Shown piece by piece: positions 1 to 64,000 of a stretch of 64,000 nt of DNA; within the stretch, counting starts at the first letter, position 1, and each line of letters begins with the position of its first letter. The notes under the pieces were generated by a model. It was given only the letters and a program-made list of their open reading frames with translations, was not told the DNA's origin and did not search any database. Both the position numbers and the translations under genes were made by a program. This DNA comes from a virus. The stretch lies in the IMG/VR virus record IMGVR_UViG_3300042319_002356, positions 26,768-90,767 of that record. One strand, given 5' to 3'.

Positions 1-1
1 A

Positions 2-877
2 GATGCGATTAACAAACCAGGTGATTTAAGAAAGAAAATGGACGTTGAAAAGGATGAAACAATTCCAGCAAGTGAATTGAAGGCGAAATCTAAAGAATTG
101 AAGAAAAAGGCTGAAGGAGATAAAAAATTATCTAAATCAGATTTAAAAACTTCAAAACAAGTTAATTTGGCACTTAATCTTAAAAAGATGAATGAATCTA
201 AAATTTATTTAAGTGAAGATGAAGTAGTTAACTTAATTGAAAAATTAGTTGCTGAAGAAAGAGTTAAAGGTTTGGACGTAACAAATAAGAATTTAAAAGC
301 GTCTAAGAAAGAAAACGACGATTATTTAAAGAGTGTCACTAAAAAAATGAAAGATTACCTTAAAGACGGTTCAAAAGGAGAGTATGAAGAGAATCCTAAA
401 AACTTCCCAATGGGTAATGGTCAAATAGAAAAAATGAAGAAGAAGGCGTATACTCCAAGTGAAGAGGTTGAAGAGTATATTGAAGACTTTGCATATCCTG
501 GTCAAACTAATTTAGTTTTTGATGAGATTAAACCTGACGATGAAAGAATTGAAAAACATTTGAAGGGTAATAAGACAACAGGAAACGCTGAGGTTGATGA
601 AGAAGGGAAAGCTTATGGTAATGTGGTCCCAAGTAAGACAGGAGATAAGTTTATGAAGAACTATCAGAAAAATGCTTATGGTCAAGAACAAATGAATGCG
701 TCATACAAGAGATATCCCCAAGAAACTATTGAAGTTTCAGGAGAAAATACAAAATCAAAAAGAAAACAAAGTGCATTATCTAAATTAAGTGAATCTGAAA
801 TTGAAACAAATAATTTAATTAAGGAAGAGTTTAACAAAATTCAACATTTAATGGGTTATAATAAAAAAACTCAATAA
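2..877 (+). CDS. Lysine/glutamate-rich phage protein, 5' end outside window
   Basis: The reading frame is open from base 2, so the gene most likely begins before the window; the first ATG inside it is at 38. The visible 291 residues are highly charged, rich in Lys and Glu. The start reads GDLRKKMDVEKDETIP, a segment type I associate with small basic phage proteins. The C-terminus has EEFNKIQHLMGY, echoing the start of the tagged protein at 52046-52786 (RRIQEIMGV). No catalytic motif is recognised. A hairpin terminator follows at 905-934. It may be a virion or scaffold-associated protein, but function is unknown. Confidence 0.75.
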   Translation, partial: DAINKPGDLRKKMDVEKDETIPASELKAKSKELKKKAEGDKKLSKSDLKTSKQVNLALNLKKMNESKIYLSEDEVVNLIEKLVAEERVKGLDVTNKNLKASKKENDDYLKSVTKKMKDYLKDGSKGEYEENPKNFPMGNGQIEKMKKKAYTPSEEVEEYIEDFAYPGQTNLVFDEIKPDDERIEKHLKGNKTTGNAEVDEEGKAYGNVVPSKTGDKFMKNYQKNAYGQEQMNASYKRYPQETIEVSGENTKSKRKQSALSKLSESEIETNNLIKEEFNKIQHLMGYNKKTQ

Positions 878-904
878 TATATATTTTTTTAAATTTCAAA
901 TTAT

Positions 905-934
905 AATTCCCTAAGAGATTAGGGAATTTTTTTT
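905..934 (+). terminator. Rho-independent terminator
   Basis: AATTCCCTAA / TTAGGGAATT inverted repeat with loop GAGA, followed by six T. The next start codon (935) comes directly after the T run. Confidence 0.85.
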
Positions 935-1399
935 ATGGATTTTATAAATTGGATATCAAAACCTGTGGACGACGAAGAACTAAAGATATGGTTCGGAGTT
1001 AATAATATTAATTATGAACGCTCTGAATTATATAAAGATTTTTGTGTATCTCTTGTTACATTAATTGATGAAACGTATTTTGGAGATGTTGAAGAAAAGT
1101 TTGAAAGTAACATCAGTATGACTGACGATGATAATCTAAAACATTTTGATTGGTGTTGGGAAAAAATCATATCTAATTTCAAAAGAGAGAATATTACATT
1201 TTCGCAGGAAGGAAGTCATAAAGTATACTTTAAATCTTTTTTAGGGGACGTTTATTACAATCAAACAAATCAAACTGTGAGAAAGTCAGTTTCTAATTTT
1301 TTGAACGATATATTCTCAAGAAACAATGGTTTTACAAAATCTGATTTGGATTTATTCACTGAGATATATAAGTTATTAGATAGTAATCTTGAAAAGTAA
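935..1399 (+). CDS. Hypothetical protein, 154 aa
   Basis: Acidic, soluble-looking protein without signal peptide, membrane segment or recognised motif. Its ATG directly abuts the T tract of the terminator at 905-934, so it is probably translated from read-through RNA or from a promoter inside the upstream gene. I do not recognise a family. Confidence 0.7.
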   Translation: MDFINWISKPVDDEELKIWFGVNNINYERSELYKDFCVSLVTLIDETYFGDVEEKFESNISMTDDDNLKHFDWCWEKIISNFKRENITFSQEGSHKVYFKSFLGDVYYNQTNQTVRKSVSNFLNDIFSRNNGFTKSDLDLFTEIYKLLDSNLEK

Positions 1400-1448
1400 C
1401 ATTTACATTGGGTGTTAACTTATTATTTTTATTTAAAATAAATTATAT

Positions 1449-1637
1449 ATGGAACCACAAAGTACAATTGATTTAATCAAAACGTTGACAGAAGAAATGT
1501 CTGTTGAAGTTGCTAAGTTTCACAAGGGCAACAAAAGTGCTGGAACAAGAGCAAGAAAACACGCTCAGGATTTAAAGGCACTACTACAAACTTTAAGAAA
1601 TGAAATTTTAGAAGGTAGAAAAAAAGAAAATGAATAA
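1449..1637 (+). CDS. Histone H1-like small basic protein
   Basis: 62 residues. The core KFHKGNKSAGTRARKHAQDLKAL resembles the short Bacteroidota histone H1-like proteins, which share a 'K-G-N-x-A-x-G-T-R-x-R' core between two amphipathic helices. Members are presumed nucleoid-associated DNA-binding proteins. Here it could compact phage DNA or remodel the host nucleoid. The last codons overlap the start of the small membrane protein at 1630, suggesting translational coupling. Assignment rests on motif memory, not on a search. Confidence 0.7.
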   Translation: MEPQSTIDLIKTLTEEMSVEVAKFHKGNKSAGTRARKHAQDLKALLQTLRNEILEGRKKENE

Positions 1638-1809
1638 TCTGTTCTTTTACTTTTTTATTTTTTCAATCTTAATTAATCTTAGGTATGTGTGGAGATTTAT
1701 TATATCAGTAATCTCCACACCTCCTAAACCATTACAAATTAATGAATTTGATTTTTACAAAATTGTGATTACATTTTCATACATAATAACATATATTTTT
1801 AAACTTTAA
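1630..1809 (+). CDS. Small membrane protein, 59 aa
   Basis: Starts inside the last codons of the H1-like gene and stops two bases before the next ATG at 1811. Two hydrophobic stretches (residues ~4-17 and ~44-57) flank a polar segment containing PPKP. No family is recognised. Tight packing between genes on both sides supports it being real. Confidence 0.55.
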   Translation: MNNLFFYFFIFSILINLRYVWRFIISVISTPPKPLQINEFDFYKIVITFSYIITYIFKL

Positions 1810-1810
1810 A

Positions 1811-2245
1811 ATGTATAAAGAACTATCAGACATATTCCCATATCTAATCTCAATTAGAAAACTTGAGAATTATTTATCATTAGATATTGAGTTTCCATCT
1901 ACTTGGAAATTACCTAAAAAATACGTAAATCCTGAAACTACAGTAGAACAACCAGTAACTAAAAATGATGTCAGATGTTTTTCATTTGCAGTACAGTTTG
2001 ACGAAACTCAAATTGTTCAGATTTTCCAAAATGTGAAAAATATTATTTCTTGGAATAGAGAAAGAGAATTAAAAGATAAACTTTTACAAGATAAAGTTAA
2101 TGAATTGAAGACATTTTTTGAAAAAAATTCATTAGATTCATTACAACATCTACAATTTAACATCCAAAATAATGTTTCAAAATTAGAACTTGAAGATGAA
2201 GGAAAAGATATTGAACTGGTATCAGACGGAGATACAGAAGGATAA
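1811..2245 (+). CDS. Hypothetical protein, 144 aa
   Basis: Mixed alpha/beta-looking N-terminal half and a C-terminal half (residues ~80-130) rich in Lys, Glu and Leu with coiled-coil character. No recognised domain. It overlaps the next small gene, implying co-translation in a run from 1449 to 2587. Confidence 0.65.
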   Translation: MYKELSDIFPYLISIRKLENYLSLDIEFPSTWKLPKKYVNPETTVEQPVTKNDVRCFSFAVQFDETQIVQIFQNVKNIISWNRERELKDKLLQDKVNELKTFFEKNSLDSLQHLQFNIQNNVSKLELEDEGKDIELVSDGDTEG

Positions 2246-2378
2246 CCAAGATTTGAAAAGAGAAAAAGATGAGTTTATCAAAAAAATTAAAAAGATTAAA
2301 AAGGATGAACTCATTAACCAAACACCAAAGAAGTTAACATTATGGGAGAGAATCAAAAAAGTTTTAACCAACACTTAG
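2190..2378 (+). CDS. Small coiled-coil protein, 62 aa
   Basis: Highly charged Lys-rich helix followed by LTLWERIKKVLTNT, an amphipathic tail. It overlaps its neighbours by 56 and 37 nt. ATG at 2190 is one option, 2196 the other. Function unknown. Confidence 0.45.
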   Translation: MKMKEKILNWYQTEIQKDNQDLKREKDEFIKKIKKIKKDELINQTPKKLTLWERIKKVLTNT

Positions 2379-2587
2379 GAGAATTAGCTGAAGTTGCGGA
2401 CAAAGTACAGAATTTATATAAAGGTAAATCAACGATAGTATTTGAGTTGAGCCCTTTTGAATTTGCGACTTTCAAGGGTTTGTTAGACCCTAATAATCTT
2501 AATAAGGAACAATTTAAAATTGATATTTCAGGAACTGAATTTATTTATCTTTTGGATGAGTCGTTGACCGACGATATAACATCTTAA
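2342..2587 (+). CDS. Hypothetical protein, 81 aa
   Basis: Small acidic protein with a pattern of alternating hydrophobics (STIVFELSPFEFATFKGLL). It ends convergently, overlapping the 3' end of the minus-strand gene 2541-3182 by 47 nt. No family recognised. Confidence 0.55.
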   Translation: MGENQKSFNQHLGELAEVADKVQNLYKGKSTIVFELSPFEFATFKGLLDPNNLNKEQFKIDISGTEFIYLLDESLTDDITS

Positions 2588-3182
2588 TATCAAAACCTTT
2601 ATTTGTTAAAATACGATATAGTTCTTTTTTATGGGCAATATCTTCAGAATAACTGATTAAATAATCAGTTTTTTTGTTTTCTAAACAATATCTTTGTAGT
2701 TCATTTAAAAACCTCTTACTCTCAAAGTCGGTTTTACATGAGTAAACTTTGATTATTTCATCAGATTGGAATACGACTTTATTATTTATTTTAAAGACAG
2801 ATTTCAAATCTTTATTTTTTGAAAATTCATTAATTACCTCTAAGAAAGTTAGTTTCTTTTTATTTTTAATATCGTAAACTCTTTCTTCATATTTGAAATT
2901 TTGAAGTTTGATTATCATATAGTCAGTACCCTCAACCTTATGGTCAATGTTCCTACCGAACTCATCACGATATATTGTTGACGATAATTTACCACCTAAT
3001 TCTAAAACTGCTATCTCAAATTTACACTCTTTACCATTCTCAAATTCAACAGGAAAATATATGTTTTGATTTGAAATAAAATTGTTGTAGAATTTAAAGC
3101 AGTTGTCTTTACCAATAAATTTCTTTATTATTTTTTGTCTTAATTTATTTTTAAATAAAACTACTAAAAAATTTGTAAGCAT
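2541..3182 (-). CDS. Hypothetical protein, 213 aa
   Basis: Basic protein on the minus strand, starting next to and divergent from dnaJ (3181). The starts overlap by two bases, so the dnaJ promoter must lie inside this gene. No motif recognised. The C-terminal half (residues ~120-205) looks alpha/beta. Start chosen as the first ATG; a later ATG is not excluded. Confidence 0.6.
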   Translation of the reverse strand: MLTNFLVVLFKNKLRQKIIKKFIGKDNCFKFYNNFISNQNIYFPVEFENGKECKFEIAVLELGGKLSSTIYRDEFGRNIDHKVEGTDYMIIKLQNFKYEERVYDIKNKKKLTFLEVINEFSKNKDLKSVFKINNKVVFQSDEIIKVYSCKTDFESKRFLNELQRYCLENKKTDYLISYSEDIAHKKELYRILTNKGFDIKMLYRRSTTHPKDK

Positions 3183-4125
3183 GAAAGATTATTATTCAAT
3201 ATTAGGCTTAAATGATAAGGCAACTGAAGAAGAAATAAAGAAAACATATCGTCAGTTGGCGAAAGAATATCATCCAGATAAAAATCCTGACGGTGCTGAA
3301 AGATTTAAAGAAATTTCTGAAGCTTATGAAACTCTTTCAGACCCTCAGAAAAAATCGGATTATGATAACCGTAAGAACAATCCATTTGATAATATGGGGG
3401 GTGGTGGTAATCCATTTGACATATTTAGCCAAATGTTTGGTGGAAGAGGTCAAAAATCTAAAAGACGAGGAACCGATAAGGTAGTTAATATTGCAATCAC
3501 AATTGCTGAGTCATACTTGGCAGTAGAGAAAGTTATTGATTATGTTAGAAACGTTAAATGTGACCCTTGTAATGGGTCTGGTGGGGAGAAACAACAGTGT
3601 AGTAGATGTGGGGGTAGGGGACAAATAATATTCAAAACAGGAACAGGATTTTTTGGTCAAGTTATGGCTCAAACATGTGACCAATGTCAAGGTAGAGGAG
3701 TGGTATTTAAAAATGTGTGTCAAACTTGCAAAGGAGGTGCCGCAGTTCCAAAATCTGAAAAAATACAAATTAATGTCCCACATGGTATTGATAACGGTGA
3801 ATTATTAAGAGTGCAAAATATGGGAGATTTTCAGGATGGAGGATATGGAGATTTGATTGTTAGAGTTTCACTTGCTCAAGGAGAATCAATGTACAAAGAA
3901 GGTGATAACCTATTCTTTGATATAATATTAACATTAGATGAATTAAAGAAAGGTGAGTTTGACGTGGCTCATCCAGAAGGTAAATTAACCATCAAATTGC
4001 CAAATACCCTAACAACCCAAACTCCGTTAAGAGTTAAGGGTAAAGGGTTTAAACGTAATAGTCTTGGAGATTTTTACTTGAATATAGATTTAAGTATTGA
4101 TAGAACTCAATTAAACAATAATTGA
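3181..4125 (+). CDS. dnaJ: DnaJ co-chaperone (Hsp40, type I)
   Basis: J domain at residues ~3-65 with the HPD motif (YHPDKNPDG), a short Gly/Phe region, then the zinc-binding domain with four CxxC motifs (CDPCNGSG, CSRCGGRG, CDQCQGRG, CQTCKGG), then the two beta-barrel C-terminal domains. At 314 aa it is slightly shorter than bacterial DnaJ (~375). It stimulates the DnaK ATPase and delivers clients. The partner DnaK is at 30856-32724; no GrpE is visible here. The ATG at 3181 gives the canonical DYYSILGL start; the upstream in-frame extension to 3103 is not needed. Confidence 0.95.
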   Translation: MKDYYSILGLNDKATEEEIKKTYRQLAKEYHPDKNPDGAERFKEISEAYETLSDPQKKSDYDNRKNNPFDNMGGGGNPFDIFSQMFGGRGQKSKRRGTDKVVNIAITIAESYLAVEKVIDYVRNVKCDPCNGSGGEKQQCSRCGGRGQIIFKTGTGFFGQVMAQTCDQCQGRGVVFKNVCQTCKGGAAVPKSEKIQINVPHGIDNGELLRVQNMGDFQDGGYGDLIVRVSLAQGESMYKEGDNLFFDIILTLDELKKGEFDVAHPEGKLTIKLPNTLTTQTPLRVKGKGFKRNSLGDFYLNIDLSIDRTQLNNN

Positions 4126-4256
4126 ATTAGTTTGATTGTTCCGTAAATACTCGTACCTAAAAAGTAAATTGAAAAAATAATTGGCCAAAACAGACTGTTC
4201 TTTAATTTTTCACAAGCCTTACATTTTTCTTCTTTCAAATTGATTTTGTTTTCCAT
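4107..4256 (-). CDS. Small CxxC membrane protein, 49 aa
   Basis: Minus-strand frame that fills the otherwise empty gap after dnaJ. It has a CKAC pair at residues ~12-15 and one membrane span (SLFWPIIFSIYFLGTSIYG). A near match to the late motif (TTATTTAT on the minus strand) lies at 4272-4279. It overlaps the dnaJ 3' end by 19 nt. Function unknown. Confidence 0.5.
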   Translation of the reverse strand: MENKINLKEEKCKACEKLKNSLFWPIIFSIYFLGTSIYGTIKLIQLLFN

Positions 4257-4284
4257 ATTTGAAGTTTATTTATAAATAACCCAT

Positions 4285-4312
4285 TTGTCAATTGATATTT
4301 TCATTATCTTTG
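4285..4312 (+). promoter_or_regulatory. Bacteroidota-type promoter
   Basis: TTG at 4285-4287, 17-nt gap, TATCTTTG at 4305-4312; the ATG of the next small gene begins 4 nt later. Confidence 0.65.
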
Positions 4313-4316
4313 TAAA

Positions 4317-4448
4317 ATGGAAAATGAAAAGTTACAATTGAATGTACGGCACGTGGCACAGATTGTTAGACGTAATATGATAACCCGTGTAAAACCATCG
4401 GGTAAAGTGTATAAGCGTAATAAAAAGGTTGATATGATTAACGATTAA
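4317..4448 (+). CDS. Small basic protein, 43 aa
   Basis: 43 residues, very Arg/Lys-rich (VRRNMITRVKPSGKVYKRNKK), preceded at 4 nt by a good promoter box. The composition suggests nucleic acid or ribosome binding, but no family is recognised. It lies 23 nt upstream of the adenine methylase. Confidence 0.6.
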   Translation: MENEKLQLNVRHVAQIVRRNMITRVKPSGKVYKRNKKVDMIND

Positions 4449-4471
4449 CCTTATATTTTATAAAAAAAATT

Positions 4472-5311
4472 ATGCTGTCATACATCGGTGGAAAAAGTAA
4501 AATTGGTAAATGGATTGTTCCATTCTACCCAAAAGATATGGAGACATATGTTGAAACATTTGGTGGAATGTTTTGGTGTTTCTATAATATGAATTTAAAA
4601 GATTACCCAAATCTAAAAAGAGTTGTTTATAACGACTTCAATCCATTAAACTACAACTTGTTTATGTGTTTACAAAACCCTAGTGTTTTGTTGTCCGCAA
4701 TCAATTCAATTCCCTGCCAACAGATGGGTGAGGAAGTTACTCCATCAATTTATAAAGAACAATTTCAATCATTCCAGAAGGAGATATTTGGGGAGGGATT
4801 TACAATTAACTATCCTGATTATGATGTTGCTGCAAAATATGCGTATGTCCTAACTCAAGTATTCAGTGGTTCCAAACCTGAGACATCTTCATTTATTGAT
4901 TTAAAAGGGAAGTACAAATCAAAATATCTTACATTCAGAGATAAGTTGTCTAAACCAGAATGGGTTGAACACTTTAATAAGATTAGTCATTTCAGATTGG
5001 GTGACTTTGAAGATGTTATTAAAGAGTTTGATAGTCCAACAACTTATTTTTATGTTGACCCACCCTATTGGAAGACTGAGAATTACTACTCAAATCACGA
5101 CTTTGATAGAGAGGACCATGAAAGATTAGCTAATTGTTTAAAAAATATTCAAGGTAAGTTTTCATTATCATATTACGATTTCGTACTTTTGCACGAATGG
5201 TTTCCCGAAGACCAATATAAGTGGGAGAAGAAACAATTTGCAAAGGCGGCCGCCGCAAAGAAAGGAACTACTCAAAATATGGGGGAAGAACTGTTAATTA
5301 TGAACTATTGA
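4472..5311 (+). CDS. DNA adenine-N6 methyltransferase, Dam/D12 class
   Basis: 279 aa. The N-terminal SAM-binding motif SYIGGKSKIGKW matches the D12-class 'FxGGKxxL' start, and the catalytic motif IV is YVDPPYW near residue 195. D12 enzymes methylate adenine N6 in short sites such as GATC. In a phage this would protect DNA from host restriction or mark replication. The middle part is typical of the class target-recognition region. Which sequence it recognises cannot be read from the protein. Confidence 0.88.
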   Translation: MLSYIGGKSKIGKWIVPFYPKDMETYVETFGGMFWCFYNMNLKDYPNLKRVVYNDFNPLNYNLFMCLQNPSVLLSAINSIPCQQMGEEVTPSIYKEQFQSFQKEIFGEGFTINYPDYDVAAKYAYVLTQVFSGSKPETSSFIDLKGKYKSKYLTFRDKLSKPEWVEHFNKISHFRLGDFEDVIKEFDSPTTYFYVDPPYWKTENYYSNHDFDREDHERLANCLKNIQGKFSLSYYDFVLLHEWFPEDQYKWEKKQFAKAAAAKKGTTQNMGEELLIMNY

Positions 5312-5312
5312 T

Positions 5313-5320
5313 ATATTTAT
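5313..5320 (+). promoter_or_regulatory. Late-type motif ATATTTAT
   Basis: ATATTTAT, 14 nt before the ATG at 5335. Same octamer as upstream of other tagged genes. Confidence 0.5.
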
Positions 5321-5334
5321 ATAAAAAAAATAAT

Positions 5335-7179
5335 ATGAAATTACTTGATACTCTCAAAAAAAACATTATTCTAGAAGTTTCTGAAAAAGTTAAGAAACAA
5401 CTTATTGATAGATACAAGAATGTTGAGAATGTAACTGATGATGAAGATACAATCGTGTCATATTTAAATGACTTTGAAAAATATAAAAACGGATTACCAT
5501 CTGATAAAAGAGATTTGACAAGGAGAGATTTCACTTATGCCGAATTAAAATCTTTAATTGATGGTAAGAGACAAACAAAAACGACTGGTGACTTATTTAC
5601 CGACTTTAAAGAGAAGGCGAAAGAAAGAGGAGAGAAAGTAAGTGACTCGGAACTTAGAATGTTGTTGAAGAAATTCAATGAGGTTAAGTCAAAATTACCT
5701 GAGAAGTATCAAAACCCTTTGAAATTCAAATATTTGGATTTAGTAAAGTTGATTGGTGAAACTTATCAAAAATTAATTACACCTATCTTGTTGGAAAAAT
5801 TCAAGAAAGAGAATAGTAATTTGACTGATGACCAAATATTATTTTATATTACCCAATATTTAGAAATTTATCCTGAAATTCCATTTAAAACCAAACCGGC
5901 AAATCAAATGTCATTTACCGAGTTTGAGCATTTGATTGATGGAATTATGGCTAAAAAATCTCCAAAAGAAAGAGAATCTAATTCTGATATTGAAGCTATC
6001 CCAACTGTGTATAAGGATAATAACCTAACGATTTTTGCACCGAAGAAGAAAAACGAATGTATTACACTACAACACGGAAGAAGTTGGTGTACAAGTAGAA
6101 TGGGTGGAGGTAATTTGTATTACAACTATCGTTTAGGTAATGAGAGAACATTGTATTATGTTGTTGATGAAGATTTACCATATGATGATTTGAATTTTGC
6201 GTCAGTAATTCTTGTTGACCCTTATGGTGGTATGGCACTCGCTGATGGCTCAAACTCTGGAAAATATAGTGGACACCAAAATGTTCCGTGGAGTGATATC
6301 ATTTCAAAAATACCTAAGTTAAAAGGATTACAGGATTTGTTAAAACCTGAACCATTAACTGCCGAAGAAAAAGAGTTAATTAGAAAATACCAAAGTGTTA
6401 GAGTTCCTGATGATAGAGAATTAAGTACTCTTGGAGACGACAAAGATATTGAATTGTGGATGGAGGTTAATAGCCCAAGAATTTCAAGTTTTCAATATTC
6501 AAATCTTTCTTCGGAATTACAGAAAAAATATATCGCACTTGGATTTGATTTAAATTCTGAACAAATCCAATCATCAAAACCTGAAGTTTTAAAATACTAC
6601 ATTAGTAAAAAAGTTGAAAGTATTAAAACTAAAGGATTAGGTTCATTAACTGAACAAGATATTGCATTATTGAATACTCCGGTATTAGCAAAATTAAAAG
6701 AGGAATTAAAACCAAAATTGGGTCAATCATTAACTGCTGGTAAAGGTGAATTATTGGAAGTTGAATTCCCAAGAAGTGATAACTCTAAATTTGTTGCACT
6801 ATATGGGTTTAATGAACTATTTGAAATGGCTGACCCAAATGTTGATTCAATCATGATTACTAATAAGAGTGATGTGAAAATGGCATTTGACATTCCACCA
6901 TCAATTGGAAGATTTACAAAGGCTGACTCTATCTTCTTTAGTAATATTATTAAAAGTTTACCTGAAGAAATTGCCCAATGTACACAGTTGAATTTCTTAT
7001 CGTTACCTGATAACAAATCTTTGGAGACGTTACCTTGGAATGCGATTAATTCAATTGAATCATTAGGTTTCTTGAATTTAGATGGTAATTCTAATTTGGA
7101 ACTTCCTGAAGAATTCCATAGAAATTGGAAGAGTGGTGACTTTTCAAACGAAGGATTCTATATTAGAAACGAAGATTAA
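5335..7179 (+). CDS. Large tagged protein with 'WCT' domain and leucine-rich-like C-terminus
   Basis: 614 aa. The N-terminus (MKLLDTLKKNIILE) resembles the short tags on other probable virion proteins here. Residues ~1-200 are helical and Lys-rich. Residues ~235-330 contain TLQHGRSWCTSRMGGG followed by TLYYVVDEDLPY and an ILVDPYGG strand, the same layout as the WCTA region in the protein at 49576-50682. The last ~110 residues have spaced Leu/Pro patterns (LPEEIAQCTQLNFLSLPDN) typical of leucine-rich repeats. Domain function unknown. An in-frame extension back to 5221 overlaps the methylase and is unlikely. Confidence 0.8.
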   Translation: MKLLDTLKKNIILEVSEKVKKQLIDRYKNVENVTDDEDTIVSYLNDFEKYKNGLPSDKRDLTRRDFTYAELKSLIDGKRQTKTTGDLFTDFKEKAKERGEKVSDSELRMLLKKFNEVKSKLPEKYQNPLKFKYLDLVKLIGETYQKLITPILLEKFKKENSNLTDDQILFYITQYLEIYPEIPFKTKPANQMSFTEFEHLIDGIMAKKSPKERESNSDIEAIPTVYKDNNLTIFAPKKKNECITLQHGRSWCTSRMGGGNLYYNYRLGNERTLYYVVDEDLPYDDLNFASVILVDPYGGMALADGSNSGKYSGHQNVPWSDIISKIPKLKGLQDLLKPEPLTAEEKELIRKYQSVRVPDDRELSTLGDDKDIELWMEVNSPRISSFQYSNLSSELQKKYIALGFDLNSEQIQSSKPEVLKYYISKKVESIKTKGLGSLTEQDIALLNTPVLAKLKEELKPKLGQSLTAGKGELLEVEFPRSDNSKFVALYGFNELFEMADPNVDSIMITNKSDVKMAFDIPPSIGRFTKADSIFFSNIIKSLPEEIAQCTQLNFLSLPDNKSLETLPWNAINSIESLGFLNLDGNSNLELPEEFHRNWKSGDFSNEGFYIRNED

Positions 7180-7224
7180 TAATTATTTGGTTAATTGACT
7201 AAACTTTTTTATTTTTGTAAAAAA

Positions 7225-7512
7225 ATGGCAAGAATGAAAAACATAGATGTTGAAATTTACTTTAGTCAGTTGCATAGTTTCTTTGAAAATAATCCTAACG
7301 ATTTAATATCCCTTATCGGAAAATCCGATAGGGATATTTTTTATGAAAAACTTAAAGACCTTGCATATACCAATTACGAGAATGGTGATGATATTACTTT
7401 AACTAACCAACAGTTAATGGGTGTTGTATTGGAAGTGTTAGATATTAATAGGGAGAAACCTGTTGACAAAACTTTTTTTGAAACAAAATTAGGAAAAGTT
7501 TGTATGAATTGA
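7225..7512 (+). CDS. Hypothetical protein, 95 aa
   Basis: Start at ATG 7225 (MARMKNID) chosen because a TATTTTTG box lies 7 nt upstream; a TTG start at 7195 would place the promoter inside the gene. Helical, acidic, no recognised domain. Codons 28-40 contain a perfect terminator-like inverted repeat (7306-7341). Confidence 0.65.
   Translation: MARMKNIDVEIYFSQLHSFFENNPNDLISLIGKSDRDIFYEKLKDLAYTNYENGDDITLTNQQLMGVVLEVLDINREKPVDKTFFETKLGKVCMN
7306..7341 (+). terminator. Intragenic terminator-like hairpin
   Basis: Arms TATCCCTTATCGGA and TCCGATAGGGATA with a two/three-base loop, followed by TTTTTT, all within the coding frame of the 95-aa gene. An in-frame ATG (7343) follows the T run. Confidence 0.55.
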
Positions 7513-7529
7513 TTTTTTGCTTATCTTTG
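7500..7529 (+). promoter_or_regulatory. Bacteroidota-type promoter for DUF932 gene
   Basis: TTG 7500-7502, 19 nt, TATCTTTG 7522-7529. This one leaves a 37-nt A-rich leader before ATG 7567. Confidence 0.75.
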
Positions 7530-7566
7530 TACTCACAAAACAAGTAAATAATCTAAAATAAACAAT

Positions 7567-8325
7567 ATGAACACACCAATTTCTTTTGACAACTTAAAGA
7601 CAATCTGTCCAGCAGCATTCGCAACAAAACCTTCTGACAAGGTTTCAGACAAGTATTCATTCGTTCCAACAGTTGAAGTAATTGAGAACTTCCAAAAAGA
7701 AGGGTGGAATGTGTTTTCAGCACAACAAAGAGGTAGTGGTTCATATGGAAGACATATGATTCGTCTTCGTAACGGTGACCTCCCACAAGTTGGAGACTCT
7801 TTGATTGAAGCAATCATTACGAACTCACACGACGGAACTGCTAAGTTGAATATTAGTTCAGGTTTGTATCGTTTGGTTTGTTCTAACGGTTTGGTAATCC
7901 CACAAGGTGTATTTGAATCAATTCAAGTTTTACACAAGAACATTGAGTTCCAAGACGTTAAAGAAATCAGTAATCAAATCTCTGAAACTTTACCACTCAT
8001 TCAAGGTTCAATGAAGACAATGCAAGAGCGTATCTTGACTTTTGATGAGAAGCGTGATTTCGCAAAAGAAGCGATTGAGTTACGTTGGGAAAACAACAAG
8101 AATGTTAAAAACATTTCTTTGAACGATATGATTATCCCAAAACGTCAAGATGACATGGGTGATGATATGTGGAGAGTATTTAACGTGGTTCAAGAGAAAT
8201 TGGTTCGTGGAGGTTTGATTTACAAAACCGACTCAGGTAGAAATGTCCGCACTCGTCAGTTGACAGATGTGGTAGGTAACACCAAGTTTAACCGTGAATT
8301 GTGGGAGTTGGCATCATCTTATTGA
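7567..8325 (+). CDS. DUF932 family protein
   Basis: 252 aa. Pattern of the phage/plasmid DUF932 family: SFVPTVEVIENFQKEGWNV, then HMIRLRNGDLPQVGD, then LYRLVCSNGLVI, and a helical C-terminus. The family is common on phages and plasmids, and its biochemical role is not established. It is one of few genes here with an untranslated leader and a strong host-type promoter, so it is probably expressed early and abundantly. Base usage is a little richer in C than its neighbours. Confidence 0.85.
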   Translation: MNTPISFDNLKTICPAAFATKPSDKVSDKYSFVPTVEVIENFQKEGWNVFSAQQRGSGSYGRHMIRLRNGDLPQVGDSLIEAIITNSHDGTAKLNISSGLYRLVCSNGLVIPQGVFESIQVLHKNIEFQDVKEISNQISETLPLIQGSMKTMQERILTFDEKRDFAKEAIELRWENNKNVKNISLNDMIIPKRQDDMGDDMWRVFNVVQEKLVRGGLIYKTDSGRNVRTRQLTDVVGNTKFNRELWELASSY

Positions 8326-8354
8326 TGCCACCCCTTCACTAAAAAATTAAAATT

Positions 8355-8594
8355 ATGAAAGCAAAGTTAGAATTTGATTTGGATGATGTTGATGATAGAA
8401 TGGCACACTTACGTTGTGTCAAATCAACAGATATGGCGTTGGTTTTGTGGGAAATGTCATTGAATATGCGTAAAAGAGTTACATCGGGTTATGATGAAAA
8501 GGATGACTTTTACAGAGGTGTGGATGCGGTATTTGAAAGATACAATGAGTTAATGCAAGAACATAATTTAGACCCTGAAGAATTAATAAGATGA
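8355..8594 (+). CDS. Hypothetical protein, 79 aa
   Basis: Acidic, helical protein (MKAKLEFDLDDVDDRMAHLRC). The opening resembles a widespread small phage protein type beginning 'ATFNFDLDDPDDRMAHKRC' that often sits near phage metabolic genes. Function unknown. Its stop overlaps the next ATG at 8591. Confidence 0.7.
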   Translation: MKAKLEFDLDDVDDRMAHLRCVKSTDMALVLWEMSLNMRKRVTSGYDEKDDFYRGVDAVFERYNELMQEHNLDPEELIR

Positions 8595-9199
8595 ACATAA
8601 AATTCAAGGATACTTTTTTTGAAAGTTTCAAAAGAATGATTAATCGGGAAAGATGGTATTGGAAAACTTGGGACTTGTTCAGATATGACATCCCAAGATT
8701 TTTCCGTAACCTGTGGTTATTCCGTAAAAACTTATGGAATCACACCTGGTATAATGGTGACAGTTCGGTTTTGCCTTGGGTTAAAACTGCTGTTGATGAT
8801 ATGGCTTGGAGAATTGAAAAATATGGGCACGAGGTTGATGAAAGTCGTTTGAAGAAAGTTGCGAAGATGAGACGATTATCTTATTTGATTGATGTTTGTG
8901 TCAATGACACTTTCATTGAGGAGGCGGAAAAAGAGTTGGGATTTGAGTATGTTTATTACCCATTTGAGTTTGAAGAAATTTCAGGTAGTGAAGATTTATA
9001 CCAATTAAAACAAAATGAAAACCCAACGGACAAAGAGAATAATTCAAAAATTCTTAAACGGTCTCATCAGATTCAAAAAGAATATTGGGAGGAACTATGT
9101 GCAATTATCAAAGGACCTGACTACGATGAATTAAGAAACTCTGAGGAAGGTTGGGATGAAAAATACGATGGAAGTGACCTAAGAGCTTGGTGGGACTAA
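8591..9199 (+). CDS. Hypothetical protein, 202 aa
   Basis: Trp/Tyr/Arg-rich N-terminal region (RERWYWKTWDLFRYDIPRFF) and acidic C-terminal half. It resembles uncharacterised phage proteins of about this size, but no catalytic motif is visible. Overlaps the preceding gene by 4 nt. Confidence 0.65.
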   Translation: MNIKFKDTFFESFKRMINRERWYWKTWDLFRYDIPRFFRNLWLFRKNLWNHTWYNGDSSVLPWVKTAVDDMAWRIEKYGHEVDESRLKKVAKMRRLSYLIDVCVNDTFIEEAEKELGFEYVYYPFEFEEISGSEDLYQLKQNENPTDKENNSKILKRSHQIQKEYWEELCAIIKGPDYDELRNSEEGWDEKYDGSDLRAWWD

Positions 9200-9214
9200 T
9201 CAAAACTAAATAAT

Positions 9215-9400
9215 ATGAGTGGACACAGTATGAGAATGTTGGAGGATTTTCTTCAACAGAAGAAAAAAACCGCAGAAGGATTAATGAGTAAAACTAGCCA
9301 AAAGGACTATTTTAGAGGTCAAGTTGAAATGATTGATGAAATTTTATCGGATATTAAGAAAAAACCCACACCTTTTAATCCATGGCTGATGCCGTTCTAA
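9215..9400 (+). CDS. Hypothetical protein, 61 aa
   Basis: Short helical, Lys/Gln-rich protein ending in Pro-rich KKPTPFNPWLMPF. No family recognised. Sits 15 nt after its neighbour in the same run. Confidence 0.55.
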   Translation: MSGHSMRMLEDFLQQKKKTAEGLMSKTSQKDYFRGQVEMIDEILSDIKKKPTPFNPWLMPF

Positions 9401-9410
9401 AATTTTGCCT

Positions 9411-9418
9411 TATCTTTG
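9411..9418 (+). promoter_or_regulatory. Promoter -7 box TATCTTTG
   Basis: TATCTTTG exactly 4 nt before ATG 9423; no clear TTG at the -33 distance. Confidence 0.55.
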
Positions 9419-9422
9419 TGGT

Positions 9423-9905
9423 ATGGATAACGAACTAAAATACATACCAACAAAGGAAGCGATTATTGGATACGGTGATTCATTAATTGCGAAAGGGGAA
9501 AGTAATGATTGTGTTGTTAGAGCTATATCATCAGCATTTCAAATGCATTATGACAGAGCTCACGAATTTGTTAAAGAAAAGTTTGGTCGTGAAAACCGAA
9601 AAGGAACAAGATTCTTTGTTGGTGGGATGCGACGTATGGAAGATGATGGACAGGATATTAATTTAAAGTCATTTGAAAGTATGGGTGACCAACGAGGACA
9701 TATGGGTTATGATGTTATTGTAAAAGGTCAAACCGTTAAACGTAAAATGACAACTGGTACATTCATTAAGAAATATTCTGTTGGGAAGTATCTTGTAGTT
9801 GTTCGTGGTCACGCTTTCTCCATTATTGACGGTAATGTTGTTGGTAACCAAGAGGACGCTAAAATGAAAAAAAGAGTTATTAATCACGCATTTAAGGTAT
9901 TATAA
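9423..9905 (+). CDS. Putative C39-like cysteine peptidase fold protein
   Basis: 160 aa. SNDCVVRAISSAF near residue 30 places a Cys at the head of a helix, and VVRGHAFSIIDGNVVG near residue 135 supplies a His and Asp, in the order of papain-like/C39 proteases. Similar single-domain proteins occur in many phages with unproved activity. It might cleave a host or phage protein. ATG 9423 chosen because the promoter box ends 4 nt upstream. Confidence 0.65.
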   Translation: MDNELKYIPTKEAIIGYGDSLIAKGESNDCVVRAISSAFQMHYDRAHEFVKEKFGRENRKGTRFFVGGMRRMEDDGQDINLKSFESMGDQRGHMGYDVIVKGQTVKRKMTTGTFIKKYSVGKYLVVVRGHAFSIIDGNVVGNQEDAKMKKRVINHAFKVL

Positions 9906-9906
9906 T

Positions 9907-10509
9907 ATGATTGACAATTTAGAACAAATAAAACAATTGTTGAATTTTGAAAACGATGGGGACTTTTATATGCTCTATGTCCTCAAAAGGAAGAAAGACC
10001 AACCTGAAGGTGAGAGAGATAATCATCAGTCAGTAAGAACTATCAAAACTTATTGTGTTGATAGTATTGAGTATTTGGAAAAACGATATGATGAGATTAA
10101 ACAACTTTGTGAGATGTTTAAAGCTCGGGCGTATATCCATGTTCAAAAACAAAACCATAAGGATGTTTCATTAGAAATGATGATGTCCTTAGCTGAAAGA
10201 ATTAAAAACGGACAACACATTCAGAAAGGATTGTTTGATTCGGTTGTTGGACAAATTAAGACTCACGAAAAAAGGTGGATTGTTGATATTGATACTAAAG
10301 ACAATAAAGAAATTTTAAATATTAAGTTAAAGATTGATAGTTGCCAACCTTTTGGAAAGGATAAAATAATTTCTGAAATCCCAACCAAAAACGGATATCA
10401 TCTAATTACTGATAGATTTGACATCGTGGAATTTATGAAAGTATTTCCTGATGTTGATGTCCAAAAGAAAAACCCAACTTTGTTATTTTTACCTGAAAGT
10501 TTGAGTTAA
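9907..10509 (+). CDS. Putative primase-polymerase-like (AEP) fragment
   Basis: 200 aa. The order RAYIHVQKQNHKDV ... RWIVDIDTKDN ... PTKNGYHLIT recalls the metal-binding Asp strand and the 'nGxHl' strand of archaeo-eukaryotic primase domains found in some phages. The segment lacks an obvious zinc stem or helicase, so activity is uncertain. It starts one base after the preceding stop. Confidence 0.45.
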   Translation: MIDNLEQIKQLLNFENDGDFYMLYVLKRKKDQPEGERDNHQSVRTIKTYCVDSIEYLEKRYDEIKQLCEMFKARAYIHVQKQNHKDVSLEMMMSLAERIKNGQHIQKGLFDSVVGQIKTHEKRWIVDIDTKDNKEILNIKLKIDSCQPFGKDKIISEIPTKNGYHLITDRFDIVEFMKVFPDVDVQKKNPTLLFLPESLS

Positions 10510-10515
10510 ATTTAT

Positions 10516-10523
10516 TATCTTTG
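10516..10523 (+). promoter_or_regulatory. Promoter -7 box TATCTTTG
   Basis: TATCTTTG ending 4 nt before the RNA ligase ATG at 10528; CTG rather than TTG at the -33 distance. Confidence 0.55.
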
Positions 10524-10527
10524 TCAA

Positions 10528-11589
10528 ATGAATGAAGTATTGAACAAATATTTTGAGGAAGGGTTGGTGTATAAACAAATACATCCGACTCTTCCTTTGA
10601 CTATATGGAATTATTCTGAAAAAGTTCAGTATGACGGACTTTTTGATGATGTAACCCTACAAACTCGTGGATTAGTTACTGATGCAAATGGGTCAGTCGT
10701 TGCCCGACCATTTCGTAAGTTCTTCAATATGGAAGAAGGGAAACATACCGCAACTCCTGACTTTGATGTTTATGATAAGATGGATGGGTCTTTGGGTATA
10801 TTATTCAATTACGAAGGTGAATGGATAATGGCGACTCGTGGGTCTTTCACTTCTGACCAAGCGGTTAGGGGATTTGAAATGTTGAAGAACTATGACTACG
10901 AGAAACTTCACAAAGGTTACACTTACTTATTTGAGATAATATATAATGAGAACCGTATAGTGGTAAAATATCCATTTGAAGATTTGGTATTACTTGGAAT
11001 GATAGAGACCAAAACCGGATACGAAGTTGATTTGTATGGTGAAGGAAATGATGTTAGATTGAAGAACTTAATATCTAATCTTGGTTTCAAAGTCGTCAAA
11101 AAATATGATGGAATACTGGATTATACCGAATTGAAAGGTATGATAGGTAATGACGAAGAAGGATTTGTTGTTCGTTTCTCTAATGGAGACAGAATGAAGA
11201 TAAAGGGTGAGGAGTATCTTCGTCTTCATAAGATAATGACCAATGTATCTACCACTGCGATATGGGAAATGTTGAGTGAGGGTAAGGATGTATTGGAATT
11301 ATTGAAAGATGTTCCTGATGAATTTTATCAAAAGATAAAGATGTATGTTTCTGATTTAAGATATAATCACTATCGTTATTGGGACTATGCTGGGAAGATA
11401 CATCAGTATTTCAGATATGGTAAGTATAATGATAGAGACCCTGAGCCAACCAAGAAAGAATTTGCCTTACATTTGCAAGAATGTGGAACTCACCCAAAGA
11501 TAAAAGCATTATGTTTTTTGATGTGGGATGGTAAAAATGTTGATAAAGTAATATGGAATTATTTAAAACCTGAATATAAAAAATTATGA
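10528..11589 (+). CDS. rnlA: RNA ligase, T4 Rnl1-like
   Basis: 353 aa. Nucleotidyltransferase motif I is KMDGSLG with Lys84 as the AMP-accepting residue. Upstream TRGLV and RPFRKFFNMEE match the Rnl1 N-terminal signature, and motifs IV (EEGFVVRF) and V (MKIKGEEYLRLH) follow. T4 Rnl1 seals tRNA cleaved by host anticodon nucleases. Here the enzyme fits with the phosphoesterase (12161), P-loop kinase (13570) and cREC domain protein (56423) as an RNA-repair set guarding the large tRNA complement. The C-terminal ~100 residues correspond to the Rnl1-specific helical domain. Confidence 0.93.
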   Translation: MNEVLNKYFEEGLVYKQIHPTLPLTIWNYSEKVQYDGLFDDVTLQTRGLVTDANGSVVARPFRKFFNMEEGKHTATPDFDVYDKMDGSLGILFNYEGEWIMATRGSFTSDQAVRGFEMLKNYDYEKLHKGYTYLFEIIYNENRIVVKYPFEDLVLLGMIETKTGYEVDLYGEGNDVRLKNLISNLGFKVVKKYDGILDYTELKGMIGNDEEGFVVRFSNGDRMKIKGEEYLRLHKIMTNVSTTAIWEMLSEGKDVLELLKDVPDEFYQKIKMYVSDLRYNHYRYWDYAGKIHQYFRYGKYNDRDPEPTKKEFALHLQECGTHPKIKALCFLMWDGKNVDKVIWNYLKPEYKKL

Positions 11590-11876
11590 AAAAAGATGTG
11601 AATTTTGGAACACCTATAGTTGTGTTTATGTTAATATTGTTTTTGTTTGTTTTTGTCGGTTTATTCTTAAAAGAAAATAGTCGGACAAAGGTAACACACG
11701 TCACCAGGGAAAAACATTTGGTAACAAATGTTAAAAGGCATATTCCTCGTAGTGTTCAGGATGAAATGAATCTGTATTATGATGTAACAATTGACGATAC
11801 CAACACTTTCAAAACATTGCATCACTATCAGGTTGGTGATACAATTTATTTTGAAATTTATAAGATTAATAAGTAA
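11586..11876 (+). CDS. Single-span membrane protein, 96 aa
   Basis: One hydrophobic segment at residues ~8-27 (PIVVFMLILFLFVFVGLFL) followed by a soluble ~65-residue domain with VGDTIYFEIYK near the end, reminiscent of small beta-barrel proteins. A similar architecture is seen in 19073-19462. Overlaps the ligase stop by 4 nt. Function unknown. Confidence 0.7.
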   Translation: MKKDVNFGTPIVVFMLILFLFVFVGLFLKENSRTKVTHVTREKHLVTNVKRHIPRSVQDEMNLYYDVTIDDTNTFKTLHHYQVGDTIYFEIYKINK

Positions 11877-11879
11877 GAT

Positions 11880-12140
11880 ATGAAAGTAAGTATGAACGGA
11901 CTGAGAAATCAGTTATTGAGAAATTACAACTCTTTGGTTTATAAGTTAAACAAAAGAATTGATGGTGAGGATATCAATGACTTAGAAGTTTATGACATCC
12001 AACGAGAGTTAGAAGGACTCAGAAGTTGTATTGTTACACTTGCTTTTACATCTATGGAAGGTGATGACGGATGGGATTCTATGGATGAAAATACATATTT
12101 TGAACAATTTAATCCTGAAGAAGATTTGGTTGAAGAATAA
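11880..12140 (+). CDS. Hypothetical protein, 86 aa
   Basis: Helical acidic protein with no signal or recognised motif. Its last codons contain the TTG of the promoter that drives the next gene. Confidence 0.6.
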   Translation: MKVSMNGLRNQLLRNYNSLVYKLNKRIDGEDINDLEVYDIQRELEGLRSCIVTLAFTSMEGDDGWDSMDENTYFEQFNPEEDLVEE

Positions 12141-12156
12141 TTTTGTTGTATCTTTG
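12126..12156 (+). promoter_or_regulatory. Bacteroidota-type promoter
   Basis: TTG 12126-12128, 20 nt, TATCTTTG 12149-12156, then 4 nt to ATG 12161. Confidence 0.8.
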
Positions 12157-12160
12157 CACT

Positions 12161-12859
12161 ATGATATTAAAAATTGAAAAAGATAGTAACGGAATATTCC
12201 CAAACATTTGGATATGTTCTGACCCGCATTATAATCACAAGAACATTTGTCGTGGAACTACTAACTGGAGGACACTTGATAACGAGGTTCCTGTTGAACA
12301 AACTCGTGACTTTGATACACTTGAAAGAATGAACCAATCAATCCTTGATGGAATAAATTGGAATGTTGGACAGGATGATGTGTTGATTTGTCTTGGTGAC
12401 TGGTCATTTGGTGGATTTGAGTTTATCAAACAATTCCGTGATAGAATTGTGTGTAAGAATGTTCACTTGGTTTTAGGTAATCACGACCAGCATATTGAGA
12501 GAAACAAGGAGAATAGTCGGTCATTGTTTAGTTCCGTATCTGAGTATCTACGAATTGTTGTGATGGAACCAATCAAAAAAGGTCAAACCAAACGACAAGA
12601 GTTCGTATGTATGCACTACCCAATCCAAAGTTGGGATGGGATGAATAAAGGTATTCCTCACTTACACGGACACGTTCACTTACCAAATGAAAGAAAGTTC
12701 GGTAATGGAAAAAAAATGGATGTTGGTTTTGATGGACATCCTGAATTTCGTCCTTATAATTTGTTGAGGGAAATTGTCCCGTTAATGAAAAATCGTGAGC
12801 AGTTGTCAGATATGCCAAATGACCACCACCTTGAAAGATTGTTAAACTCTGATAAATAA
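12161..12859 (+). CDS. Calcineurin-like metallophosphoesterase
   Basis: 232 aa. All metal-binding motifs are present: CSDPHYNHKN, LGDWSFGG, LGNHDQH, HYPIQSW and HLHGHVH. This is the small phage/bacterial phosphoesterase type acting on nucleotides or phosphodiesters. With the RNA ligase and P-loop kinase nearby it could process RNA ends, but the substrate is not shown by the sequence. ATG 12161 chosen by the promoter box 4 nt upstream. Confidence 0.88.
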   Translation: MILKIEKDSNGIFPNIWICSDPHYNHKNICRGTTNWRTLDNEVPVEQTRDFDTLERMNQSILDGINWNVGQDDVLICLGDWSFGGFEFIKQFRDRIVCKNVHLVLGNHDQHIERNKENSRSLFSSVSEYLRIVVMEPIKKGQTKRQEFVCMHYPIQSWDGMNKGIPHLHGHVHLPNERKFGNGKKMDVGFDGHPEFRPYNLLREIVPLMKNREQLSDMPNDHHLERLLNSDK

Positions 12860-12862
12860 GTT

Positions 12863-13015
12863 ATGACTGAACAAGAAATGGTAAGTGAAATCATTAGGAT
12901 TGAAACGATATGTACTAGAGCCGTCCTTCAAGGGCATAAAGCATCTAACGATGACGTATATCAACCATTAAGAGAAAAAGCTAAACATTATAGAGAAAAA
13001 TTAGGAATAAAATGA
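12863..13015 (+). CDS. Small hypothetical protein, 50 aa
   Basis: Helical, charged (MTEQEMVSEIIRIETICTRA). It starts 3 nt after the phosphoesterase stop and its own stop overlaps the next ATG, so it is probably a real operon member. Function unknown. Confidence 0.55.
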   Translation: MTEQEMVSEIIRIETICTRAVLQGHKASNDDVYQPLREKAKHYREKLGIK

Positions 13016-13173
13016 AAATAATACCATTCTTTGAAACAACCTGGGACGAGGACTTTAAACAAGTTGTTCTTATACCAACAATATTCCTAACCAAAAGTTA
13101 CGGAACTAGATATAACATTGGAATTAATTTTTTATGTTTTGACTTTGGACTATGGATACTCATAAGAAAATAA
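13012..13173 (+). CDS. Small hypothetical protein, 53 aa
   Basis: Begins by ATGA overlap with the preceding stop. Aromatic and hydrophobic residues alternate (NIGINFLCFDFGLWILIRK), consistent with a short beta-rich or membrane-associated peptide. Similar short 'YGxxxNIGFNFLCFDFGLWL' proteins are common in phages, but their role is unknown. Confidence 0.55.
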   Translation: MKIIPFFETTWDEDFKQVVLIPTIFLTKSYGTRYNIGINFLCFDFGLWILIRK

Positions 13174-13553
13174 ATGAGATTAAGGACTTAAAGGGTAATT
13201 ATGAATATTACCTTACCATTGGTAAACTTAGGAAGTTTTTACAGGAACATCCTGAATTACCCGACGATGCTCTTGTCCTTTCCCAAAGAGTTGAAGATGT
13301 TTATTATGAACAACACGGATGGGGCGTGGTGTTGAAAGAAGGTGACCATTATGATATGGTTAAAACCCACAACATTAGAATGGAAGAGGAAATCCGTAGG
13401 AGAAAGAACGGAGAACACCCAAAGTATGATATGGAAGACCCTTCACAATACATTCAGGAATTGACCGATGATTTAAAAGACCAATACCATCCTGTATTTT
13501 CTTGTACGAAATATAAAGATGATGATAATCTTTATTTGTATTTACACTATTAA
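13152..13553 (+). CDS. Hypothetical protein, 133 aa
   Basis: Soluble protein. Residues ~20-55 (IGKLRKFLQEHPELPDDALVL) resemble the opening of small phage proteins beginning 'TVGELIEKLKEFPPDAEV'. Start overlaps the preceding gene by 22 nt. Function unknown. Confidence 0.65.
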   Translation: MDTHKKINEIKDLKGNYEYYLTIGKLRKFLQEHPELPDDALVLSQRVEDVYYEQHGWGVVLKEGDHYDMVKTHNIRMEEEIRRRKNGEHPKYDMEDPSQYIQELTDDLKDQYHPVFSCTKYKDDDNLYLYLHY

Positions 13554-13565
13554 TTTATATATTTG
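13536..13565 (+). promoter_or_regulatory. Bacteroidota-type promoter
   Basis: TTG 13536-13538, 19 nt, TATATTTG 13558-13565, 4 nt before ATG 13570. Confidence 0.7.
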
Positions 13566-13569
13566 CAAT

Positions 13570-13956
13570 ATGAAAACACTTTATTTAGTTAGAGGATTAC
13601 CAGGAAGTGGTAAAAGTACATTTGCACAATCATTAGATTGTCCTGTATTTGAAGCGGATATGTTTTTTGTAAACTCACAAGGGGTCTATAACTTTGACTT
13701 CACTAAGATTAAAGATGCTCACGCTTGGTGTCAGGAAATGGTTGAGGACCATATGTTTAACCAACACGAGAAGATTGCGGTATCAAACACTTTCACACAA
13801 GAATGGGAAATGAAAGCGTATTATGATATGGCAAAAACTTATGGTTATACCGTATTTTCAATCATTGTTGAAAACAGACACGGAGGTGAGAATGTTCACG
13901 GAGTTCCTGCAGATAAGTTAGAAGTAATGAAAAACAGATTTGAAGTTCAGTTATAA
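13570..13956 (+). CDS. P-loop kinase (polynucleotide-kinase-like)
   Basis: 128 aa. Walker A is GLPGSGKST at residues ~8-16, then EADMFF for the acceptor-side Asp, and SNTFTQEWEM matching the AAA/zeta-toxin-like small kinase family related to NEDD4-binding protein 2. Such kinases phosphorylate 5'-OH polynucleotide ends. With RNA ligase at 10528 it could complete an RNA repair pathway. Substrate is inferred. Confidence 0.8.
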   Translation: MKTLYLVRGLPGSGKSTFAQSLDCPVFEADMFFVNSQGVYNFDFTKIKDAHAWCQEMVEDHMFNQHEKIAVSNTFTQEWEMKAYYDMAKTYGYTVFSIIVENRHGGENVHGVPADKLEVMKNRFEVQL

Positions 13957-14282
13957 TGAAAAAGGAATACATTACCTGTTCTGCGATATGGTATAAAGAT
14001 TTACCAACACAGACATTTCTACCAAAGAATATTGATAAAGGTGTTGTTGTTTGTGGTCATCGTCACGGACATTGTATTGACATAATGAAAACACTTGGAC
14101 AATTACGAAGTGTGGTTAATGGTCCTGATTCGGTTGGTGAATATGAGCAAGGTTTCTTATCAAACCTTAATAAATTCTACGACAGGTTTGAAGCGATGAG
14201 GATTGCAATTGATGCTGGTCAGGTGGAATACGATAAACTATATAACCCATTAATAGGATTATTCTCTGAAGATTTATATTAA
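13956..14282 (+). CDS. Hypothetical protein, 108 aa
   Basis: Contains VVCGHRHGHCIDIM, a His/Cys-rich motif seen in a phage protein type that also shares YITCSAIWYKD near its start. The motif could bind a metal. It overlaps the kinase stop by one base and ends just before a strong terminator. Confidence 0.65.
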   Translation: MKKEYITCSAIWYKDLPTQTFLPKNIDKGVVVCGHRHGHCIDIMKTLGQLRSVVNGPDSVGEYEQGFLSNLNKFYDRFEAMRIAIDAGQVEYDKLYNPLIGLFSEDLY

Positions 14283-14285
14283 GTT

Positions 14286-14313
14286 AAACCCCTCACTTTT
14301 GAGGGGTTTTTTG
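14286..14313 (+). terminator. Rho-independent terminator
   Basis: AAACCCCTCA / TGAGGGGTTT with loop CTTT, followed by a T run. It isolates the downstream signalling operon. Confidence 0.9.
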
Positions 14314-14323
14314 TTTATTTCAA

Positions 14324-14331
14324 GTATTTAT
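14324..14331 (+). promoter_or_regulatory. Late-type motif GTATTTAT
   Basis: GTATTTAT ending 5 nt before ATG 14337; the only start signal between the terminator at 14286-14313 and the kinase operon. Confidence 0.6.
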
Positions 14332-14336
14332 CAAAT

Positions 14337-15434
14337 ATGAAAATAAACACCAAAATCTCTTTACTTTTCAAAACCATATCAAATTTAGTTTTTGGTGAAA
14401 CAAAAAAAGAAATGTCTGAAACTGATAAGTTTATTGACAGAGCGACAATTGTTTCTATGACTGATGAGAAAGGTAGAATTACCTATGTTAATGAAAAGTT
14501 TGAAAAGATATCAGGTTATAAATTAGATGAGGTTAAAGGTAAAGACCACTCAATAGTTAATTCGGGATTACAACCCGATGGGTATTGGAGAAATATGTAT
14601 AAGACGGTATTGAAGGGTGAGATATGGAATGATATTGTTTGTAATAAAGCAAAAGATGGTAGTCATTACTGGGTTGATACATACATTAGAGCTCGTTTTG
14701 ATGAGGACGGGAAGTTAGAAGGGTTCTCATCAATTAGACAAGATGTTACCAAAATTATGGAACAATCTGTTGAACTAGATAGGAAGAACACCTATTTAGA
14801 ACACGCTGCCAAGATATTAAGACACGATATGCACTCTGGTATTAACACTTATATGCCAAGAGGTCTTAGTTCGTTGGAGAGAAGAATAACTAACGAAGAC
14901 ATTACCAATCTTAAAATTGAAGCCCCACTTAAAATGATTAAAGAGGGACTCAAACATTCTCAGAAAGTTTATAGAGGAGTTTATGAGTTTACCAATCTAG
15001 TGAAAAAGGATGTGGTTCTTAATAAAGAACAATGTAACATCAAGGACATTCTCAAGGACTATTTGTCTTCGACGGCCTACGTCAGTCAGGTAATATTAGA
15101 TGATAATTTACCATCTGTGGAAGTAAACGAACCATTATTTTGTACTGCGGTTGATAACCTTATCCGTAATGGATTAAAGTATAATGACTCAGACACCAAG
15201 TTTGTTAAAATATATTCTGATGAAAACTCAATTTACATTCAGGATAATGGTAGAGGTATCACTCAGGAAGATTTTGAACACCTATCTAAACCATATGTAA
15301 GAAAAGAGGGACAGAAAGAAAGTGGAAGTGGATTAGGATTGAACATTTGTGTTGCAATTCTTAAAGAACACGGGTTTGAAATTACCTGTGAGAAAAATGA
15401 AACTGGAACTAAAATGAAAATTAAATACAAATGA
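14337..15434 (+). CDS. PAS-domain sensor histidine kinase, soluble
   Basis: 365 aa. PAS/PAC domain at residues ~35-145 (ITYVNEKFEKISGY; the segment after it ends SSIRQDVT). The phospho-acceptor H box is LRHDMHSGIN with His163, followed by a helical hairpin and an HATPase_c domain with N box (DNLIRNGLKYN), G1 (DNGRGI) and G2 (GSGLGLNIC). There is no membrane span, so the signal is cytoplasmic. The kinase core is clearly paralogous to that of 16039-17385. First gene of an operon with the receiver at 17378. Two-component kinases are rare in phages. Confidence 0.9.
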   Translation: MKINTKISLLFKTISNLVFGETKKEMSETDKFIDRATIVSMTDEKGRITYVNEKFEKISGYKLDEVKGKDHSIVNSGLQPDGYWRNMYKTVLKGEIWNDIVCNKAKDGSHYWVDTYIRARFDEDGKLEGFSSIRQDVTKIMEQSVELDRKNTYLEHAAKILRHDMHSGINTYMPRGLSSLERRITNEDITNLKIEAPLKMIKEGLKHSQKVYRGVYEFTNLVKKDVVLNKEQCNIKDILKDYLSSTAYVSQVILDDNLPSVEVNEPLFCTAVDNLIRNGLKYNDSDTKFVKIYSDENSIYIQDNGRGITQEDFEHLSKPYVRKEGQKESGSGLGLNICVAILKEHGFEITCEKNETGTKMKIKYK

Positions 15435-16042
15435 AAAAGTTATTATTAATCTGTTTTATGTTAATGTCTTTTGTTGGATATACACAATACCCAATAAAGA
15501 CAATCTTTAAGGGTGATTCAGTTATTATCTTAACCATTGAGCAATCTGAAAAGATTAATGAAATGTTAGATAAAACATCAAAATCTATTAAAGATAGCAA
15601 TAAAAAAACTAAAGAATATGAATCGGAAATTCAAAAGTTAAATACCGTATTGAATAACCAAAATGCGTATATTGATAGTTTATCTAATCTTTTATTACAA
15701 AGATGGACTTGTAATGAAGACATTTACGATAGCATATGGACATGGGCTCTAGGACCTTCAATCATCTACACCATGTATCCTGATGATAGTACGGTTTATG
15801 TAATGGACTTATCACATTATTATATGACAACTAATGATTTTGGTATAGTAATGGCAAGAATGACAGACAAAGAATATCTTAAATACAAAGCATTTATTTC
15901 AAAGTATGGACTTAGTGAGGAAGCGTTTTGGAGATTTAGAAATGAGATGAAAGTAAAAAGACTTAATGATGATAAGATGAAAGATAAGAAAGAATGGAAA
16001 AGTAAAATGGTTCTTGAAAAGAAAGAGGAGGAAGAGAAATGA
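15431..16042 (+). CDS. Exported coiled-coil protein, 203 aa
   Basis: Signal peptide at residues 1-18 (MKKLLLICFMLMSFVGYT) with predicted cleavage just before Gln, in line with the Bacteroidota Q-rule. A coiled coil lies at ~45-90 and a C-terminal Lys/Glu-rich tail. It overlaps HK1 and HK2 genes by 4 nt at each end, so it is made together with them. It may be a periplasmic ligand or partner for the second kinase; this is inference. Confidence 0.75.
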   Translation: MKKLLLICFMLMSFVGYTQYPIKTIFKGDSVIILTIEQSEKINEMLDKTSKSIKDSNKKTKEYESEIQKLNTVLNNQNAYIDSLSNLLLQRWTCNEDIYDSIWTWALGPSIIYTMYPDDSTVYVMDLSHYYMTTNDFGIVMARMTDKEYLKYKAFISKYGLSEEAFWRFRNEMKVKRLNDDKMKDKKEWKSKMVLEKKEEEEK

Positions 16043-17385
16043 GAAATTATTTAATATCTACACTATTTTTAGTTAGTCTTCAATCTTACTCACAAGATAC
16101 CACAGACTTCTCAATTAAACCTAATTGGGTTAGTCCAGAAAAAAATCTAGAAGTAATTCAAAAGGATAGTGTATTAAAATCTAATATCATTACTGATGTG
16201 ATTGATAGAATAATACCTAATTGGGCACCACCCGAAAAAGTATTTGAACAACCAAAAGAAGAACTTTCACCTGAGGATGTGAAACAATTAGAAGAAGACG
16301 TGAAATTCATGTCAGATTTACCACAATCATACAAACAAGTGTCCAAAGAGGATTTAAAAAATGTTTTGGTTTTGATTGATAATAAAATAGTTCAATTAAA
16401 GGCCGAATTGGATGCGTTGTTAAAAGCAAGAAATGCTAACCAGGAAGTTATCAAATCAAAACAAAGTACTTTAACGGTATTAGAAAAAGAAAAGAGTATT
16501 ATCAATTTAACTTTAACTGAAGGTGAATTAAAAGATGAAAACGGAAATTTAATTGGTCAAAACGATGAGTTAAAGATAGAACAAGATAAACTTAAAAAGT
16601 ATCTTTATTTTGCTCTCGGTGGAATCGCCTTACTTGGATTAATTGTTGCGGTAGTATTACAAAGAAAGAAGATACAAGTTCAGGATGTTGAGATTCAAAA
16701 TCAACTTGATGAAATTAATAAGAAGAATAGTTACTTGGAACACGCTGCGAGAATTATCCGACATGATATGCACTCAGGTATTAACACATATATGCCAAGA
16801 GGTATTAGTTCATTAGAGAAAAGATTGACCACTGAGGACATTCAAAAGTTAAAAATTGAAGGAGCTTTGAAGATGGTTAAAGAAGGTCTTAACCACACCC
16901 AACGAGTATATAAAAGTGTATACGAATTTACCAATCTTGTTAAACAAAATGTAGTATTAAATAAAACTATGGTTGATGTTAAGGACTTGGTATGGAAATA
17001 CATTTCACCCAATTCATATAGTTCTCAGGTTGAGATATCTGATTTAGGTCAATTAGAAGTTAATGAGATTTTATTTTGTAATGCGGTTGAGAACTTAATT
17101 AAAAACGGACTAACATATAATGATAGTCAGGATAAGAAAGTTAAAATTTATTTGGACGAGGATTATATAATCGTAGAGGATAATGGTAAAGGTTTTTCTC
17201 AGAAACAATTTGAGAAACATCTTAAAAAATATGCGACAAAGAAAGAGTTTAGTGAAGATGAGAAAGGGTTGGGGTTAAACATTTGTGTTGCAATATTAGA
17301 AGAACATGGTTATAAACTCTCCTGTGAAAAAATTGAGACAGGAACTAAAATGAAAATAAAAATAAAAAAAGAAAAAAATGATTGA
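16039..17385 (+). CDS. Membrane sensor histidine kinase
   Basis: 448 aa. Signal peptide ending before Gln19, a periplasmic region of ~165 residues with a long coiled coil (~110-185), one membrane span at ~188-208, then the kinase core: H box RHDMHSGIN (His242), N box (ENLIKNGLTYN), G1 (EDNGKGF) and G2 (KGLGLNIC). The core is strikingly similar to HK1 at 14337. It contains no PAS domain, so the exported region is the likely sensor. Followed by an 8-nt overlap with the receiver gene. Confidence 0.9.
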   Translation: MRNYLISTLFLVSLQSYSQDTTDFSIKPNWVSPEKNLEVIQKDSVLKSNIITDVIDRIIPNWAPPEKVFEQPKEELSPEDVKQLEEDVKFMSDLPQSYKQVSKEDLKNVLVLIDNKIVQLKAELDALLKARNANQEVIKSKQSTLTVLEKEKSIINLTLTEGELKDENGNLIGQNDELKIEQDKLKKYLYFALGGIALLGLIVAVVLQRKKIQVQDVEIQNQLDEINKKNSYLEHAARIIRHDMHSGINTYMPRGISSLEKRLTTEDIQKLKIEGALKMVKEGLNHTQRVYKSVYEFTNLVKQNVVLNKTMVDVKDLVWKYISPNSYSSQVEISDLGQLEVNEILFCNAVENLIKNGLTYNDSQDKKVKIYLDEDYIIVEDNGKGFSQKQFEKHLKKYATKKEFSEDEKGLGLNICVAILEEHGYKLSCEKIETGTKMKIKIKKEKND

Positions 17386-17809
17386 TTCAATTTTGTTGGT
17401 GGATGATGAAGATTTGTTTCACCTGGTATTTGAAGATAGTTGTTCGTTGTTGGACATCACTCTATCTTTAAAATCACTGAACTCTGCGGATGAGGCAGCT
17501 AAACTATTTGCGGAATGGCAGAAAAATCCAAACGGAAGACCTGAATGTGTGTTTGTGGATTTAAATATCATCGGGTCATCTTTTGATGGTATTGAACTTA
17601 TTAGAAAGATTAACTTTGAGTATGGTAATCACGTTGTTATTGGTATCATATCCTCAAGTAACGAACCTGAAGAACAGGCAAAGGCAGTTCAAGCAGGTGC
17701 TCAATTTTGGATTATTAAGTCAGATGAGATTGAACCAAGATTGGAAGAGTTCAAAAAAGATTATGACGGATTTAAAAACAGAACACAATCGTTTAAAGTA
17801 TATAAGTAA
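17378..17809 (+). CDS. Single-domain response regulator (receiver)
   Basis: 143 aa. Complete receiver domain: acidic pair Asp9/Asp10, phospho-acceptor Asp61 (VFVDLN), conserved hydroxyl in GIISSSN and Lys114 (WIIKS). No DNA-binding or enzyme output domain. It therefore acts by protein-protein contact, in the manner of CheY or Spo0F, possibly on the adjacent membrane proteins. Overlaps both flanking genes. Confidence 0.9.
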   Translation: MIDSILLVDDEDLFHLVFEDSCSLLDITLSLKSLNSADEAAKLFAEWQKNPNGRPECVFVDLNIIGSSFDGIELIRKINFEYGNHVVIGIISSSNEPEEQAKAVQAGAQFWIIKSDEIEPRLEEFKKDYDGFKNRTQSFKVYK

Positions 17810-18492
17810 TGGTAATTGATAAGAATACAAAGAAAGAATTGATTGAAATCTTCCAAACTAAAAACATTGGTTTGGAAGGTAATATCATTAAGCTCATTGA
17901 CCCTGAAGGTGATGAGGAGTTTTCTGAGTATTTAAAACAATGTGTTGATAAGGACGGAGCAACAAGACGCAAACGACTTGAAATGACTAAGAAAGTCCAA
18001 GTTCAAAATGCTGAACTTACCAAATTGAATGATGAGAATCAAAGAATGATGGAAGAACTTCAAAATACTTTAACAAGTATTGAAGAACAAAAAAGTCAAA
18101 TTGAAGCTCAAAATCATGAGTTAATTGAGTGGAAAAAAGAAAACGAAAAAATAGGCGCCGAACTTGTTGAAGCAATGAAGCAATCGGAACAAGCGAGAGT
18201 TATTGCTGAAAACGCAAAGAACGAAGCCGAGAACAACTTGGATTTAATTCAAAAGAAAACTCAATTTGAGTTGATAAATAATATTGTTAAGGTTGCCTTA
18301 TATGTCATCATTGGTGTTGGAGGGATAACTACTGGAATTTATGTTTATTCTATGTCAATAGGAATGGATACGGACATTATCGGCTCCACTTGGAGTAATA
18401 TGTTTGGTATTCTATTAACAAATAGTTTCAGTATTGTCGGAACAATACTTGGTGTAAAATATGGGACAAGTCCTAACAAAGATGATAAATAA
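17809..18492 (+). CDS. Coiled-coil protein with two C-terminal membrane spans
   Basis: 227 aa. Cytoplasmic N-terminus, long coiled coil at ~55-150, then membrane spans at ~164-184 and ~197-219, ending KYGTSPNKDDK. The hydrophobic pair followed by a short charged tail recalls small phage holins, though the large coiled-coil domain is unusual. It begins on the receiver's stop codon, so it is a candidate target of the receiver. Function is inference. Confidence 0.75.
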   Translation: MVIDKNTKKELIEIFQTKNIGLEGNIIKLIDPEGDEEFSEYLKQCVDKDGATRRKRLEMTKKVQVQNAELTKLNDENQRMMEELQNTLTSIEEQKSQIEAQNHELIEWKKENEKIGAELVEAMKQSEQARVIAENAKNEAENNLDLIQKKTQFELINNIVKVALYVIIGVGGITTGIYVYSMSIGMDTDIIGSTWSNMFGILLTNSFSIVGTILGVKYGTSPNKDDK

Positions 18493-18510
18493 ACCTAAAA
18501 AATAAAAAAA

Positions 18511-19020
18511 ATGAGTAGATTAAAAAAAATGTTATTTGGAGAAACACCTTATGTGAAGGTGGAAGATAAAAATCGTTTCTATTATATGTTGCAACAAATG
18601 CAAGCTAATAGATGGAAGATTACAGGGATTGTATTGTTCTTGTTCTTCTTCATAATTTTTGGTATCAATATGGCAGTAATGTTCAACATTGAAATTGCTG
18701 AAAACTGGAAGGAGATGTTATTAATCCTTTTGGGTGCTTTTGTTGGTAACCTTAATAAAGTTGTGGATTATTGGTTTAACTCTGAAGATAGAGATAAAAT
18801 GTTAATCCAAAAGGTTGACGAGGAAGACGGAAGTAGTTTATCCAACGTAAGTGAATTCCCAACAGCTCCAAGACCTCCACAAGAACCAATTATTATTGTT
18901 AAAAAAGAAGAAGTTGTTTCTGAACCTGAACCAATGGTTTATGAAGAACCACTTCCATATGAGGAACCTTTGGCCGATGATGGATATGAAACTCCACCTT
19001 CAGATGAAGAAAATATCTAA
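18511..19020 (+). CDS. Double-spanning membrane protein with Pro/Glu tail (holin-like)
   Basis: 169 aa. Spans at residues ~34-57 and ~69-88, the second followed by NKVVDYWFNSEDRDKM, similar in layout to phage holins that end a span with '(V)NYYFGSSxxSxxK'. The C-terminal ~70 residues are acidic and Pro-rich (EPEPMVYEEPLPYEEP). Last gene before the terminator at 19029. Could be a holin or an anchored adaptor. Confidence 0.7.
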   Translation: MSRLKKMLFGETPYVKVEDKNRFYYMLQQMQANRWKITGIVLFLFFFIIFGINMAVMFNIEIAENWKEMLLILLGAFVGNLNKVVDYWFNSEDRDKMLIQKVDEEDGSSLSNVSEFPTAPRPPQEPIIIVKKEEVVSEPEPMVYEEPLPYEEPLADDGYETPPSDEENI

Positions 19021-19028
19021 AAAAAAAG

Positions 19029-19056
19029 AAACCCGGTTTGATAAATCGGGTTTTTT
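19029..19056 (+). terminator. Rho-independent terminator
   Basis: AACCCGGTTT / AAATCGGGTT hairpin plus TTTTTT closes the signalling operon. The TTG of the next promoter (19038-19040) sits inside it. Confidence 0.88.
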
Positions 19057-19068
19057 GTTTTACATTTG
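19038..19068 (+). promoter_or_regulatory. Bacteroidota-type promoter
   Basis: TTG 19038-19040, 20 nt, TACATTTG 19061-19068, then 4 nt to ATG 19073. Confidence 0.75.
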
Positions 19069-19072
19069 TGGT

Positions 19073-19462
19073 ATGAAAAACTTTGACCTCAATAAATTTA
19101 TGTTTGGATTCTTTATAACGGCATTAATTGTATTTGGAATCCTTTTAACTTATATCTCCTTTAATCTGTATGAGAGACCAACTCCTCCAAAGAATGAATT
19201 GAAGATTCAAAAGAACGTTGATGAACCAGTTGTTAATGACACAACAATTGTTGAACAAAAAGGGGATAACCTTTGGCCAATTAAAGTTGTGAGTGTTGAA
19301 AAATCGTATGAAAAAGATACTCCTAAATGGCAAGTAGTTACTGAGAATGGTGTGATGTTCTACACCAATAAGAAACCAAAGGTTGGTGATATTGCGTTTT
19401 ACATAAACGATAATGATGATATAACTAATAAGAATGGTAGAGTGGAAATTACAAGACAATGA
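19073..19462 (+). CDS. Single-span membrane protein, 129 aa
   Basis: Membrane span at residues ~8-30 followed by a soluble region with PKVGDIAFYINDND near the end, the same layout as 11586-11876. ATG 19073 is fixed by the promoter. Function unknown. Confidence 0.7.
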   Translation: MKNFDLNKFMFGFFITALIVFGILLTYISFNLYERPTPPKNELKIQKNVDEPVVNDTTIVEQKGDNLWPIKVVSVEKSYEKDTPKWQVVTENGVMFYTNKKPKVGDIAFYINDNDDITNKNGRVEITRQ

Positions 19463-19646
19463 TAACTACATTGGTCTATACAAGAATTACATTCTTCGTG
19501 TAGAACAGATGGGTCCGCAGAAATGGTGGTGGGCTGTGTATAAGGACAACGAAGATTTATGTTACGATAACCCTTTTACAAGAAACTCTGAATATGGAAA
19601 AAAACTTGCAGAACAATGTGTCAGAGATGACGAAAGTGAAAGTTAG
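19434..19646 (+). CDS. Hypothetical protein, 70 aa
   Basis: Trp/Tyr-rich (MGPQKWWWAVYKDNEDLCYDN), so likely a compact beta fold; a similar 'W-x-W-x-V' pattern is common in tiny phage proteins. Overlaps both neighbours. Function unknown. Confidence 0.55.
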   Translation: MVEWKLQDNDNYIGLYKNYILRVEQMGPQKWWWAVYKDNEDLCYDNPFTRNSEYGKKLAEQCVRDDESES

Positions 19647-19788
19647 ATTCCCAAATGAATCTTTTTTTCAGGAAATACCAATTGATTTAAGTATATTTGT
19701 ACCACATAAAGAATTTGATGATGAAACATTCGGATATTACAAAGGAAACTACATCTCAGTCAGAAAAAACAACGGAAGTTATTTTTAA
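19627..19788 (+). CDS. Small hypothetical protein, 53 aa
   Basis: Begins TKVKVRFPNESF. Start at 19627 preferred over 19594 to limit the overlap with the previous gene. It overlaps the following large gene heavily (91 nt from 19697), so either this gene or the long start of the next is imprecise. Confidence 0.4.
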   Translation: MTKVKVRFPNESFFQEIPIDLSIFVPHKEFDDETFGYYKGNYISVRKNNGSYF

Positions 19789-21445
19789 AGTTGTTTTACC
19801 TCAATACTTTACTCAATTTTTTGATAAAGTTGATGATAAAGATTTACCTGATGAGAATGATATTTTTGGTGCGAAATCATATATGGTTCGTTACGAAAAA
19901 GATGGAGAATATTATACATTAGGTAAATCAGATAGAACCGAAGAAACCCTAATCAAAAACTATGGTAACACTAGTTGTGAAAGTTACATTCGTAGGGTAA
20001 CTATTGTGGTTGAAAAATATGACGATAAGGTATCAATTAAATTATTTGACTTTACTAAACGAAGAGGATTTGGTAAGAAATACTTTAAGAAATCACCTAA
20101 TTGTATTTATCTTACATACAATAAAAAAACAAATGACTTATTCTACGGGACAACTACCAAAGTAAGACACAAAAGGTCGTCAACCATAAAGAGAAACAGG
20201 TTTGAGGCGGCCAAAAGGTTTTACGCTGCATTACACACTACTTGTGAAAATCTTAAAGCTAATTACTATGCCCAAGTTGACCCAATATGTTCTGATGAAA
20301 TAATCGTTAGTGCTATATCGGCAAAAACATTATCGTGGAATAAGTTTATTTCTGAGATTGACCCAGAGTTCTTCAACGAAAATTGTTATTTGGGTGAGGG
20401 GGAGAAGTTTTTCAAATATTATCTAACTAAACGTAATATCAAGTATCCTGATAATTTTGAACATTATATGTCTCTTAACAGAGTTGATTCGCGATTACTT
20501 AAAAAATCAGGTAGAAATCTAGTCGACGGAATTATGTTAAAATATGGTCTAACTGGTAAAAAAATAAAACGTGTATTACATAGTATTGATTCTCAAATAC
20601 ACACCCATGCAATAAAAGCATTTAGTGAAACTTTCGGTGAAGATATTCTTAAAAAAATTACTGATAACCAATTAAAAAAGTTATTAGAAATGTCTTATTA
20701 TGGTCTTACATTAGATTCTTACGGACTTAAATACTTTATAAATAATTGTTCTAAAAAAGAATATAACAATTTTTTTAAAATAGTTTTAATAGAACATATT
20801 GAAAACTCATCTGTTGATATTGCAACTTTGTTAGACCATTTAAGATTTTATAAATTTTTGAAAGAAGAAATGGAAACGGATGTTGAGTGGAAATCATATG
20901 ACCTTAAATCATTCAGAGAAGAACACGTTGACTACTCAACAGAGTACTCCAAGTTGAAAAATGTTCTATCTGTTAACAGGAAATACGGTGAAAAATTCAA
21001 AGAGAGTGTTAATGAGGTTTTTGAATATAACGGACAACAATATTACCCAGTGTTACTTGAAGAAAATAAGGATTACATACTAGAATCAGTTGTTCAATCA
21101 AATTGTGTGAGAACTTATGTTGAAAGTCCAAGTATGATTATTTCATTTAGAATCGGAGAACCTGATTCAGATGATAGAGCTAGTTTGGAATATAAGTTGA
21201 CAAAAAGAAATAATAGATTAAGATTAAATAGAGTTCAGAGTAGAATAAGATTTAACCAATCACTACCTGATGAGTTAGAAAACGTTTGTCAAATGTTTGA
21301 TTCATATTTGAATAGTTTGATGGATGATTTTGAAACTCCAAAATTAATAAAAGAAAGATTTTATGGTAACGAAGAGTTATCATTAGTGGAAGAAAAAGGT
21401 ATTTTTAAATGGAACGACAAGACAACAAACAATTTACTCTTTTAG
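19697..21445 (+). CDS. PcfJ-like protein
   Basis: Up to 582 aa; starts at 19697, 19718 or 19721 are possible. The C-terminal third contains LESVVQSNCVRTYVE ... SMIISFRIGEP ... RASLEYKLTKRNNRLRLNRVQ, matching the PcfJ core in which a 'H/N-C-V-x-x-Y' motif is followed by a beta sheet and an 'N' strand. PcfJ was named from enterococcal conjugative plasmids, and phage homologues are common with unknown activity. The N-terminal ~380 residues are not recognised. Genes before and after overlap it. Confidence 0.65.
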   Translation: MYHIKNLMMKHSDITKETTSQSEKTTEVIFKVVLPQYFTQFFDKVDDKDLPDENDIFGAKSYMVRYEKDGEYYTLGKSDRTEETLIKNYGNTSCESYIRRVTIVVEKYDDKVSIKLFDFTKRRGFGKKYFKKSPNCIYLTYNKKTNDLFYGTTTKVRHKRSSTIKRNRFEAAKRFYAALHTTCENLKANYYAQVDPICSDEIIVSAISAKTLSWNKFISEIDPEFFNENCYLGEGEKFFKYYLTKRNIKYPDNFEHYMSLNRVDSRLLKKSGRNLVDGIMLKYGLTGKKIKRVLHSIDSQIHTHAIKAFSETFGEDILKKITDNQLKKLLEMSYYGLTLDSYGLKYFINNCSKKEYNNFFKIVLIEHIENSSVDIATLLDHLRFYKFLKEEMETDVEWKSYDLKSFREEHVDYSTEYSKLKNVLSVNRKYGEKFKESVNEVFEYNGQQYYPVLLEENKDYILESVVQSNCVRTYVESPSMIISFRIGEPDSDDRASLEYKLTKRNNRLRLNRVQSRIRFNQSLPDELENVCQMFDSYLNSLMDDFETPKLIKERFYGNEELSLVEEKGIFKWNDKTTNNLLF

Positions 21446-21726
21446 ATAAAATAGACACAAGTATTTTATCTGAAATGACTTATGTTGATTTAGTGAGTCC
21501 TGAAATAATCCAAAAATTGAAGGAAAAGTATCCTATTTTTATTGCTAATACAAAATATCAAGATGGTCAAGTTTATTACTATGATATGGTTTTTCAAGTG
21601 AAAACATACTATTTATATTTTACACGAAATGAAAATGAGGTATACTCAAGTCTTAAAATATATTATCCTGAGTCAAAACTTGAAGAGCTCAAGATTTTCA
21701 TAAATTCTATATTTAAACAAAAATGA
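21409..21726 (+). CDS. Hypothetical protein, 105 aa
   Basis: Tyr-rich, probably beta-rich (QVYYYDMVFQVKTYYLYFTR). Overlaps the PcfJ-like gene by 37 nt and the thioredoxin start by 4 nt. No family recognised. Confidence 0.6.
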   Translation: MERQDNKQFTLLDKIDTSILSEMTYVDLVSPEIIQKLKEKYPIFIANTKYQDGQVYYYDMVFQVKTYYLYFTRNENEVYSSLKIYYPESKLEELKIFINSIFKQK

Positions 21727-22040
21727 AAAAAGTAATCAAAGAAGAAGTGGTTAGAAATTTAGAAAGTAATGGAACTTTCGTAGTTAAATTTGAAGCTGAT
21801 TGGTGCGGACCATGTAGAATGTTAACCGAAGTATTCAACGGAGTTGACAAAGAATTAAACGAACAATACCCATCTATTCAGACCTTTAGATTTGACATTG
21901 ATTCTGATGTGGAGTATGCTAAAAGTTTCAATATCAGAGGGGTACCAGTATTAATTGCATTCAAAGAAGGTAAAGAAGTTGGAAGAAAAGTAGGACTTAT
22001 TAGCGATAAACAAATCCTTGATTTTTATTCTACACTATGA
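21723..22040 (+). CDS. trxA: Thioredoxin
   Basis: 105 aa. Active site WCGPC near residues 27-31 preceded by VVKFEADW; cis-proline in RGVPVLIAF; GRKVGL near the end. It has the size and layout of a classical thioredoxin. It reduces disulfides, for example in ribonucleotide reductase or T7-type polymerase partners. It overlaps the downstream glutaredoxin gene, forming a redox pair. Confidence 0.93.
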   Translation: MKKVIKEEVVRNLESNGTFVVKFEADWCGPCRMLTEVFNGVDKELNEQYPSIQTFRFDIDSDVEYAKSFNIRGVPVLIAFKEGKEVGRKVGLISDKQILDFYSTL

Positions 22041-22315
22041 AAGAGTTAGTTGTTTTTTCAATGAAGAGTTGTCCATTCTGTCAGATTATGAAGGACAAAT
22101 TAAATGAGGAAAACATTCCTTTCATAAACATGGACATTGAAGAACATGAAGAAGAGTATAAAATGTTTATGGAATTAGTTGAAGGTAATGAATTTGTCCC
22201 GGCATTAATGGTTATTGATGAGGATAATCCCGAACAAAGGATTACACCAATGGCTCCTGATAGGGATTATAAAACAATTGAAGAGGGTATTGAAAAAGTC
22301 AAAAATTTGCTGTAA
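22037..22315 (+). CDS. Glutaredoxin
   Basis: 92 aa. FSMKSCPFCQIMKDKL gives the CPFC active site at residues ~10-13, with a following EFVPALMV cis-Pro loop (a variant of the usual TVP). The acidic segment EEHEEEYKMFMELVEG is typical of phage glutaredoxins. Probably supplies electrons to ribonucleotide reductase. Confidence 0.9.
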   Translation: MKELVVFSMKSCPFCQIMKDKLNEENIPFINMDIEEHEEEYKMFMELVEGNEFVPALMVIDEDNPEQRITPMAPDRDYKTIEEGIEKVKNLL

Positions 22316-22324
22316 ATTAGCAAA

Positions 22325-22852
22325 ATGAAAGAATTGACATTTAAAAAGAAAGGGGTGGTTTACACCCCTTTGACATACTGGCAAGTTGATAAAAAAAATA
22401 CAATTGCTATCTATCAGGGAGGTAGAGGTGCTCGTCCCGATTTAGATTTTATTGTGAAACATAAGGAAGAAGGTAAACGGTTACGAACTCCGTCACATAC
22501 TCATTGGATTGTTGATTTGATTACCAAAGCTCAATACGATAAAGGTAGAGTAAAATTATATGTTGAAGATATGATTAAACTTTATGATGAATGCGAACCC
22601 TTCAAAACCGAAGAGGAAAGAAACTCATATAAGTTACAGTGTCCCACAAAAATGTGGTTTGACCATATTATGTTAGAGGATAGAGGATATTATCCATTAC
22701 AGGTTTTAACCACATTTATTGAGTTATTCTCCAAATGTGAAAAACAAACACCAGATGCGTTTATGTTCAGAAACCTATTGGTATTGGTTAAAGAATACTG
22801 TGAGGGTAAGAAAGATTTTTACCAAATTGTAGGATATTCTAAAAGGGTATAA
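22325..22852 (+). CDS. Hypothetical protein, 175 aa
   Basis: Soluble protein with RTPSHTHWIVDLITK, a pattern seen in uncharacterised phage proteins. ATG is 4 nt after TAAATTAG, a degenerate promoter box. Codons 9-17 form a perfect inverted repeat (AAAGGGGTG / CACCCCTTT, 22349-22371) that could fold in the mRNA 5' end. Confidence 0.65.
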   Translation: MKELTFKKKGVVYTPLTYWQVDKKNTIAIYQGGRGARPDLDFIVKHKEEGKRLRTPSHTHWIVDLITKAQYDKGRVKLYVEDMIKLYDECEPFKTEEERNSYKLQCPTKMWFDHIMLEDRGYYPLQVLTTFIELFSKCEKQTPDAFMFRNLLVLVKEYCEGKKDFYQIVGYSKRV

Positions 22853-22859
22853 TATTTAT
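22852..22859 (+). promoter_or_regulatory. Late-type motif ATATTTAT
   Basis: ATATTTAT, 4 nt before ATG 22864. Confidence 0.6.
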
Positions 22860-22863
22860 TTGT

Positions 22864-23439
22864 ATGAAAAGAATTATTTTATCAGAATCTGAAAAACAAA
22901 ACATTTTATCTAATTATAATTTATTAATTGAGGGTATTTCTGAAGACCAGCAATCAATGATGAAATTTAAAAATGATTTTATGTCTAAGAGTTATGGCGA
23001 AATTGCTGATGGTTTAGAAAAAATGAAATCGGCACCTGGATTAACATCTGATGACATTTCACAAATTGACCAAGCGGTTCTTTATTTAAGAAAAAATAAT
23101 GCATTATCTGGAACTGCAAAACAAATGGTTAATAAAAAATTTGATGAATACATAAACGATAGACCTGAGGTTGCTAAGAATATGTTATGTTATTTAATTA
23201 ACAAAAATCCTGAATATTCTAATCCTGAAATGAAATCTTTTTGTGACGGAGGTTCAAAATCTAAAGAGATTACCAAGAATATTGAAGATACTATTAAAAA
23301 ATCTATAGATAATAATAAAATTGAAGAACCAAAAAAAGTAGAGATAAAAAAATCAAATAATTCAGGTTCATTTATGAATCCTTATTCTAGTGGTTCAAAT
23401 ACATCACCTGGCTCGTTTATGAACCCTTACGGAAGTTAA
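22864..23439 (+). CDS. Tagged protein, 191 aa (probable virion cargo)
   Basis: The N-terminal tag MKRIILSESEKQ is followed by a second possible processing site LLIE at residues ~21-24. The middle is helical, with a Cys pair region around residue 110. The C-terminus has two copies of SGSFMNPYS/G with Ser/Gly linkers. No enzyme motif. Late motif and tag suggest packaging into the capsid. Confidence 0.65.
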   Translation: MKRIILSESEKQNILSNYNLLIEGISEDQQSMMKFKNDFMSKSYGEIADGLEKMKSAPGLTSDDISQIDQAVLYLRKNNALSGTAKQMVNKKFDEYINDRPEVAKNMLCYLINKNPEYSNPEMKSFCDGGSKSKEITKNIEDTIKKSIDNNKIEEPKKVEIKKSNNSGSFMNPYSSGSNTSPGSFMNPYGS

Positions 23440-24197
23440 AACATTACAATTTCCGATTTTACATCTCTAACCAACCAAGATTTTGGACCCAATGGGTCCA
23501 TTATTTCTTTTATGTAGCTGTTATATTCAAATCTTGAGAAATCAAAATCAAAGTAATCCTTAATCATTGATTTGAATATTTCGGATTTAACGTAACTATT
23601 CCCTGAAAATATGAAGTCAATTTCAAGACCTGTTAAATCATACTCAATACCAACCACATCTAAGTTTTTAATCCCACCAATGTTATACATAATGTACTCA
23701 CTATAACATAGTAAATTTCTACCCATAGAATAAGAATATCCGTATGGGAATGAAGAACTGATTGATAAAGTATTATCTATTGAATCTTTCTTTGATACAT
23801 ATAAATCAAAGTTTTGTTCACAGTATAAGAAGTCAGTATTGTTCCTGTAGTGGTTAATTTGTTCTTGTGAATATGAAGGTCTTTCAGAATAATATAACTT
23901 ATCAATATACAGATGGGACGGTTTATTTAATTCAACATCGTATTCAATTAGGTCAATGAAATTAATGTTTTTTGACCAATCTGATATATCCTTAAAGTTA
24001 TTAATTAGTGTTTGTCTAATTACATCTAAATCAAGAATATCTTTTGATTCAGTTTTACCATTGATAACATAAAAATTACCACAGTCAGTTACTTGAACTA
24101 CTGTATTATAATTTTTTGTTTTATTAAGTTCTGTGAGTATTAAATCGGAAATCAGATTAACGATACCGTATCTTGAATTCAAGTGGAATAATTTCAT
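23436..24197 (-). CDS. Hypothetical protein, 253 aa
   Basis: Minus-strand gene, convergent with and overlapping the tagged gene by 4 nt. Tyr/Asp-rich and probably globular alpha/beta; no motif recognised. No late motif upstream of its ATG. Pairs with 24239-25561 on the same strand. Confidence 0.65.
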   Translation of the reverse strand: MKLFHLNSRYGIVNLISDLILTELNKTKNYNTVVQVTDCGNFYVINGKTESKDILDLDVIRQTLINNFKDISDWSKNINFIDLIEYDVELNKPSHLYIDKLYYSERPSYSQEQINHYRNNTDFLYCEQNFDLYVSKKDSIDNTLSISSSFPYGYSYSMGRNLLCYSEYIMYNIGGIKNLDVVGIEYDLTGLEIDFIFSGNSYVKSEIFKSMIKDYFDFDFSRFEYNSYIKEIMDPLGPKSWLVRDVKSEIVMF

Positions 24198-24238
24198 ATT
24201 AAAAAATATGAAATATAAAATTATGGTTAAATAGTTAA

Positions 24239-25561
24239 TTAGAAATAGTCACCAATATTTTCATTAACACACTTTGACACTTTGCTAGAATCGGGCCAGT
24301 CATCCAAACGAGGAGTACTTACATGACTTCTATCACCATCATTAATCAATGCTTTAAGAATACCCATATAATTTCCCCACCAAGTAAATGTATTGTCGGA
24401 GTATGTTTTTTCTTTATTTACGGTTAAAAACTCAACAGCTACGTCACGAAGACAATTAGTAACTTTATATTTACGAACATCATAGGTTTTTGTAACCCTT
24501 TTACCTTCCTTATCCCAAGTTTCTCTTTGATAAGTTCCCCAAGTTGGAGTTTTATCGTCAATTGCATACCCAACAAGTTCATTCCATAAATCATTATACC
24601 ATTCATCAACTAAAGTATCCCTATAACAACCTTCGTAAATCATATACAAATCACTTTTAATATCGTCTACTTTGTTACTTATTATATACTCAATACTTTC
24701 TTCATCTTCTAATAAATCAGTTATTACTTCATCCGTTATTATTATCTCACTTTCAGTTCCTTGTTTTTCAGCAATTTCATCAAATAATGATGGAGTATGG
24801 TGAGTAACCTCAAATGTTTCATCTTTTATTTCTTCACGAATTCTATTATTTACTAATTCTTTTTTTTCAGGTGTTAATTCCTGATAGACATCCCTAAATT
24901 CATCATCGGTCACATTGCTCCAGTAGTTCATTTCATATTCTCCTGACAAAATTTCGGCAATTGCTCCCTGACTAATTTCTCCCCTATGGTAGTTAAATAA
25001 CTCTGATAAATCCTCAAAATCTGTAACATCTAAATAATAATCATTATCTATTTTTGTTACATCAGATAAGTAGTTATCAATAATTTTCCATATAAATGAA
25101 TTATCTTGTTCATAAAATGCGTAAAAAATTTCATTTTGATATTCATCAAGATTATTTGAAAATGGGTCAAAGTATTCTAATAAACCCATTTTAGACATTG
25201 TAGATATGAAGTTACCTAAATTTTTGAAGTGGAGTATAATTTTTGAAATTATTTTTTCATCACCATCATTAATACTCTCAATAGTTGAAATCCATTTTTC
25301 TTTTACTGTCATACTACTGTCTGACTCATTAATTTTTTTGACGGATTTGGGTATAGTTTTGTATTTGACACATGATTCATATAAAGGAACCAAATCTAAT
25401 TTTGGGTGGGAAATATAAAAGTCACCATCAGATTCCATTACTACTTTTGATTTAGTATTTAAAATATCTTTATACCAAGTGTTACACCAAAAATTATTAG
25501 ATTGTTCTCTTTGGTTTGTAATCTCATTAATAATAATATTATTTCCTACTTTATGTTTCAT
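24239..25561 (-). CDS. Large acidic tagged protein, 440 aa
   Basis: Strongly acidic. The N-terminal tag MKHKVGNNIIINE ends in an (I)NE site at residues 11-13. The late motif lies 4 nt upstream on the minus strand. The rest is helical with Glu/Asp clusters resembling the acidic protein at 25874-27169 (for example YINDGD-type loops and DDEFRDVYQEL). No catalytic motif recognised; a DNA-mimic or internal head protein are possibilities only. Confidence 0.7.
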   Translation of the reverse strand: MKHKVGNNIIINEITNQREQSNNFWCNTWYKDILNTKSKVVMESDGDFYISHPKLDLVPLYESCVKYKTIPKSVKKINESDSSMTVKEKWISTIESINDGDEKIISKIILHFKNLGNFISTMSKMGLLEYFDPFSNNLDEYQNEIFYAFYEQDNSFIWKIIDNYLSDVTKIDNDYYLDVTDFEDLSELFNYHRGEISQGAIAEILSGEYEMNYWSNVTDDEFRDVYQELTPEKKELVNNRIREEIKDETFEVTHHTPSLFDEIAEKQGTESEIIITDEVITDLLEDEESIEYIISNKVDDIKSDLYMIYEGCYRDTLVDEWYNDLWNELVGYAIDDKTPTWGTYQRETWDKEGKRVTKTYDVRKYKVTNCLRDVAVEFLTVNKEKTYSDNTFTWWGNYMGILKALINDGDRSHVSTPRLDDWPDSSKVSKCVNENIGDYF

Positions 25562-25565
25562 AAAT

Positions 25566-25573
25566 ATAAATAC
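25566..25573 (-). promoter_or_regulatory. Late-type motif GTATTTAT (minus strand)
   Basis: ATAAATAC on the plus strand; 4 nt from the start codon of 24239-25561. Confidence 0.6.
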
Positions 25574-25602
25574 TAAAAAAGGGGAAAAACTCCCCCTTTA
25601 AA
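25574..25602 (-). terminator. Rho-independent terminator (minus strand)
   Basis: On the minus strand AAAGGGGGAG, loop of T, CCCCTTTTTT. It ends the small MGCGC gene. Confidence 0.8.
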
Positions 25603-25623
25603 AAATCCTTACCCCAACTAAGA

Positions 25624-25776
25624 TTATTTTTTTGAAACAGTGTAATACTTGTTCAAAGTGCTTTTAATAGCTTCTTGAACTGCATTTGCAGAATTAGGGT
25701 TATTTTTTTCTTGAACAGGTGCCGCTTGTGGTGCTTCCGCCTGTGGTACTTGTTTGTTTTTGCAACCGCATCCCAT
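25624..25776 (-). CDS. Small MGCGC protein, 50 aa
   Basis: Starts MGCGCKNKQVPQAEAPQ: a CxC motif at the extreme N-terminus, an Ala/Pro/Gln linker and a short basic helix. I recall small 'MGCGC' proteins from several Bacteroidota phages, with no known role; the cysteines could bind metal. Late motif at 25805-25812 (28 nt upstream) and a terminator downstream make a complete single-gene unit. Confidence 0.65.
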   Translation of the reverse strand: MGCGCKNKQVPQAEAPQAAPVQEKNNPNSANAVQEAIKSTLNKYYTVSKK

Positions 25777-25804
25777 AATAGTAATTTTTTTTAAGTTTAT
25801 ACGT

Positions 25805-25812
25805 ATAAATAT
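25805..25812 (-). promoter_or_regulatory. Late-type motif ATATTTAT (minus strand)
   Basis: ATAAATAT on the plus strand, 28 nt from the MGCGC start. Confidence 0.45.
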
Positions 25813-25860
25813 CTAAATTTTTTTCTTTTTTGTAAATAAATAATATCTTTGTTCTTTGAA

Positions 25861-25868
25861 GTATTTAT
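25861..25868 (+). promoter_or_regulatory. Late-type motif GTATTTAT
   Basis: 5 nt before ATG 25874; the flanking GTATTTATNAAATATG matches that before 14337. Confidence 0.6.
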
Positions 25869-25873
25869 TAAAT

Positions 25874-27169
25874 ATGAACAAGACAATTATCATAACAGAA
25901 CACCAAAGTCTGAGTTTAATTAACGAAGAAGACAATGTTGAATATATTGAATTGACTCCTGATGAGTATAAAAGATACTTAAAGATGGTATCTTACGATG
26001 GTAGATTATTGTATAACATACCTAAATTTAGAGGAAAAAAAATAATTATTAATAAACAATTAGATTTATCAGGACTACCTGTGAAAGATTTGGGTCCGAT
26101 TGTTATTAATGGAGGGTTAGATATATCAAGAACCAAAATTTCTTCCTTAGATAATGTTGATATTAGAAGTCGTGGGTGGATTGCAGATTGGGACACTCCA
26201 ATGAGAAAGATGAGAGAAAGACGAGAATTTTTGGCAAAAGTTGCTGAACAACAATCAAAGAGAGAAGATGGTGAATGGGATGAAAATTCTGAATTGGATA
26301 TGGTTGGGTTATGTGCAAATGCTTTATTTAAGTATTTGGTGCGGTATGAACAATTTGAACCTAAAGAACCTGGTGATGATGAAAAATTAGAACAATATAG
26401 AAATAGAATTGAGGAGATTGAAAGTATTGAGGGATATGATGAAAATGATGAATTGGTTTCTGAAGTTGAAACTTTAACGGAAGAAATTGAAGAGATTGAA
26501 AAAAGAATTGATGTTTATAATCTAAATTATATTGGTAAACATTATAAATTATTAGAATTTTCTGTATTACACCAAGATAATGAGAGTCATGAGAGATATG
26601 CGGTTGGAGATTATGATGACACTAATGCGACCGCATTATCCAGAGCTGAAGATTACATTGATGAGGTTGGAATTGAGAATATGGACAAAAATTTTGTCGG
26701 TGATTATATTGATGAGGAAGAGTTTAGAGATTACTTCAGAGAGGGTGAAGAGGAGTATGTTAGAGACAATATAGAATATATTTTTGATGAAGATGATTTT
26801 GAATATAGTGAAGAAGTGCAAGAGAGAATAGATGTAATTGAAGCGAGATTAGAAGATTCTGAAATAGATTCAGATGAAGAAGATGAATTAAGAGAAGAAC
26901 TTGATGAATTAAAAGATAGTGAAAAGACAGTTTCTGAAGATTTAATTGAAAGTAAAGTTGAAGAAATGTTAAATGATAAGGCTGATGATATGATGGCGAC
27001 ATTGATAGATTACGGGATTGAATTTGACCAATTTGTGAATAAAGCTGATTTGGCACAAGGTATGGTTGATGCTGACGGATTCGGTCATACAATATCATCT
27101 TACGATGGAAATGAACATGAGGTTGAATTCCAAGGAGAAACTTACTATATTTTCCAAACAGAAGGATAA
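25874..27169 (+). CDS. Very acidic tagged protein, 431 aa
   Basis: Tag MNKTIIITEHQSLSLINE with two (I)xE sites (residues 7-9 and 16-18). After ~120 residues that include a leucine-rich-like turn (DLSGLPVKDLGPIVINGGLDIS), the protein becomes extremely Glu/Asp-rich (EEYVRDNIEYIFDEDDFEY). Such charge suggests DNA mimicry or binding of basic partners. No enzyme motif. Probable virion cargo by tag and late motif. ATG 25874 preferred over 25856 because of motif spacing. Confidence 0.7.
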   Translation: MNKTIIITEHQSLSLINEEDNVEYIELTPDEYKRYLKMVSYDGRLLYNIPKFRGKKIIINKQLDLSGLPVKDLGPIVINGGLDISRTKISSLDNVDIRSRGWIADWDTPMRKMRERREFLAKVAEQQSKREDGEWDENSELDMVGLCANALFKYLVRYEQFEPKEPGDDEKLEQYRNRIEEIESIEGYDENDELVSEVETLTEEIEEIEKRIDVYNLNYIGKHYKLLEFSVLHQDNESHERYAVGDYDDTNATALSRAEDYIDEVGIENMDKNFVGDYIDEEEFRDYFREGEEEYVRDNIEYIFDEDDFEYSEEVQERIDVIEARLEDSEIDSDEEDELREELDELKDSEKTVSEDLIESKVEEMLNDKADDMMATLIDYGIEFDQFVNKADLAQGMVDADGFGHTISSYDGNEHEVEFQGETYYIFQTEG

Positions 27170-27170
27170 T

Positions 27171-27920
27171 ATGGAGAATATAAATTTTATACTACCGACA
27201 GATTGGATGTTTAACCAACCGATAGATGCTGAACACAAAAAGTATCTATTGATGTCGTATTTTCAAAAAATTGACGATTTAATTATTGAAAACAAACTAT
27301 ATCCTCATTTTATTGAGTTGTCATTACACATGGCGAATCTTCATACCTTAATCAAAGAGAGTACCATATTATATACAAACAAGATATTTAAATGTCCTGA
27401 TGATGAATTATTGTTAAAAGAGTTAATGGCGAAACCAGTGCCAAGTCTAACTGATGAAGAAACTGAAGAGATGAAAGAAATTTTGAAATTCTCATCTGTT
27501 AAATTTTTTGAGTATTTTCAAATTGTTAAATCATACTGGTCAATGTTTTATGAAACAATATCAATATCAATCAAAAAGAATAAAAACAATTCAAACAGTA
27601 CCAACGGGTATTTTTATTTTCTTAATAAGAATAACCAAATATATGTTTGGGAATATGAAATTGATACAACAAACCCTGAACATATTACCAATACTAAATT
27701 AATATATGAGGGTAAGAAGGGTGACCTAACTTTACCTAAAGTAGTTGAAAATTTTTCAGGTAGAAAATTTAGTGAGGCGAAAAAATTACCTGTATTTGAA
27801 ATGTCCTGTGGAGAAGATTATCCGGTTGAGGAAACATTACTTCCATTGTTTAAAAGAAAACTTCTTTCATATATTTTCCAAAAATATTCTATAGATAACT
27901 TGAAAAAAATTGAGATTTAA
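27171..27920 (+). CDS. Hypothetical protein, 249 aa
   Basis: Follows the acidic gene by 1 nt, so probably co-transcribed. Helical, mixed charge; no signal or motif recognised. Start at 27171 (MENINFILPTDW) avoids a 104-nt overlap. Confidence 0.65.
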   Translation: MENINFILPTDWMFNQPIDAEHKKYLLMSYFQKIDDLIIENKLYPHFIELSLHMANLHTLIKESTILYTNKIFKCPDDELLLKELMAKPVPSLTDEETEEMKEILKFSSVKFFEYFQIVKSYWSMFYETISISIKKNKNNSNSTNGYFYFLNKNNQIYVWEYEIDTTNPEHITNTKLIYEGKKGDLTLPKVVENFSGRKFSEAKKLPVFEMSCGEDYPVEETLLPLFKRKLLSYIFQKYSIDNLKKIEI

Positions 27921-27940
27921 TTTTTTTCATATTATATTTG
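27910..27940 (+). promoter_or_regulatory. Bacteroidota-type promoter
   Basis: TTG 27910-27912, 20 nt, TATATTTG 27933-27940, 3 nt before ATG 27944. Confidence 0.75.
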
Positions 27941-27943
27941 TGT

Positions 27944-28144
27944 ATGGGATTTAACAAACGATTTCTTTCTGAACAAAAAATTAAAGATTTTGCGAAAACA
28001 CATAATTTCACTGAGTTTGAAAAGATGATGTCCAATTCTGATTTTTATACGTATTTAGATGATTATTCCGCTCAGGTTGGGACGGAATTTTTTATTTCAG
28101 ACAAAGAAACAAGAACTAACATATATAACAACTTATTAGTATGA
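27944..28144 (+). CDS. Small hypothetical protein, 66 aa
   Basis: Helical, KRFLSEQKIKDFAK start; no family. Overlaps the glutamine synthetase start by 4 nt, so it is the leader gene of that operon. Confidence 0.6.
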   Translation: MGFNKRFLSEQKIKDFAKTHNFTEFEKMMSNSDFYTYLDDYSAQVGTEFFISDKETRTNIYNNLLV

Positions 28145-29346
28145 TTTTTAAATTAGAGTATGTTTGGTTAGATGGGTACACACCGGAACCAAATCTTAGA
28201 AGTAAAGTTAAAGTAGTTAACCTTGACGAAGGTGAAAACTATAATTTCCCAATGTGGGGGTTTGACGGAAGTTCAACAAAACAGGCGGAAGGTTATCTAT
28301 CCGATTGTTTTTTAAGACCTGTTAGATATTACCAACACTCAATTATTAAGGAGACTATCCCAACAATTTATGTATTTTGTGATGTCTTAGATAAAGATGG
28401 TAATCCGCACCCATCAAACGACAGAGATAAGTTACAGAATACTGGTACTGATTTATGGGTAGGGTTTGAACAAGAATATTTTATTCGTTCAAAACACAAA
28501 GGGTCAATCATTGGAATGGAAAGAGGTGAAATTGAAGTCCAAGGTAGATATTATTGTGGCGTTGGAGGACAAATTCACGGAAGAGATATATCTGAGAAAC
28601 ATTTAGAATATTGTTTATCATTGGGAATCAATGTTGAGGGTACCAATGCGGAAGTTGCAATTGGACAATGGGAATATCAAATCTTTGCGAAAAATACCCT
28701 ACAAGCTTCTGATGACTTATGGATTAGTAGATATATTCTTCATAAAATTGCTGAAAAAGAAGGAATGTCAATTGAGTTACACCCAAAACCATTAATATTC
28801 GGTGAGTGGAACGGTTCAGGATTACATACTAACTTTTCAAACAAAAGAATGAGAGAGATTGGAGGGGAACAATACTTTAACTGTATTTTCAACTCATTTG
28901 AATCATCAACTAAGAAACACATTGAAAATTATGGCTCAGATAATCATTTAAGATTAACTGGTAAATACGAGACTCAAAGTATTGATAAGTTTAGTTGGGG
29001 TATAAGTGATAGAGGAGCGTCAATAAGAATTCCAAAATCAACCGCAGAAGAATGGAAAGGATATTTGGAGGATAGAAGGCCATCATCAAATGCGAATCCA
29101 TATAAAGTATTACAAGTTATTATGGAAAGTTTGAAGGCTGCGGAAGCTATTGATAAAATAAAAACAAAAATGTCAATTAATGTTGATGTTTATGCAACGG
29201 CTGAAAAGTTTAAAATGTTGACACCTGACGAATTATTAAATGAATATAAATCTGAAGAAGATGGTTATGATAAAATGAAGTGGACGAAAGGTGATGGGAA
29301 TAATATGGAAACTGAAGAAATTAAATTTGATATAAATTCAAAATGA
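28141..29346 (+). CDS. glnA: Glutamine synthetase, type II (GSII)
   Basis: 401 aa. It carries GSII signatures: FPMWGFDGSSTKQAEG at the N-terminus, GFEQEYFI, GINVEGTNAEVAIGQWEYQ, FGEWNGSGLHTNFS and FSWGISDRGASIRIP. It catalyses ATP-dependent formation of glutamine from glutamate and ammonia. GSII is the short, mainly eukaryotic type also found in some bacteria, rather than the GSI or GSIII usual in Bacteroidota. As a phage auxiliary gene it could support nucleotide synthesis. The active-site segments look intact. Confidence 0.92.
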   Translation: MIFKLEYVWLDGYTPEPNLRSKVKVVNLDEGENYNFPMWGFDGSSTKQAEGYLSDCFLRPVRYYQHSIIKETIPTIYVFCDVLDKDGNPHPSNDRDKLQNTGTDLWVGFEQEYFIRSKHKGSIIGMERGEIEVQGRYYCGVGGQIHGRDISEKHLEYCLSLGINVEGTNAEVAIGQWEYQIFAKNTLQASDDLWISRYILHKIAEKEGMSIELHPKPLIFGEWNGSGLHTNFSNKRMREIGGEQYFNCIFNSFESSTKKHIENYGSDNHLRLTGKYETQSIDKFSWGISDRGASIRIPKSTAEEWKGYLEDRRPSSNANPYKVLQVIMESLKAAEAIDKIKTKMSINVDVYATAEKFKMLTPDELLNEYKSEEDGYDKMKWTKGDGNNMETEEIKFDINSK

Positions 29347-29600
29347 TGGAAAAAGAATTATTAGAACATTTGCGAAATAAAATAGAAATGGTTAATCACC
29401 CATCTCACTATGGTGGGGAGGACAATCTTTATGAAGCAATTAAAGTAATTGACGCTTGGGACTTAGGGTTTTGTTTGGGTAATACTGTAAAGTATATCTC
29501 AAGGGCTGGTAAGAAAGATAAAGAAAAAGAATTGGAAGATTTAAAGAAAGCTCTTTGGTATCTACAACATCACATAGAAACTTTAGAAAAAAATACATAA
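29343..29600 (+). CDS. DUF3310 family protein
   Basis: 85 aa. VNHPSHYGG followed by EAIKVIDAWDLGFCLGNTVKYISRAGKK and DLKKALWYLQHHIE is the DUF3310 pattern, very common in phages; sometimes labelled nucleotide kinase-like but with unproved activity. Overlaps glutamine synthetase by 4 nt. Confidence 0.9.
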   Translation: MMEKELLEHLRNKIEMVNHPSHYGGEDNLYEAIKVIDAWDLGFCLGNTVKYISRAGKKDKEKELEDLKKALWYLQHHIETLEKNT

Positions 29601-29642
29601 TCGCATTTTACAAAACCAAACATTTTTATTATTTTTTAAATT

Positions 29643-29939
29643 ATGAAAATGTTTGGATTCAATTTGGGTAAAAAAATCAAGATTTCTTTTAATTTTGAGT
29701 GGGTTTGGGATACCGAAATCTCTAATTACGGTGATAGATACTTAGGTCTATTTACGTCAAGAACAATAATCCATAATTGGGTAACTAAAAAAGACGCTTC
29801 AAAATTTTATGAGGTTCTTTATCGGTTTGGAATCAATTTAGTTTGGTTCAAATTATGGTTATCCATATCAAATTCAAAAGAATATCAGTATTCAATCAAA
29901 ACAAAAAAAACGAAAACAGAAATTTATTGGGATATATAA
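29643..29939 (+). CDS. Hypothetical protein, 98 aa
   Basis: Aromatic-rich, probably beta-rich. No motif. Its stop overlaps the next ATG. Confidence 0.55.
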   Translation: MKMFGFNLGKKIKISFNFEWVWDTEISNYGDRYLGLFTSRTIIHNWVTKKDASKFYEVLYRFGINLVWFKLWLSISNSKEYQYSIKTKKTKTEIYWDI

Positions 29940-30403
29940 TGGAATTAATAACAACATACATTTGTAAAAAAGGAGATATCGGAATCCATGATAATATGTT
30001 TGGAGGTACAATATTGGGGTTAATTGACGACGCGGCTGCTTCATACGTCTCTCAAATTTGTGATACCCAAAGAGTTGTAACATTAAAAATTGATGAGTTA
30101 GTATTCAAGAAACCGGTAAAGGTTGGTAGTATCCTGAAAATTTATGGAGGGGTTGTTGAATTTGGTAATACATCAGTAACAATTTCAATTGATGTTAGAA
30201 AACACAACGTATATACAGGTTCTCAGGAAACTGTGACTCACACTAAAATGGTATTCGTCAGAATTGATGACGATGGGAAACCTAGACCATTCCATTCTCA
30301 TATTAAAACAAGATATTGGGACAGATTTGCCAAATTTGGCAAAGGTCTTTTAGACCAAAAAGAAAGAATGTCAGAAGAAACTGACAAAATGTCAGACAAT
30401 TAA
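29939..30403 (+). CDS. Acyl-CoA thioesterase-like hotdog protein
   Basis: 154 aa. NMFGGTILGLIDDAAASYV fits the hotdog central helix with its Asp, and VTLKIDELVFKKPVKVGSILKIYGGVVEFGNTSVTI matches the YciA/BFIT acyl-CoA thioesterase strand pattern. It hydrolyses acyl-CoA in host counterparts. It is unusual in a phage and might alter host lipid metabolism. The start at 29939 gives the canonical hotdog N-terminus. Confidence 0.82.
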   Translation: MELITTYICKKGDIGIHDNMFGGTILGLIDDAAASYVSQICDTQRVVTLKIDELVFKKPVKVGSILKIYGGVVEFGNTSVTISIDVRKHNVYTGSQETVTHTKMVFVRIDDDGKPRPFHSHIKTRYWDRFAKFGKGLLDQKERMSEETDKMSDN

Positions 30404-30458
30404 TTTTGGCATATTTTTGGCATTATCATCTGAAAATAAACTTAAAAAATATATTATT

Positions 30459-30848
30459 ATGCCTAATTCATTTAGACGAATTGATGAGATTTTAAGAAGG
30501 ATGTTTGAAAATCCTGATAATTTTGATTTTGAACAATTAGAAAAAATGTTCACAAAAAGAATGTTGAGTAAACCATATGGTGATAACATTAAATTAAATT
30601 TTGTTTATGTTAGTGATAGTACATTGGATGATGTAACAGAAAATGACTTGGAACAAGAACTAAAACAAGCTGTTGAATCTGAAAATTTTGAAAGAGCAAT
30701 TGAAATTAGAGACGAACTAAAAAAATTGGAATTGAATAAAGAGAAAATTCAGAATCTTGAAATTGAACTAAAAGAAGCAATTCAAAAACAAGATTTTGAA
30801 AAATGTATTATTATTCGTGACGAATTAAATAAATTAAAAACAAAATAA
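30459..30848 (+). CDS. UVR-motif protein, 129 aa
   Basis: Two UVR (UvrB/UvrC) helical-hairpin motifs: [27 protein letters not shown] and a second copy ending [18 protein letters not shown] motifs mediate protein contacts in UvrB, ClpC and McsA. Eight bases upstream of dnaK, so it may act with the chaperone or with ClpP at 36141. It lacks zinc fingers of McsA. Confidence 0.75.
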
Positions 30849-30855
30849 AAAATAT

Positions 30856-32724
30856 ATGGGAAAAATAATTGGTATTGATTTGGGAACAACGAATTCGTGT
30901 GTTGCCGTAATGGAAGGTTCAGAACCTGTCGTAATTACAAACAGTGAAGGTAAAAGAACGACTCCTTCAATCATTGGATTTGCCAGTGATGGTGATAGAA
31001 AGATTGGTGACCCTGCAAAACGTCAGGCGGTTACTAATCCTGAAAAAACAATTCACTCAATTAAAAGATTTATGGGAACTAGTTACACTGAAAGTAAAGG
31101 TGAAGTAAAACGTGTTCCTTATAAAGTTGTTAAGGGTACTGGTGATACTCCTCGTGTTCAGATTGATGACCGTAAGTTTTCACCACAAGAAATTTCAGCA
31201 ATGGTTCTTCAGAAGATGAAACAAACTGCTGAGGATTATTTGGGTACTGAAGTTACTGAAGCGGTCATCACAGTACCAGCATACTTCAACGACGCTCAAC
31301 GTCAGGCTACAAAAGAAGCTGGTGAGATTGCAGGTCTTACAGTTAAACGTATTATTAACGAACCAACTGCGGCCGCATTAGCTTACGGACTTGATAAGAA
31401 AGGTTCGGATATGAAAGTTGTTGTATTTGACTGTGGTGGTGGAACTCACGACGTATCAATCTTGGAACTTGGAGATGGTGTGTTTGAAGTATTAGCGACT
31501 GATGGTGACACACATTTGGGTGGTGATGACTTTGATAATGCAATCATTGACTGGTTGGTTAAAGAATTCCAAGATGAGAATGGATTGGATTTGTCAAAAG
31601 ACCCAATGGCGTTACAACGTCTTCGTGAAGGGGCTGAAAAGGCTAAGATTGAATTGTCCTCAACTTCTTCAACTGAAATCAACCTACCATACATTATGCC
31701 GGTTGATGGTGTTCCAAAACACTTGGTGAGAACTTTATCTAAAGCAAAATTTGAACAACTTGTTGATAAATTGGTCCAAAGAACAATTGAACCATGTAAG
31801 AAGGCTATGGAGAACGCAAACCTTACAGTTGGTGAAATTGATGAAATTATTTTGGTTGGAGGTTCAACTCGTATTCCGGCAATCCAAGAAGCGGTTAAGA
31901 AATTCTTTGGTAAGGAACCATCAAAGGGTGTTAATCCTGATGAAGTAGTTGCTCTTGGTGCGGCAATTCAAGGTGGAGTATTGGCCGGTGATGTGAAAGA
32001 TGTATTGTTGTTGGACGTAACTCCACTTTCATTAGGTATTGAAACAATGGGAGGAGTATTTACAAAGTTGATTGAAGCTAACACGACAATCCCAACCAAG
32101 AAATCACAGATATTCTCAACCGCAGTTGATAACCAACCATCAGTTGAAATCCACGTATTACAAGGTGAAAGAGCGATGGCTAAAGATAACAGAACCATTG
32201 GACGTTTCCACTTGGATGGATTACCACCGGCAATGAGAGGAGTTCCACAAATTGAAGTTGTTTTTGACATTGATGCTAACGGTATTATTAATGTGTCAGC
32301 AATTGACAAAGGAACTGACAAACAACAAAATATTCGTATTGAAGCGTCATCAGGACTTTCAAAAGAAGAAATTGAAAGAATGAAACAAGAAGCTGAAATG
32401 AATGCTGAGGCGGACAAGAAAGTTAAAGAAGATGCTGAAACAATTAATCAAGCTGACTCAATGATTTTCCAAATTGAAAAATCTTTGAAGGATATTGAAG
32501 ATAAATTGACGGACGAACAAAAATCAGAAATTAATTCTTCATTACAAGAGTTGAAAGATGCTCATTCTACAAAGGATGTTGATAAGATTAAAACCTCAAT
32601 GGATAAAGTTAACACAACGTTCCAAAGTATCTCCTCTGACCTATACTCCCAAGGTTCAGGAGAAACAAATGAACAAACAGACCGAGAGGTTAATGATGTT
32701 GACTTTGAAGAAGTTAAAGGTTAA
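30856..32724 (+). CDS. dnaK: DnaK chaperone (Hsp70)
   Basis: 622 aa, close to bacterial length (~638). ATPase domain with [46 protein letters not shown] and [11 protein letters not shown]; substrate domain with [15 protein letters not shown]; then the helical lid. [10 protein letters not shown] replaces the usual VFDLGGGTFD (Cys and His substitutions). It folds or holds virion or host proteins with DnaJ (3181). Codon usage in this gene is more GC-rich at third positions than neighbours, consistent with high expression or a host origin. Confidence 0.97.
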
Positions 32725-32728
32725 AAAA

Positions 32729-32759
32729 GAAACCCCTCCAAGTGAGGGGTTTCTTTTTT
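32729..32759 (+). terminator. Rho-independent terminator
   Basis: GAAACCCCTC, loop CAAG, TGAGGGGTTTC and a T run, immediately after dnaK. The same ACCCCTCCAAGTGAGGGGT hairpin follows the T9SS gene at 49528. Confidence 0.92.
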
Positions 32760-32764
32760 AATTA

Positions 32765-32772
32765 ATATTTAT
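32765..32772 (+). promoter_or_regulatory. Late-type motif ATATTTAT
   Basis: 4 nt before ATG 32777. Confidence 0.6.
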
Positions 32773-32776
32773 TGGT

Positions 32777-33157
32777 ATGGAAAAAAAAATAAAAAAAATT
32801 AATGAAATTTTTAAAAATAAAACTCTTACAATTAAAAATACCGGGGTATCAATATTTGAAGATGCTAAATTTAAGTTTAGAGTGACTAAAATATCCCAAT
32901 TAATAAGTATGGGTGAATGGAAAGATTATATATTTGTTGATGTAGTAATTACTTCTCTTGATAGTAAAGAAAAAAATAAATCATTTGGTTCAATATTAAA
33001 TGGAGTTAGTTTCGTTGATAGAACTACTGTATATAATCATGCATATACAACTGCAAACGCTGCTGCTAACGCTATCCAAGTTTATTTAAAACATTTTAAT
33101 ATTGATAATGAGGTTGTGGTTGAAAAAATTAAATATAATTTTGAAGATGACGAATAA
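32777..33157 (+). CDS. Hypothetical late protein, 126 aa
   Basis: N-terminus MEKKIKKINEIFKN contains an (I)NE site but lacks the hydrophobic tag lead. Middle is beta-rich (WKDYIFVDVVITSLDS), and AYTTANAAANAIQVYLKHF is a C-terminal helix. No family recognised. Confidence 0.6.
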   Translation: MEKKIKKINEIFKNKTLTIKNTGVSIFEDAKFKFRVTKISQLISMGEWKDYIFVDVVITSLDSKEKNKSFGSILNGVSFVDRTTVYNHAYTTANAAANAIQVYLKHFNIDNEVVVEKIKYNFEDDE

Positions 33158-33170
33158 TTTCGTATCTTTG
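33141..33170 (+). promoter_or_regulatory. Bacteroidota-type promoter
   Basis: TTG 33141-33143, 19 nt, TATCTTTG 33163-33170, 8 nt before ATG 33179. Confidence 0.7.
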
Positions 33171-33178
33171 TTCCCGTT

Positions 33179-33349
33179 ATGAGTAAAAAGGAACAATACC
33201 AACAAGTTTATGAAAACGATGAAGCGGTTACAATCTGGACTTATGATTTAACCAAATTCAAAAACGGGCCAATCTCAGTTGAGATTAAATACAAACACCC
33301 ACCCGAAAAGAAGCAAACAAACCGAGAGAAATTCTCAAAAAAGAAGTAA
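33179..33349 (+). CDS. Small basic protein, 56 aa
   Basis: Own promoter; Lys-rich C-terminus (HPPEKKQTNREKFSKKK). VTIWTYDLTKFKNGPISVEIKY suggests a short beta hairpin. Small phage proteins with this strand pattern occur widely without known role. Confidence 0.6.
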   Translation: MSKKEQYQQVYENDEAVTIWTYDLTKFKNGPISVEIKYKHPPEKKQTNREKFSKKK

Positions 33350-33374
33350 AAGTAATTTTTTTTGACCTACACAT

Positions 33375-33382
33375 ATATTTAT
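33375..33382 (+). promoter_or_regulatory. Late-type motif ATATTTAT
   Basis: 4 nt before ATG 33387 of the HNH gene. Confidence 0.55.
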
Positions 33383-33386
33383 ATAT

Positions 33387-34130
33387 ATGGAGACAAAAAT
33401 ATGTAAAACTAAACGAGTCAATTTTACAGCGTGTGGAATTGAAAAAACGGTTAATGAATTTTATAAGGGTAGTTCATTATGTAAGACGTGTTCAAAAAAA
33501 CTTAATGATTTAAGAGGTAAAGATTACTTCAGGAAAAAATCAAAAGAAAATTGGGAAAAGAATAAAGAATATTACCGACAAAAATCAAAAGAGTATAGGG
33601 AAAAAAATAAAGAGTATTTTCAAAAATATAGAGATGATAATAAAGAATACATTAGGGATAGATATAAAGAATATTACTCTGAAAATAATGAAAAAGTTGG
33701 TGAAAAAAATAAAAAATGGAGGGAAGAAAATATTGAAAAACACAAAGAATATAATAGAAAATCTGCTCAGAAAAGTAGAAAGGAAAATCCTGAAAAACAC
33801 CGATGGAGATATCTATTAAAGGAAACTTTGAAAAAAATAAAAAAAGATAAAGATGATAAAACAATAGTTTTATTAGGATATTCCCCCGAAGAACTTAAAA
33901 AATACTTAGAAACTTTATCTTCGGATTGGGTTAAGTATGAAATTGACCATAAAATACCAATAACGTGGTTTAAAGAAGATACACCAGCATCTGTGGTTAA
34001 TGATTTTAGAAATTTACAGTTATTAACTAAAAGTGAAAATAATAAAAAAAGAAATTTTTGGATGAGTGATGTTGATGATGTATATTTGAATGAAATTAAA
34101 AACTATATTAAAGAAAAACATATAATATAA
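33387..34130 (+). CDS. HNH endonuclease, free-standing homing-type
   Basis: 247 aa. An N-terminal Cys region (FTACGIEKTVNEFYKGSSLCKTC) is a zinc-binding motif. A long Lys/Glu/Tyr repeat follows (KEYYRQKSKEYREKNKEYF). The C-terminal HNH core is YEIDHKIPITWF with NDFRNLQLLTKSENNKKRNFW. Such proteins nick or cut DNA and often behave as mobile homing genes in phages. Its late motif and one-base contact with the next gene suggest insertion into an existing operon. Confidence 0.87.
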   Translation: METKICKTKRVNFTACGIEKTVNEFYKGSSLCKTCSKKLNDLRGKDYFRKKSKENWEKNKEYYRQKSKEYREKNKEYFQKYRDDNKEYIRDRYKEYYSENNEKVGEKNKKWREENIEKHKEYNRKSAQKSRKENPEKHRWRYLLKETLKKIKKDKDDKTIVLLGYSPEELKKYLETLSSDWVKYEIDHKIPITWFKEDTPASVVNDFRNLQLLTKSENNKKRNFWMSDVDDVYLNEIKNYIKEKHII

Positions 34131-34702
34131 TGCGCATTATACTACTTGACCACGATGGAGTTATCTGTTTATCAGGTAATTGGGGGTCACGATTTAAGAA
34201 ACAACAAAAGGAGAGAAAGAAGTTGAGTCAGGACGTTATGTCAATGCCAGTTGATGCTCGTTTTGATAACTTTGACAAGAAGGCAATCAAGGTACTGAAC
34301 AAAATCTTGGAACAGACCGGAGCTGAAATTGTTGTTTCATCTGATTGGAAAAATTGGTGTACAGTTGAAGAAATGGGTGATTACTACGAAAGACAGGGTA
34401 TCATCAAACGACCAATTGATTTCACAGGAAACAACATTGATGGTGAGAAAGTTACCTGGCACCGAAATTGGGATTTGGAAGGAACAAGAAGTATTCAGAT
34501 TCAAGATTGGTTAAAGGAACATCCTGAAGTTACACATTGGGTTGCTATTGATGACTTGAATATGGCAAAGACTGGACTTCACTACTCAATGGAATTTGAA
34601 CACGAATGGGCGTTAGATAACTTTGTACATACGCCAATGAATAATGAGGGTATCAAGCAAGTTGGAGTTAAAGAAAAAGTGTTAAAATTTTTGGTAGGTT
34701 AA
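34130..34702 (+). CDS. HAD-fold phosphatase (Swiss-Army-Knife RNA repair type)
   Basis: 190 aa. The catalytic Asp motif is ILLDHDGVICLSG near the N-terminus, then VVSSDWKNW (motif II Ser) and WVAIDDLNM (motif IV acidic pair). This matches the HAD domains associated with RNA repair proteins in phages and bacteria. It may remove terminal phosphates from RNA before ligation. Codons are closer to host usage than neighbours. Starts on the HNH stop codon. Confidence 0.8.
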   Translation: MRIILLDHDGVICLSGNWGSRFKKQQKERKKLSQDVMSMPVDARFDNFDKKAIKVLNKILEQTGAEIVVSSDWKNWCTVEEMGDYYERQGIIKRPIDFTGNNIDGEKVTWHRNWDLEGTRSIQIQDWLKEHPEVTHWVAIDDLNMAKTGLHYSMEFEHEWALDNFVHTPMNNEGIKQVGVKEKVLKFLVG

Positions 34703-34736
34703 AAAAAAGTATTACATTTGTAAAAAAATAAACGAT

Positions 34737-34934
34737 ATGATACCAGTTATTGAAAAAGGAATTATTTCTGAACCTGAATTGATGGATTTCATTATGGGAT
34801 ATAAGAAATTAGTTAAAGCTAACATTATGAGTGAAACAAATTTCCAAATTGTTATGGAAGGTTTGGGTATTCAGATTGGATATAAAGGTGAAATTATTTT
34901 GGATGAAAATAATGTCTACATATTGTCGGAATAA
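34737..34934 (+). CDS. Small hypothetical protein, 65 aa
   Basis: Acidic, with a repeated (V/I)IEKGIISEPELMDFIMGYKK helix. A TTACATTTG box lies ~17 nt upstream. Function unknown. Confidence 0.55.
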   Translation: MIPVIEKGIISEPELMDFIMGYKKLVKANIMSETNFQIVMEGLGIQIGYKGEIILDENNVYILSE

Positions 34935-34953
34935 AAAATTCGTTGTATATTTG
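34923..34953 (+). promoter_or_regulatory. Bacteroidota-type promoter
   Basis: TTG 34923-34925, 20 nt, TATATTTG 34946-34953; 8 nt to ATG 34962. Confidence 0.75.
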
Positions 34954-34961
34954 TAAAAGAA

Positions 34962-35357
34962 ATGAAAACACAAAAAATGAGTATTATGAGTAAAAAAGGT
35001 AAAAACAAAAATCAAAACGCTGAGTTGATTGAGCGTCTTAATGAAATCCAATCACAATTGAATGAAGTAAAAGTTGACGCAGGAGTTGAAGAAACTGAAT
35101 TCACATTCACAAAAGAACAACTTGAAAACTTCTTAGTTGAGTACACAAACAAAATTAATGATTATATCTTTGATGAAATGTTTCGGTCACTTGATTCTGA
35201 TGAAATTGTGTCTATTGATGTTGATGGTCGTGAGATTAACACTTACGTTGATGAAGACAAATTGAGAGATGCGTTTGTCACGGCAACTGAATCTGTTGAA
35301 ACTGATACTATAATGGAATATGCTGACGAAGCAATGTCCGAAGTCGGAGTAGACTAA
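34962..35357 (+). CDS. Hypothetical acidic protein, 131 aa
   Basis: Lys-rich first 20 residues, then a coiled-coil stretch and a long acidic helical region (DEMFRSLDSDEIVSIDVDGREINTYVDEDKL). ATG 34986 is an alternative start. The large structured RNA begins immediately after its stop and may share its transcript. Confidence 0.6.
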   Translation: MKTQKMSIMSKKGKNKNQNAELIERLNEIQSQLNEVKVDAGVEETEFTFTKEQLENFLVEYTNKINDYIFDEMFRSLDSDEIVSIDVDGREINTYVDEDKLRDAFVTATESVETDTIMEYADEAMSEVGVD

Positions 35358-35904
35358 TTTGTAAAGAAGACCCCACAATACCGTTTATCTGCGGTTGGAC
35401 AGTGTGAACCTGGCTTGAAGGCTCCAAGGCTATGGGGGAGGCTACACAGAACGTGAAATACATATAGCACTACTTAATCGGTGTTAATTGGTTTGGGGAA
35501 GTTCAACCAAGTATGATAGGGAACAATGAATTAGATACCCTCGTTATGGATTAAAAGGGTTAGGGGCTTTAAGTAGTCGTGTCGTAATCCACAAGTCGTA
35601 AGAACACTAGACAATCTTACGATATACACTCTTCTTCCGAGTGAGGTTAACCAAGTAACTATGGTGACAGGGCGAAGATGTCTTGAGGGTAACACTGAGC
35701 GCCTTGACCGAGAAGCTTATGACTAATTTGATTAAGTGAGTAGGGACAGGACGGAGTGTGAGAGTATAGGTCCTCGGTGGACGGTTACTATGGTCCCACT
35801 CTCTTGGGGCATATCCGAGGAAATACTACTGATGGTAAAATACTACTAACCAAAGGTCGTCTCGTGAATTACCCACGGACAGGGAAGACGACCTTTAACT
35901 TTTT
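35358..35904 (+). ncRNA. Large structured noncoding RNA (~550 nt), family unassigned
   Basis: No credible reading frame, a higher GC content than flanking genes, and many local helices: CCTCGG (35770s) with CCGAGG (35816 area), TCGTAAG with CTTACGA (35596-35622), CACTC/GAGTG (35627-35643), and a closing 11-bp hairpin AAAGGTCGTCT / AGACGACCTTT (35852-35896) followed by CTTTTT as terminator. Size and position in a tRNA-bearing phage recall the ornate large RNAs GOLLD and ROOL, but I cannot assign it to either. Confidence 0.7.
35852..35904 (+). terminator. Terminator of the large RNA
   Basis: 11-bp stem AAAGGTCGTCT / AGACGACCTTT enclosing a branched 23-nt loop, then AACTTTTT. Confidence 0.7.
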
Positions 35905-35919
35905 AAAAAGAATAAAACA

Positions 35920-36144
35920 ATGGCGGCAAAATCAAAACATTATTTGGACGTATTGAGTTGGGTTAAATCGGTTATCAAATCAATTGACCATCCGTTACAA
36001 GACGCAACTGCAAAAAGACTCATCGGAAATTATTTTGAAATGTATGGAGATAAGTTTACACTCAAGGAGAAAATTCAGATTGGGATGGATTTGAGGATGG
36101 AACTTGACGCTGTGGTATATAAAAAAACAAAACAATCAATATGA
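35920..36144 (+). CDS. Hypothetical protein, 74 aa
   Basis: Basic helical protein (KHYLDVLSWVKSVIKSIDHP). Overlaps clpP by 4 nt and is probably co-translated with it. No family recognised. Confidence 0.6.
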   Translation: MAAKSKHYLDVLSWVKSVIKSIDHPLQDATAKRLIGNYFEMYGDKFTLKEKIQIGMDLRMELDAVVYKKTKQSI

Positions 36145-36863
36145 ATTACGGAAAAGAATTTAGAAAATTCGCAATGAGTGAGGGAATTTCCTCATTAAGT
36201 CTTGACAGCTTTGAAAACTCCTTAACACCTTATGTGTTGGAAGAAAGGGAGATGAGAGCAACACAGATTGACATCTTCTCAAGATTAATGAGAGAAAGAA
36301 TTTTATGGGTATCAGGACCCGTTAACCAAAGAATGTCAGACATTGTCCAAGCACAATTGTTATTCTTGGATTCAGTGGAGAAACGAGACATTACATTATA
36401 TATTAACTCACCTGGTGGTTCAGTTCTATGTGGACTCGGAATCGTGGATTTGATGAATTACATTAAGTCAGATGTTGCAACAACCAATATTGGAATGTGT
36501 GCATCAATGGGTTCAGTATTATTGTCATCAGGAACAAAAGGAAAGCGTTCATCCCTTGTTTATTCAAAGGTGATGACCCACCAGGTGAGTCATGGAACAC
36601 ATGGAAATGTTCAAGACACACGTATTAACCAATTGGAAGCTGAAAAATACAATTACATTTTGTTTAAGATGTTGGCTGAAAATTGTGGAAAGTCATTTGA
36701 TGAAGTATTAGAATTCTCAAGACGAGACAGATGGTATACATCAGATGAAGCAAAAGAATTTGGATTGATTGATGAAGTAATCAAAACTGAAGGAACCAAA
36801 TCAATCACGGAAATGTTGGAAGGGTTTGACGACTACTACAACAAGGAAGTGATGTCTAAATAA
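36141..36863 (+). CDS. clpP: ClpP-like serine protease
   Basis: 240 aa. Oxyanion strand YINSPGGSVLCGLGI, nucleophile Ser in GMCASMGSVLL, catalytic His in VMTHQVSHG, Asp in RRDRWYTSDEAKEFGLID: full triad present. Slightly longer at the N-terminus than host ClpP (~200). It degrades proteins with a Clp ATPase partner, or may act as a capsid maturation protease as in some phages; no ATPase gene lies next to it. Confidence 0.92.
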   Translation: MNYGKEFRKFAMSEGISSLSLDSFENSLTPYVLEEREMRATQIDIFSRLMRERILWVSGPVNQRMSDIVQAQLLFLDSVEKRDITLYINSPGGSVLCGLGIVDLMNYIKSDVATTNIGMCASMGSVLLSSGTKGKRSSLVYSKVMTHQVSHGTHGNVQDTRINQLEAEKYNYILFKMLAENCGKSFDEVLEFSRRDRWYTSDEAKEFGLIDEVIKTEGTKSITEMLEGFDDYYNKEVMSK

Positions 36864-36867
36864 AAAA

Positions 36868-36890
36868 GAGGGTGGAAACACCCTTTTTTT
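36868..36890 (+). terminator. Rho-independent terminator
   Basis: AGGGTG, loop GAAA, CACCCT and a T run, after clpP. Confidence 0.9.
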
Positions 36891-36911
36891 ATTTTATAGT
36901 GTAACTTTTTG

Positions 36912-36919
36912 ATATTTAT
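36912..36919 (+). promoter_or_regulatory. Late-type motif ATATTTAT
   Basis: 22 nt before ATG 36942; spacing differs from most other copies. Confidence 0.45.
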
Positions 36920-36941
36920 GTAGTACACTGATGAACCTCAC

Positions 36942-37415
36942 ATGGAAAAGACTTTACTCTCATACGAAGGAAATATTACAACTGAATATATTGACAGTGT
37001 GGTTGAGTATGTTAATACATTGGATGAAAAACCGGCATTAATTAGAAAGATTTGTTTTTTAATTGTTGAAGTTTTACAAAATGTATTCCACCATTCAGAT
37101 AAGAATGAACATGGAAATACTTTCGCATATTTCCAATTAATTAAGGATGATACTTATATAATAAAAACCGGAAATTTAATCTCAAAAGAAAAAACCGAAG
37201 GGTTAGAAAAAAGATTAGAATGTGTCGTGAGTTCAACTGAGGATGAAATTAAAGAAAAAATATTCAATAATTTAAATAAGGAAGGATTTAGTGAAAAGGG
37301 TGGTGCTGGAATTGGACTTCTTTCAATCAGGAAGAAAGTGAATGATGGAATGACATATGATATTGAGATTTTTAAAGGTGATTATAATATGATTCATTTT
37401 GAAATTAGAATATGA
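36942..37415 (+). CDS. SiaB-like (DUF6272) HATPase-type protein kinase
   Basis: 157 aa. An HATPase fold without H box: ICFLIVEVLQNVFHHSD supplies the N-box Glu/Asn, and GGAGIGLLSIRKK the G2 loop. This matches the SiaB family (DUF6272), which in Pseudomonas phosphorylates SiaC and is reversed by a PP2C phosphatase. Neither SiaC nor the phosphatase is recognisable next door. The 178-aa neighbour at 37412 overlaps it and may be a partner. Confidence 0.75.
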   Translation: MEKTLLSYEGNITTEYIDSVVEYVNTLDEKPALIRKICFLIVEVLQNVFHHSDKNEHGNTFAYFQLIKDDTYIIKTGNLISKEKTEGLEKRLECVVSSTEDEIKEKIFNNLNKEGFSEKGGAGIGLLSIRKKVNDGMTYDIEIFKGDYNMIHFEIRI

Positions 37416-37948
37416 AAAAAGATACTGGAAATATTAGAGATATAATGAAGTTTTTCATTGCTCATCAGATAAAGAAAGGAGAAATACCCAAATTAACACC
37501 TGTCATTTATCACAACATAGGGGTTAGTAAAAATTCATTAAACGATATCACAAAGGTTCTACCGGTGTTTAGAGAAATTTTGGGTGATGATTATATACAA
37601 AAATTCATATCAAAATTTGAAAACAAACCAATTAATGTTAATGATTATGATGATAACATAGGTGTTGGAGGTTATGATTTCATATTTAAATTTGATATTT
37701 ATAAAATGTATAATTATAATGATTTCTATCTTGTAGAACTCAATATTAATATTGAGCCAGGTGGTGAGGTTACACTTATGACTGACGGTGAAACATATAC
37801 ATTTGAAGAAATGGATAGGACAAACCACGAGGCATGGCAAGAAGTACAACAAGAAATAATTGAATTAATATTTGACATACTTCGTTACAAACTCACAGAT
37901 TACACCGGACTCCAAGACTTTTCAATAGAAAAGTTGAAGTATTTTTAA
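37412..37948 (+). CDS. Hypothetical protein, 178 aa
   Basis: Overlaps the SiaB-like gene by 4 nt. Beta-rich centre (GVGGYDFIFKFDIYKMYNYNDFYLVELNINIEPGGEV cut across residues ~80-120) and helical end. No family recognised. Confidence 0.6.
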   Translation: MKKDTGNIRDIMKFFIAHQIKKGEIPKLTPVIYHNIGVSKNSLNDITKVLPVFREILGDDYIQKFISKFENKPINVNDYDDNIGVGGYDFIFKFDIYKMYNYNDFYLVELNINIEPGGEVTLMTDGETYTFEEMDRTNHEAWQEVQQEIIELIFDILRYKLTDYTGLQDFSIEKLKYF

Positions 37949-37955
37949 AAAAAAC

Positions 37956-37986
37956 TTGACATAACTGAAAAATAGCAGTACTTTTG
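37956..37986 (+). promoter_or_regulatory. Strong promoter ahead of small gene and tRNA cluster
   Basis: TTGACA 37956-37961, 17 nt, TACTTTTG 37979-37986. Confidence 0.85.
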
Positions 37987-38015
37987 TAAAACAATTGATA
38001 TTTAATAAGAAAACA

Positions 38016-38129
38016 ATGAAACAGAACTCAACACATAACGTAAGTAATCTCCCGATGAACGTGGGCCAAGCGTGGTTTACGATTAAGGGGCAGGATTGCC
38101 GTAAGTTCAGGGTTCTTAATAAGATGTAA
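38016..38129 (+). CDS. Short leader-type peptide, 37 aa
   Basis: ATG 30 nt after a strong promoter. It encodes MKQNSTHNVSNLPMNVGQAW and then a basic tail. A terminator follows at 38153-38188. Segment 38104-38117 within the frame can pair with the 5' arm of that terminator, so translation might control read-through into the tRNA cluster. A similar 'MNVGQAWFTIKG' peptide type is unknown to me. Confidence 0.5.
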   Translation: MKQNSTHNVSNLPMNVGQAWFTIKGQDCRKFRVLNKM

Positions 38130-38152
38130 TCGTATCATCAAATATATAAAGA

Positions 38153-38188
38153 AGGACCCTGAACTATAAAGTTCGGGGTTTTTTTTTG
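38153..38188 (+). terminator. Terminator / possible attenuator
   Basis: ACCCTGAACT, loop ATAA, AGTTCGGGGT then nine T. The left arm is also complementary to AGTTCAGGGT at 38104-38113. Confidence 0.8.
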
Positions 38189-38229
38189 GTGTTACAAAAA
38201 GGTTCTTTGACATATTGGGAAAAATAAAT

Positions 38230-38308
38230 GACCTCATAGCTCAGTTGGTTTTTAGAGCGCCATACTTTTATAATATGGGAGTCCCGAGTTCAAATCTCGG
38301 TGGGGTCA
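38230..38308 (+). tRNA. tRNA with enlarged anticodon loop (anticodon uncertain)
   Basis: Acceptor GACCTCA / TGGGGTC, normal D and T arms (T loop TTCAAAT). The anticodon stem CCATA/TATGG encloses nine bases CTTTTATAA instead of seven. UUU (Lys) or, with a shifted stem, UUA (reading the UAA stop) are both possible. Confidence 0.75.
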
Positions 38309-38311
38309 CAA

Positions 38312-38452
38312 TTGGTAGTAAAAATGCGTAGGATGGAAGACGTGGAGAGACGAGTCGCAAGGGTACACACTTAGAACTGCTCTATTATGGTGTGTGAAGC
38401 GTCGTAGTGATACGAATCCCAGATTCCTGATAAATCCATCCACTACCAATTT
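38312..38452 (+). ncRNA. Structured RNA between tRNAs
   Basis: Closed by TTGGTAGT / ACTACCAA with an inner GGATGG / CCATCC helix, no frame, and followed by TTTTT. Lies exactly between two tRNA genes. Not a canonical tRNA. Confidence 0.5.
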
Positions 38453-38458
38453 TTATAT

Positions 38459-38531
38459 GCGTCTGTAGCTCAATTGGTAGAGTACTGGTCTCCAAAACCA
38501 GGTGTTAGAGGTTCGAGTCCTCTCAGGCGTG
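38459..38531 (+). tRNA. tRNA-Trp(CCA)
   Basis: Anticodon arm CTGGT-CTCCAAA-ACCAG; acceptor GCGTCTG/CAGGCGT; T loop TTCGAGT. Confidence 0.93.
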
Positions 38532-38537
38532 CAACAA

Positions 38538-38610
38538 GCCTCCTTAGCTCAGTTGGTAGAGCACTTGTTTTGTAAACAAGATGTCGTTGGTTCGAATCCG
38601 ACAGGAGGCT
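38538..38610 (+). tRNA. tRNA-Thr(TGT)
   Basis: Anticodon arm CTTGT-TTTGTAA-ACAAG; acceptor GCCTCCT/AGGAGGC; T loop TTCGAAT. Confidence 0.95.
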
Positions 38611-38617
38611 CAAACAT

Positions 38618-38692
38618 TCTCACGTAGCTCAGGTGGTTTAGAGCATTTGACTGATATTCAAAAGGTCGTTGGTTCGAGTCCAACCGTGAGAA
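38618..38692 (+). tRNA. tRNA-Ile(GAT)
   Basis: Anticodon arm TTTGA-CTGATAT-TCAAA; acceptor TCTCACG/CGTGAGA. Confidence 0.92.
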
Positions 38693-38700
38693 CTTAATTT

Positions 38701-38775
38701 CTAGGTGTCGGGCAGATGGTTATACCCGCATGGTTTGGGACCATGATATCGTAGGTTCGAATCCTACCACTTAGA
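38701..38775 (+). tRNA. tRNA-Pro(TGG)
   Basis: Anticodon arm CATGG-TTTGGGA-CCATG; acceptor CTAGGTG/CACTTAG. Confidence 0.93.
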
Positions 38776-38781
38776 CAACAA

Positions 38782-38856
38782 TGGGCTGTTGGTATAGACG
38801 GTTAACACACTTGCTTTGCACGCATGAGTCCCCGGTTCGAGTCCGGGATGGTCCAC
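38782..38856 (+). tRNA. tRNA-Ala(TGC)
   Basis: Anticodon arm CTTGC-TTTGCAC-GCATG (one T-T mismatch); wobble-rich acceptor TGGGCTG/TGGTCCA; T loop TTCGAGT. Confidence 0.85.
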
Positions 38857-38869
38857 TAATCGGAAGTAC

Positions 38870-38940
38870 GTAAAAAATGGGTGGAACTTGTGAAAAATGA
38901 GAGTAAAACCACTCTTAACGTAAAAAATGGGTGGAGAATA
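38870..38940 (+). repeat. Short direct repeat between tRNAs
   Basis: ACGTAAAAAATGGGTGGA occurs twice (about 38867-38884 and 38919-38936), with no frame. It may mark a recombination scar or a processing site. Confidence 0.6.
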
Positions 38941-38954
38941 TTTGAAAGAAATAT

Positions 38955-39030
38955 GGGGTGATAGCACAGGTGGTCAGTTCGCGTCGGTCTGAAAAACCGA
39001 AGATGTGTGGTTCAACTCCCACTCACCCCA
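38955..39030 (+). tRNA. tRNA-Phe(GAA)
   Basis: Anticodon arm TCGGT-CTGAAAA-ACCGA; acceptor GGGGTGA/TCACCCC. Confidence 0.95.
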
Positions 39031-39044
39031 CGAGGTCCTGAATT

Positions 39045-39107
39045 AACAGGACAACCCCACCTCCGATATGGCAGTCAGTCCGTTAATCTGACGAAGTGGG
39101 TTTTTTA
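39045..39107 (+). terminator. Branched hairpin with T tract
   Basis: CCCAC ... GTGGG closes an inner GTCAG/CTGAC stem and is followed by TTTTTT. Preceded by a GTCCTG/CAGGAC hairpin. Probably a terminator or RNA-processing element in the tRNA operon. Confidence 0.55.
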
Positions 39108-39110
39108 TAA

Positions 39111-39186
39111 GCGGGTGTTGCATAGTGGCCGATTGCGTCTGCCTTCCAAGCAGAAATCACCGTGGGTTCGAATCCCACTACCCGCT
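39111..39186 (+). tRNA. tRNA-Gly(TCC)
   Basis: Anticodon arm TCTGC-CTTCCAA-GCAGA; acceptor GCGGGTG/TACCCGC. Confidence 0.94.
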
Positions 39187-39266
39187 CCTAGTGTCTCGGT
39201 AAGCTCTGACGAAAGTCAACTACGAGGTCTCGGTGGACAGAAGGCCTCTGATTCCACCCACTTTTT

Positions 39267-39339
39267 GGCTCCATGGTTGAATGGCAACAATGCCGGCTTG
39301 TCACGCCGTGTGGTACGGGTTCGAATCCCGTTGGAGCCG
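39267..39339 (+). tRNA. tRNA-Asp(GTC)
   Basis: Anticodon loop TTGTCAC in stem CCGGC/GCCGT; acceptor GGCTCCA/TGGAGCC; G discriminator typical of Asp. Confidence 0.94.
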
Positions 39340-39400
39340 CAAAAAGAGGAATAACTTGTGTAGGTGCCTCAGGGGACTGCAGCCCCACTACACTCCATTT

Positions 39401-39471
39401 TGTCCCTTCATCTAATGGCAGGATATCAGATTTTGATTCTGAGTATGTTGGTTCGAATCCAGCAGGGACAA
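39401..39471 (+). tRNA. tRNA-Gln(TTG)
   Basis: Anticodon arm TCAGA-TTTTGAT-TCTGA; acceptor TGTCCCT/AGGGACA. A hairpin GTGTAG...CTACAC precedes it at ~39358-39392. Confidence 0.93.
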
Positions 39472-39495
39472 CTTTTTTAATTCAAATTTTTTTAT

Positions 39496-39503
39496 TATAT
39501 TTG
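39496..39503 (+). promoter_or_regulatory. Promoter -7 box TATATTTG
   Basis: Exactly 4 nt before ATG 39508. Confidence 0.55.
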
Positions 39504-39507
39504 CTCT

Positions 39508-40119
39508 ATGAACTCAACTAATTTAAAATTAAAATACTCAATTGGGAAAATTGATGAAATTAAAAATCTTGATGGTGACACTAAAGAAAGGTTGTTACTT
39601 GAGTTATTGGGTGAGATGTCTAAAGATAAGAACTCTTCTACATTTAGAGAGGGTGTTACTCTTGGGGTATTAGGTAAAAACCAAAGTGTTACTAAATTGG
39701 GTTATGATTCTGATGATGAACCAATTGAGGTTAAACCTAAGAATATTTCATCAGACTCTAATAAAAAATTTGATGGGTCTGGTAATTTTAGTGATTTTAC
39801 TTGGGCGAGACATAAAAAATATAAGAATGACAACGTCAAAATGATGGTGTCAGGATTTTTAGACGGTAAAGTTTTATTTGTTATTAGTTTTGATTACAAT
39901 TCAAATGATTTTGTAACTGAGATTGAAAGACAATTAACTAAACATTTACCTGATGGTGATGTTAGCAGTAGATATGTTAGAAGTGTTAAATTTAGTTATA
40001 AGCATTTTAACACTTCTGATAGTTTAAAAATTGAATATTTGTCTCCTGAGTTTAAAACATTTGAGAACAAATTCACTAAACCTTTTTATTCCTTTATACT
40101 TAAATATGAATCTAATTAA
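39508..40119 (+). CDS. Hypothetical protein, 203 aa
   Basis: Soluble; N-terminal helical half, then DGSGNFSDFTWARHKKYK and a beta-rich second half with KVLFVISFDYNSNDF. No family recognised. Its end overlaps the methyltransferase start by 14 nt. Confidence 0.65.
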   Translation: MNSTNLKLKYSIGKIDEIKNLDGDTKERLLLELLGEMSKDKNSSTFREGVTLGVLGKNQSVTKLGYDSDDEPIEVKPKNISSDSNKKFDGSGNFSDFTWARHKKYKNDNVKMMVSGFLDGKVLFVISFDYNSNDFVTEIERQLTKHLPDGDVSSRYVRSVKFSYKHFNTSDSLKIEYLSPEFKTFENKFTKPFYSFILKYESN

Positions 40120-40924
40120 TGAAATAGTTTTAGGGGATGTTCTTGAAACTTTAAAACAAATACCTGATAATAGTTTTGACTTAGGTGTTACTTCACCACC
40201 ATACAATAAACAAAAGAATAGGAAAGGGGTGTTGGTAAAGGATATTAAGTATTCGGATATTACTGATAATTCTGATGAATCTGATTACCAAGTTGAACAA
40301 ATTGAAATACTAAATGAACTATATAGAACTATAAAACCTGGTGGTTCATTTTTCTATAATCATAAAATTAGATGGGATAAAGGTGAAATGTTCCATCCGA
40401 TTGATTGGTTGAAAAAAACTGATTGGGTGGTAAAACAAGAGATTGTTTGGGACCGTAATATTGCTGCTAACATTAGAGGATGGAGATTTTGGCAAGTTGA
40501 GGAAAGAATATATTGGCTATATAAACCAAAAAACAAAGGTGATAATGGAGCTGAGCTAATGTCAAAACACGCTTTGATGACATCAGTTTGGAGACTTAGA
40601 CCTGAGATGGATAAGACGGTAGTATTCAATCACCCGGCACCATTCCCAATTGAGATACCGACAAGGTGCATCTATTCAATTTTGGATGATTTGAAAAATT
40701 GTTTGGTGATTGACCCTTATATGGGGAGCGGAACAAGTGCGGTTGCAACTAGACTACTCGGACACAATTATTTTGGTATTGATATTTCCGAGGAGTATAT
40801 TGGTAATGCTAATTTTAGATTGAACAATATTACTGAAAAAGAGATTGAAAGATTCAACAATGAATTGTCGTTACATAAAGTGAATAAAACGTATAAACAA
40901 AGGAAAGAGGAAAAACTTAAATAA
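40106..40924 (+). CDS. DNA methyltransferase (N4-cytosine/N6-adenine, beta class)
   Basis: 272 aa. Catalytic motif IV TSPPYNKQKN precedes the SAM motif VIDPYMGSGTSAVA, the order of beta-class enzymes such as those with CcrM-like folds. FGIDISEEYI is motif II. Start ATG 40106 gives the canonical INEIVLGDVLETL opening. Modifies adenine or cytosine in an unknown site. It is a distant paralogue of 58711-59571. Confidence 0.92.
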   Translation: MNLINEIVLGDVLETLKQIPDNSFDLGVTSPPYNKQKNRKGVLVKDIKYSDITDNSDESDYQVEQIEILNELYRTIKPGGSFFYNHKIRWDKGEMFHPIDWLKKTDWVVKQEIVWDRNIAANIRGWRFWQVEERIYWLYKPKNKGDNGAELMSKHALMTSVWRLRPEMDKTVVFNHPAPFPIEIPTRCIYSILDDLKNCLVIDPYMGSGTSAVATRLLGHNYFGIDISEEYIGNANFRLNNITEKEIERFNNELSLHKVNKTYKQRKEEKLK

Positions 40925-40925
40925 T

Positions 40926-41117
40926 ATGAAAACACTTTGGAAAACATTAATCTATCCATTTCAGATGATATGGGATAGTATCTTTGATAACGACGCACAT
41001 AAGATTGTATCAAAACAAGGACAGAAGGAACTATTGATACGGATAATGAAACACGACGAGGAAGCTGGGATGTATGATGTGGATTTCAGTGAAAAGTCAA
41101 AAGAAAATTTGGATTAA
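40926..41117 (+). CDS. Small hypothetical protein, 63 aa
   Basis: Follows the methyltransferase by 1 nt. Amphipathic N-terminus (KTLWKTLIYPFQMIWDSIF) and charged C-terminus. Function unknown. Confidence 0.55.
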   Translation: MKTLWKTLIYPFQMIWDSIFDNDAHKIVSKQGQKELLIRIMKHDEEAGMYDVDFSEKSKENLD

Positions 41118-41139
41118 CAAGAACATCACAGTATATTTG
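41109..41139 (+). promoter_or_regulatory. Bacteroidota-type promoter
   Basis: TTG 41109-41111, 20 nt, TATATTTG 41132-41139, 4 nt before ATG 41144. Confidence 0.75.
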
Positions 41140-41143
41140 TCAA

Positions 41144-41509
41144 ATGGAAAAGGAATTTGTACCCTACGAGTTGGCGGTTAAACTCAAAGCACTTGGATTT
41201 GATGAAGAATGTTTGAGTTATTATTTTAATAAACAACTATCATTTGGTTCTAAAACTTCTTATGGTGAAGTAGTAGAAGCACCACTCTTCCAACAAGCAT
41301 TCCGTTGGTTTAGAGAGAAGTACGAGTTATTTCATTCAACTAACTACCAAGATGATAATTCTGGTTCAGGTAGTTTTGATTACGAGATTCTTGATAAAAG
41401 AGGGAAACATCAACAAGATGATGACTCTCCTGAATTTGATACCTATGAAGAAGCAGAACTTGCTTGTCTTACCAAGTTAATTGAAATTGTTGAACAAACT
41501 AAAAGATAA
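41144..41509 (+). CDS. Hypothetical protein, 121 aa
   Basis: Resembles a widespread phage protein type: YELAVKLKALGFDEECLSYY, APLFQQAFRWFREKYELF and a final EEAELACLTKLIEI helix. Role unknown. Confidence 0.75.
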   Translation: MEKEFVPYELAVKLKALGFDEECLSYYFNKQLSFGSKTSYGEVVEAPLFQQAFRWFREKYELFHSTNYQDDNSGSGSFDYEILDKRGKHQQDDDSPEFDTYEEAELACLTKLIEIVEQTKR

Positions 41510-41521
41510 TTAAAATAAAAT

Positions 41522-41552
41522 TTGGACTGACAGGAACTTTGATATATATTTG
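41522..41552 (+). promoter_or_regulatory. Bacteroidota-type promoter
   Basis: TTGGAC 41522-41527, 17 nt, TATATTTG 41545-41552; 21-nt leader to ATG 41574. Confidence 0.7.
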
Positions 41553-41573
41553 TAATCACAAACCGATAAGAAT

Positions 41574-41870
41574 ATGACACAGAAACAACAAGATGCTCTT
41601 GACAACATAATGGATAACTTTGACTTTGACCAAGTTCATAAGGTAATGGTATTCCTTAATTGGAAATGGGCGAATAGTAATGGTGGCCTTGAGGTACCTG
41701 AAAAATATGAATTAAGAAGTGAAGCAAGACGACTTTTGAAAATGGCGATTGAGGAAAAGACGACTGTATCAACTGGCGGATTCTTAGCTGAATACATTGA
41801 TGAAGATGGTGGATGGATGGATTTGAAGTTTGTTGTATCAGATTGGGATGAAGAGGTAAAAAATGGGTAA
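41574..41870 (+). CDS. Hypothetical protein, 98 aa
   Basis: Helical N-terminal half (MDNFDFDQVHKVMVFLNWKW) and VSTGGFLAEYIDEDGG loop, a pattern common in uncharacterised phage proteins. Role unknown. Confidence 0.7.
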   Translation: MTQKQQDALDNIMDNFDFDQVHKVMVFLNWKWANSNGGLEVPEKYELRSEARRLLKMAIEEKTTVSTGGFLAEYIDEDGGWMDLKFVVSDWDEEVKNG

Positions 41871-41873
41871 GGT

Positions 41874-42050
41874 ATGACAAATAAAGAAAAAATTGTAACC
41901 TTTAGTTGTAGTAAATCTGTTCATATATACGGACCAAAAAGTGGATTACTACCAAGGTCTCCGTATAGAACTCACCCAACCATTGATGAAGCGAAAAAGT
42001 TTTTAACTGAAAGGGAAGGGGATTATGAAATAAAATTAGTATATTTGTAA
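41874..42050 (+). CDS. Small hypothetical protein, 58 aa
   Basis: Starts 3 nt after the preceding stop. Mixed composition (GPKSGLLPRSPYRTHPTIDEAKKFL). Its last codons form the -7 box (TATATTTG 42040-42047) for the following tRNA-like gene. Confidence 0.5.
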   Translation: MTNKEKIVTFSCSKSVHIYGPKSGLLPRSPYRTHPTIDEAKKFLTEREGDYEIKLVYL

Positions 42051-42057
42051 AATAATT

Positions 42058-42177
42058 AGTCAGGTAATGCGTAATGTGGAAACGGCATCACATCCTGAAA
42101 ACACCACGGTCCATAACCATTTGGACGCGAGAAGTATAAAGGTTGCATTGTTGGGGGTTCGAATCCTCTCCTGACTA
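42058..42177 (+). ncRNA. tRNA-like RNA, AGTCAGG family (120 nt)
   Basis: Acceptor AGTCAGG/CCTGACT and a T arm with loop TTCGAAT, but the ~85-nt middle folds as an enclosing AATGC/GCATT helix with hairpins ATGTG/CACAT and GTCCA/TGGAC. No 7-nt anticodon arm is identifiable. One of four elements with the same acceptor. Confidence 0.6.
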
Positions 42178-42334
42178 CACGGTCTGGCTCATCACCAGAT
42201 AGTATGTCCAATACGATGAGAAATGGTATGATAACCATAGGGAACTTCTGATAGGGAAACGCTCTATCCGGTCTAACTAGCCGCGGGAAATATCAAAGAG
42301 GATGCAAAGAACAACGTGCTCTCGTAGTTAACAT
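42178..42334 (+). other. Structured spacer between tRNA-like genes
   Basis: No frame. Contains TCTGG/CCAGA and GATAG/CTATC hairpins with a GGAAACG loop. Possibly pre-tRNA spacer or part of a longer structured RNA. Confidence 0.35.
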
Positions 42335-42443
42335 AGTCAGGTGGCGGAATTGGTTTGCCTTAGCAGTAGCAGACACTACACAAAAATTGGCCGAATGTCA
42401 ACGATACCAAAAGCTAATACAGGTTCGAATCCTGTCCTGACTA
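42335..42443 (+). ncRNA. tRNA-like RNA, AGTCAGG family (109 nt)
   Basis: Acceptor AGTCAGG/CCTGACT, Leu/Ser-type D arm GGCGGAATTGG, T arm ACAGG-TTCGAAT-CCTGT. The stem in anticodon position, TTAGC/GCTAA, encloses 48 nt rather than 7. Confidence 0.6.
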
Positions 42444-42506
42444 CTAACGGGAAACGCTCACTAACCCTTATAATAGTGTGATGACAGCTCGGAAAGACGG
42501 CAAAAT

Positions 42507-42594
42507 AGTCAGGTGGTGGAATTGGTTGCCATACAAACTTGGAGGGTTACTTACTTTAAGTCCCTGAATACAGGTTCGAATCCTGTCCTGACTA
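42507..42594 (+). ncRNA. tRNA-like RNA, AGTCAGG family (88 nt)
   Basis: Length of a class II tRNA, same acceptor and T arm as its neighbours. The best anticodon arm, CAAAC-TTGGAGG-GTTAC (anticodon GGA, Ser), has two mismatched pairs. An alternative AGGG-ACTT/AAGT-CCCT hairpin competes. Confidence 0.6.
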
Positions 42595-42622
42595 CAAAAA
42601 TTAAAATTAAAAAACAAAAAGT

Positions 42623-42739
42623 ATGATTGGGATTCTATTGTTTATATTATTGGGTACGTGGGTGATAATAACGGAAGGAAACATTTTTTTAAGAAAAAAA
42701 GATGATGATGGTGACCACTATCACCAATCAATGGATTGA
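42623..42739 (+). CDS. Small membrane peptide, 38 aa
   Basis: IGILLFILLGTWVIITEG span followed by a charged His/Asp tail (KKDDDGDHYHQ). Located between tRNA-like genes after an A-rich leader. Could be regulatory or a toxin-like peptide; no family known. Confidence 0.45.
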   Translation: MIGILLFILLGTWVIITEGNIFLRKKDDDGDHYHQSMD

Positions 42740-42746
42740 TAAAGGT

Positions 42747-42950
42747 AATGAGTAAGAGATACTCAACGGTCTTCGAATCAAGACCTAAAGAATGATTCCG
42801 CAGAATGTCTACGGCGCGAGTGGGACATCGTGGGATAAAGGGACTGACACAATCCCTCCCAGTAGTGTTGGATGTTTTTAACGGGTAAGACCAGCAGGTT
42901 TTTAAGAAATAGAAAACCGATATATCTACTCACCTATAATCTCAGGGTGG
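42747..42950 (+). ncRNA. Structured RNA (~200 nt)
   Basis: Ends can pair (GAGTAAGAGATA with TATATCTACTC); internal GAGT/ACTC and GGTCTT/AAGACC hairpins. No frame. Lies directly upstream of tRNA-Leu(TAG). Confidence 0.45.
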
Positions 42951-42959
42951 GGAACTTGC

Positions 42960-43034
42960 CCCCTTGGCGGAATAGGCAGACGCACATCGCTTAGAACGAT
43001 GTTTTAGTGAGAGTTCGAGTCTCTCAGGGGGTAC
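42960..43034 (+). tRNA. tRNA-Leu(TAG), short variable loop
   Basis: Acceptor GCCCCCT/AGGGGGT, Leu-like D arm GGCGGAATAGGCAGACGC, anticodon arm CATCG-CTTAGAA-CGATG, T arm GAGAG/CTCTC. The variable region is only 7 nt (TTTTAGT), unlike the long arm normal for bacterial Leu tRNAs. Confidence 0.85.
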
Positions 43035-43049
43035 AAATCCCATAATAGT

Positions 43050-43057
43050 ATATTTAT
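43050..43057 (+). promoter_or_regulatory. Late-type motif ATATTTAT
   Basis: 4 nt before ATG 43062. Confidence 0.6.
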
Positions 43058-43061
43058 GATT

Positions 43062-43685
43062 ATGAAAAATATATTATTAGTTCTTTTAACATTTTGGGTA
43101 TCCATTTCTTTTTCCCAATCTTATGATGTGGTTATTAAAAAACAAAACTACACTTCTTACTTTGAATATGATTATGTAAATCCTACGGTTGTGACTTATA
43201 AGTTATATCACGGAGGTGGTGATTGTAAGAGAGACAAGTTCTATTTTAAAAACGACGAGTCATTTAAGACTGCGACAGACCAAGATTATTCTAAATCAGG
43301 TTATGACAAGGGACATATGGCAAATGCTGAAGACTTTGCTTATGATTGTACTTTGGATGAATTAACATTCAGATATTATAATTGTGTTCCACAACACCCA
43401 AGAATGAATAGAGGTCCTTGGAAGAAAGTTGAAACTGAAATTAGAAAGTGGAGTCAGGATAAAGAGTTGTTAGTTATATGTATTAATGTATTTGGTGATA
43501 AGGACTTACCTAATACAAATGTTGCCATCCCAACGGAGTGTATTAAACTTGTTTATGACTATAAAACAAAGAAGCCAATTGCGGGTTATGTCTTCACAAA
43601 CACGGCAAATCCTGTAATGACTCAGATGACACCTGACGAAATTGTTAAAAAGTATTCTATTACAATTAAGACCTTCTTAAATTAA
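43062..43685 (+). CDS. Exported DNA/RNA non-specific endonuclease (NUC1 type)
   Basis: 207 aa. The signal peptide ends ...SISFS before Gln. The catalytic region SGYDKGHMANAEDFAY replaces the DRGH motif of the beta-beta-alpha nuclease family with DKGH; YYNCVPQHPRMNRGPW gives the metal-binding Asn. CINVFGDKDLPNTNVAIPTECIKLVYD is also typical. It should degrade DNA/RNA in the periplasm or outside. ATG 43062 fits motif spacing better than ATG 43056. Confidence 0.88.
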   Translation: MKNILLVLLTFWVSISFSQSYDVVIKKQNYTSYFEYDYVNPTVVTYKLYHGGGDCKRDKFYFKNDESFKTATDQDYSKSGYDKGHMANAEDFAYDCTLDELTFRYYNCVPQHPRMNRGPWKKVETEIRKWSQDKELLVICINVFGDKDLPNTNVAIPTECIKLVYDYKTKKPIAGYVFTNTANPVMTQMTPDEIVKKYSITIKTFLN

Positions 43686-43718
43686 ACAACTATTAATTAT
43701 TGGTTTATGTCTTAGTTG

Positions 43719-43726
43719 ATATTTAT
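43719..43726 (+). promoter_or_regulatory. Late-type motif ATATTTAT
   Basis: 4 nt before ATG 43731. Confidence 0.6.
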
Positions 43727-43730
43727 CAGC

Positions 43731-45308
43731 ATGAGACACCTATTCTTCCTCCTATTATTAATCCCCAATCTTATACTTGCACAATGTGCTGGGATACCGT
43801 CATTCACATTAAATCCCGCTCCTGTTAATGGTAATTACGAACCAGGGACTGTTGTAACTATGTGTTACACTTTAAATGGTTGGGATACTTCATTTGGTTC
43901 AAATTGGTTGGAGGGGTTTAGTATTAACTTAGGGCCTGGTTGGGTATCTTATACACCTATATCAGCACCTGATGATTGTGGAGGAGCAACACCACCACAA
44001 GGATGGTTATGGTTGGAAAGTGTTACCAATAATGCGGGGACATTAACTGTTGGACCGGGTTACTTTTACGAGGGACCACAAGGACCTACTGATGGAAATC
44101 CGGGAAATGATTGGGGTGACTTTGGAACAAATTGTTTATGGACTTTTTGTGTCCAATTACAAGTATCCGACCAATGTGACCCACTTTCTTTATTGATTGA
44201 AGTTACACCTTATGCTGACGGAACGATGGGAAGTTGGGGAAATGAATCTTGTTTTGATGGACCATTTCAGGTATTCAATGGGGCAATCGCAGGAGGAGAT
44301 GTTGATACGTCACCAATAACTTATGTGACGGATTCAGTTTGTGTTGGACTTATGCAACAATATTCAGTCGTTAATACACCTGGGTCAACATATGAATGGA
44401 GTGCTAATGGTGGATATTTTGGTATTGACCAAAATGGTTCAAATGTTGCGGATGTATATTGGGGAGCTTGGCCTGGAACTTATACATTATATGTTCAGGA
44501 AACAACTGCTGAAGGATGTGTTGGGGATGAAATAACTTTGGATATTACGGTTGTTGATACCTTGATTACATTTGGACAACCAAGAACAGGTCTTTGTTTG
44601 GGAGATTCAACAAAACTATTTGCGTCACCATCAGGGGGATTTTGGGCCGGTGAGAATTTGGTTGGTAATACATTCACAGGTTATAATTCAGGAACCTATC
44701 ACCCAACTTATTTTGTCAACATACACGGATGTCCTGTTGCAGATTCTGTTGAAGTGTTTGTTAGAGAACCATTTACATCACCAATAATTTATACGACATT
44801 ACTAGATATTGATTTATGTCAAAATTCACCTGAACAATTTTATTATGTAAATGAAGAAGTTGGTGTTGAATATACTTGGCATGTTGATGGTATCTTACAA
44901 GAAGATACTGATTTTGAATTATATCAGAATTGGTATGATACAACAATGTTACATACAATAACAGTTTATGGGACGGACACCATTGGATGTGAAAGTGAAC
45001 TCGGTTATATATTAATTGATGTTGAAGCATGTCACAGATTATTTGTTCCAATATCATTCACACCAAATGGTGATGGGTACAATGATGCATTTAAAATTGT
45101 TGGTGAATCAATATATGAACCACATATGAAAATATTCAATAAAGATGGTATGGTTGTGTATGAAATCAAATCAATAACTCAAACTTGGAATGGAAATGAT
45201 GGAACAGGATATTTTTGTCCGAATGGAGTTTATAACTGGGTTATGACTTATAGGGACGATAGAGGGATTGGTCACACACAAAAAGGTCATATTGTTTTGA
45301 TTCGTTAA
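43731..45308 (+). CDS. Exported protein with T9SS type B (gliding-associated) C-terminal domain
   Basis: 525 aa. The signal peptide ends LILA before Gln. The central ~400 residues are beta-rich, Cys-containing and Trp/Gly/Asn-rich (repeat-like 'PGTYTLYVQET', 'GSTYEWSANGG'), resembling PKD/Ig-like surface domains. The C-terminal ~85 residues have SFTPNGDGYNDAF, KIFNKDGMVVYE, WNGNDGTG and CPNGVYNWVMTYRD: the type B sorting domain of Bacteroidota type IX secretion cargo. In the host these domains direct export to the cell surface. A phage gene with this domain is unusual. Confidence 0.88.
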   Translation: MRHLFFLLLLIPNLILAQCAGIPSFTLNPAPVNGNYEPGTVVTMCYTLNGWDTSFGSNWLEGFSINLGPGWVSYTPISAPDDCGGATPPQGWLWLESVTNNAGTLTVGPGYFYEGPQGPTDGNPGNDWGDFGTNCLWTFCVQLQVSDQCDPLSLLIEVTPYADGTMGSWGNESCFDGPFQVFNGAIAGGDVDTSPITYVTDSVCVGLMQQYSVVNTPGSTYEWSANGGYFGIDQNGSNVADVYWGAWPGTYTLYVQETTAEGCVGDEITLDITVVDTLITFGQPRTGLCLGDSTKLFASPSGGFWAGENLVGNTFTGYNSGTYHPTYFVNIHGCPVADSVEVFVREPFTSPIIYTTLLDIDLCQNSPEQFYYVNEEVGVEYTWHVDGILQEDTDFELYQNWYDTTMLHTITVYGTDTIGCESELGYILIDVEACHRLFVPISFTPNGDGYNDAFKIVGESIYEPHMKIFNKDGMVVYEIKSITQTWNGNDGTGYFCPNGVYNWVMTYRDDRGIGHTQKGHIVLIR

Positions 45309-45327
45309 GATTTTTGCTTTATCTTTG
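45297..45327 (+). promoter_or_regulatory. Bacteroidota-type promoter for tRNA-Cys
   Basis: TTG 45297-45299, 20 nt, TATCTTTG 45320-45327. Confidence 0.8.
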
Positions 45328-45340
45328 TATTCACAAACAA

Positions 45341-45425
45341 GGTCGGGTGCTTGAGTGGTTGAAAAGAGCGGTCTGCAAAACCGTTTGACGAAAGTCACAC
45401 GTCAGTTCGAATCTGACCCCGACCT
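45341..45425 (+). tRNA. tRNA-Cys(GCA) with long variable arm
   Basis: Acceptor GGTCGGG/CCCGACC, Ser-like D arm CTTGAGTGGTTGAAAAGAG, anticodon arm CGGT-CTGCAAA-ACCG, a class II variable arm GAC-GAAA-GTC, T arm GTCAG/CTGAC. U73 discriminator is the Cys identity base. Confidence 0.88.
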
Positions 45426-45441
45426 CAAAATTTTTCCCATT

Positions 45442-45603
45442 ATGTCTTGTTGTAAAGAATGTCCGTATAAGGTTGATAACAACCACAATAGAAAGTTAAG
45501 AGAATTTACTGAAAGGACTGGTAGAAAACACACTTGTCATATGGTGAATCCAAAACTATGGGACACAAGTAATGAAAAAGAAATTTGTAAAAATTTTGTG
45601 TAA
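45442..45603 (+). CDS. Small Cys-rich protein, 53 aa
   Basis: MSCCKECPYK start, then HNRKLREFTERTGRKHTCHMVNPKLW and a C-terminal ICKNF: five or six Cys/His that could form a zinc site. Similar small proteins 'CRECPWK...' are common in phages. ATG 45442 avoids overlap with tRNA-Cys. Confidence 0.7.
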   Translation: MSCCKECPYKVDNNHNRKLREFTERTGRKHTCHMVNPKLWDTSNEKEICKNFV

Positions 45604-45626
45604 CTGAAAACTTTATATTATCTTTG
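45596..45626 (+). promoter_or_regulatory. Bacteroidota-type promoter
   Basis: TTG 45596-45598, 20 nt, TATCTTTG 45619-45626, 4 nt before ATG 45631. Confidence 0.8.
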
Positions 45627-45630
45627 TCCT

Positions 45631-45891
45631 ATGAAAGTAAAATCAGAATTTGACCAGTTGATTGACAAGAAAAATGATGTTAGAGACCAATTCATTCTTG
45701 TTGATAAAATCCTTAAAGAAACACGTCAGTTACAAGATAAGTCTCGTGGAAAAGGAATCTTTTGGAGAGACCTTGACACATATTATGGTTGTGAAAAGAG
45801 AATTGAGCAACTAAATGGACTTAGAGATTCTCTTTCAGAGTATTATGAATACATTAGTGACCGAATTGAAGAAATAGAAACCAATAAATAA
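45631..45891 (+). CDS. Small coiled-coil protein, 86 aa
   Basis: Almost entirely charged helix (FDQLIDKKNDVRDQFILVDKI), two likely coiled-coil segments. No family recognised. Confidence 0.65.
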   Translation: MKVKSEFDQLIDKKNDVRDQFILVDKILKETRQLQDKSRGKGIFWRDLDTYYGCEKRIEQLNGLRDSLSEYYEYISDRIEEIETNK

Positions 45892-45899
45892 AAAAATAT

Positions 45900-46112
45900 A
45901 TGAATAACTTTTTAGGTGGCGGGTTAGGTTTTTTCTTACAAACAGCAATGGACGAGATGTTCATTTATGAGAACAATCGTGAACAATGGAAAGAATCTAT
46001 CAAACGAAAGTTCCGTGAATCCCGTAATCTTCCACGAAAGAAGAAAAAACAAGTTAGAAAAGAACTTCAACTTGATTGGAGAATTGCAAATTGGGACCCT
46101 TTTAAATTTTGA
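45900..46112 (+). CDS. Small basic protein, 70 aa
   Basis: Gly-rich hydrophobic start (FLGGGLGFFLQTAMDEMF) followed by Lys/Arg-rich helix (RKKKKQVRKELQ). It may associate with membrane or nucleic acid. Function unknown. Confidence 0.6.
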   Translation: MNNFLGGGLGFFLQTAMDEMFIYENNREQWKESIKRKFRESRNLPRKKKKQVRKELQLDWRIANWDPFKF

Positions 46113-46138
46113 TAATTGAAAATTTCAATTTATATTTG
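46109..46138 (+). promoter_or_regulatory. Bacteroidota-type promoter
   Basis: TTG 46109-46111, 19 nt, TATATTTG 46131-46138; 18-nt leader to ATG 46157. Confidence 0.65.
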
Positions 46139-46156
46139 TAGAAATAATTAAACGAT

Positions 46157-46360
46157 ATGAAAAACAAAGTTTGGCACAAAGTGGAGATTAGTACTGAAGA
46201 ACAAAAAGTTGAAGTTTACCCAACAGAAACATTCGACGGGATTATTGTTGAAACTAAGGAGTGGGATGGTAGTAGTAGTCCTCGTTTGTATCTTAACAAA
46301 GATGAAATGGAGTTTTTGATTACCAAGATGCAAGAGATGATGAAATACGTGAAGGAATAA
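46157..46360 (+). CDS. Small hypothetical protein, 67 aa
   Basis: Beta-strand N-terminal half (EEQKVEVYPTETFDGIIVETKEW) and helical end (LNKDEMEFLITKMQEMMKY), a layout seen in many tiny phage proteins. Role unknown. Confidence 0.6.
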   Translation: MKNKVWHKVEISTEEQKVEVYPTETFDGIIVETKEWDGSSSPRLYLNKDEMEFLITKMQEMMKYVKE

Positions 46361-46368
46361 AAGAATAC

Positions 46369-46472
46369 TCAGGTGGCGGAAGCGAGACGAATGCATTAGT
46401 CCGATAGACAGACGCTAGGGTAACTATCCGAGTCAGAAATGACATGAAGGTGCAAGTCCTTCTCTGAGTACA
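46369..46472 (+). ncRNA. tRNA-like, class II (anticodon unclear)
   Basis: Acceptor ACTCAGG/TCTGAGT, Leu-type TGGCGGAA, variable arm GTCA-GAAA-TGAC, T arm GAAGG-TGCAAGT-CCTTC. About 20 extra bases lie in the D-loop/anticodon region, so no clean 7-nt anticodon loop is found. Confidence 0.55.
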
Positions 46473-46540
46473 AACCAACCAAGGGCAATACGGGTTCATA
46501 CCTGTGGAGCAAGGAGACGGCCAGGAAAGACTGGCAACAT

Positions 46541-46611
46541 AGTCAGGTAACTTAATTGGCAAAGCTCCTAACAAGGAAGATTGCAGGTTCAAATCCTGTC
46601 CTGACTACAAA
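46541..46611 (+). ncRNA. tRNA-like RNA, AGTCAGG family (71 nt)
   Basis: Acceptor AGTCAGG/CCTGACT, D arm CTTAATTGGCAAAG, T loop TTCAAAT. The anticodon position holds only a 12-nt hairpin TCCT-AACA-AGGA, so it cannot present a normal anticodon loop. Confidence 0.6.
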
Positions 46612-46738
46612 CTATTAGTAAACTTTAGTACCCGTACAGGTCACGTAGGGTTAAATTAGATACAATTTCGTGCCACATTTGTGGGAACTGGAAGTAGAAT
46701 GCTAAAGAACTAATGGTTAAAAATAAATAAGATTTTTC
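46612..46738 (+). other. Intergenic, no gene seen
   Basis: Short hairpins only (for example CCACA/TGTGG around 46673-46686). It may be the 3' trailer of the preceding RNA. Confidence 0.3.
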
Positions 46739-46769
46739 TTGACACGGGAGTATTTATATCTTACCTTTG
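46739..46769 (+). promoter_or_regulatory. Strong promoter for tRNA-Met operon
   Basis: TTGACA 46739-46744, 17 nt, TACCTTTG 46762-46769; a GTATTTAT octamer is embedded at 46750-46757. Confidence 0.85.
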
Positions 46770-46815
46770 TCAAACAATTCGGAAACGACTGAATTGAAAA
46801 ACAAAATATTATAAA

Positions 46816-46888
46816 GCAGGATGGAGAAGATGGTCTATCTCGTGACTCTCATAAGGTCAAGGTCGCAAGTTCGAATCTTGCTCCTGCT
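46816..46888 (+). tRNA. tRNA-Met(CAT)
   Basis: Anticodon arm TGACT-CTCATAA-GGTCA; acceptor GCAGGA/TCCTGC; T arm GCAAG-TTCGAAT-CTTGC. A 5' leader hairpin CAATTC/GAATTG lies at ~46775-46798. Confidence 0.9.
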
Positions 46889-46891
46889 TCC

Positions 46892-47006
46892 AAAAGATAG
46901 AAGTAAGTTTCACCTGTTGCAGGCAACATAAAGTAAGATTCACAACTTGACTGGTCGTTACTTCTTATAGTGAGAAATGTGGACACTATAGGCTATCTTT
47001 TTTTAT
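46892..47006 (+). ncRNA. Structured RNA ending in a terminator
   Basis: AAAAGATAG (start) pairs with CTATCTTTTT (end); inside, GAAGTAA/TTACTTC and TATAGTG/CACTATA stems give a branched fold followed by a T run. No frame. Sits between two tRNAs. Confidence 0.6.
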
Positions 47007-47008
47007 TT

Positions 47009-47080
47009 GGCCCGTTCGTATAGAAGTAAGTACACTGCCCTTTCACGGCAGAGACGGCGGAGCGTTACCGCCACGGGCTA
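47009..47080 (+). tRNA. tRNA-Glu(TTC) with atypical T loop
   Basis: Acceptor GGCCCGT/ACGGGCT, anticodon arm CTGCC-CTTTCAC-GGCAG. The T stem GGCGG/CCGCC closes AGCGTTA instead of the near-universal TTCRANY loop. The 3' end abuts a convergent endonuclease gene. Confidence 0.75.
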
Positions 47081-47977
47081 CAAATCCTTCTCATAAGATT
47101 TAATCCACTTTCGGATTGAGTTGTCAGAAACTCCAAACATTCTTCCTGTTTTACTATATCCATTCGTTTTAACTAAATCAATCAACTCTTGATAAGGAGG
47201 ACGAGTAACTCTTCTCTGTTTAATTGACCTCTCAATTTCACCTTTTGTTAAACCACAAGATTCTCTTTCTTTTTTCTGTCTTTTCTTTGGGAACTTTACT
47301 ACCCCAAGTTTCATAGATTGTATTTTTGGTCTATCATTAATTATTGAGATTATTGTGTTGAATACTGATTTGATATTTGTTTTAACTTCGTTTTCACTAA
47401 CACGTAAGATAAACCAACCATCTTCCTTTAATAACTCATCTTTTTTATCATCCCTTTCTTTTCTTTCAGGTAATAAATGTTGAGACCCATCAATCTCAAC
47501 CGCAACCTTTTCATTAACAAACGCGAAATCTATAAAGTAGGGGAATACAGAATATTCTCTAACTATTGAATATTTTTTATCTAAACACAATTCATATACC
47601 TTTTCCAAAAATAGTTTTTCAGGGTAGGATAAATTCTTAGTCCTCCAAGCAGTTTGTTCGGGGTTTTCTTTCATAAACTTAATCCTGATTTCTCTAATTT
47701 TTTGTTTTGTCTCATCAGAATGTTTGAATGATTCTGGAAATAATTTACGTGCAATTTTATTTGATTCACTTGATGTCCTTAAACTATTCCCTAATAAATC
47801 CACAATTGTTTGTGAACCTAAATTATACTTGTCTTTTATCCTTTTTATTGACCATAATTCATCAATATATAATTTCTTAATCTCTTCTTTTACATTATAA
47901 ACATACTCACAAGTGGTTTGATGAACCATTAGTGCCCCATTATTTTTAATTTCTTTACCACAAATGTTACATTCCAT
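47078..47977 (-). CDS. Vsr/DUF559-like homing-type endonuclease
   Basis: 299 aa. N-terminal zinc finger (CNICGKEIKNNGALMVHQ), helix-turn-helix-like segment, then a Vsr-like nuclease core: SYPEKLFLEKV, YFIDFAFVNEKVAVEIDGSQH, and DDKKDELLKEDGWFILRVSENE. A C-terminal helix-turn-helix (YSKTGRMFGVSDNSIRKWIKSYEK) should recognise DNA. The layout is that of mobile DNA endonucleases. Its stop overlaps the 3' end of tRNA-Glu, and a late motif lies 14 nt upstream. Confidence 0.85.
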   Translation of the reverse strand: MECNICGKEIKNNGALMVHQTTCEYVYNVKEEIKKLYIDELWSIKRIKDKYNLGSQTIVDLLGNSLRTSSESNKIARKLFPESFKHSDETKQKIREIRIKFMKENPEQTAWRTKNLSYPEKLFLEKVYELCLDKKYSIVREYSVFPYFIDFAFVNEKVAVEIDGSQHLLPERKERDDKKDELLKEDGWFILRVSENEVKTNIKSVFNTIISIINDRPKIQSMKLGVVKFPKKRQKKERESCGLTKGEIERSIKQRRVTRPPYQELIDLVKTNGYSKTGRMFGVSDNSIRKWIKSYEKDL

Positions 47978-47991
47978 AATACCCTTTTATT

Positions 47992-47999
47992 ATAAATAT
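47992..47999 (-). promoter_or_regulatory. Late-type motif ATATTTAT (minus strand)
   Basis: ATAAATAT on the plus strand, 14 nt from the endonuclease start. Confidence 0.5.
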
Positions 48000-48041
48000 C
48001 TGAACTCTTATCAAAAGTCAGTTGTCCTAACTATTTTTTTC

Positions 48042-48071
48042 TTGTTTTTTGAAATATTTATTGTATCTTTG
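48042..48071 (+). promoter_or_regulatory. Promoter for tRNA-Tyr
   Basis: TTG 48042-48044, 19 nt, TATCTTTG 48064-48071; an ATATTTAT octamer overlaps at 48054-48061. Confidence 0.75.
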
Positions 48072-48083
48072 TAAAAGAAATAA

Positions 48084-48165
48084 GGGAGTATCGCATAGCG
48101 GCAATTGCAAGACACTGTAAATGTCTCACCGATAGGTTTCGGAGGTTCGAGTCCTTCTACTCCCA
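48084..48165 (+). tRNA. tRNA-Tyr(GTA)
   Basis: Acceptor GGGAGTA/TACTCCC, anticodon arm AGACA-CTGTAAA-TGTCT, long variable arm as expected for bacterial Tyr, T loop TTCGAGT. Confidence 0.93.
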
Positions 48166-48169
48166 CAAA

Positions 48170-48455
48170 ACAAATCATACAGAAGATGAGGTTAGCACTC
48201 ATTGAAAGGAACTTTGGCTTATGGGAGTAATTACCCAATAAGTTGTAAATGACCCAAAGTACTCTGTGATGGACCCTGCTCTGTGTGGCCACGCAACAGG
48301 TGAGGAGTAAATTATCCTCTGTCAAATCCACAACTACGGAGAGCGTAGATGGTTTGTTAAAACTAAAAATGAACTTTAAAAAGGGCGCTTCCTGAAAGAT
48401 TGGCTCGCTGGGCCCGAGTTCATTTTAACCCTTCTCCAAAAGAGAGGGGTTTTTT
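48170..48455 (+). ncRNA. Structured RNA (~285 nt) with terminator
   Basis: No reading frame. AAATGAACT / AGTTCATTT (48369 and 48416 areas) encloses GC-rich pairs, and the 3' end is the terminator AACCCTTCTC / GAGAGGGGTT plus T6 (48427-48455). Downstream of tRNA-Tyr and probably co-transcribed. Confidence 0.6.
48427..48455 (+). terminator. Rho-independent terminator
   Basis: AACCCTTCTC, loop CAAAA, GAGAGGGGTT, T run. Confidence 0.88.
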
Positions 48456-48480
48456 ATTTTACTATTAACTTAATTTGCCT

Positions 48481-48488
48481 TATCTTTG
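48481..48488 (+). promoter_or_regulatory. Promoter -7 box TATCTTTG
   Basis: 22 nt before ATG 48511; no clear TTG at -33. Confidence 0.55.
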
Positions 48489-48510
48489 TCTAAATTAAAA
48501 AAAAATAATT

Positions 48511-49521
48511 ATGAAATTAAAAACTATTCTTTTCGCTCTTATGGGCATTCTGACACTTAACGTGTTTTCTCAATTCCCAATCAACTTGACCGTTATTGGT
48601 GATGTAAATTGTCCATATACCGTTACAGGTATGTACATTGATTCTTTGAACCAAACAACTGGTGAATTGGTTTTGACTTCCGACCCATCAGGTGTTTACA
48701 CAACATCGGTTCCTATGGTTGGTAGTGACATTTATGTTTATCTATGTGCAACCAATTGTATGGGTATGACTCAGTGTACTGGTGGTATTGTTATCTTTGG
48801 AGCAATTAACACATATACAATTGATTTGACTTCAGTTATTGATAGTGACGGTGATGGTTGGGGTGATGATGTTGATTGTGGTCCTTTTGACCCATATACA
48901 CATCCTCAGGCTATGGAAATGTGTGATGGAATTGACAATAACTGTGACGGACAACTTGAAATGACTCCATCACTTAATATGTATTTTGTTTCTGATTCAG
49001 TTGTTACAGAAGATAATACAATCTTTTTGATTAACCAATCTTCAAATTGTATTGGATATTCTTGGACTTTTGGTAATGGTGACTCAGCAAATGTTGCATA
49101 CCCAACAACAACTTATGGAGGTGTTGGAACATATCAAATATGTGTTGGAGGATATTCTATTGACGGATGTGTTGCTGACACTTGTTTAACATTTACAATT
49201 GATTCTATGGGATGGTATCCTGGTGGTATAATGACCGAGTGGGTGTTGAATGTTGTTGATAGTTACACTGTTGGTGTTGAAGAAACAATGACCAACAATG
49301 TTAAGGTATGGCCAAATCCTGTATCAGGTATGATTAACGTATCAACACCATCTAATAACGGAAACATTAAGATTATGTCAGTTGACGGAAGATGTGTTTA
49401 TCAAAACAAATACATAGCAAATATGATGGAAATTGATTCTGAAAATCTAAGTCAGGGGACCTATGTGATTATGATTAATGATGACTCAGGTAAGCTCTAC
49501 ACCACGAAGATTGTAAAGTAA
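48511..49521 (+). CDS. Exported protein with MopE-like motif and T9SS type A sorting domain
   Basis: 336 aa. Signal peptide ending NVFS before Gln. A calcium-binding-like MopE-type motif DSDGDGWGDDVDCGPFDPYTHP...CDGIDNNCDG lies at ~111-150. A PKD-like YSWTFGNGDSANVAYP domain follows. The C-terminal ~75 residues (VWPNPVSGMINVST, KIMSVDGRCVYQ, LSQGTYVIMI) are a type A T9SS sorting domain. Expected destination is the host cell surface. Driven by a host-type rather than late promoter. Confidence 0.88.
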   Translation: MKLKTILFALMGILTLNVFSQFPINLTVIGDVNCPYTVTGMYIDSLNQTTGELVLTSDPSGVYTTSVPMVGSDIYVYLCATNCMGMTQCTGGIVIFGAINTYTIDLTSVIDSDGDGWGDDVDCGPFDPYTHPQAMEMCDGIDNNCDGQLEMTPSLNMYFVSDSVVTEDNTIFLINQSSNCIGYSWTFGNGDSANVAYPTTTYGGVGTYQICVGGYSIDGCVADTCLTFTIDSMGWYPGGIMTEWVLNVVDSYTVGVEETMTNNVKVWPNPVSGMINVSTPSNNGNIKIMSVDGRCVYQNKYIANMMEIDSENLSQGTYVIMINDDSGKLYTTKIVK

Positions 49522-49527
49522 TAATAT

Positions 49528-49557
49528 AAACCCCTCCAAGTGAGGGGTTTTGTTTTT
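49528..49557 (+). terminator. Rho-independent terminator
   Basis: AAACCCCTC, loop CAAGT, GAGGGGTTT and T-rich tail; same hairpin as after dnaK. Confidence 0.9.
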
Positions 49558-49562
49558 GTAAT

Positions 49563-49570
49563 ATATTTAT
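49563..49570 (+). promoter_or_regulatory. Late-type motif ATATTTAT
   Basis: 5 nt before ATG 49576. Confidence 0.6.
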
Positions 49571-49575
49571 TACAT

Positions 49576-50682
49576 ATGAAGAAGATAGTTAAATTAACTG
49601 AATCAGATTTGGTTAAGATTGTTAAAAGAGTTATAAACGAACAATCAGAACAATCAAAAAAATTATATACATCTTGGGCTAATAAAAAAAGTGGAAATCC
49701 TGAAATGGCAATGTCCATTATGGATGACGTGTTAAAATTCCAAAGGTCATTACCTATGAGGGATTTTGCAAAATATTCTTCATATGAACAGTTAAAGAAA
49801 GATTTGGATAAGGTTATTGGTGACAGGAAAGAAAAAGATGCTACAAAGGTATATGAGGATAAGGACTTGTTAATTATTCAGGCCAATACTTGGGAGGCAA
49901 GTTGTAAGTATGGTGCGGGGACCAAGTGGTGCACTGCCGGTAGAGACACACCTGTGAATTGGGAAAGATATAATAGAACAGGAACTGAGTTCATTTGGAT
50001 TTTTAAGAATAAACCAAATACTGACCCAGGTTATAAGTATTCACATCATATTAAACCCGATGATGGACAAGATTGGTGTGACGCATTAAACAACTGTAGG
50101 GTTGAATTAAGCGATAAATCATACCCAAAGCAACACCCAAAGTATGACGAGATTATTGAAAAGTTAAAATCAATCCATAATGAAAGAAATATTGTGGACC
50201 CAGATAGAGAAAGGAAACTCATTGATAAATTAATTTATACTTGGATTGATAACCATCAGGATGAACTTGAGGCAATGTATTTAAAAGATTTTAATCCTAA
50301 TAAACTTTGGAAGAGTATTTGGAGTGAAACTTTAATGGATGGTGGATGGGAGTATGATTATGAAGATGTTGACCCTGATGAACTTGATAATATCCTTGGT
50401 GACCTTTCCAGAAATATCCCACCGTATTATGGTAATGGTGATATTGAAGTAAGTAATGTTGATTTCTTCTATGATGTTAAATCAGGTATCGGCAGTTATA
50501 TGCATAAGAAACAGATGGCGTTTACTTCTGAGAATTTGGAACGAATTATTAATACTATAGATGTAGATATGATAGCTACAAATAATTTTTTTGATAGTGT
50601 GGATGAAGAAATTGCAGAACGGATGAAAGAAACGGCTTACGAAATGATAAATGATGAACTCAGAGATAGATTGGGTATTTAA
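49576..50682 (+). CDS. Tagged protein with WCTA domain, 368 aa
   Basis: Tag KKIVKLTESDLVKIVKRVIN followed by E, giving an (I)NE site at residue ~22. A region at ~90-185 has DLLIIQANTWEASCKYG, TKWCTAGRD and FIWIFKNK, a domain shared with 5335-7179 and seen in many phage proteins of unknown role; the Trp-Cys-Thr positions resemble the PcfJ Cys motif. The C-terminal half is acidic and helical. Probable virion-packaged protein. Confidence 0.75.
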   Translation: MKKIVKLTESDLVKIVKRVINEQSEQSKKLYTSWANKKSGNPEMAMSIMDDVLKFQRSLPMRDFAKYSSYEQLKKDLDKVIGDRKEKDATKVYEDKDLLIIQANTWEASCKYGAGTKWCTAGRDTPVNWERYNRTGTEFIWIFKNKPNTDPGYKYSHHIKPDDGQDWCDALNNCRVELSDKSYPKQHPKYDEIIEKLKSIHNERNIVDPDRERKLIDKLIYTWIDNHQDELEAMYLKDFNPNKLWKSIWSETLMDGGWEYDYEDVDPDELDNILGDLSRNIPPYYGNGDIEVSNVDFFYDVKSGIGSYMHKKQMAFTSENLERIINTIDVDMIATNNFFDSVDEEIAERMKETAYEMINDELRDRLGI

Positions 50683-50703
50683 TTTATTTAAGATTATAAC
50701 AAT

Positions 50704-51012
50704 ATGAAATACCTAATCACCGAATCACAAATTGATAAAGTAATTTTTAAGTATCTTAATCATCAGGACTTCATTCAGATTGATAAAGGTGACAAAATAT
50801 ATTTTGTTAATTCAGATGACGATGAATACGCTCAGATTAGATATGATGAAGATGATGGTGAATGTTTTATTTATATTGGTTTGATTGAAGAAATTTCGTC
50901 TTTCTTTTCTTTACAAAGCTCTGATTCTAAGGAAGTTATTGGTAGATGGGTTGAGAATACCCTACAAATAATGGTTGAATACACCACTCCATCTACAGAA
51001 ATTTGGATGTAA
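50704..51012 (+). CDS. MKYLITES family protein, copy 1 (102 aa)
   Basis: Starts MKYLITESQIDKVIF and continues with QIDKGDKIYFVNSDDDEYAQIRYDEDDG, shared with copies at 54223 and 54573. Ends in a WVENTLQ-type tail whose DNA carries TTGAGAATACCCTACAA. A second copy of that 17-mer lies just past the stop (51018-51034), a sign of tail duplication. Function unknown; tag suggests virion association. Confidence 0.7.
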   Translation: MKYLITESQIDKVIFKYLNHQDFIQIDKGDKIYFVNSDDDEYAQIRYDEDDGECFIYIGLIEEISSFFSLQSSDSKEVIGRWVENTLQIMVEYTTPSTEIWM

Positions 51013-51178
51013 GTGGGTTGAGAATACCCTACAATTAATCTTTACACAAAAACAAATTACCTTATAATTATTAATGAAACCTTGTTGCTGAGGTCCACCT
51101 GTCCTTTGAGACAGTTGAGTTGGAGAAATACCAACAAAGTGGGGTTCAATAAACATAAACAATAAAATAAGGTAAAAA
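51013..51178 (+). other. Leader with hairpins, no gene
   Basis: Contains the duplicated TTGAGAATACCCTACAA and a CTGTC/GACAG hairpin (51107-51120), ending in an A-rich leader before ATG 51179. Possibly a structured 5' UTR. Confidence 0.35.
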
Positions 51179-51988
51179 ATGTATTACAAATCATTTAAAA
51201 AGAACCCTGCTGCGTTCATTACGGTAGGGAAACAACGACTAAAACAAAATGGAAGTGTCGTTTATCTAAAAGACGGGGATGAATTTGAAGTTGAAATCTT
51301 CAACCCTCAACAAAATTCAGTTTTAGCAAAACTTAAAATTAACGGAAACTACATCGGTGGTGGTGGAGTTGTATTAAAACCAGGTCAAAGGGTTTTCCTT
51401 GAAAGGTATTTGGATGAGGCGAGAAAGTTCAAGTTTGAAACCTATGAGGTTAATGCCAAATCCAAAGAGGTGCAGGAAGCAATCAAAAACAACGGAGTTG
51501 TTGAGGTTGAGTTCTATGAGGAGAATCGTTACGGTGGAAGTATAACTTTCACAAATGAACATGGTGATTATGGATATTATGGTATTCGTAACTATGGTAA
51601 TAGTAGGGACATTACCACAGATTTCAAATTATATAATTATAACACCACCACAAGTTCAGGTAATAATCTTTATACCACAAACGCATCTTATAACTTAAAT
51701 AATAATGTTGATTATAATACTTCTCAAAATTTAGGGAAGTCATTATTAACTAACAGGTTTAAAGAAACAGGTCGTGTTGAAAAAGGTGGAAGTTCAAATC
51801 AGGAATTTACATCAGTGAATATGGATTTTAATTCTTACCCATCATCATACTCAACTTGGAGATTAATGCCAATGTCAGAAAAACCAGTTGATGCAAGTGA
51901 GGTGAATGTTCTTTACTGCACCAATTGTGGAAGTAAGAGGAAGAAAGATAACCATAAATTCTGTCCACACTGCGGAACAAAGTTCTAA
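51179..51988 (+). CDS. Zinc-ribbon protein, probable structural, 269 aa
   Basis: N-terminal ~90 residues (NPAAFITVGKQRLKQNGSVVYLK; YIGGGGVVLKPGQRVFLERYLDEARKF) are beta-rich and resemble a Bacteroidota phage protein type I have seen in virion gene blocks. A Asn/Tyr/Ser low-complexity linker follows. The C-terminus is a double-CxxC zinc ribbon (CTNCGSKRKKDNHKFCPHCG). Ends at a terminator shared with the convergent gene. Confidence 0.7.
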   Translation: MYYKSFKKNPAAFITVGKQRLKQNGSVVYLKDGDEFEVEIFNPQQNSVLAKLKINGNYIGGGGVVLKPGQRVFLERYLDEARKFKFETYEVNAKSKEVQEAIKNNGVVEVEFYEENRYGGSITFTNEHGDYGYYGIRNYGNSRDITTDFKLYNYNTTTSSGNNLYTTNASYNLNNNVDYNTSQNLGKSLLTNRFKETGRVEKGGSSNQEFTSVNMDFNSYPSSYSTWRLMPMSEKPVDASEVNVLYCTNCGSKRKKDNHKFCPHCGTKF

Positions 51989-52014
51989 AAATAAATAACA
52001 AGGTTTCACTTAAA

Positions 52015-52041
52015 GCCCCACCCATAAGGATGGGGTTTTTT
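52015..52041 (+). terminator. Rho-independent terminator
   Basis: CCCCACCC, loop ATAA, GGATGGGG, T run; between convergent genes. Confidence 0.88.
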
Positions 52042-52045
52042 ATTA

Positions 52046-52786
52046 CTATTGAGTTGATAATAGGTGTAGATGGTTAAAGGCGTCAATGAGCTCGTCACTT
52101 AAATTTGAGTAATCAATATCAAATGTCTTTGGCATCTTTGTGTAAACTGACTCAATATTGTATGGTTCAAAACCAATCTTATACCAACTTCTTTTTTGTC
52201 TCATCCATAGATAGAACAATGCGTAAGCGTTTGACTTTTGGGTGTATTCATCAACACTTACAACAAAGTCCAAACCATATTTTTTAATCTTCGCAACGGT
52301 TCGTTTTTCACAATCCACCTCAACTGCAATGCTTTGTTTGATTTCTTCATCAACGAGATTAAAATCAACATCATCTGAACCTTCAATCCATTTGAAAGTT
52401 TCCTCCAAACCTAATGATTCATTAAATAATGGGTCCCCTTCAAGAAATTGGTCCATATGGGACGCTTCGTGTAATAAGATGAGTAACCATTTATTTAGTT
52501 CTTTCCCTGTTGCACAAGCAAGAACTCGGTTACCTGAATCAAAATACCCATTTGTTTGAGTATCCATACCTGGATATTGAACACCAGGGGTATTAGGAAG
52601 GAACAATTCAATATTATTCTCGGCACATTCCTTCTCCAATTCAGTTATGAAGAAATCAATCTTTGATTTTTGTTCATCAGTTAAATTGGGTTCGTTTATC
52701 TCAATTGATTCACTAATCATTTTTTTAATATTAACTCCCATAATCTCTTGGATTCTACGAGTTTCAGTGATAATTTCTTTTTTCAT
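52046..52786 (-). CDS. Tagged putative zinc metallopeptidase-like protein
   Basis: 246 aa. N-terminus MKKEIITETRRIQEIMGV carries the tag core (I)TE. Residues ~110-125 read WLLILLHEASHMDQF, an HExxH zincin motif, with acidic residues (LEETFKWIEG) downstream as possible third ligand. Probably a virion-carried peptidase, for example for entry or maturation. ATG 52786 preferred over 52825 because it gives the tag; late motif 7 nt upstream. Confidence 0.75.
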   Translation of the reverse strand: MKKEIITETRRIQEIMGVNIKKMISESIEINEPNLTDEQKSKIDFFITELEKECAENNIELFLPNTPGVQYPGMDTQTNGYFDSGNRVLACATGKELNKWLLILLHEASHMDQFLEGDPLFNESLGLEETFKWIEGSDDVDFNLVDEEIKQSIAVEVDCEKRTVAKIKKYGLDFVVSVDEYTQKSNAYALFYLWMRQKRSWYKIGFEPYNIESVYTKMPKTFDIDYSNLSDELIDAFNHLHLLSTQ

Positions 52787-52793
52787 CTTATCA

Positions 52794-52801
52794 ATAAATA
52801 T
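52794..52801 (-). promoter_or_regulatory. Late-type motif ATATTTAT (minus strand)
   Basis: ATAAATAT on the plus strand, 7 nt from the start at 52786. Confidence 0.55.
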
Positions 52802-52870
52802 TTTATTTAAACGAATATACATCAAATACCTGAAACCACAAAATCAAATTGAAAAAAGACAAAAACTGAA

Positions 52871-52878
52871 ATATTTAT
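52871..52878 (+). promoter_or_regulatory. Late-type motif ATATTTAT
   Basis: 5 nt before ATG 52884; divergent from the copy at 52794. Confidence 0.6.
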
Positions 52879-52883
52879 TCAGT

Positions 52884-53843
52884 ATGAGAGGTTTAATCCA
52901 ACAAATTTTAAGAGAGGAAGCTGAGGTTAAAGAGATGGGTATTGACATTGGGAAGATAAAAGCATCCCAACCAAAGAACTATCTTGTTAAATCTTTAAAG
53001 AAAAAAGAGAAAGCTTCAAAACTTAAAGAAGAGTCCAAAAAGGATGTTCAGAAGATTAACAAGTTATATGCTCAAATTGTTGATGGATTAACAAATCTTA
53101 AATGGGAGGATATTGAGTTACAAGAATGGCAAAATTTCTTTTATGTGGTATTTCCAAAGAAACTTGAGAAAAAAATGGAAGAATTGAGGAATTTGTATGG
53201 TAACTTATTGGAGTCCCAATATTTCGTTGGATTAAAAGAGGAGACAAAGGTTGCTCAACTTTATGAAGATTTCACAAAATTTGTTGAACCAATTTATATC
53301 TACCTATACCTTGATTATCCAAGAAATAGAACTCACTTCCCAAAAGGATTACCAAAGTCATTCTTGGGATATAATATAGGAGTTAAGATTTATAGAAAAC
53401 TTTTGAATACGGTTAAGTTTATTCAGTCAGAAGAAAATGCTACCAGCGATGTTCAAGAGGTATATAGAAAGTTAATGAAGATGCCCGATGTTAATACCAT
53501 TGTTTATAAAGACCAAACGGTATTGATTGAGGACGGAATACCAAAGAATCAGGTTATTGAAATTGTATCTGATAGCATTTATGAAAGATACTTAAATAAA
53601 CCAAGTATGAAAAAGTTGGTATTAAATAGAAGTATCATTGTCAATACAAAATTATTAAGAATTGTTGGCGAAACCAGATTACTTAATATGATGTATGAAT
53701 ATTATTATTCGGCAAAAGAAGGGAAAAAAGTCCCATTTGAAACATTGGGATATGAAAATGCAATTAGACCCAAAAAAGAAGAGCCTGAAAATGATGATGA
53801 CGATGATTACGAAAGTGAACTTTTTAATAAACGATTTGGATAA
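52884..53843 (+). CDS. Tagged helical protein, 319 aa
   Basis: Short tag MRGLIQQILREEAE with an (L)RE site. Mostly helical; DVNTIVYKDQTVLIEDG is one beta hairpin. The C-terminus is acidic (EEPENDDDDDYESELFNKRFG). No enzyme motif. Late motif and tag suggest a virion component. ATG 52884 chosen over 52647 because of motif spacing. Confidence 0.7.
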   Translation: MRGLIQQILREEAEVKEMGIDIGKIKASQPKNYLVKSLKKKEKASKLKEESKKDVQKINKLYAQIVDGLTNLKWEDIELQEWQNFFYVVFPKKLEKKMEELRNLYGNLLESQYFVGLKEETKVAQLYEDFTKFVEPIYIYLYLDYPRNRTHFPKGLPKSFLGYNIGVKIYRKLLNTVKFIQSEENATSDVQEVYRKLMKMPDVNTIVYKDQTVLIEDGIPKNQVIEIVSDSIYERYLNKPSMKKLVLNRSIIVNTKLLRIVGETRLLNMMYEYYYSAKEGKKVPFETLGYENAIRPKKEEPENDDDDDYESELFNKRFG

Positions 53844-53849
53844 TAGAAT

Positions 53850-54221
53850 ATGTCAAAAATAATTAAATTAACAGAATCAGACTTGGTTAAGATTGTTAAA
53901 CGAGTTATTGAGGAACAAACAGATAGAGGACCTGTAATTCCAAAAAACTCCATATTGAAAGTTGATGAAGATGTTATTAATCACTTTAGAAAATTCAAAG
54001 TTGATTTTAAAAAAGAAGAAACTCCTGAAGATTTCTTGGGAAAGTTAAACAAAAGTAATGTTGGAATTAATGCATTTCATATAAGCGCAGAAGGATGGAA
54101 ATTCCCAATTCAACCTGTGTTTGTTAATATCCCACTTGAAAATAGTAATGTTAGGTTGAGTTTTGAACCGTTCAATAAAGAACGAGGGATTTATATGTTC
54201 AGGGTTACCAAGTCTTTTTAA
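53850..54221 (+). CDS. Tagged protein, 123 aa
   Basis: Tag SKIIKLTESDLVKIVKRVIEE, nearly identical to that of 49576-50682 although the rest is unrelated. The mature part is a small beta-rich domain (WKFPIQPVFVNIPLENSN). Six nt after its neighbour. Confidence 0.72.
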   Translation: MSKIIKLTESDLVKIVKRVIEEQTDRGPVIPKNSILKVDEDVINHFRKFKVDFKKEETPEDFLGKLNKSNVGINAFHISAEGWKFPIQPVFVNIPLENSNVRLSFEPFNKERGIYMFRVTKSF

Positions 54222-54222
54222 T

Positions 54223-54558
54223 ATGAAATATCTAATCACAGAATCTCAAGCGAAAATGGCAGCAACATTTCGCAAACTTGACATGAAGAAATTCATTCAG
54301 ATTGAAAGGGATAACAAAATTTATTTTGTCAAATCAGAGAATGATAAGTATGCTCAAATTAGATATAACAAAGATGATGGATGGTGTCTTATTAATTTTA
54401 ATTTAATTAACGAAATTTCTTCTTGGTTTTCTTTAGAAGAATCTGATTCTAAAGAATTTATCGGAAGGTGGGTTGAGTATACCCTCCAAACGAAGGTCAC
54501 AACCACCGCAAAGTTCGCAAAGATGTGGATGGCATCTGTTGAGAGTCCCTTCAAATAA
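54223..54558 (+). CDS. MKYLITES family protein, copy 2 (111 aa)
   Basis: MKYLITESQAKMAATFRKLDMKKFIQIERDNK start is nearly identical to copy 3 at 54573. Tail with TTGAGTATACCCTCCAA and TTGAGAGTCCCTTCAA repeats. Function unknown. Confidence 0.7.
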   Translation: MKYLITESQAKMAATFRKLDMKKFIQIERDNKIYFVKSENDKYAQIRYNKDDGWCLINFNLINEISSWFSLEESDSKEFIGRWVEYTLQTKVTTTAKFAKMWMASVESPFK

Positions 54559-54559
54559 C

Positions 54560-54567
54560 ATATTTAT
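54560..54567 (+). promoter_or_regulatory. Late-type motif ATATTTAT
   Basis: 5 nt before ATG 54573. Confidence 0.6.
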
Positions 54568-54572
54568 ATTAT

Positions 54573-54950
54573 ATGAAATATCTAATCACAGAATCTCAAG
54601 CGAAAATGGTGGCAACATTTCGCAAACTTGACATGAAGAAATTCATTCAGATTGATAAAGGTGACAAAATATATTTTGTTAAGTCAGAAGATGATGAATA
54701 TGCTAAAATAAGATATGATAAATCAGATGGTCGGTGTTATATTAATTATGGTTTGATTAAAGAAATTTCTTTATTCTTTTCTTTACAAGAGTCTGATTCT
54801 AAAGAAGTTATTGGTGAGTGGGTTGAGAATGGCATCAACGATAGAAACCGACGGACCAATGGAGTTGAGAATACCCTCCAAATGAGGGTCACAAAGACCG
54901 AGAAAATTCCACTTTCATTGAAAGTTGTGTTGAGAATACCCTTCAATTAA
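54573..54950 (+). CDS. MKYLITES family protein, copy 3 (125 aa)
   Basis: Paralogue of 50704 and 54223. The extended tail contains three degenerate copies of TTGAGAATACCCTNCAA (from 54823, 54865 and 54930), so length differences among copies arise from tail repeat expansion. Function unknown. Confidence 0.7.
   Translation: MKYLITESQAKMVATFRKLDMKKFIQIDKGDKIYFVKSEDDEYAKIRYDKSDGRCYINYGLIKEISLFFSLQESDSKEVIGEWVENGINDRNRRTNGVENTLQMRVTKTEKIPLSLKVVLRIPFN
54823..54946 (+). repeat. Degenerate 17-mer repeat cluster
   Basis: TTGAGAATACCCTNCAA-like copies at 54823-54838, 54865-54881 and 54930-54946; related copies at 50951, 51018, 54473 and 54539. Confidence 0.75.
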
Positions 54951-54957
54951 AAATCAA

Positions 54958-54988
54958 TTGACATTATAGAGTTAATAACCTATACTTG
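54958..54988 (+). promoter_or_regulatory. Strong Bacteroidota-type promoter
   Basis: TTGACA 54958-54963, 17 nt, TATACTTG 54981-54988, 4 nt before ATG 54993. Confidence 0.82.
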
Positions 54989-54992
54989 TCAT

Positions 54993-55346
54993 ATGAAAAA
55001 TTATTTAACACTTAAAAATTTAGGTTGGTTACTTACAGTAATTGTAACCTTTATGCTCGGAATTGGCGGATTGTCAAAGATTATGGGAAGTGAGGCCATG
55101 ACCACTAACTTTACTGCAATGAACATGTTACCTTACATGGCTCTTGTTGGAGTAATGGAAGTCGCCGGTGTAATCGCACTTTGTATTCCAAGAACATCTG
55201 TTTATGGGGCATTGGTCCTTTCATCAGTTATGTCAGGAGCAGTTGCGGTTCATATCGCAATGTTTGGCGGAGCGGGTATCTTAGTACCAATCTTCCTTGG
55301 AGCAGCTGCTTGGACAGCACACTGTTTGAGAACTTATTCTAAATAA
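54993..55346 (+). CDS. DoxX-like membrane protein
   Basis: 117 aa with four predicted spans (~9-29, 44-65, 70-88, 92-112). FMLGIGGLSKIMGSEAM and the Gly-rich spans match the DoxX-like family, small membrane proteins of uncertain redox role. GC-richer than neighbours, so possibly acquired from a host. Own promoter and terminator. Confidence 0.8.
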   Translation: MKNYLTLKNLGWLLTVIVTFMLGIGGLSKIMGSEAMTTNFTAMNMLPYMALVGVMEVAGVIALCIPRTSVYGALVLSSVMSGAVAVHIAMFGGAGILVPIFLGAAAWTAHCLRTYSK

Positions 55347-55358
55347 GGGATTACCTTA

Positions 55359-55386
55359 AAATCCCTTCAAGACGAAGGGATTTTTT
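55359..55386 (+). terminator. Rho-independent terminator
   Basis: AATCCCTTC, loop AAGAC, GAAGGGATT and T run. Confidence 0.9.
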
Positions 55387-55404
55387 ATTTTAACAAAGAA
55401 AAAT

Positions 55405-55435
55405 TTGATTTACAAAAATATATGTTATATATTTG
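55405..55435 (+). promoter_or_regulatory. Promoter for tRNA-Met/Leu/Arg operon
   Basis: TTG 55405-55407, 20 nt, TATATTTG 55428-55435. Confidence 0.78.
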
Positions 55436-55452
55436 TAAAGGATTTGAGGGAA

Positions 55453-55527
55453 GCGCCTGTAGCTCAGCTGGTTAGTAGCAACTGACTCATAATCAGTAGG
55501 TCCTTGGTTCGAACCCAAGCAGGCGCA
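55453..55527 (+). tRNA. tRNA-Met(CAT), second copy
   Basis: Acceptor GCGCCTG/CAGGCGC, anticodon arm CTGA-CTCATAA-TCAG. CAT could also mark an Ile tRNA modified to read AUA. Confidence 0.93.
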
Positions 55528-55547
55528 CAAAACGTTCTTTATTTAAT

Positions 55548-55833
55548 GGTCGGATGATGAAATAGGTAGACATGCAAGACTTTAACTATTTGAGTGCTAG
55601 AGGGGAAACTCTCTAAGTAGAACTCCGTAAATTCGGTGAACCCTTTAATCTGGGAACCCCGAGCCAAGCCCGAAAGGGAAGGTGTAGAGACTAGACACGG
55701 AGAACCTAAATCAGAAATGATATGGTTAAGGTATAGTCCAGACTACAAACCGAAAGGGTAGCGAAAGCTATAGTAGTAAGAAAATCTTGTGGACATTGTG
55801 TCCGTGCGGGTTCGATTCCCGCTCCGACTACCA
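55548..55833 (+). tRNA. tRNA-Leu(TAA) interrupted by a group I intron, CCA encoded
   Basis: Exons 55548-55582 and 55781-55830 join to give anticodon arm CAAGA-CTTAAAA-TCTTG, long variable arm GGAC-ATTGT-GTCC and acceptor GGTCGGA/TCCGACT. The 3' CCA is encoded (55831-55833), unlike the other tRNAs here. Confidence 0.92.
55583..55780 (+). ncRNA. Group I intron in tRNA-Leu(UAA)
   Basis: 198 nt inserted after the anticodon U, as in cyanobacterial and plastid tRNA-Leu introns. P1 pairs exon ACTT with intron GAGT (U-G at the 5' site). Core segments GAGCCAAGCC, AAGGTGTAGAGACTAGAC and AAGGTATAGTCC correspond to the conserved P/Q/R/S elements, and it ends in G (55780). No homing endonuclease inside. 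Confidence 0.92.
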
Positions 55834-55837
55834 ATCT

Positions 55838-55911
55838 GCCCTCGTAGCTCAGTTGAATAGAGCACAAAACTTCTAATTTTGGGGTCACAGGTTTGAATCC
55901 TGTCGGGGGTA
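55838..55911 (+). tRNA. tRNA-Arg(TCT)
   Basis: Acceptor GCCCTCG/CGGGGGT, anticodon arm CAAAA-CTTCTAA-TTTTG, T loop TTTGAAT. Confidence 0.93.
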
Positions 55912-55919
55912 CTAACAAA

Positions 55920-55943
55920 AGGTGGAAGTTTTCCACCTTTTTT
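55920..55943 (+). terminator. Rho-independent terminator
   Basis: GGTGGAA, loop GTT, TTCCACC, T run; ends the tRNA operon. Confidence 0.9.
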
Positions 55944-55971
55944 GTTTTATTGAAATTTTTGATTATCTTTG
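55942..55971 (+). promoter_or_regulatory. Bacteroidota-type promoter
   Basis: TTG 55942-55944, 19 nt, TATCTTTG 55964-55971, 4 nt before ATG 55976. Confidence 0.78.
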
Positions 55972-55975
55972 TCCC

Positions 55976-56170
55976 ATGCTAACATATCTACATTATTGTT
56001 TAATCGTTACCTGTTTATCAAGGTTTAACGAAGGAAGAAAGGGGAAGGGTGCTAAAACTATTGGTGAAGAAATTGAGGAACTACTCAACACTTTTATAGG
56101 TGCAGCGTTTGTTCTGGGGATTGTGTTTATAATCTTTTTCATACTCAAAACGATTTTATTTGGTTTTTAG
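55976..56170 (+). CDS. Small membrane protein, 64 aa
   Basis: MLTYLHYCLIVTCLS start, a polar middle with GKGAKTIGEEIEELL, and a C-terminal span (FIGAAFVLGIVFIIFFILKTIL). No family recognised. Confidence 0.65.
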   Translation: MLTYLHYCLIVTCLSRFNEGRKGKGAKTIGEEIEELLNTFIGAAFVLGIVFIIFFILKTILFGF

Positions 56171-56190
56171 TGTGATTTGAATTATCTTTG
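56160..56190 (+). promoter_or_regulatory. Bacteroidota-type promoter
   Basis: TTG 56160-56162, 20 nt, TATCTTTG 56183-56190; 15-nt leader to ATG 56206. Confidence 0.75.
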
Positions 56191-56205
56191 TAAAAAATAT
56201 AACCT

Positions 56206-56421
56206 ATGAAAAAATTTATTAGTTGGGTTTGGTTGGTGGCCTACATTTTATTACCAATCTATTTCATCATAACATTACTTGTATCTTTGTTTACAGGACA
56301 CAAGATGAGTGAGATTATCAGTTATGAGTGGTGGACGTTTTTTTTCTTATTTGAAATTTGGACACACACCATTGTTAGAGAAAGATTGAATGATGCATAT
56401 AACGGAATAAAAGGAGAATAA
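56206..56421 (+). CDS. Small membrane protein, 71 aa
   Basis: Spans at ~5-28 and ~38-56, then a basic tail (VRERLNDAYNGIKGE). Precedes the cREC gene by 1 nt. Function unknown. Confidence 0.6.
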   Translation: MKKFISWVWLVAYILLPIYFIITLLVSLFTGHKMSEIISYEWWTFFFLFEIWTHTIVRERLNDAYNGIKGE

Positions 56422-56422
56422 T

Positions 56423-56872
56423 ATGAAAATATATTTAGATGATGTGAGAACACCAAGAGACAAAGATTGGATGGTTGTCAGAAACTATGGGGAGTTTGTT
56501 GATTTGGTTCAGAAAGTTGGTATTAAGAACATTGGGACCATATCTTTGGACCACGACTTGGGTGATAGTGCAATGAATGAGTATCACACCAACGTATCAC
56601 CTAACTTCAAATTGGATTATAACAACATTAATGAGAAGACTGGATATGATGCGGCTAAGTTCTTGGTTGATGAGTTCTATTCTCAATATCCTGAAAGGTT
56701 GGAGATGAATTACTTTGACAAGAAGAAAGAACCAATCATGTTCCCAATCGTTTTGACTCATTCTGCTAATCCAATTGGTTCTGCAAACATTATGGGTTAT
56801 ATCAATAACTTCTTGATGAACGAAGCTAAACCACAAACTTGTGTAAGAACTCAAATACCTCACACAGTATGA
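56423..56872 (+). CDS. cREC: cyclic-phosphate-processing receiver-like domain
   Basis: 149 aa. MKIYLDDVRTPRDKDW, the segment ending SLDHDLGD and the GYDAAKFLVDEF helix match the cREC family, receiver-fold proteins proposed to process cyclic phosphates in RNA repair and nucleotide signalling. A FPIVLTHSANPIGSANIMGYI C-terminal part carries the family His. Fits with RNA ligase, kinase and HAD phosphatase in this window. Codons are richer in C/G than average here. Confidence 0.82.
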   Translation: MKIYLDDVRTPRDKDWMVVRNYGEFVDLVQKVGIKNIGTISLDHDLGDSAMNEYHTNVSPNFKLDYNNINEKTGYDAAKFLVDEFYSQYPERLEMNYFDKKKEPIMFPIVLTHSANPIGSANIMGYINNFLMNEAKPQTCVRTQIPHTV

Positions 56873-57081
56873 TTAGTAGAATATCAATTGATGTTGAATT
56901 AACAATTGACCAACGTATTGAGATTATTGAAAAGGTTGACCAACATTTTGATATTCTTGATTTTGGAATCAACAGTAATTTTAATAGAGACACACAGGAT
57001 GAAGAGTTACATAAACAAATTGACTTGATGTATCCTGGTGTCCCAAGAAAAGTAACAGCGTATTATACAATAAATAATTAA
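56869..57081 (+). CDS. Small hypothetical protein, 70 aa
   Basis: Starts by ATGA overlap with the cREC gene. Acidic alpha/beta (ISIDVELTIDQRIEIIEKV). Function unknown. Confidence 0.6.
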   Translation: MISRISIDVELTIDQRIEIIEKVDQHFDILDFGINSNFNRDTQDEELHKQIDLMYPGVPRKVTAYYTINN

Positions 57082-57085
57082 AACT

Positions 57086-57364
57086 ATGCCAAATTTCACA
57101 GCTTACAATGTTGATGTTGATTTAGATATTGATGTTGACGATTTTTTATCAGAATGTTCAAATAGAGAAATCAAAGAAATAATTAATGCTTTGATTGAAG
57201 ATGGACATTTAGCCAAACACCCACTCCTTCCTGGTTATGATGATAAGATAGGTAAAATGGAGGAGGAATTTGTTGGTAAACTGTATACCATATCTTCAAA
57301 GTATTATTCAATGACCGAAGAGGAACTTGAGATGATTGATAAACTTTATAACAAATACCGATAA
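57086..57364 (+). CDS. Hypothetical protein, 92 aa
   Basis: Begins FTAYNVDVDLDIDVDDFLSECS, then a helical middle with EIKEIINALIEDGHL, close to a common phage protein type 'DIDVDEFLDELSDREIEELIE'. Role unknown. Confidence 0.7.
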   Translation: MPNFTAYNVDVDLDIDVDDFLSECSNREIKEIINALIEDGHLAKHPLLPGYDDKIGKMEEEFVGKLYTISSKYYSMTEEELEMIDKLYNKYR

Positions 57365-57367
57365 GAT

Positions 57368-57538
57368 ATGTTCTTCTTCATTAAAGTATTTTTCTTCATT
57401 TGTTTTGTGATTGTTTTTTTCTCAATTATTTTATTAATTATCGGAGAATATTTGGCAGGTAAGTTTAAAAGTAGTAAATTTGCTAAATGGTGGAACGACA
57501 ATGTTATCACCGAAATGCCGGACGATTATGAAGATTAA
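57368..57538 (+). CDS. Small membrane protein, 56 aa
   Basis: Aromatic hydrophobic span at ~2-28 (FFFIKVFFFICFVIVFFSII) followed by KFAKWWNDNVITEMPDDYED. Its 3' end overlaps the phosphoesterase start by 11 nt, supporting co-translation. Confidence 0.55.
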   Translation: MFFFIKVFFFICFVIVFFSIILLIIGEYLAGKFKSSKFAKWWNDNVITEMPDDYED

Positions 57539-58211
57539 TGTAACATTATTATCAGATACCCACACCAAACATATGAATGTTATGGTGAATGGAGGTGACT
57601 TGATTTTACATAGTGGTGACATTATGAATTCAGGTTATGACCCTGAAGATTTATACGAGTTTTTACAATGGTTCAGTGAATTACCATATAAGATGAAGGT
57701 GTTTATCCCTGGAAACCATGACCGATTGATTGAGAATAAACCTTGGGACGCTTGGAAGATGATTAACCAGTTCCACGATAAAGGTGTTCGTTGTTTGATT
57801 GATGACTTTGTTGAGTTTGAAGGATTGAAGATTTATGGTAGTCCTTGGCAACCTGAGTTCTACGATTGGGCTTTCAACCTACCACGAAACGGAAAGGAAC
57901 TTGAAGAGAAGTGGAACGCAATTCCTGATGATACTGATATCTTGTTAACTCACGGACCGGCTTGGGGCATTTTGGATACTGTTGTTAATCGTCGTGATGT
58001 GAATCTTGGATGTGAATTGTTAGCAAAAAGATTTGAAACTTTGAATCCTTTGCTTCATCTTTGTGGTCACATTCATACAGGATATGGGTATGTTGAGAAG
58101 AACGGAACACATTTCTTCAACGCATCGGTGTTGGATGAAAGATATCGTTACACTCAAAAACCTTTTGAGATAACAATAGATTTGGAAACTAAACAATTAG
58201 ATATACTATGA
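57528..58211 (+). CDS. Calcineurin-like metallophosphoesterase (MPPED type)
   Basis: 227 aa. Metal-binding motifs LLSDTHTKH, LILHSGDIM, FIPGNHDRL, LLTHGPAWG and CGHIHTGYG are all intact. The spacing matches the MPPED/YfcE-like phosphodiesterases. A second such enzyme in this window (the other is 12161). ATG 57528 (MKINVTLLSDTH) chosen over 57480. Confidence 0.9.
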   Translation: MKINVTLLSDTHTKHMNVMVNGGDLILHSGDIMNSGYDPEDLYEFLQWFSELPYKMKVFIPGNHDRLIENKPWDAWKMINQFHDKGVRCLIDDFVEFEGLKIYGSPWQPEFYDWAFNLPRNGKELEEKWNAIPDDTDILLTHGPAWGILDTVVNRRDVNLGCELLAKRFETLNPLLHLCGHIHTGYGYVEKNGTHFFNASVLDERYRYTQKPFEITIDLETKQLDIL

Positions 58212-58348
58212 ACGGATTAACTAACAGACAATTTGCTTTAATGATGGCAATTGAAGCCCGAAAGATTAAATTTCAGGGTGGGATTTATGACAACGCAGAA
58301 GATTTTTATAATTGGTTGGAACAAGAAAATAAAGAAAAAGAAAAATAA
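58208..58348 (+). CDS. Small hypothetical protein, 46 aa
   Basis: ATGA overlap with the phosphoesterase stop. TNRQFALMMAIEARKIKFQGGIYDNAEDFYNWLE, a short helical peptide; similar peptides occur in phages ('MTLALEARKIELGG'). Function unknown. Confidence 0.5.
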   Translation: MNGLTNRQFALMMAIEARKIKFQGGIYDNAEDFYNWLEQENKEKEK

Positions 58349-58349
58349 T

Positions 58350-58619
58350 ATGAGAAAATCAAATTTTTATGTGGTGATGTTATTCACATTACTAACAATT
58401 ATGGCAACAATGGTGTCTTGTACAGACGCGACAATGAGTAAGATGGGTGGATATGGTGATACCTTTACCGTTAAGGTATTGGGACCTGACACTGTAATCA
58501 CTTACCACTCAACAGGTAAAGTTATCAGTGAGGAACATAGTGATGGTTATTACTTCACAAACCGTGAGACTGGTAAGTTGGTTGAGGTGAGTGGTAACAT
58601 TATTATTGAACAAGAATAA
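58350..58619 (+). CDS. Lipoprotein, 89 aa
   Basis: Signal peptide with lipobox MVSC at ~18-21 (FTLLTIMATMVSC), so lipid-anchored in the host envelope. The mature part is a small beta domain (DTFTVKVLGPDTVITYHSTGKV). Could be a superinfection-exclusion or lysis-inhibition lipoprotein; this is inference. Confidence 0.75.
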   Translation: MRKSNFYVVMLFTLLTIMATMVSCTDATMSKMGGYGDTFTVKVLGPDTVITYHSTGKVISEEHSDGYYFTNRETGKLVEVSGNIIIEQE

Positions 58620-58711
58620 TGTTGGCTCTTGGATGTACCCTATGCGGGATATGGGTGGGAATGTTTATTTCCTTTCTCGCAACTAAACATATGTTTGAAA
58701 AAAGAAAATAA
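58619..58711 (+). CDS. Very small membrane peptide, 30 aa
   Basis: MLALGCTLCGIWVGMFISFL then a basic tail. Overlaps both neighbours by 1 nt at the stop/start, which favours a real gene, but length makes it uncertain. Confidence 0.4.
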   Translation: MLALGCTLCGIWVGMFISFLATKHMFEKRK

Positions 58712-59571
58712 TGGAATTTGAAAAAGTAATTAATACCGTAATCAACGGAGACTGTATTGAAGTAATGAAGGAAATGCCGGAGGGGGTGGTGGATTTGATT
58801 GTAACATCACCCCCTTATGGAGTAAACATCGCTTATGATGTCCATGATGATGATATGGAGATAAATGAGTATTTGGAGTTTACTCGTAAATGGATGACTG
58901 AGGCCTATAAAGTTCTAAAAGATGATGGAAGAATTGCTTTGAACATTCCATATGAGATTAACCGACAAGCTAAAGGTGGAAGGATTTTCTTTGTATCCGA
59001 AGTTTATCAGGTTATGAAGGAGATTGGGTTTAAGTTCTTTGGTATCGTTGACTTGGAAGAAGATAGTCCCCATAGAAGTAAGACAACCGCTTGGGGTAGT
59101 TGGATGAGTCCATCAAGTCCGTATATCTATAACCCAAAGGAATGTATGGTTCTTGCTTATAAGAAACACCACATCAAGAAAGTTAAGGGTGAACCACAAT
59201 GGAAAGGTGAACCAACCGTGACTGAAGAGGGTAAAACCAAGATTGTTTATCAGGAACAAGATAAGAAAGATTTTATGGAATTGGTATTTGGGCAATGGAA
59301 GTATTTGAATGACTCAAGACCAATGACCAAGGCAACTTTCAGTATGGATATTCCAACCAAAGCAATTAAGATATTGTCATATAAGAATGATGTTGTGTTG
59401 GACCCATTTAATGGTAGTGGAACAAGTTGTGTGGCGGCAGAAATTTTGGATAGAAGATGGATTGGTATTGAACTTTCTGAAAATTATGCTAATATCGCTA
59501 AAGAACGAATACAAGGTTTTGTTGACCAAAAAAAACAACAGAAATTACAATTTGAAAACGGGGGTCAATAA
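58711..59571 (+). CDS. DNA methyltransferase (beta class), third in window
   Basis: 286 aa. Motif IV TSPPYGVN near residue 30 and the C-terminal SAM motif VLDPFNGSGTSCVAAEILDRRWIGIELSENY. INTVINGDCIEVMKEMPEGVVDLIV is the class opening. Adenine-N6 or cytosine-N4 target unknown. Middle ~150 residues is the recognition part. Confidence 0.93.
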   Translation: MEFEKVINTVINGDCIEVMKEMPEGVVDLIVTSPPYGVNIAYDVHDDDMEINEYLEFTRKWMTEAYKVLKDDGRIALNIPYEINRQAKGGRIFFVSEVYQVMKEIGFKFFGIVDLEEDSPHRSKTTAWGSWMSPSSPYIYNPKECMVLAYKKHHIKKVKGEPQWKGEPTVTEEGKTKIVYQEQDKKDFMELVFGQWKYLNDSRPMTKATFSMDIPTKAIKILSYKNDVVLDPFNGSGTSCVAAEILDRRWIGIELSENYANIAKERIQGFVDQKKQQKLQFENGGQ

Positions 59572-59582
59572 CCTCCGTTTTT
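59557..59582 (+). terminator. Rho-independent terminator
   Basis: AACGGGGGT, loop CAATA, ACCTCCGTT and T run, overlapping the methyltransferase stop codon. Confidence 0.75.
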
Positions 59583-59593
59583 CATTTTACCAT

Positions 59594-59601
59594 ATATTTA
59601 T
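59594..59601 (+). promoter_or_regulatory. Late-type motif ATATTTAT
   Basis: 4 nt before ATG 59606. Confidence 0.6.
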
Positions 59602-59605
59602 TGTT

Positions 59606-59977
59606 ATGGAAAATTCAGAAATAGTTATATTATTAGTTCAAATACAAACCCAATTTAAAATGTTACATTGGCAAACTGACTCACTTTCAGGTCATAAAGC
59701 TTTTGGTAAGGTATATGATAGTTTGGGGGAACTTATTGATGAGTTCGTTGAGGTTTGTATGGGAAAACACGGAAGACCATCTTTTTCAGGTGGGTATCAA
59801 ATTACAGGTGAAGACATATCAGAAATGGAATTAGATACATTTATTTCACAAACTTGTGAATTTTTAGTTTCCCTGACAGAAGTTTATAATCCTAAAGAGG
59901 ATTCTGATTTATTAAATTTAAGAGATGAAATGTTGTCACAGATTAATAAGTTAAAATACTTACTGACACTTAAATAA
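59606..59977 (+). CDS. Ferritin-like/Dps-like (DUF5856) protein
   Basis: 123 aa. LVQIQTQFKMLHWQTDSLSGH then AFGKVYDSLGELIDEFVEV reproduces the first helices of a Dps-like four-helix bundle with HWQT and an E-x-x-D pair. The phage family with this pattern is known as DUF5856. Possible iron or DNA binding in the virion or host; late motif suggests late use. Confidence 0.78.
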   Translation: MENSEIVILLVQIQTQFKMLHWQTDSLSGHKAFGKVYDSLGELIDEFVEVCMGKHGRPSFSGGYQITGEDISEMELDTFISQTCEFLVSLTEVYNPKEDSDLLNLRDEMLSQINKLKYLLTLK

Positions 59978-60000
59978 TATTATTTGATATTTTAATTTGA

Positions 60001-60036
60001 AAGGTTTATCATTTACATGATGAACCTTTTTTTTGG
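60001..60036 (+). terminator. Terminator-like hairpin overlapping a gene start
   Basis: AAGGTTTATCA / TGATGAACCTT plus eight T; the start codons of the next gene (60017, 60020) lie in the loop/right arm, and the T run encodes its first Phe codons. Confidence 0.65.
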
Positions 60037-60361
60037 TATAATATTGGTGATTATTGGTCAGTTCTTAGCATTTATTCAAATGCAAGGACACTATAAGTTC
60101 CCTTGGCTTAAAAGTAATTTATGGTTTGGAGTATTGTTGGGTATTCCTATATCTGCAATCTTTATGCTTGGTATACATTTATTAATAAAGTATTATGATA
60201 ATACTATGTGGCCAAGTAGGATTATAGGATTTTCAATTGGAACCACAGTGTATGCGATTATGGCGTATACTTGGTTTAACGAACAAATAACCACAAAAAC
60301 ATCAATTTGTTTATTCTTGTCACTACTTATCATCTTGGTTCAGGTTTTCTGGAAAGAATGA
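60017..60361 (+). CDS. Four-span membrane protein, 114 aa
   Basis: Hydrophobic spans at ~3-18, ~34-54, ~66-84 and ~94-111. It resembles small multidrug/EamA-like half transporters in size and topology, but no signature residue can be confirmed. The translation start overlaps a terminator hairpin. Confidence 0.65.
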   Translation: MMNLFFGIILVIIGQFLAFIQMQGHYKFPWLKSNLWFGVLLGIPISAIFMLGIHLLIKYYDNTMWPSRIIGFSIGTTVYAIMAYTWFNEQITTKTSICLFLSLLIILVQVFWKE

Positions 60362-60368
60362 TATTTAT
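60361..60368 (+). promoter_or_regulatory. Late-type motif ATATTTAT
   Basis: 5 nt before ATG 60374. Confidence 0.6.
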
Positions 60369-60373
60369 AATAT

Positions 60374-62539
60374 ATGAAAGAAATATTGTCTGAGGGTGGT
60401 ATTAGGAATATCAACCAATTAAAGAAAGATTTTAAAAACGCAAAAATATTTTACCATATAGATTTAGATGGTGTTACTTCAGCTTTGGCTATGAAAAAAT
60501 ACCTTGAAGATAAGGGATTTAAAGTCATCGGATGTGAAGGAATACAATATGGTGATAAAGAATATTCGGTTGAAAAGTCGGACCCGGCAATCAATCTAAT
60601 GAATGTATTGGTGGATTTTGCTCACGGAAAACCAATGTTTCACATTATGACTGACCACCACGACAGACAAGCTGGTGTTGAGAAAGATACCTCAACATCA
60701 TTCAGACATGCAAGGTCAAACGTTGAAACTCTTTCCCAAATTATCCCAACTGCTGAAATATTCCCACCAGAAGACGTTAAGATTATCTCAATGGTGGATA
60801 GTGCCGATTATGCTAGAAATGAAGTAACACCTGAAATGGTTATGAACTATATCTTTGACTTTGATAAGGATAAAGGATTGGCGAATAACAAATTAGTTTT
60901 AGGATTGGTTACAAATAAAATGTTATTGGCGTTTAAGAACAAACCACAATTCTTGGACACACTTGTGATGGAATGTAAACCATCACTTATGTCAATATAT
61001 CAAAAGATTAGTCAGGTAGTTAAAGAAAGGGGATTTCCTGGTAGAGAAACTCTTGAAAAGAATAAGGAGATGTATGTTACGTCTATGAAGAATTCTCCTA
61101 ACGTTCAGGTGGATGGACCAATATTAGTTCAGTATGGTGGTGGTAATATGATGAAACCAGGTTCATACGATAGATATACTCCATTCAGAAATAATCCTGA
61201 AGCTGATTTCTTGGTAATCGCTTGGCCATTAGGTTTATTACAAGCATCTTGTAATCCTTTCAAGAAAGAAAGAGAACTTAAAGGTGTTAATCTTGGTGAG
61301 ATTGCTCAAGAAGTATTAAGTAAATGGGAAGGACAGTTGAAGGAAAGAGATGTTAAGTTATCAACTATTAAATGGATTTCAGAATCTTCAAAAGATTTTG
61401 GAGACCAATCTGTAGGATTTACATATAAAGATTTCTTGGCGTTATACAGTGAGAAGTACAGTGTAATGGAAAATGGTGAAAAGTTCTTGGATATCATTTT
61501 TGATTTAATGGAGAAACCATTCTCAAAGTTATCTGAAAAAGAATTAGAGGTATTAGATAGGATTACAGTACCGGCTTGGGATTTAATACAAGCAAACTCT
61601 GGTGGACACAAATGTATTACGAATATATCAGGTCTTAATTTCTTAGGTAGAAGTAATAGACCACCATCAGGAGGTTATAGATATAATTCTGAAAGTGAAG
61701 ATTCACCTTACATTAAGTTCTTAAAAATGTTACAAAAAGAATTTGTTAAGGTTCTTAAAAATAAAATTGATGAATCAAAAGCAGGTAAAAATTTAGAAGA
61801 GAGTATCATTGATAGAGTTAAAAAAAAAATATTAAAAGAACAAACTACTATTCCTGACATTACCTCAGGAGATACCCAAGATACAAAAAAAGAACCTGAT
61901 TTTGAAGATGTTGATTTAGATAAGCTTGATAAACAAAAACTACAAGGTGAAAATCTATTTAAGTTATTATTGATTATTTTCGGGATTGGAAAACTAGCAT
62001 CCCCAAAGGGTAGAGAGTTCCTTAAAAAAATAAAATCAAAATTAATGGGAGTTTCTGATGAAGAAATCTCAGGTGAATCAAATGTTTTAGGATTTCCTTT
62101 GAGTGAATATAAGGATAGATTATGTAATGGTTGCACGTATGGAAAACCAAGAGATGGTGGAAAGAGAAGTCATGCGGGAATTGATTTGGCTGCAAGTTCT
62201 GGAACTGAAGTACTGGCTCCTTTAGATGGGACAGTAACTGATTCTGAAATTAGAGACAATGCTTGTGGTGGAACAATTGCCATTGAACATGGTGAGATAG
62301 ATGGACATGAAACTAAAACTAGATATTGTCATATTAAAGAACTTAAAGTTAAGAAGGGAGATAAGGTTAAGAAAGGTGATGTGATAGGTATTAGTGGCGG
62401 AGATAGTGATGACGTTGGAAGAGGTTCAAGTAGTGGTGCTCACCTACACTTTGAACTTTATAAAGACGGAAACCATTTGGACCCTAAAGAATATGTGTTA
62501 GCACCAAACGAAGAAGGTAGAAAGAAACTATGGACTTAA
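60374..62539 (+). CDS. Tagged DHH phosphoesterase - M23 peptidase fusion
   Basis: 721 aa. Tag MKEILSEGG. Residues ~25-400 form a DHH/DHHA1 phosphoesterase: FYHIDLDGVTSALAM, MTDHHDRQ, later AWDLIQANSGGHKCITNISG. A linker with EESIIDRVKKKILKE and a hydrophobic helix follows. Residues ~580-715 form an M23 LytM-like peptidase with SHAGIDLAA (HxxxD), TRYCHIKELKVKKGDKV and AHLHFELY. DHH enzymes cleave short RNAs or cyclic dinucleotides; M23 cuts peptidoglycan. Joined in one tagged, late protein it could be a virion entry enzyme carrying an effector. Confidence 0.88.
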   Translation: MKEILSEGGIRNINQLKKDFKNAKIFYHIDLDGVTSALAMKKYLEDKGFKVIGCEGIQYGDKEYSVEKSDPAINLMNVLVDFAHGKPMFHIMTDHHDRQAGVEKDTSTSFRHARSNVETLSQIIPTAEIFPPEDVKIISMVDSADYARNEVTPEMVMNYIFDFDKDKGLANNKLVLGLVTNKMLLAFKNKPQFLDTLVMECKPSLMSIYQKISQVVKERGFPGRETLEKNKEMYVTSMKNSPNVQVDGPILVQYGGGNMMKPGSYDRYTPFRNNPEADFLVIAWPLGLLQASCNPFKKERELKGVNLGEIAQEVLSKWEGQLKERDVKLSTIKWISESSKDFGDQSVGFTYKDFLALYSEKYSVMENGEKFLDIIFDLMEKPFSKLSEKELEVLDRITVPAWDLIQANSGGHKCITNISGLNFLGRSNRPPSGGYRYNSESEDSPYIKFLKMLQKEFVKVLKNKIDESKAGKNLEESIIDRVKKKILKEQTTIPDITSGDTQDTKKEPDFEDVDLDKLDKQKLQGENLFKLLLIIFGIGKLASPKGREFLKKIKSKLMGVSDEEISGESNVLGFPLSEYKDRLCNGCTYGKPRDGGKRSHAGIDLAASSGTEVLAPLDGTVTDSEIRDNACGGTIAIEHGEIDGHETKTRYCHIKELKVKKGDKVKKGDVIGISGGDSDDVGRGSSSGAHLHFELYKDGNHLDPKEYVLAPNEEGRKKLWT

Positions 62540-62874
62540 TCTATTTTGATTGAGTCACCTTCTGTAATACCCCAAGTATCACATAACCCACCAGGAACTT
62601 CTAAAACCATATCGGCGTTATCACATTGAAAATGTTTACATTCTTCAGTATAACAAGGTTGACAATCCCGAGCAATTTCCGTAATTTTATTATCTGAAAT
62701 AAAGATAATATCTAAAGGTATGATACATCCCTTCATCCAAAATGATTGAGGACCTGGGTTTAGATAAAACAACATTCCAAGATAATTGGAGTCAAATTTC
62801 TTACCCATCATACCTTCTGAATTATTCTCAGATGGAATTGCTTTAATTTTGTAATCTTTAATTTTAATAACCAT
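62536..62874 (-). CDS. DUF192 family protein
   Basis: 112 aa. SEGMMGKKF, MLFYLNPGPQSFWMKGCIIPLDIIFI and VLEVPGGLCDTWGITEGD follow the DUF192 pattern (M-F-x-F ... F-W-M-K-x-x-x-x-P-L-D-I-x-F-I). Function of the family is unknown. Overlaps the fusion gene's 3' end convergently by 4 nt; late motif on its strand 8 nt upstream. Confidence 0.88.
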   Translation of the reverse strand: MVIKIKDYKIKAIPSENNSEGMMGKKFDSNYLGMLFYLNPGPQSFWMKGCIIPLDIIFISDNKITEIARDCQPCYTEECKHFQCDNADMVLEVPGGLCDTWGITEGDSIKID

Positions 62875-62882
62875 ATTTAATA

Positions 62883-62890
62883 ATAAATAT
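62883..62890 (-). promoter_or_regulatory. Late-type motif ATATTTAT (minus strand)
   Basis: ATAAATAT on the plus strand, 8 nt from the DUF192 start; it lies in the divergent gap before the Nudix gene. Confidence 0.55.
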
Positions 62891-62895
62891 CAAGT

Positions 62896-63303
62896 ATGAA
62901 ACAATCGTCAGGAATTATTGTAAAATGTAATAACAGAATCCTTGTATGCCAGAGGTCCACTGAAAATTCTGAAGGCGGAAAATGGGCAATACCTATGGGT
63001 GGAATTGAAGAAGGGGAGAGACCTGAAGATGCTGCTTACAGAGAATTCCATGAGGAGATGGGGGTAGAAATTGAAGGAGGGTTGCAATCTTTGGGGTATA
63101 TTAATCGGTATAATAAACAAGGAGGATTAAAAAGTATTCTTTATTTGTTTATGTATGAAACAAATGATGAGTTAATTCCAAACCTTGAGTTGGCAATGGA
63201 TGGACACGAGCATACTGAATGTGGGTATATGACTAAGGAACAAATTGAGGGATTATACATGTCAGATTCAATAAAAGAAGCAATTTTAAAGAAACTTCAA
63301 TAA
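62896..63303 (+). CDS. Nudix hydrolase
   Basis: 135 aa. The Nudix box GGIEEGERPEDAAYREFHEEMG matches GX5EX7REUXEEXGU. It hydrolyses nucleoside diphosphates linked to another moiety, for example damaged dNTPs or RNA caps. Divergent from the DUF192 gene. No separate late motif on this strand, so a promoter is not obvious. Confidence 0.9.
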   Translation: MKQSSGIIVKCNNRILVCQRSTENSEGGKWAIPMGGIEEGERPEDAAYREFHEEMGVEIEGGLQSLGYINRYNKQGGLKSILYLFMYETNDELIPNLELAMDGHEHTECGYMTKEQIEGLYMSDSIKEAILKKLQ

Positions 63304-63318
63304 TTTTCAGATATTTAT

Positions 63319-63349
63319 TTGACACTACCAAATATTTGCCGTAAGTTTG
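63319..63349 (+). promoter_or_regulatory. Tandem strong promoter 1
   Basis: TTGACA 63319-63324, 17 nt, TAAGTTTG 63342-63349. An ATATTTAT octamer (63311-63318) abuts it. Confidence 0.88.
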
Positions 63350-63420
63350 TAAAAGATTTGACACTCATAGGGAATGAAAGATACTCGGTAGTCAAAAAGA
63401 AAAAAAACTTTACAAAAAGT

Positions 63421-63451
63421 TTGACAAATTGAAAAAGATGTTGTAAGTTTG
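63421..63451 (+). promoter_or_regulatory. Tandem strong promoter 2
   Basis: TTGACA 63421-63426, 17 nt, TAAGTTTG 63444-63451. Confidence 0.88.
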
Positions 63452-63529
63452 TAAAGAATTTGAGATTAAGGTTCACAAAGTGGTAAAACGATGAAAGTTT
63501 CCAAATCTCAAAAAAAGTTAACAAATAAC

Positions 63530-63560
63530 TTGACAAATAGAAATAAATGTCGTAAATTTG
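63530..63560 (+). promoter_or_regulatory. Tandem strong promoter 3
   Basis: TTGACA 63530-63535, 17 nt, TAAATTTG 63553-63560. Confidence 0.88.
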
Positions 63561-63565
63561 TAAAA

Positions 63566-64000
63566 CAATTCGGAAATGTCCGATTCGTTCTTTGAAAAAA
63601 TAGATTATCCATTCAGTGAAAGTAATCCTTCGGGATGATGATAACTGATAAACGATAATGGGCCGTGTATGGTCCTTAAATAAACTACGAAAGTAGGATA
63701 AAGTGGTCTCCCCCGTGTTGAGGAGATTGCGGTTTGAAACACCGAAAGGTGAATTGAACTCAAGTACACAAGTGGGATATCACAACACCGTAAGTACCGA
63801 GGATAACTTCGTAGGGAAAATGGTGGGGTGACCTGGCAAAGTAGATTGTCAGGTTGAACTCGGAAGAGTAATAAGAATAACCCATAGGAACTCTGTAAGA
63901 AATGTGACCATCCAGTTACACTATTGCGGGTCCCAATATGATAGAGGACTTAAAACCGAAAGGTAAGATAGAGAACGAGTGGTGTCGCTACTATCCCTAA
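63566..64000 (+). ncRNA. Large structured RNA, 3' end outside window
   Basis: No frame, GC-rich relative to flanks, many tetraloop hairpins: a 5' AATTCGGA/TCCGATT-type stem just after promoter 3, CCTTCGGG (63632 area), CTACGAAAGTAG (63686 area), CACCGAAAGGTG (63741 area), TCTCC/GGAGA (63706-63728). At least 435 nt and runs off the window. Family not identified. Confidence 0.7.

Follow-up and report, generated by a model that had tools for sequence, protein, structure and literature searches.

The classical account of phage lysis timing rests on holin clocks, to which a few phages add antiholins responsive to superinfection. Lysis inhibition of this kind is documented for T4 (holin T, antiholins RI and RIII), ICP1, and N4, and in the cited sections of these papers the antiholins bind the holin directly (PMC11413866, PMC8385771, PMC7182436, PMC12642591). 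The nearest link between a two-component system and holin-like membrane proteins is LytST of streptococci and staphylococci, which, according to the cited sections, controls transcription of the chromosomal lrgAB genes (PMC3507848, PMC6997555).

The phage module described here combines histidine kinases (HK1 and, in some lineages, HK2 with an exported coiled-coil protein, CC), a receiver (RR), and a membrane protein (M1), to which a second membrane protein (M2) may be added. Like lysis inhibition in T4, ICP1, and N4, as portrayed in those sections, it would use phage proteins to make lysis timing respond to a signal, the executor being a membrane protein and the input, where CC and HK2 are present, periplasmic; unlike these systems as portrayed there, it puts a kinase-receiver relay between the signal and the membrane protein. 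T, RI, and RIII are not among the PHROG matches of CC, M1, and M2, the three proteins compared. With LytST-lrgAB, on the same cited accounts, it shares the association of a two-component system with holin-like membrane proteins, but the phage RR has no DNA-binding domain, and its proposed action is posttranslational. Like CheY, a single-domain response regulator, RR has the full set of phosphotransfer residues, no output domain, and a proposed action by protein contact; unlike CheY, it is phage encoded, has a dedicated partner with a coiled coil and a transmembrane (TM) hairpin, and lies in a lysis context rather than among motility genes. The module would thus resemble lysis inhibition in purpose and CheY in chemistry and would be a member of neither. 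By profile comparison, parts of HK1 and HK2 match phrog_857 (kinase), and part of RR matches phrog_731 (receiver); these families are annotated with neither a function nor an M1 partner nor a link to lysis.

The window, the whole stretch of 64,000 nucleotides that was analyzed, belongs to a linear IMG/VR record of 90,767 bp. Its genes include a primase, an SbcCD-like gene, a sigma factor (Sigma70 r2/r4), an endonuclease VII-like gene, and 17 tRNAs. The record is a fragment of a large phage, and the style of its signal peptides suggests a Bacteroidota host. For phages with the module, freshwater Bacteroidota are the probable hosts.

The preliminary description had proposed a six-gene operon between terminators, and this reading held: six codirectional open reading frames (ORFs) were all found in their places at 14337 to 19020 on the plus strand, bracketed exactly by strong terminator-like hairpins. 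One closes the upstream unit (14286 to 14309, plus strand; 10-bp stem with 5 GC pairs and a T tail), and the other closes the operon (19026 to 19056, plus strand; 14-bp stem and a T tail). These are the top two of 6 such hairpins found, 3.7 being expected by chance. Successive genes overlap by 4, 4, 8, and 1 nt, followed by an 18-nt gap between M1 and M2. A candidate (late) promoter element, GTATTTAT (14324 to 14331, plus strand), lies 13 nt upstream of the HK1 start and matches RTATTTAT. The late-type motif said to lead the operon is real, since 11 of the 83 plus-strand ORFs of the window (1.1 expected) have RTATTTAT in the 45 nt before their start, mostly at −12/−13. Genes preceded by it include HK1, the endonuclease VII-like gene, and an M23-peptidase gene, a set that is consistent with a late class without proving one. 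The T4-type late promoter TATAAATA showed no enrichment before ATG; the motif in use is RTATTTAT.

HK1 (14337 to 15434, plus strand; 365 amino acids [aa]) is a PAS histidine kinase with matches to Pfam PAS_9 and HATPase_c (2.7e-16), the H, N, G1, and G2 motifs, and no predicted TM segment in the window copy. CC (15431 to 16042, plus strand; 203 aa) is an exported coiled-coil protein with a predicted signal peptide, and its predicted structure is a low-confidence model too poor for interpretation. HK2 (16039 to 17385, plus strand; 448 aa) is a kinase with an exported coiled-coil sensor, a predicted TM segment at residues 185 to 203, and a match to HATPase_c (6.5e-12). His163 of HK1 and His242 of HK2 sit in a common RHDMHSG box, and the H, N, G1, and G2 motifs are kept in 102 of 103 distinct kinase cores. 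Kinase inputs vary across loci (PAS, PAS-PAS, GAF-PAS, or GAF-PAS-PAS), and N-terminal TM segments may be present or absent. The two kinases were earlier taken as a pair that arose by duplication. Their cores are indeed paralogous (61% identity over 224 aa), but duplication is too simple an account: with roles assigned by gene position, the grouping of the kinases at the HK2 position into one clade was rejected (AU p = 0.0002).

RR (17378 to 17809, plus strand; 143 aa) is a single-domain receiver in which the Pfam search found Response_reg (4.1e-9) alone and no DNA-binding or other output domain. The acidic pair D9 and D10, the phosphoacceptor D61, S92, and K114 are present in the window copy and invariant in 22 homologs, which bears out the initial view of a receiver with every phosphotransfer residue and no output. 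By sequence, the H, N, G1, and G2 boxes of the kinases and the acidic pair, Asp, Ser/Thr, and Lys of the receiver are those of a two-component system.

Comparison with relatives changed the definition of the unit. The preliminary description had looked to the six-gene order for conservation; related phages instead keep three genes, HK-RR-M1, which form the conserved core, with CC plus HK2 (CC normally accompanies HK2) and M2 as add-ons of some lineages. The core genes stand at positions −1, 0, and +1 on a common strand, with RR directly upstream of M1 in all 154 testable loci and a kinase present in 133 of 134. Occasional insertions in this arrangement are a GIY-YIG gene, a patatin-like phospholipase, and a sulfotransferase-like gene. 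RR, the most conserved gene of the module, is single copy in 41 of 41 contigs, and all module genes are under purifying selection (dN/dS of about 0.02 to 0.3), with the lowest values for RR (0.02 to 0.07).

HK1, used as the query against viral contigs, had 106 relatives, of which the best 80 were retained; with the M1 alignment as the query, M1 was found to be encoded in at least 531 IMG/VR stretches. Among ~85,000 GTDB species genomes, M1 occurred in one, on contig L088; we rejected this as a bacterial copy, the contig bearing PhoH-like and terminase-like genes on inspection. The module is virus only. In INPHARED (50,697 phages), the operon, HK2, RR, M1, and M2 had no match, and HK1 had only generic kinase and PAS matches. 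The open-access literature searched yielded no description of a kinase-receiver module for lysis in phages, most subscription papers falling outside the search. The earlier statement that no described phage system of such layout was known agrees with this search and with the lack of an INPHARED phage carrying M1. The module is real, widespread (it is carried by hundreds of uncultured phages), and, within what could be checked, undescribed.

The commonest neighbor of the module is an endolysin with PG_binding_1 and GH19 domains (phrog_181, 1.9e-67). Among 16 contigs of at least 80 kb, 13 have this endolysin no more than 5 kb from RR, compared with 1.35 expected; the nominal P value of ~3e-12 is an underestimate, given the relatedness of the contigs. 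The GH19 gene takes four orientations relative to the module, and the RR+M1 tree requires ~17 state changes, with "no GH19" counted as a state; proximity has therefore been kept or regained through rearrangement. These tree-based changes are a stronger argument than the P value. Other, nonhomologous peptidoglycan (PG) hydrolases also occur near the module (an LDT-like endolysin [phrog_33083], GH108 in L042, and M15 in L146), as do Phage_holin_4_1 and Phage_holin_10 in some cassettes. In contig L010, the order is LDT-GH19-HK-CC-HK-RR-M1-c177/c128, the module occupying the holin slot. The c177/c128 pair, which follows M2 in L002, the nearest relative of the window, is found in L002, L004, and L010; its genes overlap in different frames (offset 1 and overlap of 80 nt in L002 and L010). 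Neither has a spanin family match, and c128 combines a signal peptide with a TM segment at its C terminus, with no lipobox seen. The overlapping, out-of-frame layout makes the pair appear spanin-like.

Full flanks were available for 54 distinct modules; within 6 kb, a PG hydrolase is present in 40 and a lysis marker of any kind in 44. The remaining 10 have no recognized lysis gene within 6 kb, and several of these belong to the window's own clade. L146 was counted among the 10; its M15 hydrolase was spotted afterwards by eye. M1 and the endolysin are adjacent in many relatives (e.g., G015, G017, G019, and G025, with the endolysin ~690 bp from RR), while 58 kb separate RR from the GH19 gene in G001. 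Neither GH19 nor LDT had a match in the window's own 90.8-kb record (G000), and no endolysin adjoins the module there; with the exceptions lying partly in the window's clade, the link to lysis in this phage therefore rests on its relatives. At the family level, gene neighborhoods leave the link well supported. The tie to lysis in the preliminary description thus stands in comparative terms, since hydrolases of four kinds, holins, and a spanin-like pair are repeatedly found close by in relatives. We found no homolog that would expose the membrane proteins as unrelated structural parts, as the first account had allowed for.

Phosphocontrol of M1 is the best reading of this arrangement because the only constant nonkinase partner of the output-less RR is a membrane protein in lysis cassettes. 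We think it probable that the module is a phage-only two-component relay inside the lysis program, in which RR acts posttranslationally on M1 and so times membrane failure. The relay could instead govern another late envelope process, such as superinfection exclusion or membrane protection of the infected cell, with its nearness to lysis genes reflecting a common late, envelope-directed function. Such a role would suit the modules, those in the window's clade included, that have no endolysin nearby, and it would suit an M1 that is no recognized holin and in some lineages has recognized holins beside it. We nevertheless regard it as unlikely, given that lysis-gene proximity was kept or regained over ~17 arrangement changes and with nonhomologous hydrolases and that the L010 module lies inside a lysis cassette.

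M1 (17809 to 18492, plus strand; 227 aa), the proposed effector of RR, consists of an N-terminal unit, a heptad coiled-coil stalk, and a C-terminal two-TM hairpin (predicted TM segments at residues 153 to 171 and 198 to 216). The AF2 model has a long helix (residues 36 to 184) and a second helix (189 to 219) at a pLDDT of 84.7; its pTM of 0.32 makes the global arrangement uncertain. The two predicted TM segments and the modeled helical hairpin may correspond to the class II/III holin layout of two or three TM segments. Like class II holins, it has two predicted TM helices and a charged C terminus and precedes the endolysin in many relatives; unlike them, it has a cytoplasmic stalk of ~150 residues and no holin family match above the cutoff. 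The best holin match, Phage_holin_9, reached an E value of 0.0069 in 5 of 27 members, and as the sole candidate at that value it was rejected as a name for M1. In fold comparison, the single real match was an uncharacterized phage protein (54% identical), and no relative with a known function was found. The description of M1 as holin-like does not hold as stated: with its long cytoplasmic coiled-coil stalk and no family match above the cutoff, M1 is not a plain holin. It need not be the holin because recognized holins stand in some cassettes. L010 and the adjacency of M1 to the endolysin back M1 as the holin itself; the cassettes bearing recognized holins back M1 as a holin regulator.

Most invariant residues of M1 fall in the N-terminal EGN unit and in TM2 (ILLTN.FSI.GT..G.K). 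The spacing of T204/N205, S208, G211/T212, and G215 would put them on a common face of the TM2 helix, and this small/polar face may be suited to packing or to a polar lining. The distance from KRL to WSN in 87 sequences is 140, 133, 105, or 98 residues, so that stalk lengths differ by exactly 7, 35, or 42 residues, i.e., by multiples of seven only, which indicates that the heptad register is under selection. Heptad-preserving indels are also known in the cytoplasmic coiled coil of chemoreceptors, and a quite improbable alternative makes M1 an upstream receptor or scaffold: its hairpin would read the membrane (e.g., holin-induced depolarization), its chemoreceptor-like stalk would inform the kinase-receiver pair, and the target would lie elsewhere, e.g., in the host. 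M1 has scant periplasmic sequence and a conserved TM hairpin, and classical holins lie nearby in some lineages, as such a receptor might have; the kinases, however, already bear sensor domains, and RR has no other constant partner. Very unlikely indeed is a host takeover in which host two-component systems would lose phosphate to RR as a sink or decoy and M1 would serve only as a membrane anchor: RR has no output domain and lone receivers can serve as sinks, but phage kinases with intact catalytic motifs adjoin RR in nearly every locus, and a decoy would leave the strict linkage to M1 and the lysis context unexplained.

M2 (18511 to 19020, plus strand; 169 aa) is a small, very conserved membrane protein. 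Both membrane proteins had been described as double spanning; M1 has its two predicted segments, but M2 has one clear segment (residues 32 to 50) and a second (~66 to 86) recognized by eye only. M1 and M2 were rejected as relatives of one another, their profiles aligning over 14 columns only (hhalign probability of 1.9). Among the matches listed, M2 is found in 30 loci, most of them without the HK-RR-M1 module. In L174, L175, and L193, an LDT endolysin immediately precedes it, and other M2 loci have GH19 and Phage_holin_4_1-like genes 4 to 5 kb away. M2 has no holin family match, only phrog_38564 (unknown function); its gene contexts make a holin-like role plausible.

For the phosphocontrol of M1 that we favor, we propose that one or two kinases would phosphorylate RR in response to cytoplasmic PAS and/or GAF inputs and, in the window, to the envelope as read by HK2 and the exported CC. 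Without a DNA-binding output, RR would act directly on the strictly coencoded M1, its probable docking site being close to where the stalk begins at its N-terminal side. The heptad-locked stalk would then carry the change to the TM hairpin, where the small/polar-residue helix would permit or prevent holin-type membrane failure, releasing the neighboring endolysin to act. M1 would then be a phosphocontrolled holin or holin regulator, and through the kinases a signal, rather than the clock alone, would determine when lysis occurs. We infer the contact between RR and M1 from linkage only; phosphotransfer from the kinases to RR, binding of phosphorylated RR to M1, gating, whether it delays or triggers lysis, and the signal are likewise points that we infer. 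The mechanism is plausible. Its broadest version, a widespread, virus-only form of lysis control that runs through a complete phage-encoded phosphorelay, draws on interchangeable sensors, and works posttranslationally on M1 as a phosphorylation-gated holin or holin regulator, so that lysis time is set from cytoplasmic and periplasmic signals, has in our judgment an even chance of being correct.

If it is, many environmental phages would compute their lysis time from modular sensors, in a manner akin to bacterial response control, and the module would offer a genetic handle on what the phages that bear it sense. A membrane hairpin ending a coiled-coil stalk would be a receiver output of a new type, and the M1 family, with >500 IMG/VR members that are currently without annotation, would gain a function. 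The anatomy is a variant of the two-component system; the mechanism, if right, would be a new kind of lysis control.

Genes inserted within the module, which comprises a histidine kinase (HK), a single-domain receiver (RR), and the coiled-coil/TM-hairpin membrane protein M1, were found at several loci. At L015, a patatin-like phospholipase (9317 to 10309; Pfam E value of 5.4e-20) lies between HK and RR and could possibly be an extra enzyme that attacks the membrane. A GIY-YIG-like gene separates RR from the second kinase, HK2, in L003, L020, L021 (12951 to 13673), and L024, and is probably a homing endonuclease. Among M1 loci with sufficient upstream sequence, L151 is the only one in which no kinase occurs within 2.2 kb of M1 (upstream of 2344).

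Directly upstream of HK-RR-M1 at L025 is a three-TM protein (phrog_38283; 9200 to 9891) that ends in a GFYFGSS motif and is followed by a small lipoprotein gene; by eye, the two resemble a holin/spanin pair. A short protein of cluster c22 recurs near the module (L029, 13654 to 14262; L063 and others). It has an N-terminal TM segment and, by eye, a GAF-like region, and may be an additional sensor in the module's circuit.

The small membrane protein M2 was also detected at around 6000 to 6400 in phages lacking the module (L176, L179, L185, and L188). There it adjoins a lipoprotein/exported gene that appeared CsgG-like by eye, for which a Pfam search returned no match, and large exported low-complexity proteins.

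The window also contains 17 tRNA genes interspersed with protein genes (38459 to 55912) and encodes a full-length phage DnaK homologue (30856 to 32724). In many contigs, relatives of this homologue are encoded within a few genes of the module. Nine window starts (5335, 22864, 25874, 32777, 33387, 43731, 49576, 54573, and 60374) are preceded by RTATTTAT, a candidate promoter motif, at a distance from the ATG of 4 to 5 nt in most cases and 22 nt at 5335. If RTATTTAT is a -10 element, the corresponding mRNAs would have little or no 5' leader.

Follow-up and report, generated by a model that had tools for sequence, protein, structure and literature searches.

The viral record (G000) is 90,767 bp long, and the window analysed here is its final 64 kb. 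The contig ends at position 64000 and therefore the RNA gene found there is incomplete. Judging by homology, the end of the window is the 5' domain, i.e. the first half, of a ~910-nt GOLLD RNA, which makes it a new member of an already known family. We propose, with good confidence, that this RNA belongs to a transcription unit of a phage with a Bacteroidota host, in which tandem sigma-A promoters, a small hairpin and a boxA would recruit the host Nus factors and yield abundant GOLLD. The rRNA-type leader on GOLLD (tandem promoters, hairpin and boxA) appears to be new. We found no description of one in the literature searched, although few subscription journals were covered and this is weak evidence of absence.

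Tandem promoters and the leader of the RNA

The pattern TTGAC-N18-TAANTTTG occurs at three sites in the 64 kb (63319, 63421 and 63530), compared with 0.06 expected, and three sites were reached by no shuffle. The original prediction had described three copies of TTGACA-N17-TAAnTTTG, and this proved exact at the same positions, with no other site in 64 kb. Located by pattern scan on the + strand, P1 (63319..63349) and P2 (63421..63451) have the form TTGACA-N17-TAAGTTTG and P3 (63530..63560) the form TTGACA-N17-TAAATTTG. Their transcripts would start at about 63354, 63456 and 63565, respectively. The upstream flank, outside the RNA, contains a NUDIX hydrolase gene (62896..63303, + strand).

The -7 box of the Flavobacterium sigma-A, TAnnTTTG, is located at -12 to -5 (PMC9723704), and by their sequence the three promoters are of the Bacteroidota sigma-A type. 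The looser Bacteroidota form TTG-N20-TAnnTTTG was found at 18 sites in the window, all on the + strand (2.1 expected). This means that the phage uses host-type promoters throughout. The full TTGACA is present in just five of the 18, namely P1 to P3, the tRNA-island site at 37956 and the tRNA-Met site at 46739, so the best -33 boxes are those of stable-RNA units. It also agrees with the earlier claim that the three promoters are closer to consensus than the gene promoters. The other 13 promoters of this form have no full TTGACA -33 box.

Each inter-promoter spacer harbours one hairpin with the ends TTTGA.../...TCAAA, at 63357..63396 between P1 and P2 (TTTGAC...GTCAAA) and at 63459..63512 between P2 and P3 (TTTGAGATT...AAATCTCAAA), both on the + strand. 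These hairpins are also present in relatives (L002, L007, L008, L023 and L052) and have a conserved loop core, ACGATT[AC]AGATAC or GATGAAAGATACTCGG. A phage or host factor could be their ligand.

P3 is followed on the + strand by a small hairpin (TCGG-AAATGT-CCGA, 63570..63583) and the boxA-like element GTTCTTTGA (63587..63595). The hairpin lies directly 5' of the boxA, in a boxB-like position, which gives the order promoter-boxB-boxA. In the E. coli rrn operons, P2 is likewise followed by the boxB hairpin and boxA (PMC10250234). The stem sequence of the hairpin varies in relatives while the pairing is kept (TCGG/CCGA, TCTC/GAGA and GTTACTC/GAGTAAC). Its folding z was below -1.5 in 19 of 28 distinct leaders, and it is weak or absent in about a third. 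A 5' hairpin shared with the tRNA-Met leader had also been predicted, and here only the beginning held. CAATTCGGAAA is found at both 63566 and 46775 (0.19 expected), but the stems differ (TCGG/CCGA vs CAATTC/GAATTG at 46775).

Of the 49 distinct sequences upstream of GOLLD, 47 have GTTCTTTGA at most 300 bp ahead of the RNA core, against a mean of 0.1 in shuffles and none on the reverse strand. The 9-mer is placed between the last promoter and GOLLD, usually right after a hairpin. The two upstreams without it (L011 and L036) have GTTCTTTAAAA there, which is the exact gamma consensus. GTTCTTTGA itself is one position off the published gamma-proteobacterial boxA consensus, GYTCTTTAANA (PMC5725501). 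For comparison with the host boxA we used 113 Bacteroidota 16S leaders, where GTTCTTTGA ranks second among the 9-mers and occurs in 44 leaders, compared with 0.3 in shuffles and none on the reverse strand; its position is about -75 to -185 relative to the 16S genes. The form GTTC[AT]TTGA occurs in 66. Since the exact 9-mer is absent from 69 of the 113 leaders (GTTC[AT]TTGA from 47), the Bacteroidota boxA, as read from these sequences, is variable or partly absent. The putative boxA is identified by one 9-mer.

In two Acinetobacter phages (L207 and L208), GOLLD has neither an exact boxA nor a triple promoter, so this leader is not a general property of GOLLDs, and nor is its boxA. The public annotation of L208 (Acinetobacter phage Ab15) has reverse-strand hypothetical proteins inside or beside the GOLLD at 2281-2651; these are likely spurious.

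boxA at other stable RNAs of the phages

The relatives, 859 kb in all, contain 62 distinct GTTCTTTGA sites, and 37 of them precede GOLLD. Eight precede tRNAs, with two more recognised by eye (window 38202 and L028 11156), and three precede tmRNA or tmRNA-like sequence (L044, L073 and L084). The remaining 12 are close to the chance expectation. The motif is positioned 15-30 nt ahead of the phage tRNA arrays and tmRNA or tmRNA-like genes, often as GGTTCTTTGACATATTGG. Counted along the motif-bearing strand, such sites lie at window 38202-38210, L014 4049, L048 13392, L058 13224, L066 10521, L044 3552, L073 6921 and L084 7865. The window tRNAs at 38230-38308 and 46541-46607 were detected by Rfam and missed by ARAGORN. 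Right upstream of the second one, at 46360-46475, there is another structured-looking RNA.

The same sites could be read differently, with GOLLD driven by strong tandem promoters and GTTCTTTGA acting as an RNA-processing or stability element of stable RNAs, without being a Nus site. The motif does lie 15-30 nt before the mature 5' ends of tRNA and tmRNA and just before the GOLLD fold, as processing sites would, and its counts in GOLLD upstreams and 16S leaders fit the processing and Nus functions alike. However, the very same 9-mer is found at about -75 to -185 of the Bacteroidota 16S genes and deviates by a single position from the E. coli boxA established by experiment (PMC5725501), and the gamma consensus itself is present, unaltered, in two relatives. 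We consider the processing function unlikely. We lean towards a model in which a whole clade of Bacteroidota phages has placed GOLLD, tRNA arrays and tmRNA under the host rRNA boxA. Nus factors would be hijacked to mass-produce GOLLD, which would tie this RNA to ribosome and tRNA biogenesis.

GOLLD identity and structure of the RNA

The stretch after P3 consists of 436 nt of non-coding sequence which runs off the contig and folds better than its shuffles (z -4.0). In the window, Rfam gave no match for this stretch, to GOLLD or otherwise, either at the gathering threshold or at E up to 5, and RF02032 had no match on the window's own record. Rfam is silent because RF02032 models only the 3' domain of GOLLD, which is located outside the window, past 64000.

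The continuation was found among 81 viral stretches collected in a motif scan with RGTCCTTAAATAAACNNCGAAAG. Two of these contigs have 100% identity to the window end and extend past 64000. L055 matches window 56408-64000 (7593 bp, 100%) and continues for a further 6312 bp, and L047 matches window 58991-64000 (5010 bp, 100%) and extends beyond. In L055, RF02032 matches at 7655-8068, i.e. 62-475 nt past window position 64000. The match covers model positions 1-416 of 416 with 321 bits (E 9e-93) and exceeds the Rfam cut-off of 150 bits. L055 therefore contains the complete GOLLD RNA, with its 3' end at 8068. The 5' domain, recognised by homology, alignment and covariation, occupies 63603..64000 on the + strand, where it is cut by the contig end, and continues at L055 7594-7654; the 3' domain is the RF02032 match. 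If transcription begins at the inferred site of P3 (~63565), the RNA would be ~910 nt long, with a 5' domain of ~460 nt and a 3' domain of 414 nt.

The same arrangement was observed in relatives. The 5' motif was present in 50 viral records, of which 49 had RF02032 over the cut-off; none of 14 control genomes had it. The exception, L006, is a stretch with ~580 nt after the motif, too short for the full 3' domain. By blastn, the region has ~70% identity to two ~640-kb uncultured phages, in which RF02032 follows directly after the matching region (287 and 275 bits). The RNA is phage-borne, and a tRNA adjoins GOLLD in relatives L002, L003, L028, L052 and others. In the phage of the window, the tRNAs lie 8-25 kb upstream of GOLLD. 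One 59-kb contig, IMGVR_UViG_3300042869_000878 (L014 and L051), has two GOLLD genes ~16 kb apart.

The alignment of the 5' domain (A1) comprises 28 relatives and contains 92 pairs, 62 of them with compensatory change, and 291 doubly changed cells. Paired cells amount to 97.1%, vs 34-43% for slid partners. The structure was taken from the same alignment as was scored, which favours it over the slid controls; nevertheless, the gap to these controls and the 291 doubly changed cells decisively outweigh this bias. An Acinetobacter phage GOLLD has a 5' domain to which the 5' core can be aligned as well. Together, GOLLD homology and covariation confirm the large structured non-coding RNA that had been predicted.

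If the RNA had no relation to GOLLD and represented a new class of large phage RNAs, this would agree with the lack of any Rfam match for it in the window, even with E up to 5. Such a class is highly improbable since RF02032 covers the 3' half only, the complete 3' domain comes directly after in the identical contigs and in 49 of 50 relatives, and the 5' core aligns with the Acinetobacter phage GOLLD. Barring the same chimaera in both, L055 and L047 rule this class out. It is hardly tenable either that the promoters serve an ordinary downstream protein gene with the stretch as its long 5' UTR: the RNA 3' end is indeed absent within the window, but the putative UTR has dense RNA covariation, and in the identical contigs, where a protein gene using the leader could have shown itself, a complete GOLLD is followed by convergent ORFs (L055 8072-8368 and 8383-8847, both on the opposite strand), which rules this reading out.

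The window contains a second large structured-looking RNA (35358-35905), without an Rfam match. A comparison of the two had been suggested, and they turned out to be different RNAs, unrelated in sequence. The 35358 RNA is present in the same phage in L204 and L205 and has relatives at 73-89% in L058 (9699-10179) and L078 (8840-9320). Two pattern scans for its relatives returned near-identical contigs only.

Comparison with known systems and possible function

The 14-mer cage of GOLLD env-38 is formed by an RNA with a 5' region of 420 nt and a 3' region of 413 nt (PMC12286853). By published domain sizes the RNA described here is alike, with a 3' domain of 414 nt (413 in env-38) and a full model match. 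It also shares the separate, less conserved 5' domain, the total length of >800 nt, the phage location and the nearness of tRNAs in relatives. The three tandem Bacteroidota promoters, the hairpin and the boxA in the leader set it apart from GOLLD as described in the literature searched. Compared on these three elements, the leader resembles those of bacterial rRNA operons (P1-P2-boxB-boxA; PMC10250234, PMC5725501), where tandem promoters, a small hairpin and boxA also come shortly before a long structured RNA. In contrast to them, it drives a phage non-coding RNA, has three promoters and its hairpin is inconstant.

ROOL is, similarly, a large phage RNA near tRNAs, cage-forming and very abundant in one strain (PMC12286853), but the RNA of the window is of another sequence family. 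With E up to 5, Rfam detected no ROOL in the window, and L055 gave GOLLD only. The most abundant transcript of the Vibrio phage ICP1 is a non-coding RNA of ~800 nt (PMC7567579), comparable to ours by size. RF02032 has no match in ICP1, which was therefore rejected as a GOLLD carrier.

In the mechanism that we propose, the three host-type sigma-A promoters would give high initiation, and the transcript from P3 would present first the small hairpin and then boxA GTTCTTTGA. The boxA would load the host NusB/NusE (S10) onto RNA polymerase, which could then make the untranslated, highly folded ~0.9-kb RNA fast and without Rho termination. By homology, the RNA would fold and then multimerise into a homo-oligomeric cage. 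The original prediction placed this RNA among the most abundant phage transcripts. This is plausible, given the quality of the promoters, the leader with its boxA and the fact that the top transcript of ICP1 is GOLLD/ROOL-sized (PMC7567579).

In a Lactobacillus brevis prophage, GOLLD accumulates in lytic growth and is dispensable for phage production, according to the account given in PMC7567579. Work cited in PMC12286853 reports binding of ribosomes to GOLLD. As tRNA and tmRNA units have this boxA too, GOLLD may be linked to translation. Because of this common boxA and the reported ribosome binding, as cited there, our most likely guess is that GOLLD serves in the lytic cycle as an abundant RNA compartment or as a decoy engaging the translation machinery.

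Truncated GOLLDs escape Rfam for want of a 5' domain in its model, and alignment A1 could supply this missing part. GOLLD is among the largest known RNA-only assemblies and can form hollow cages. The conserved rRNA-type leader predicts a very high GOLLD output and names NusB and S10 as candidate host factors, while the boxA common to phage tRNAs and tmRNA would be the first regulatory hint of the partners of GOLLD.
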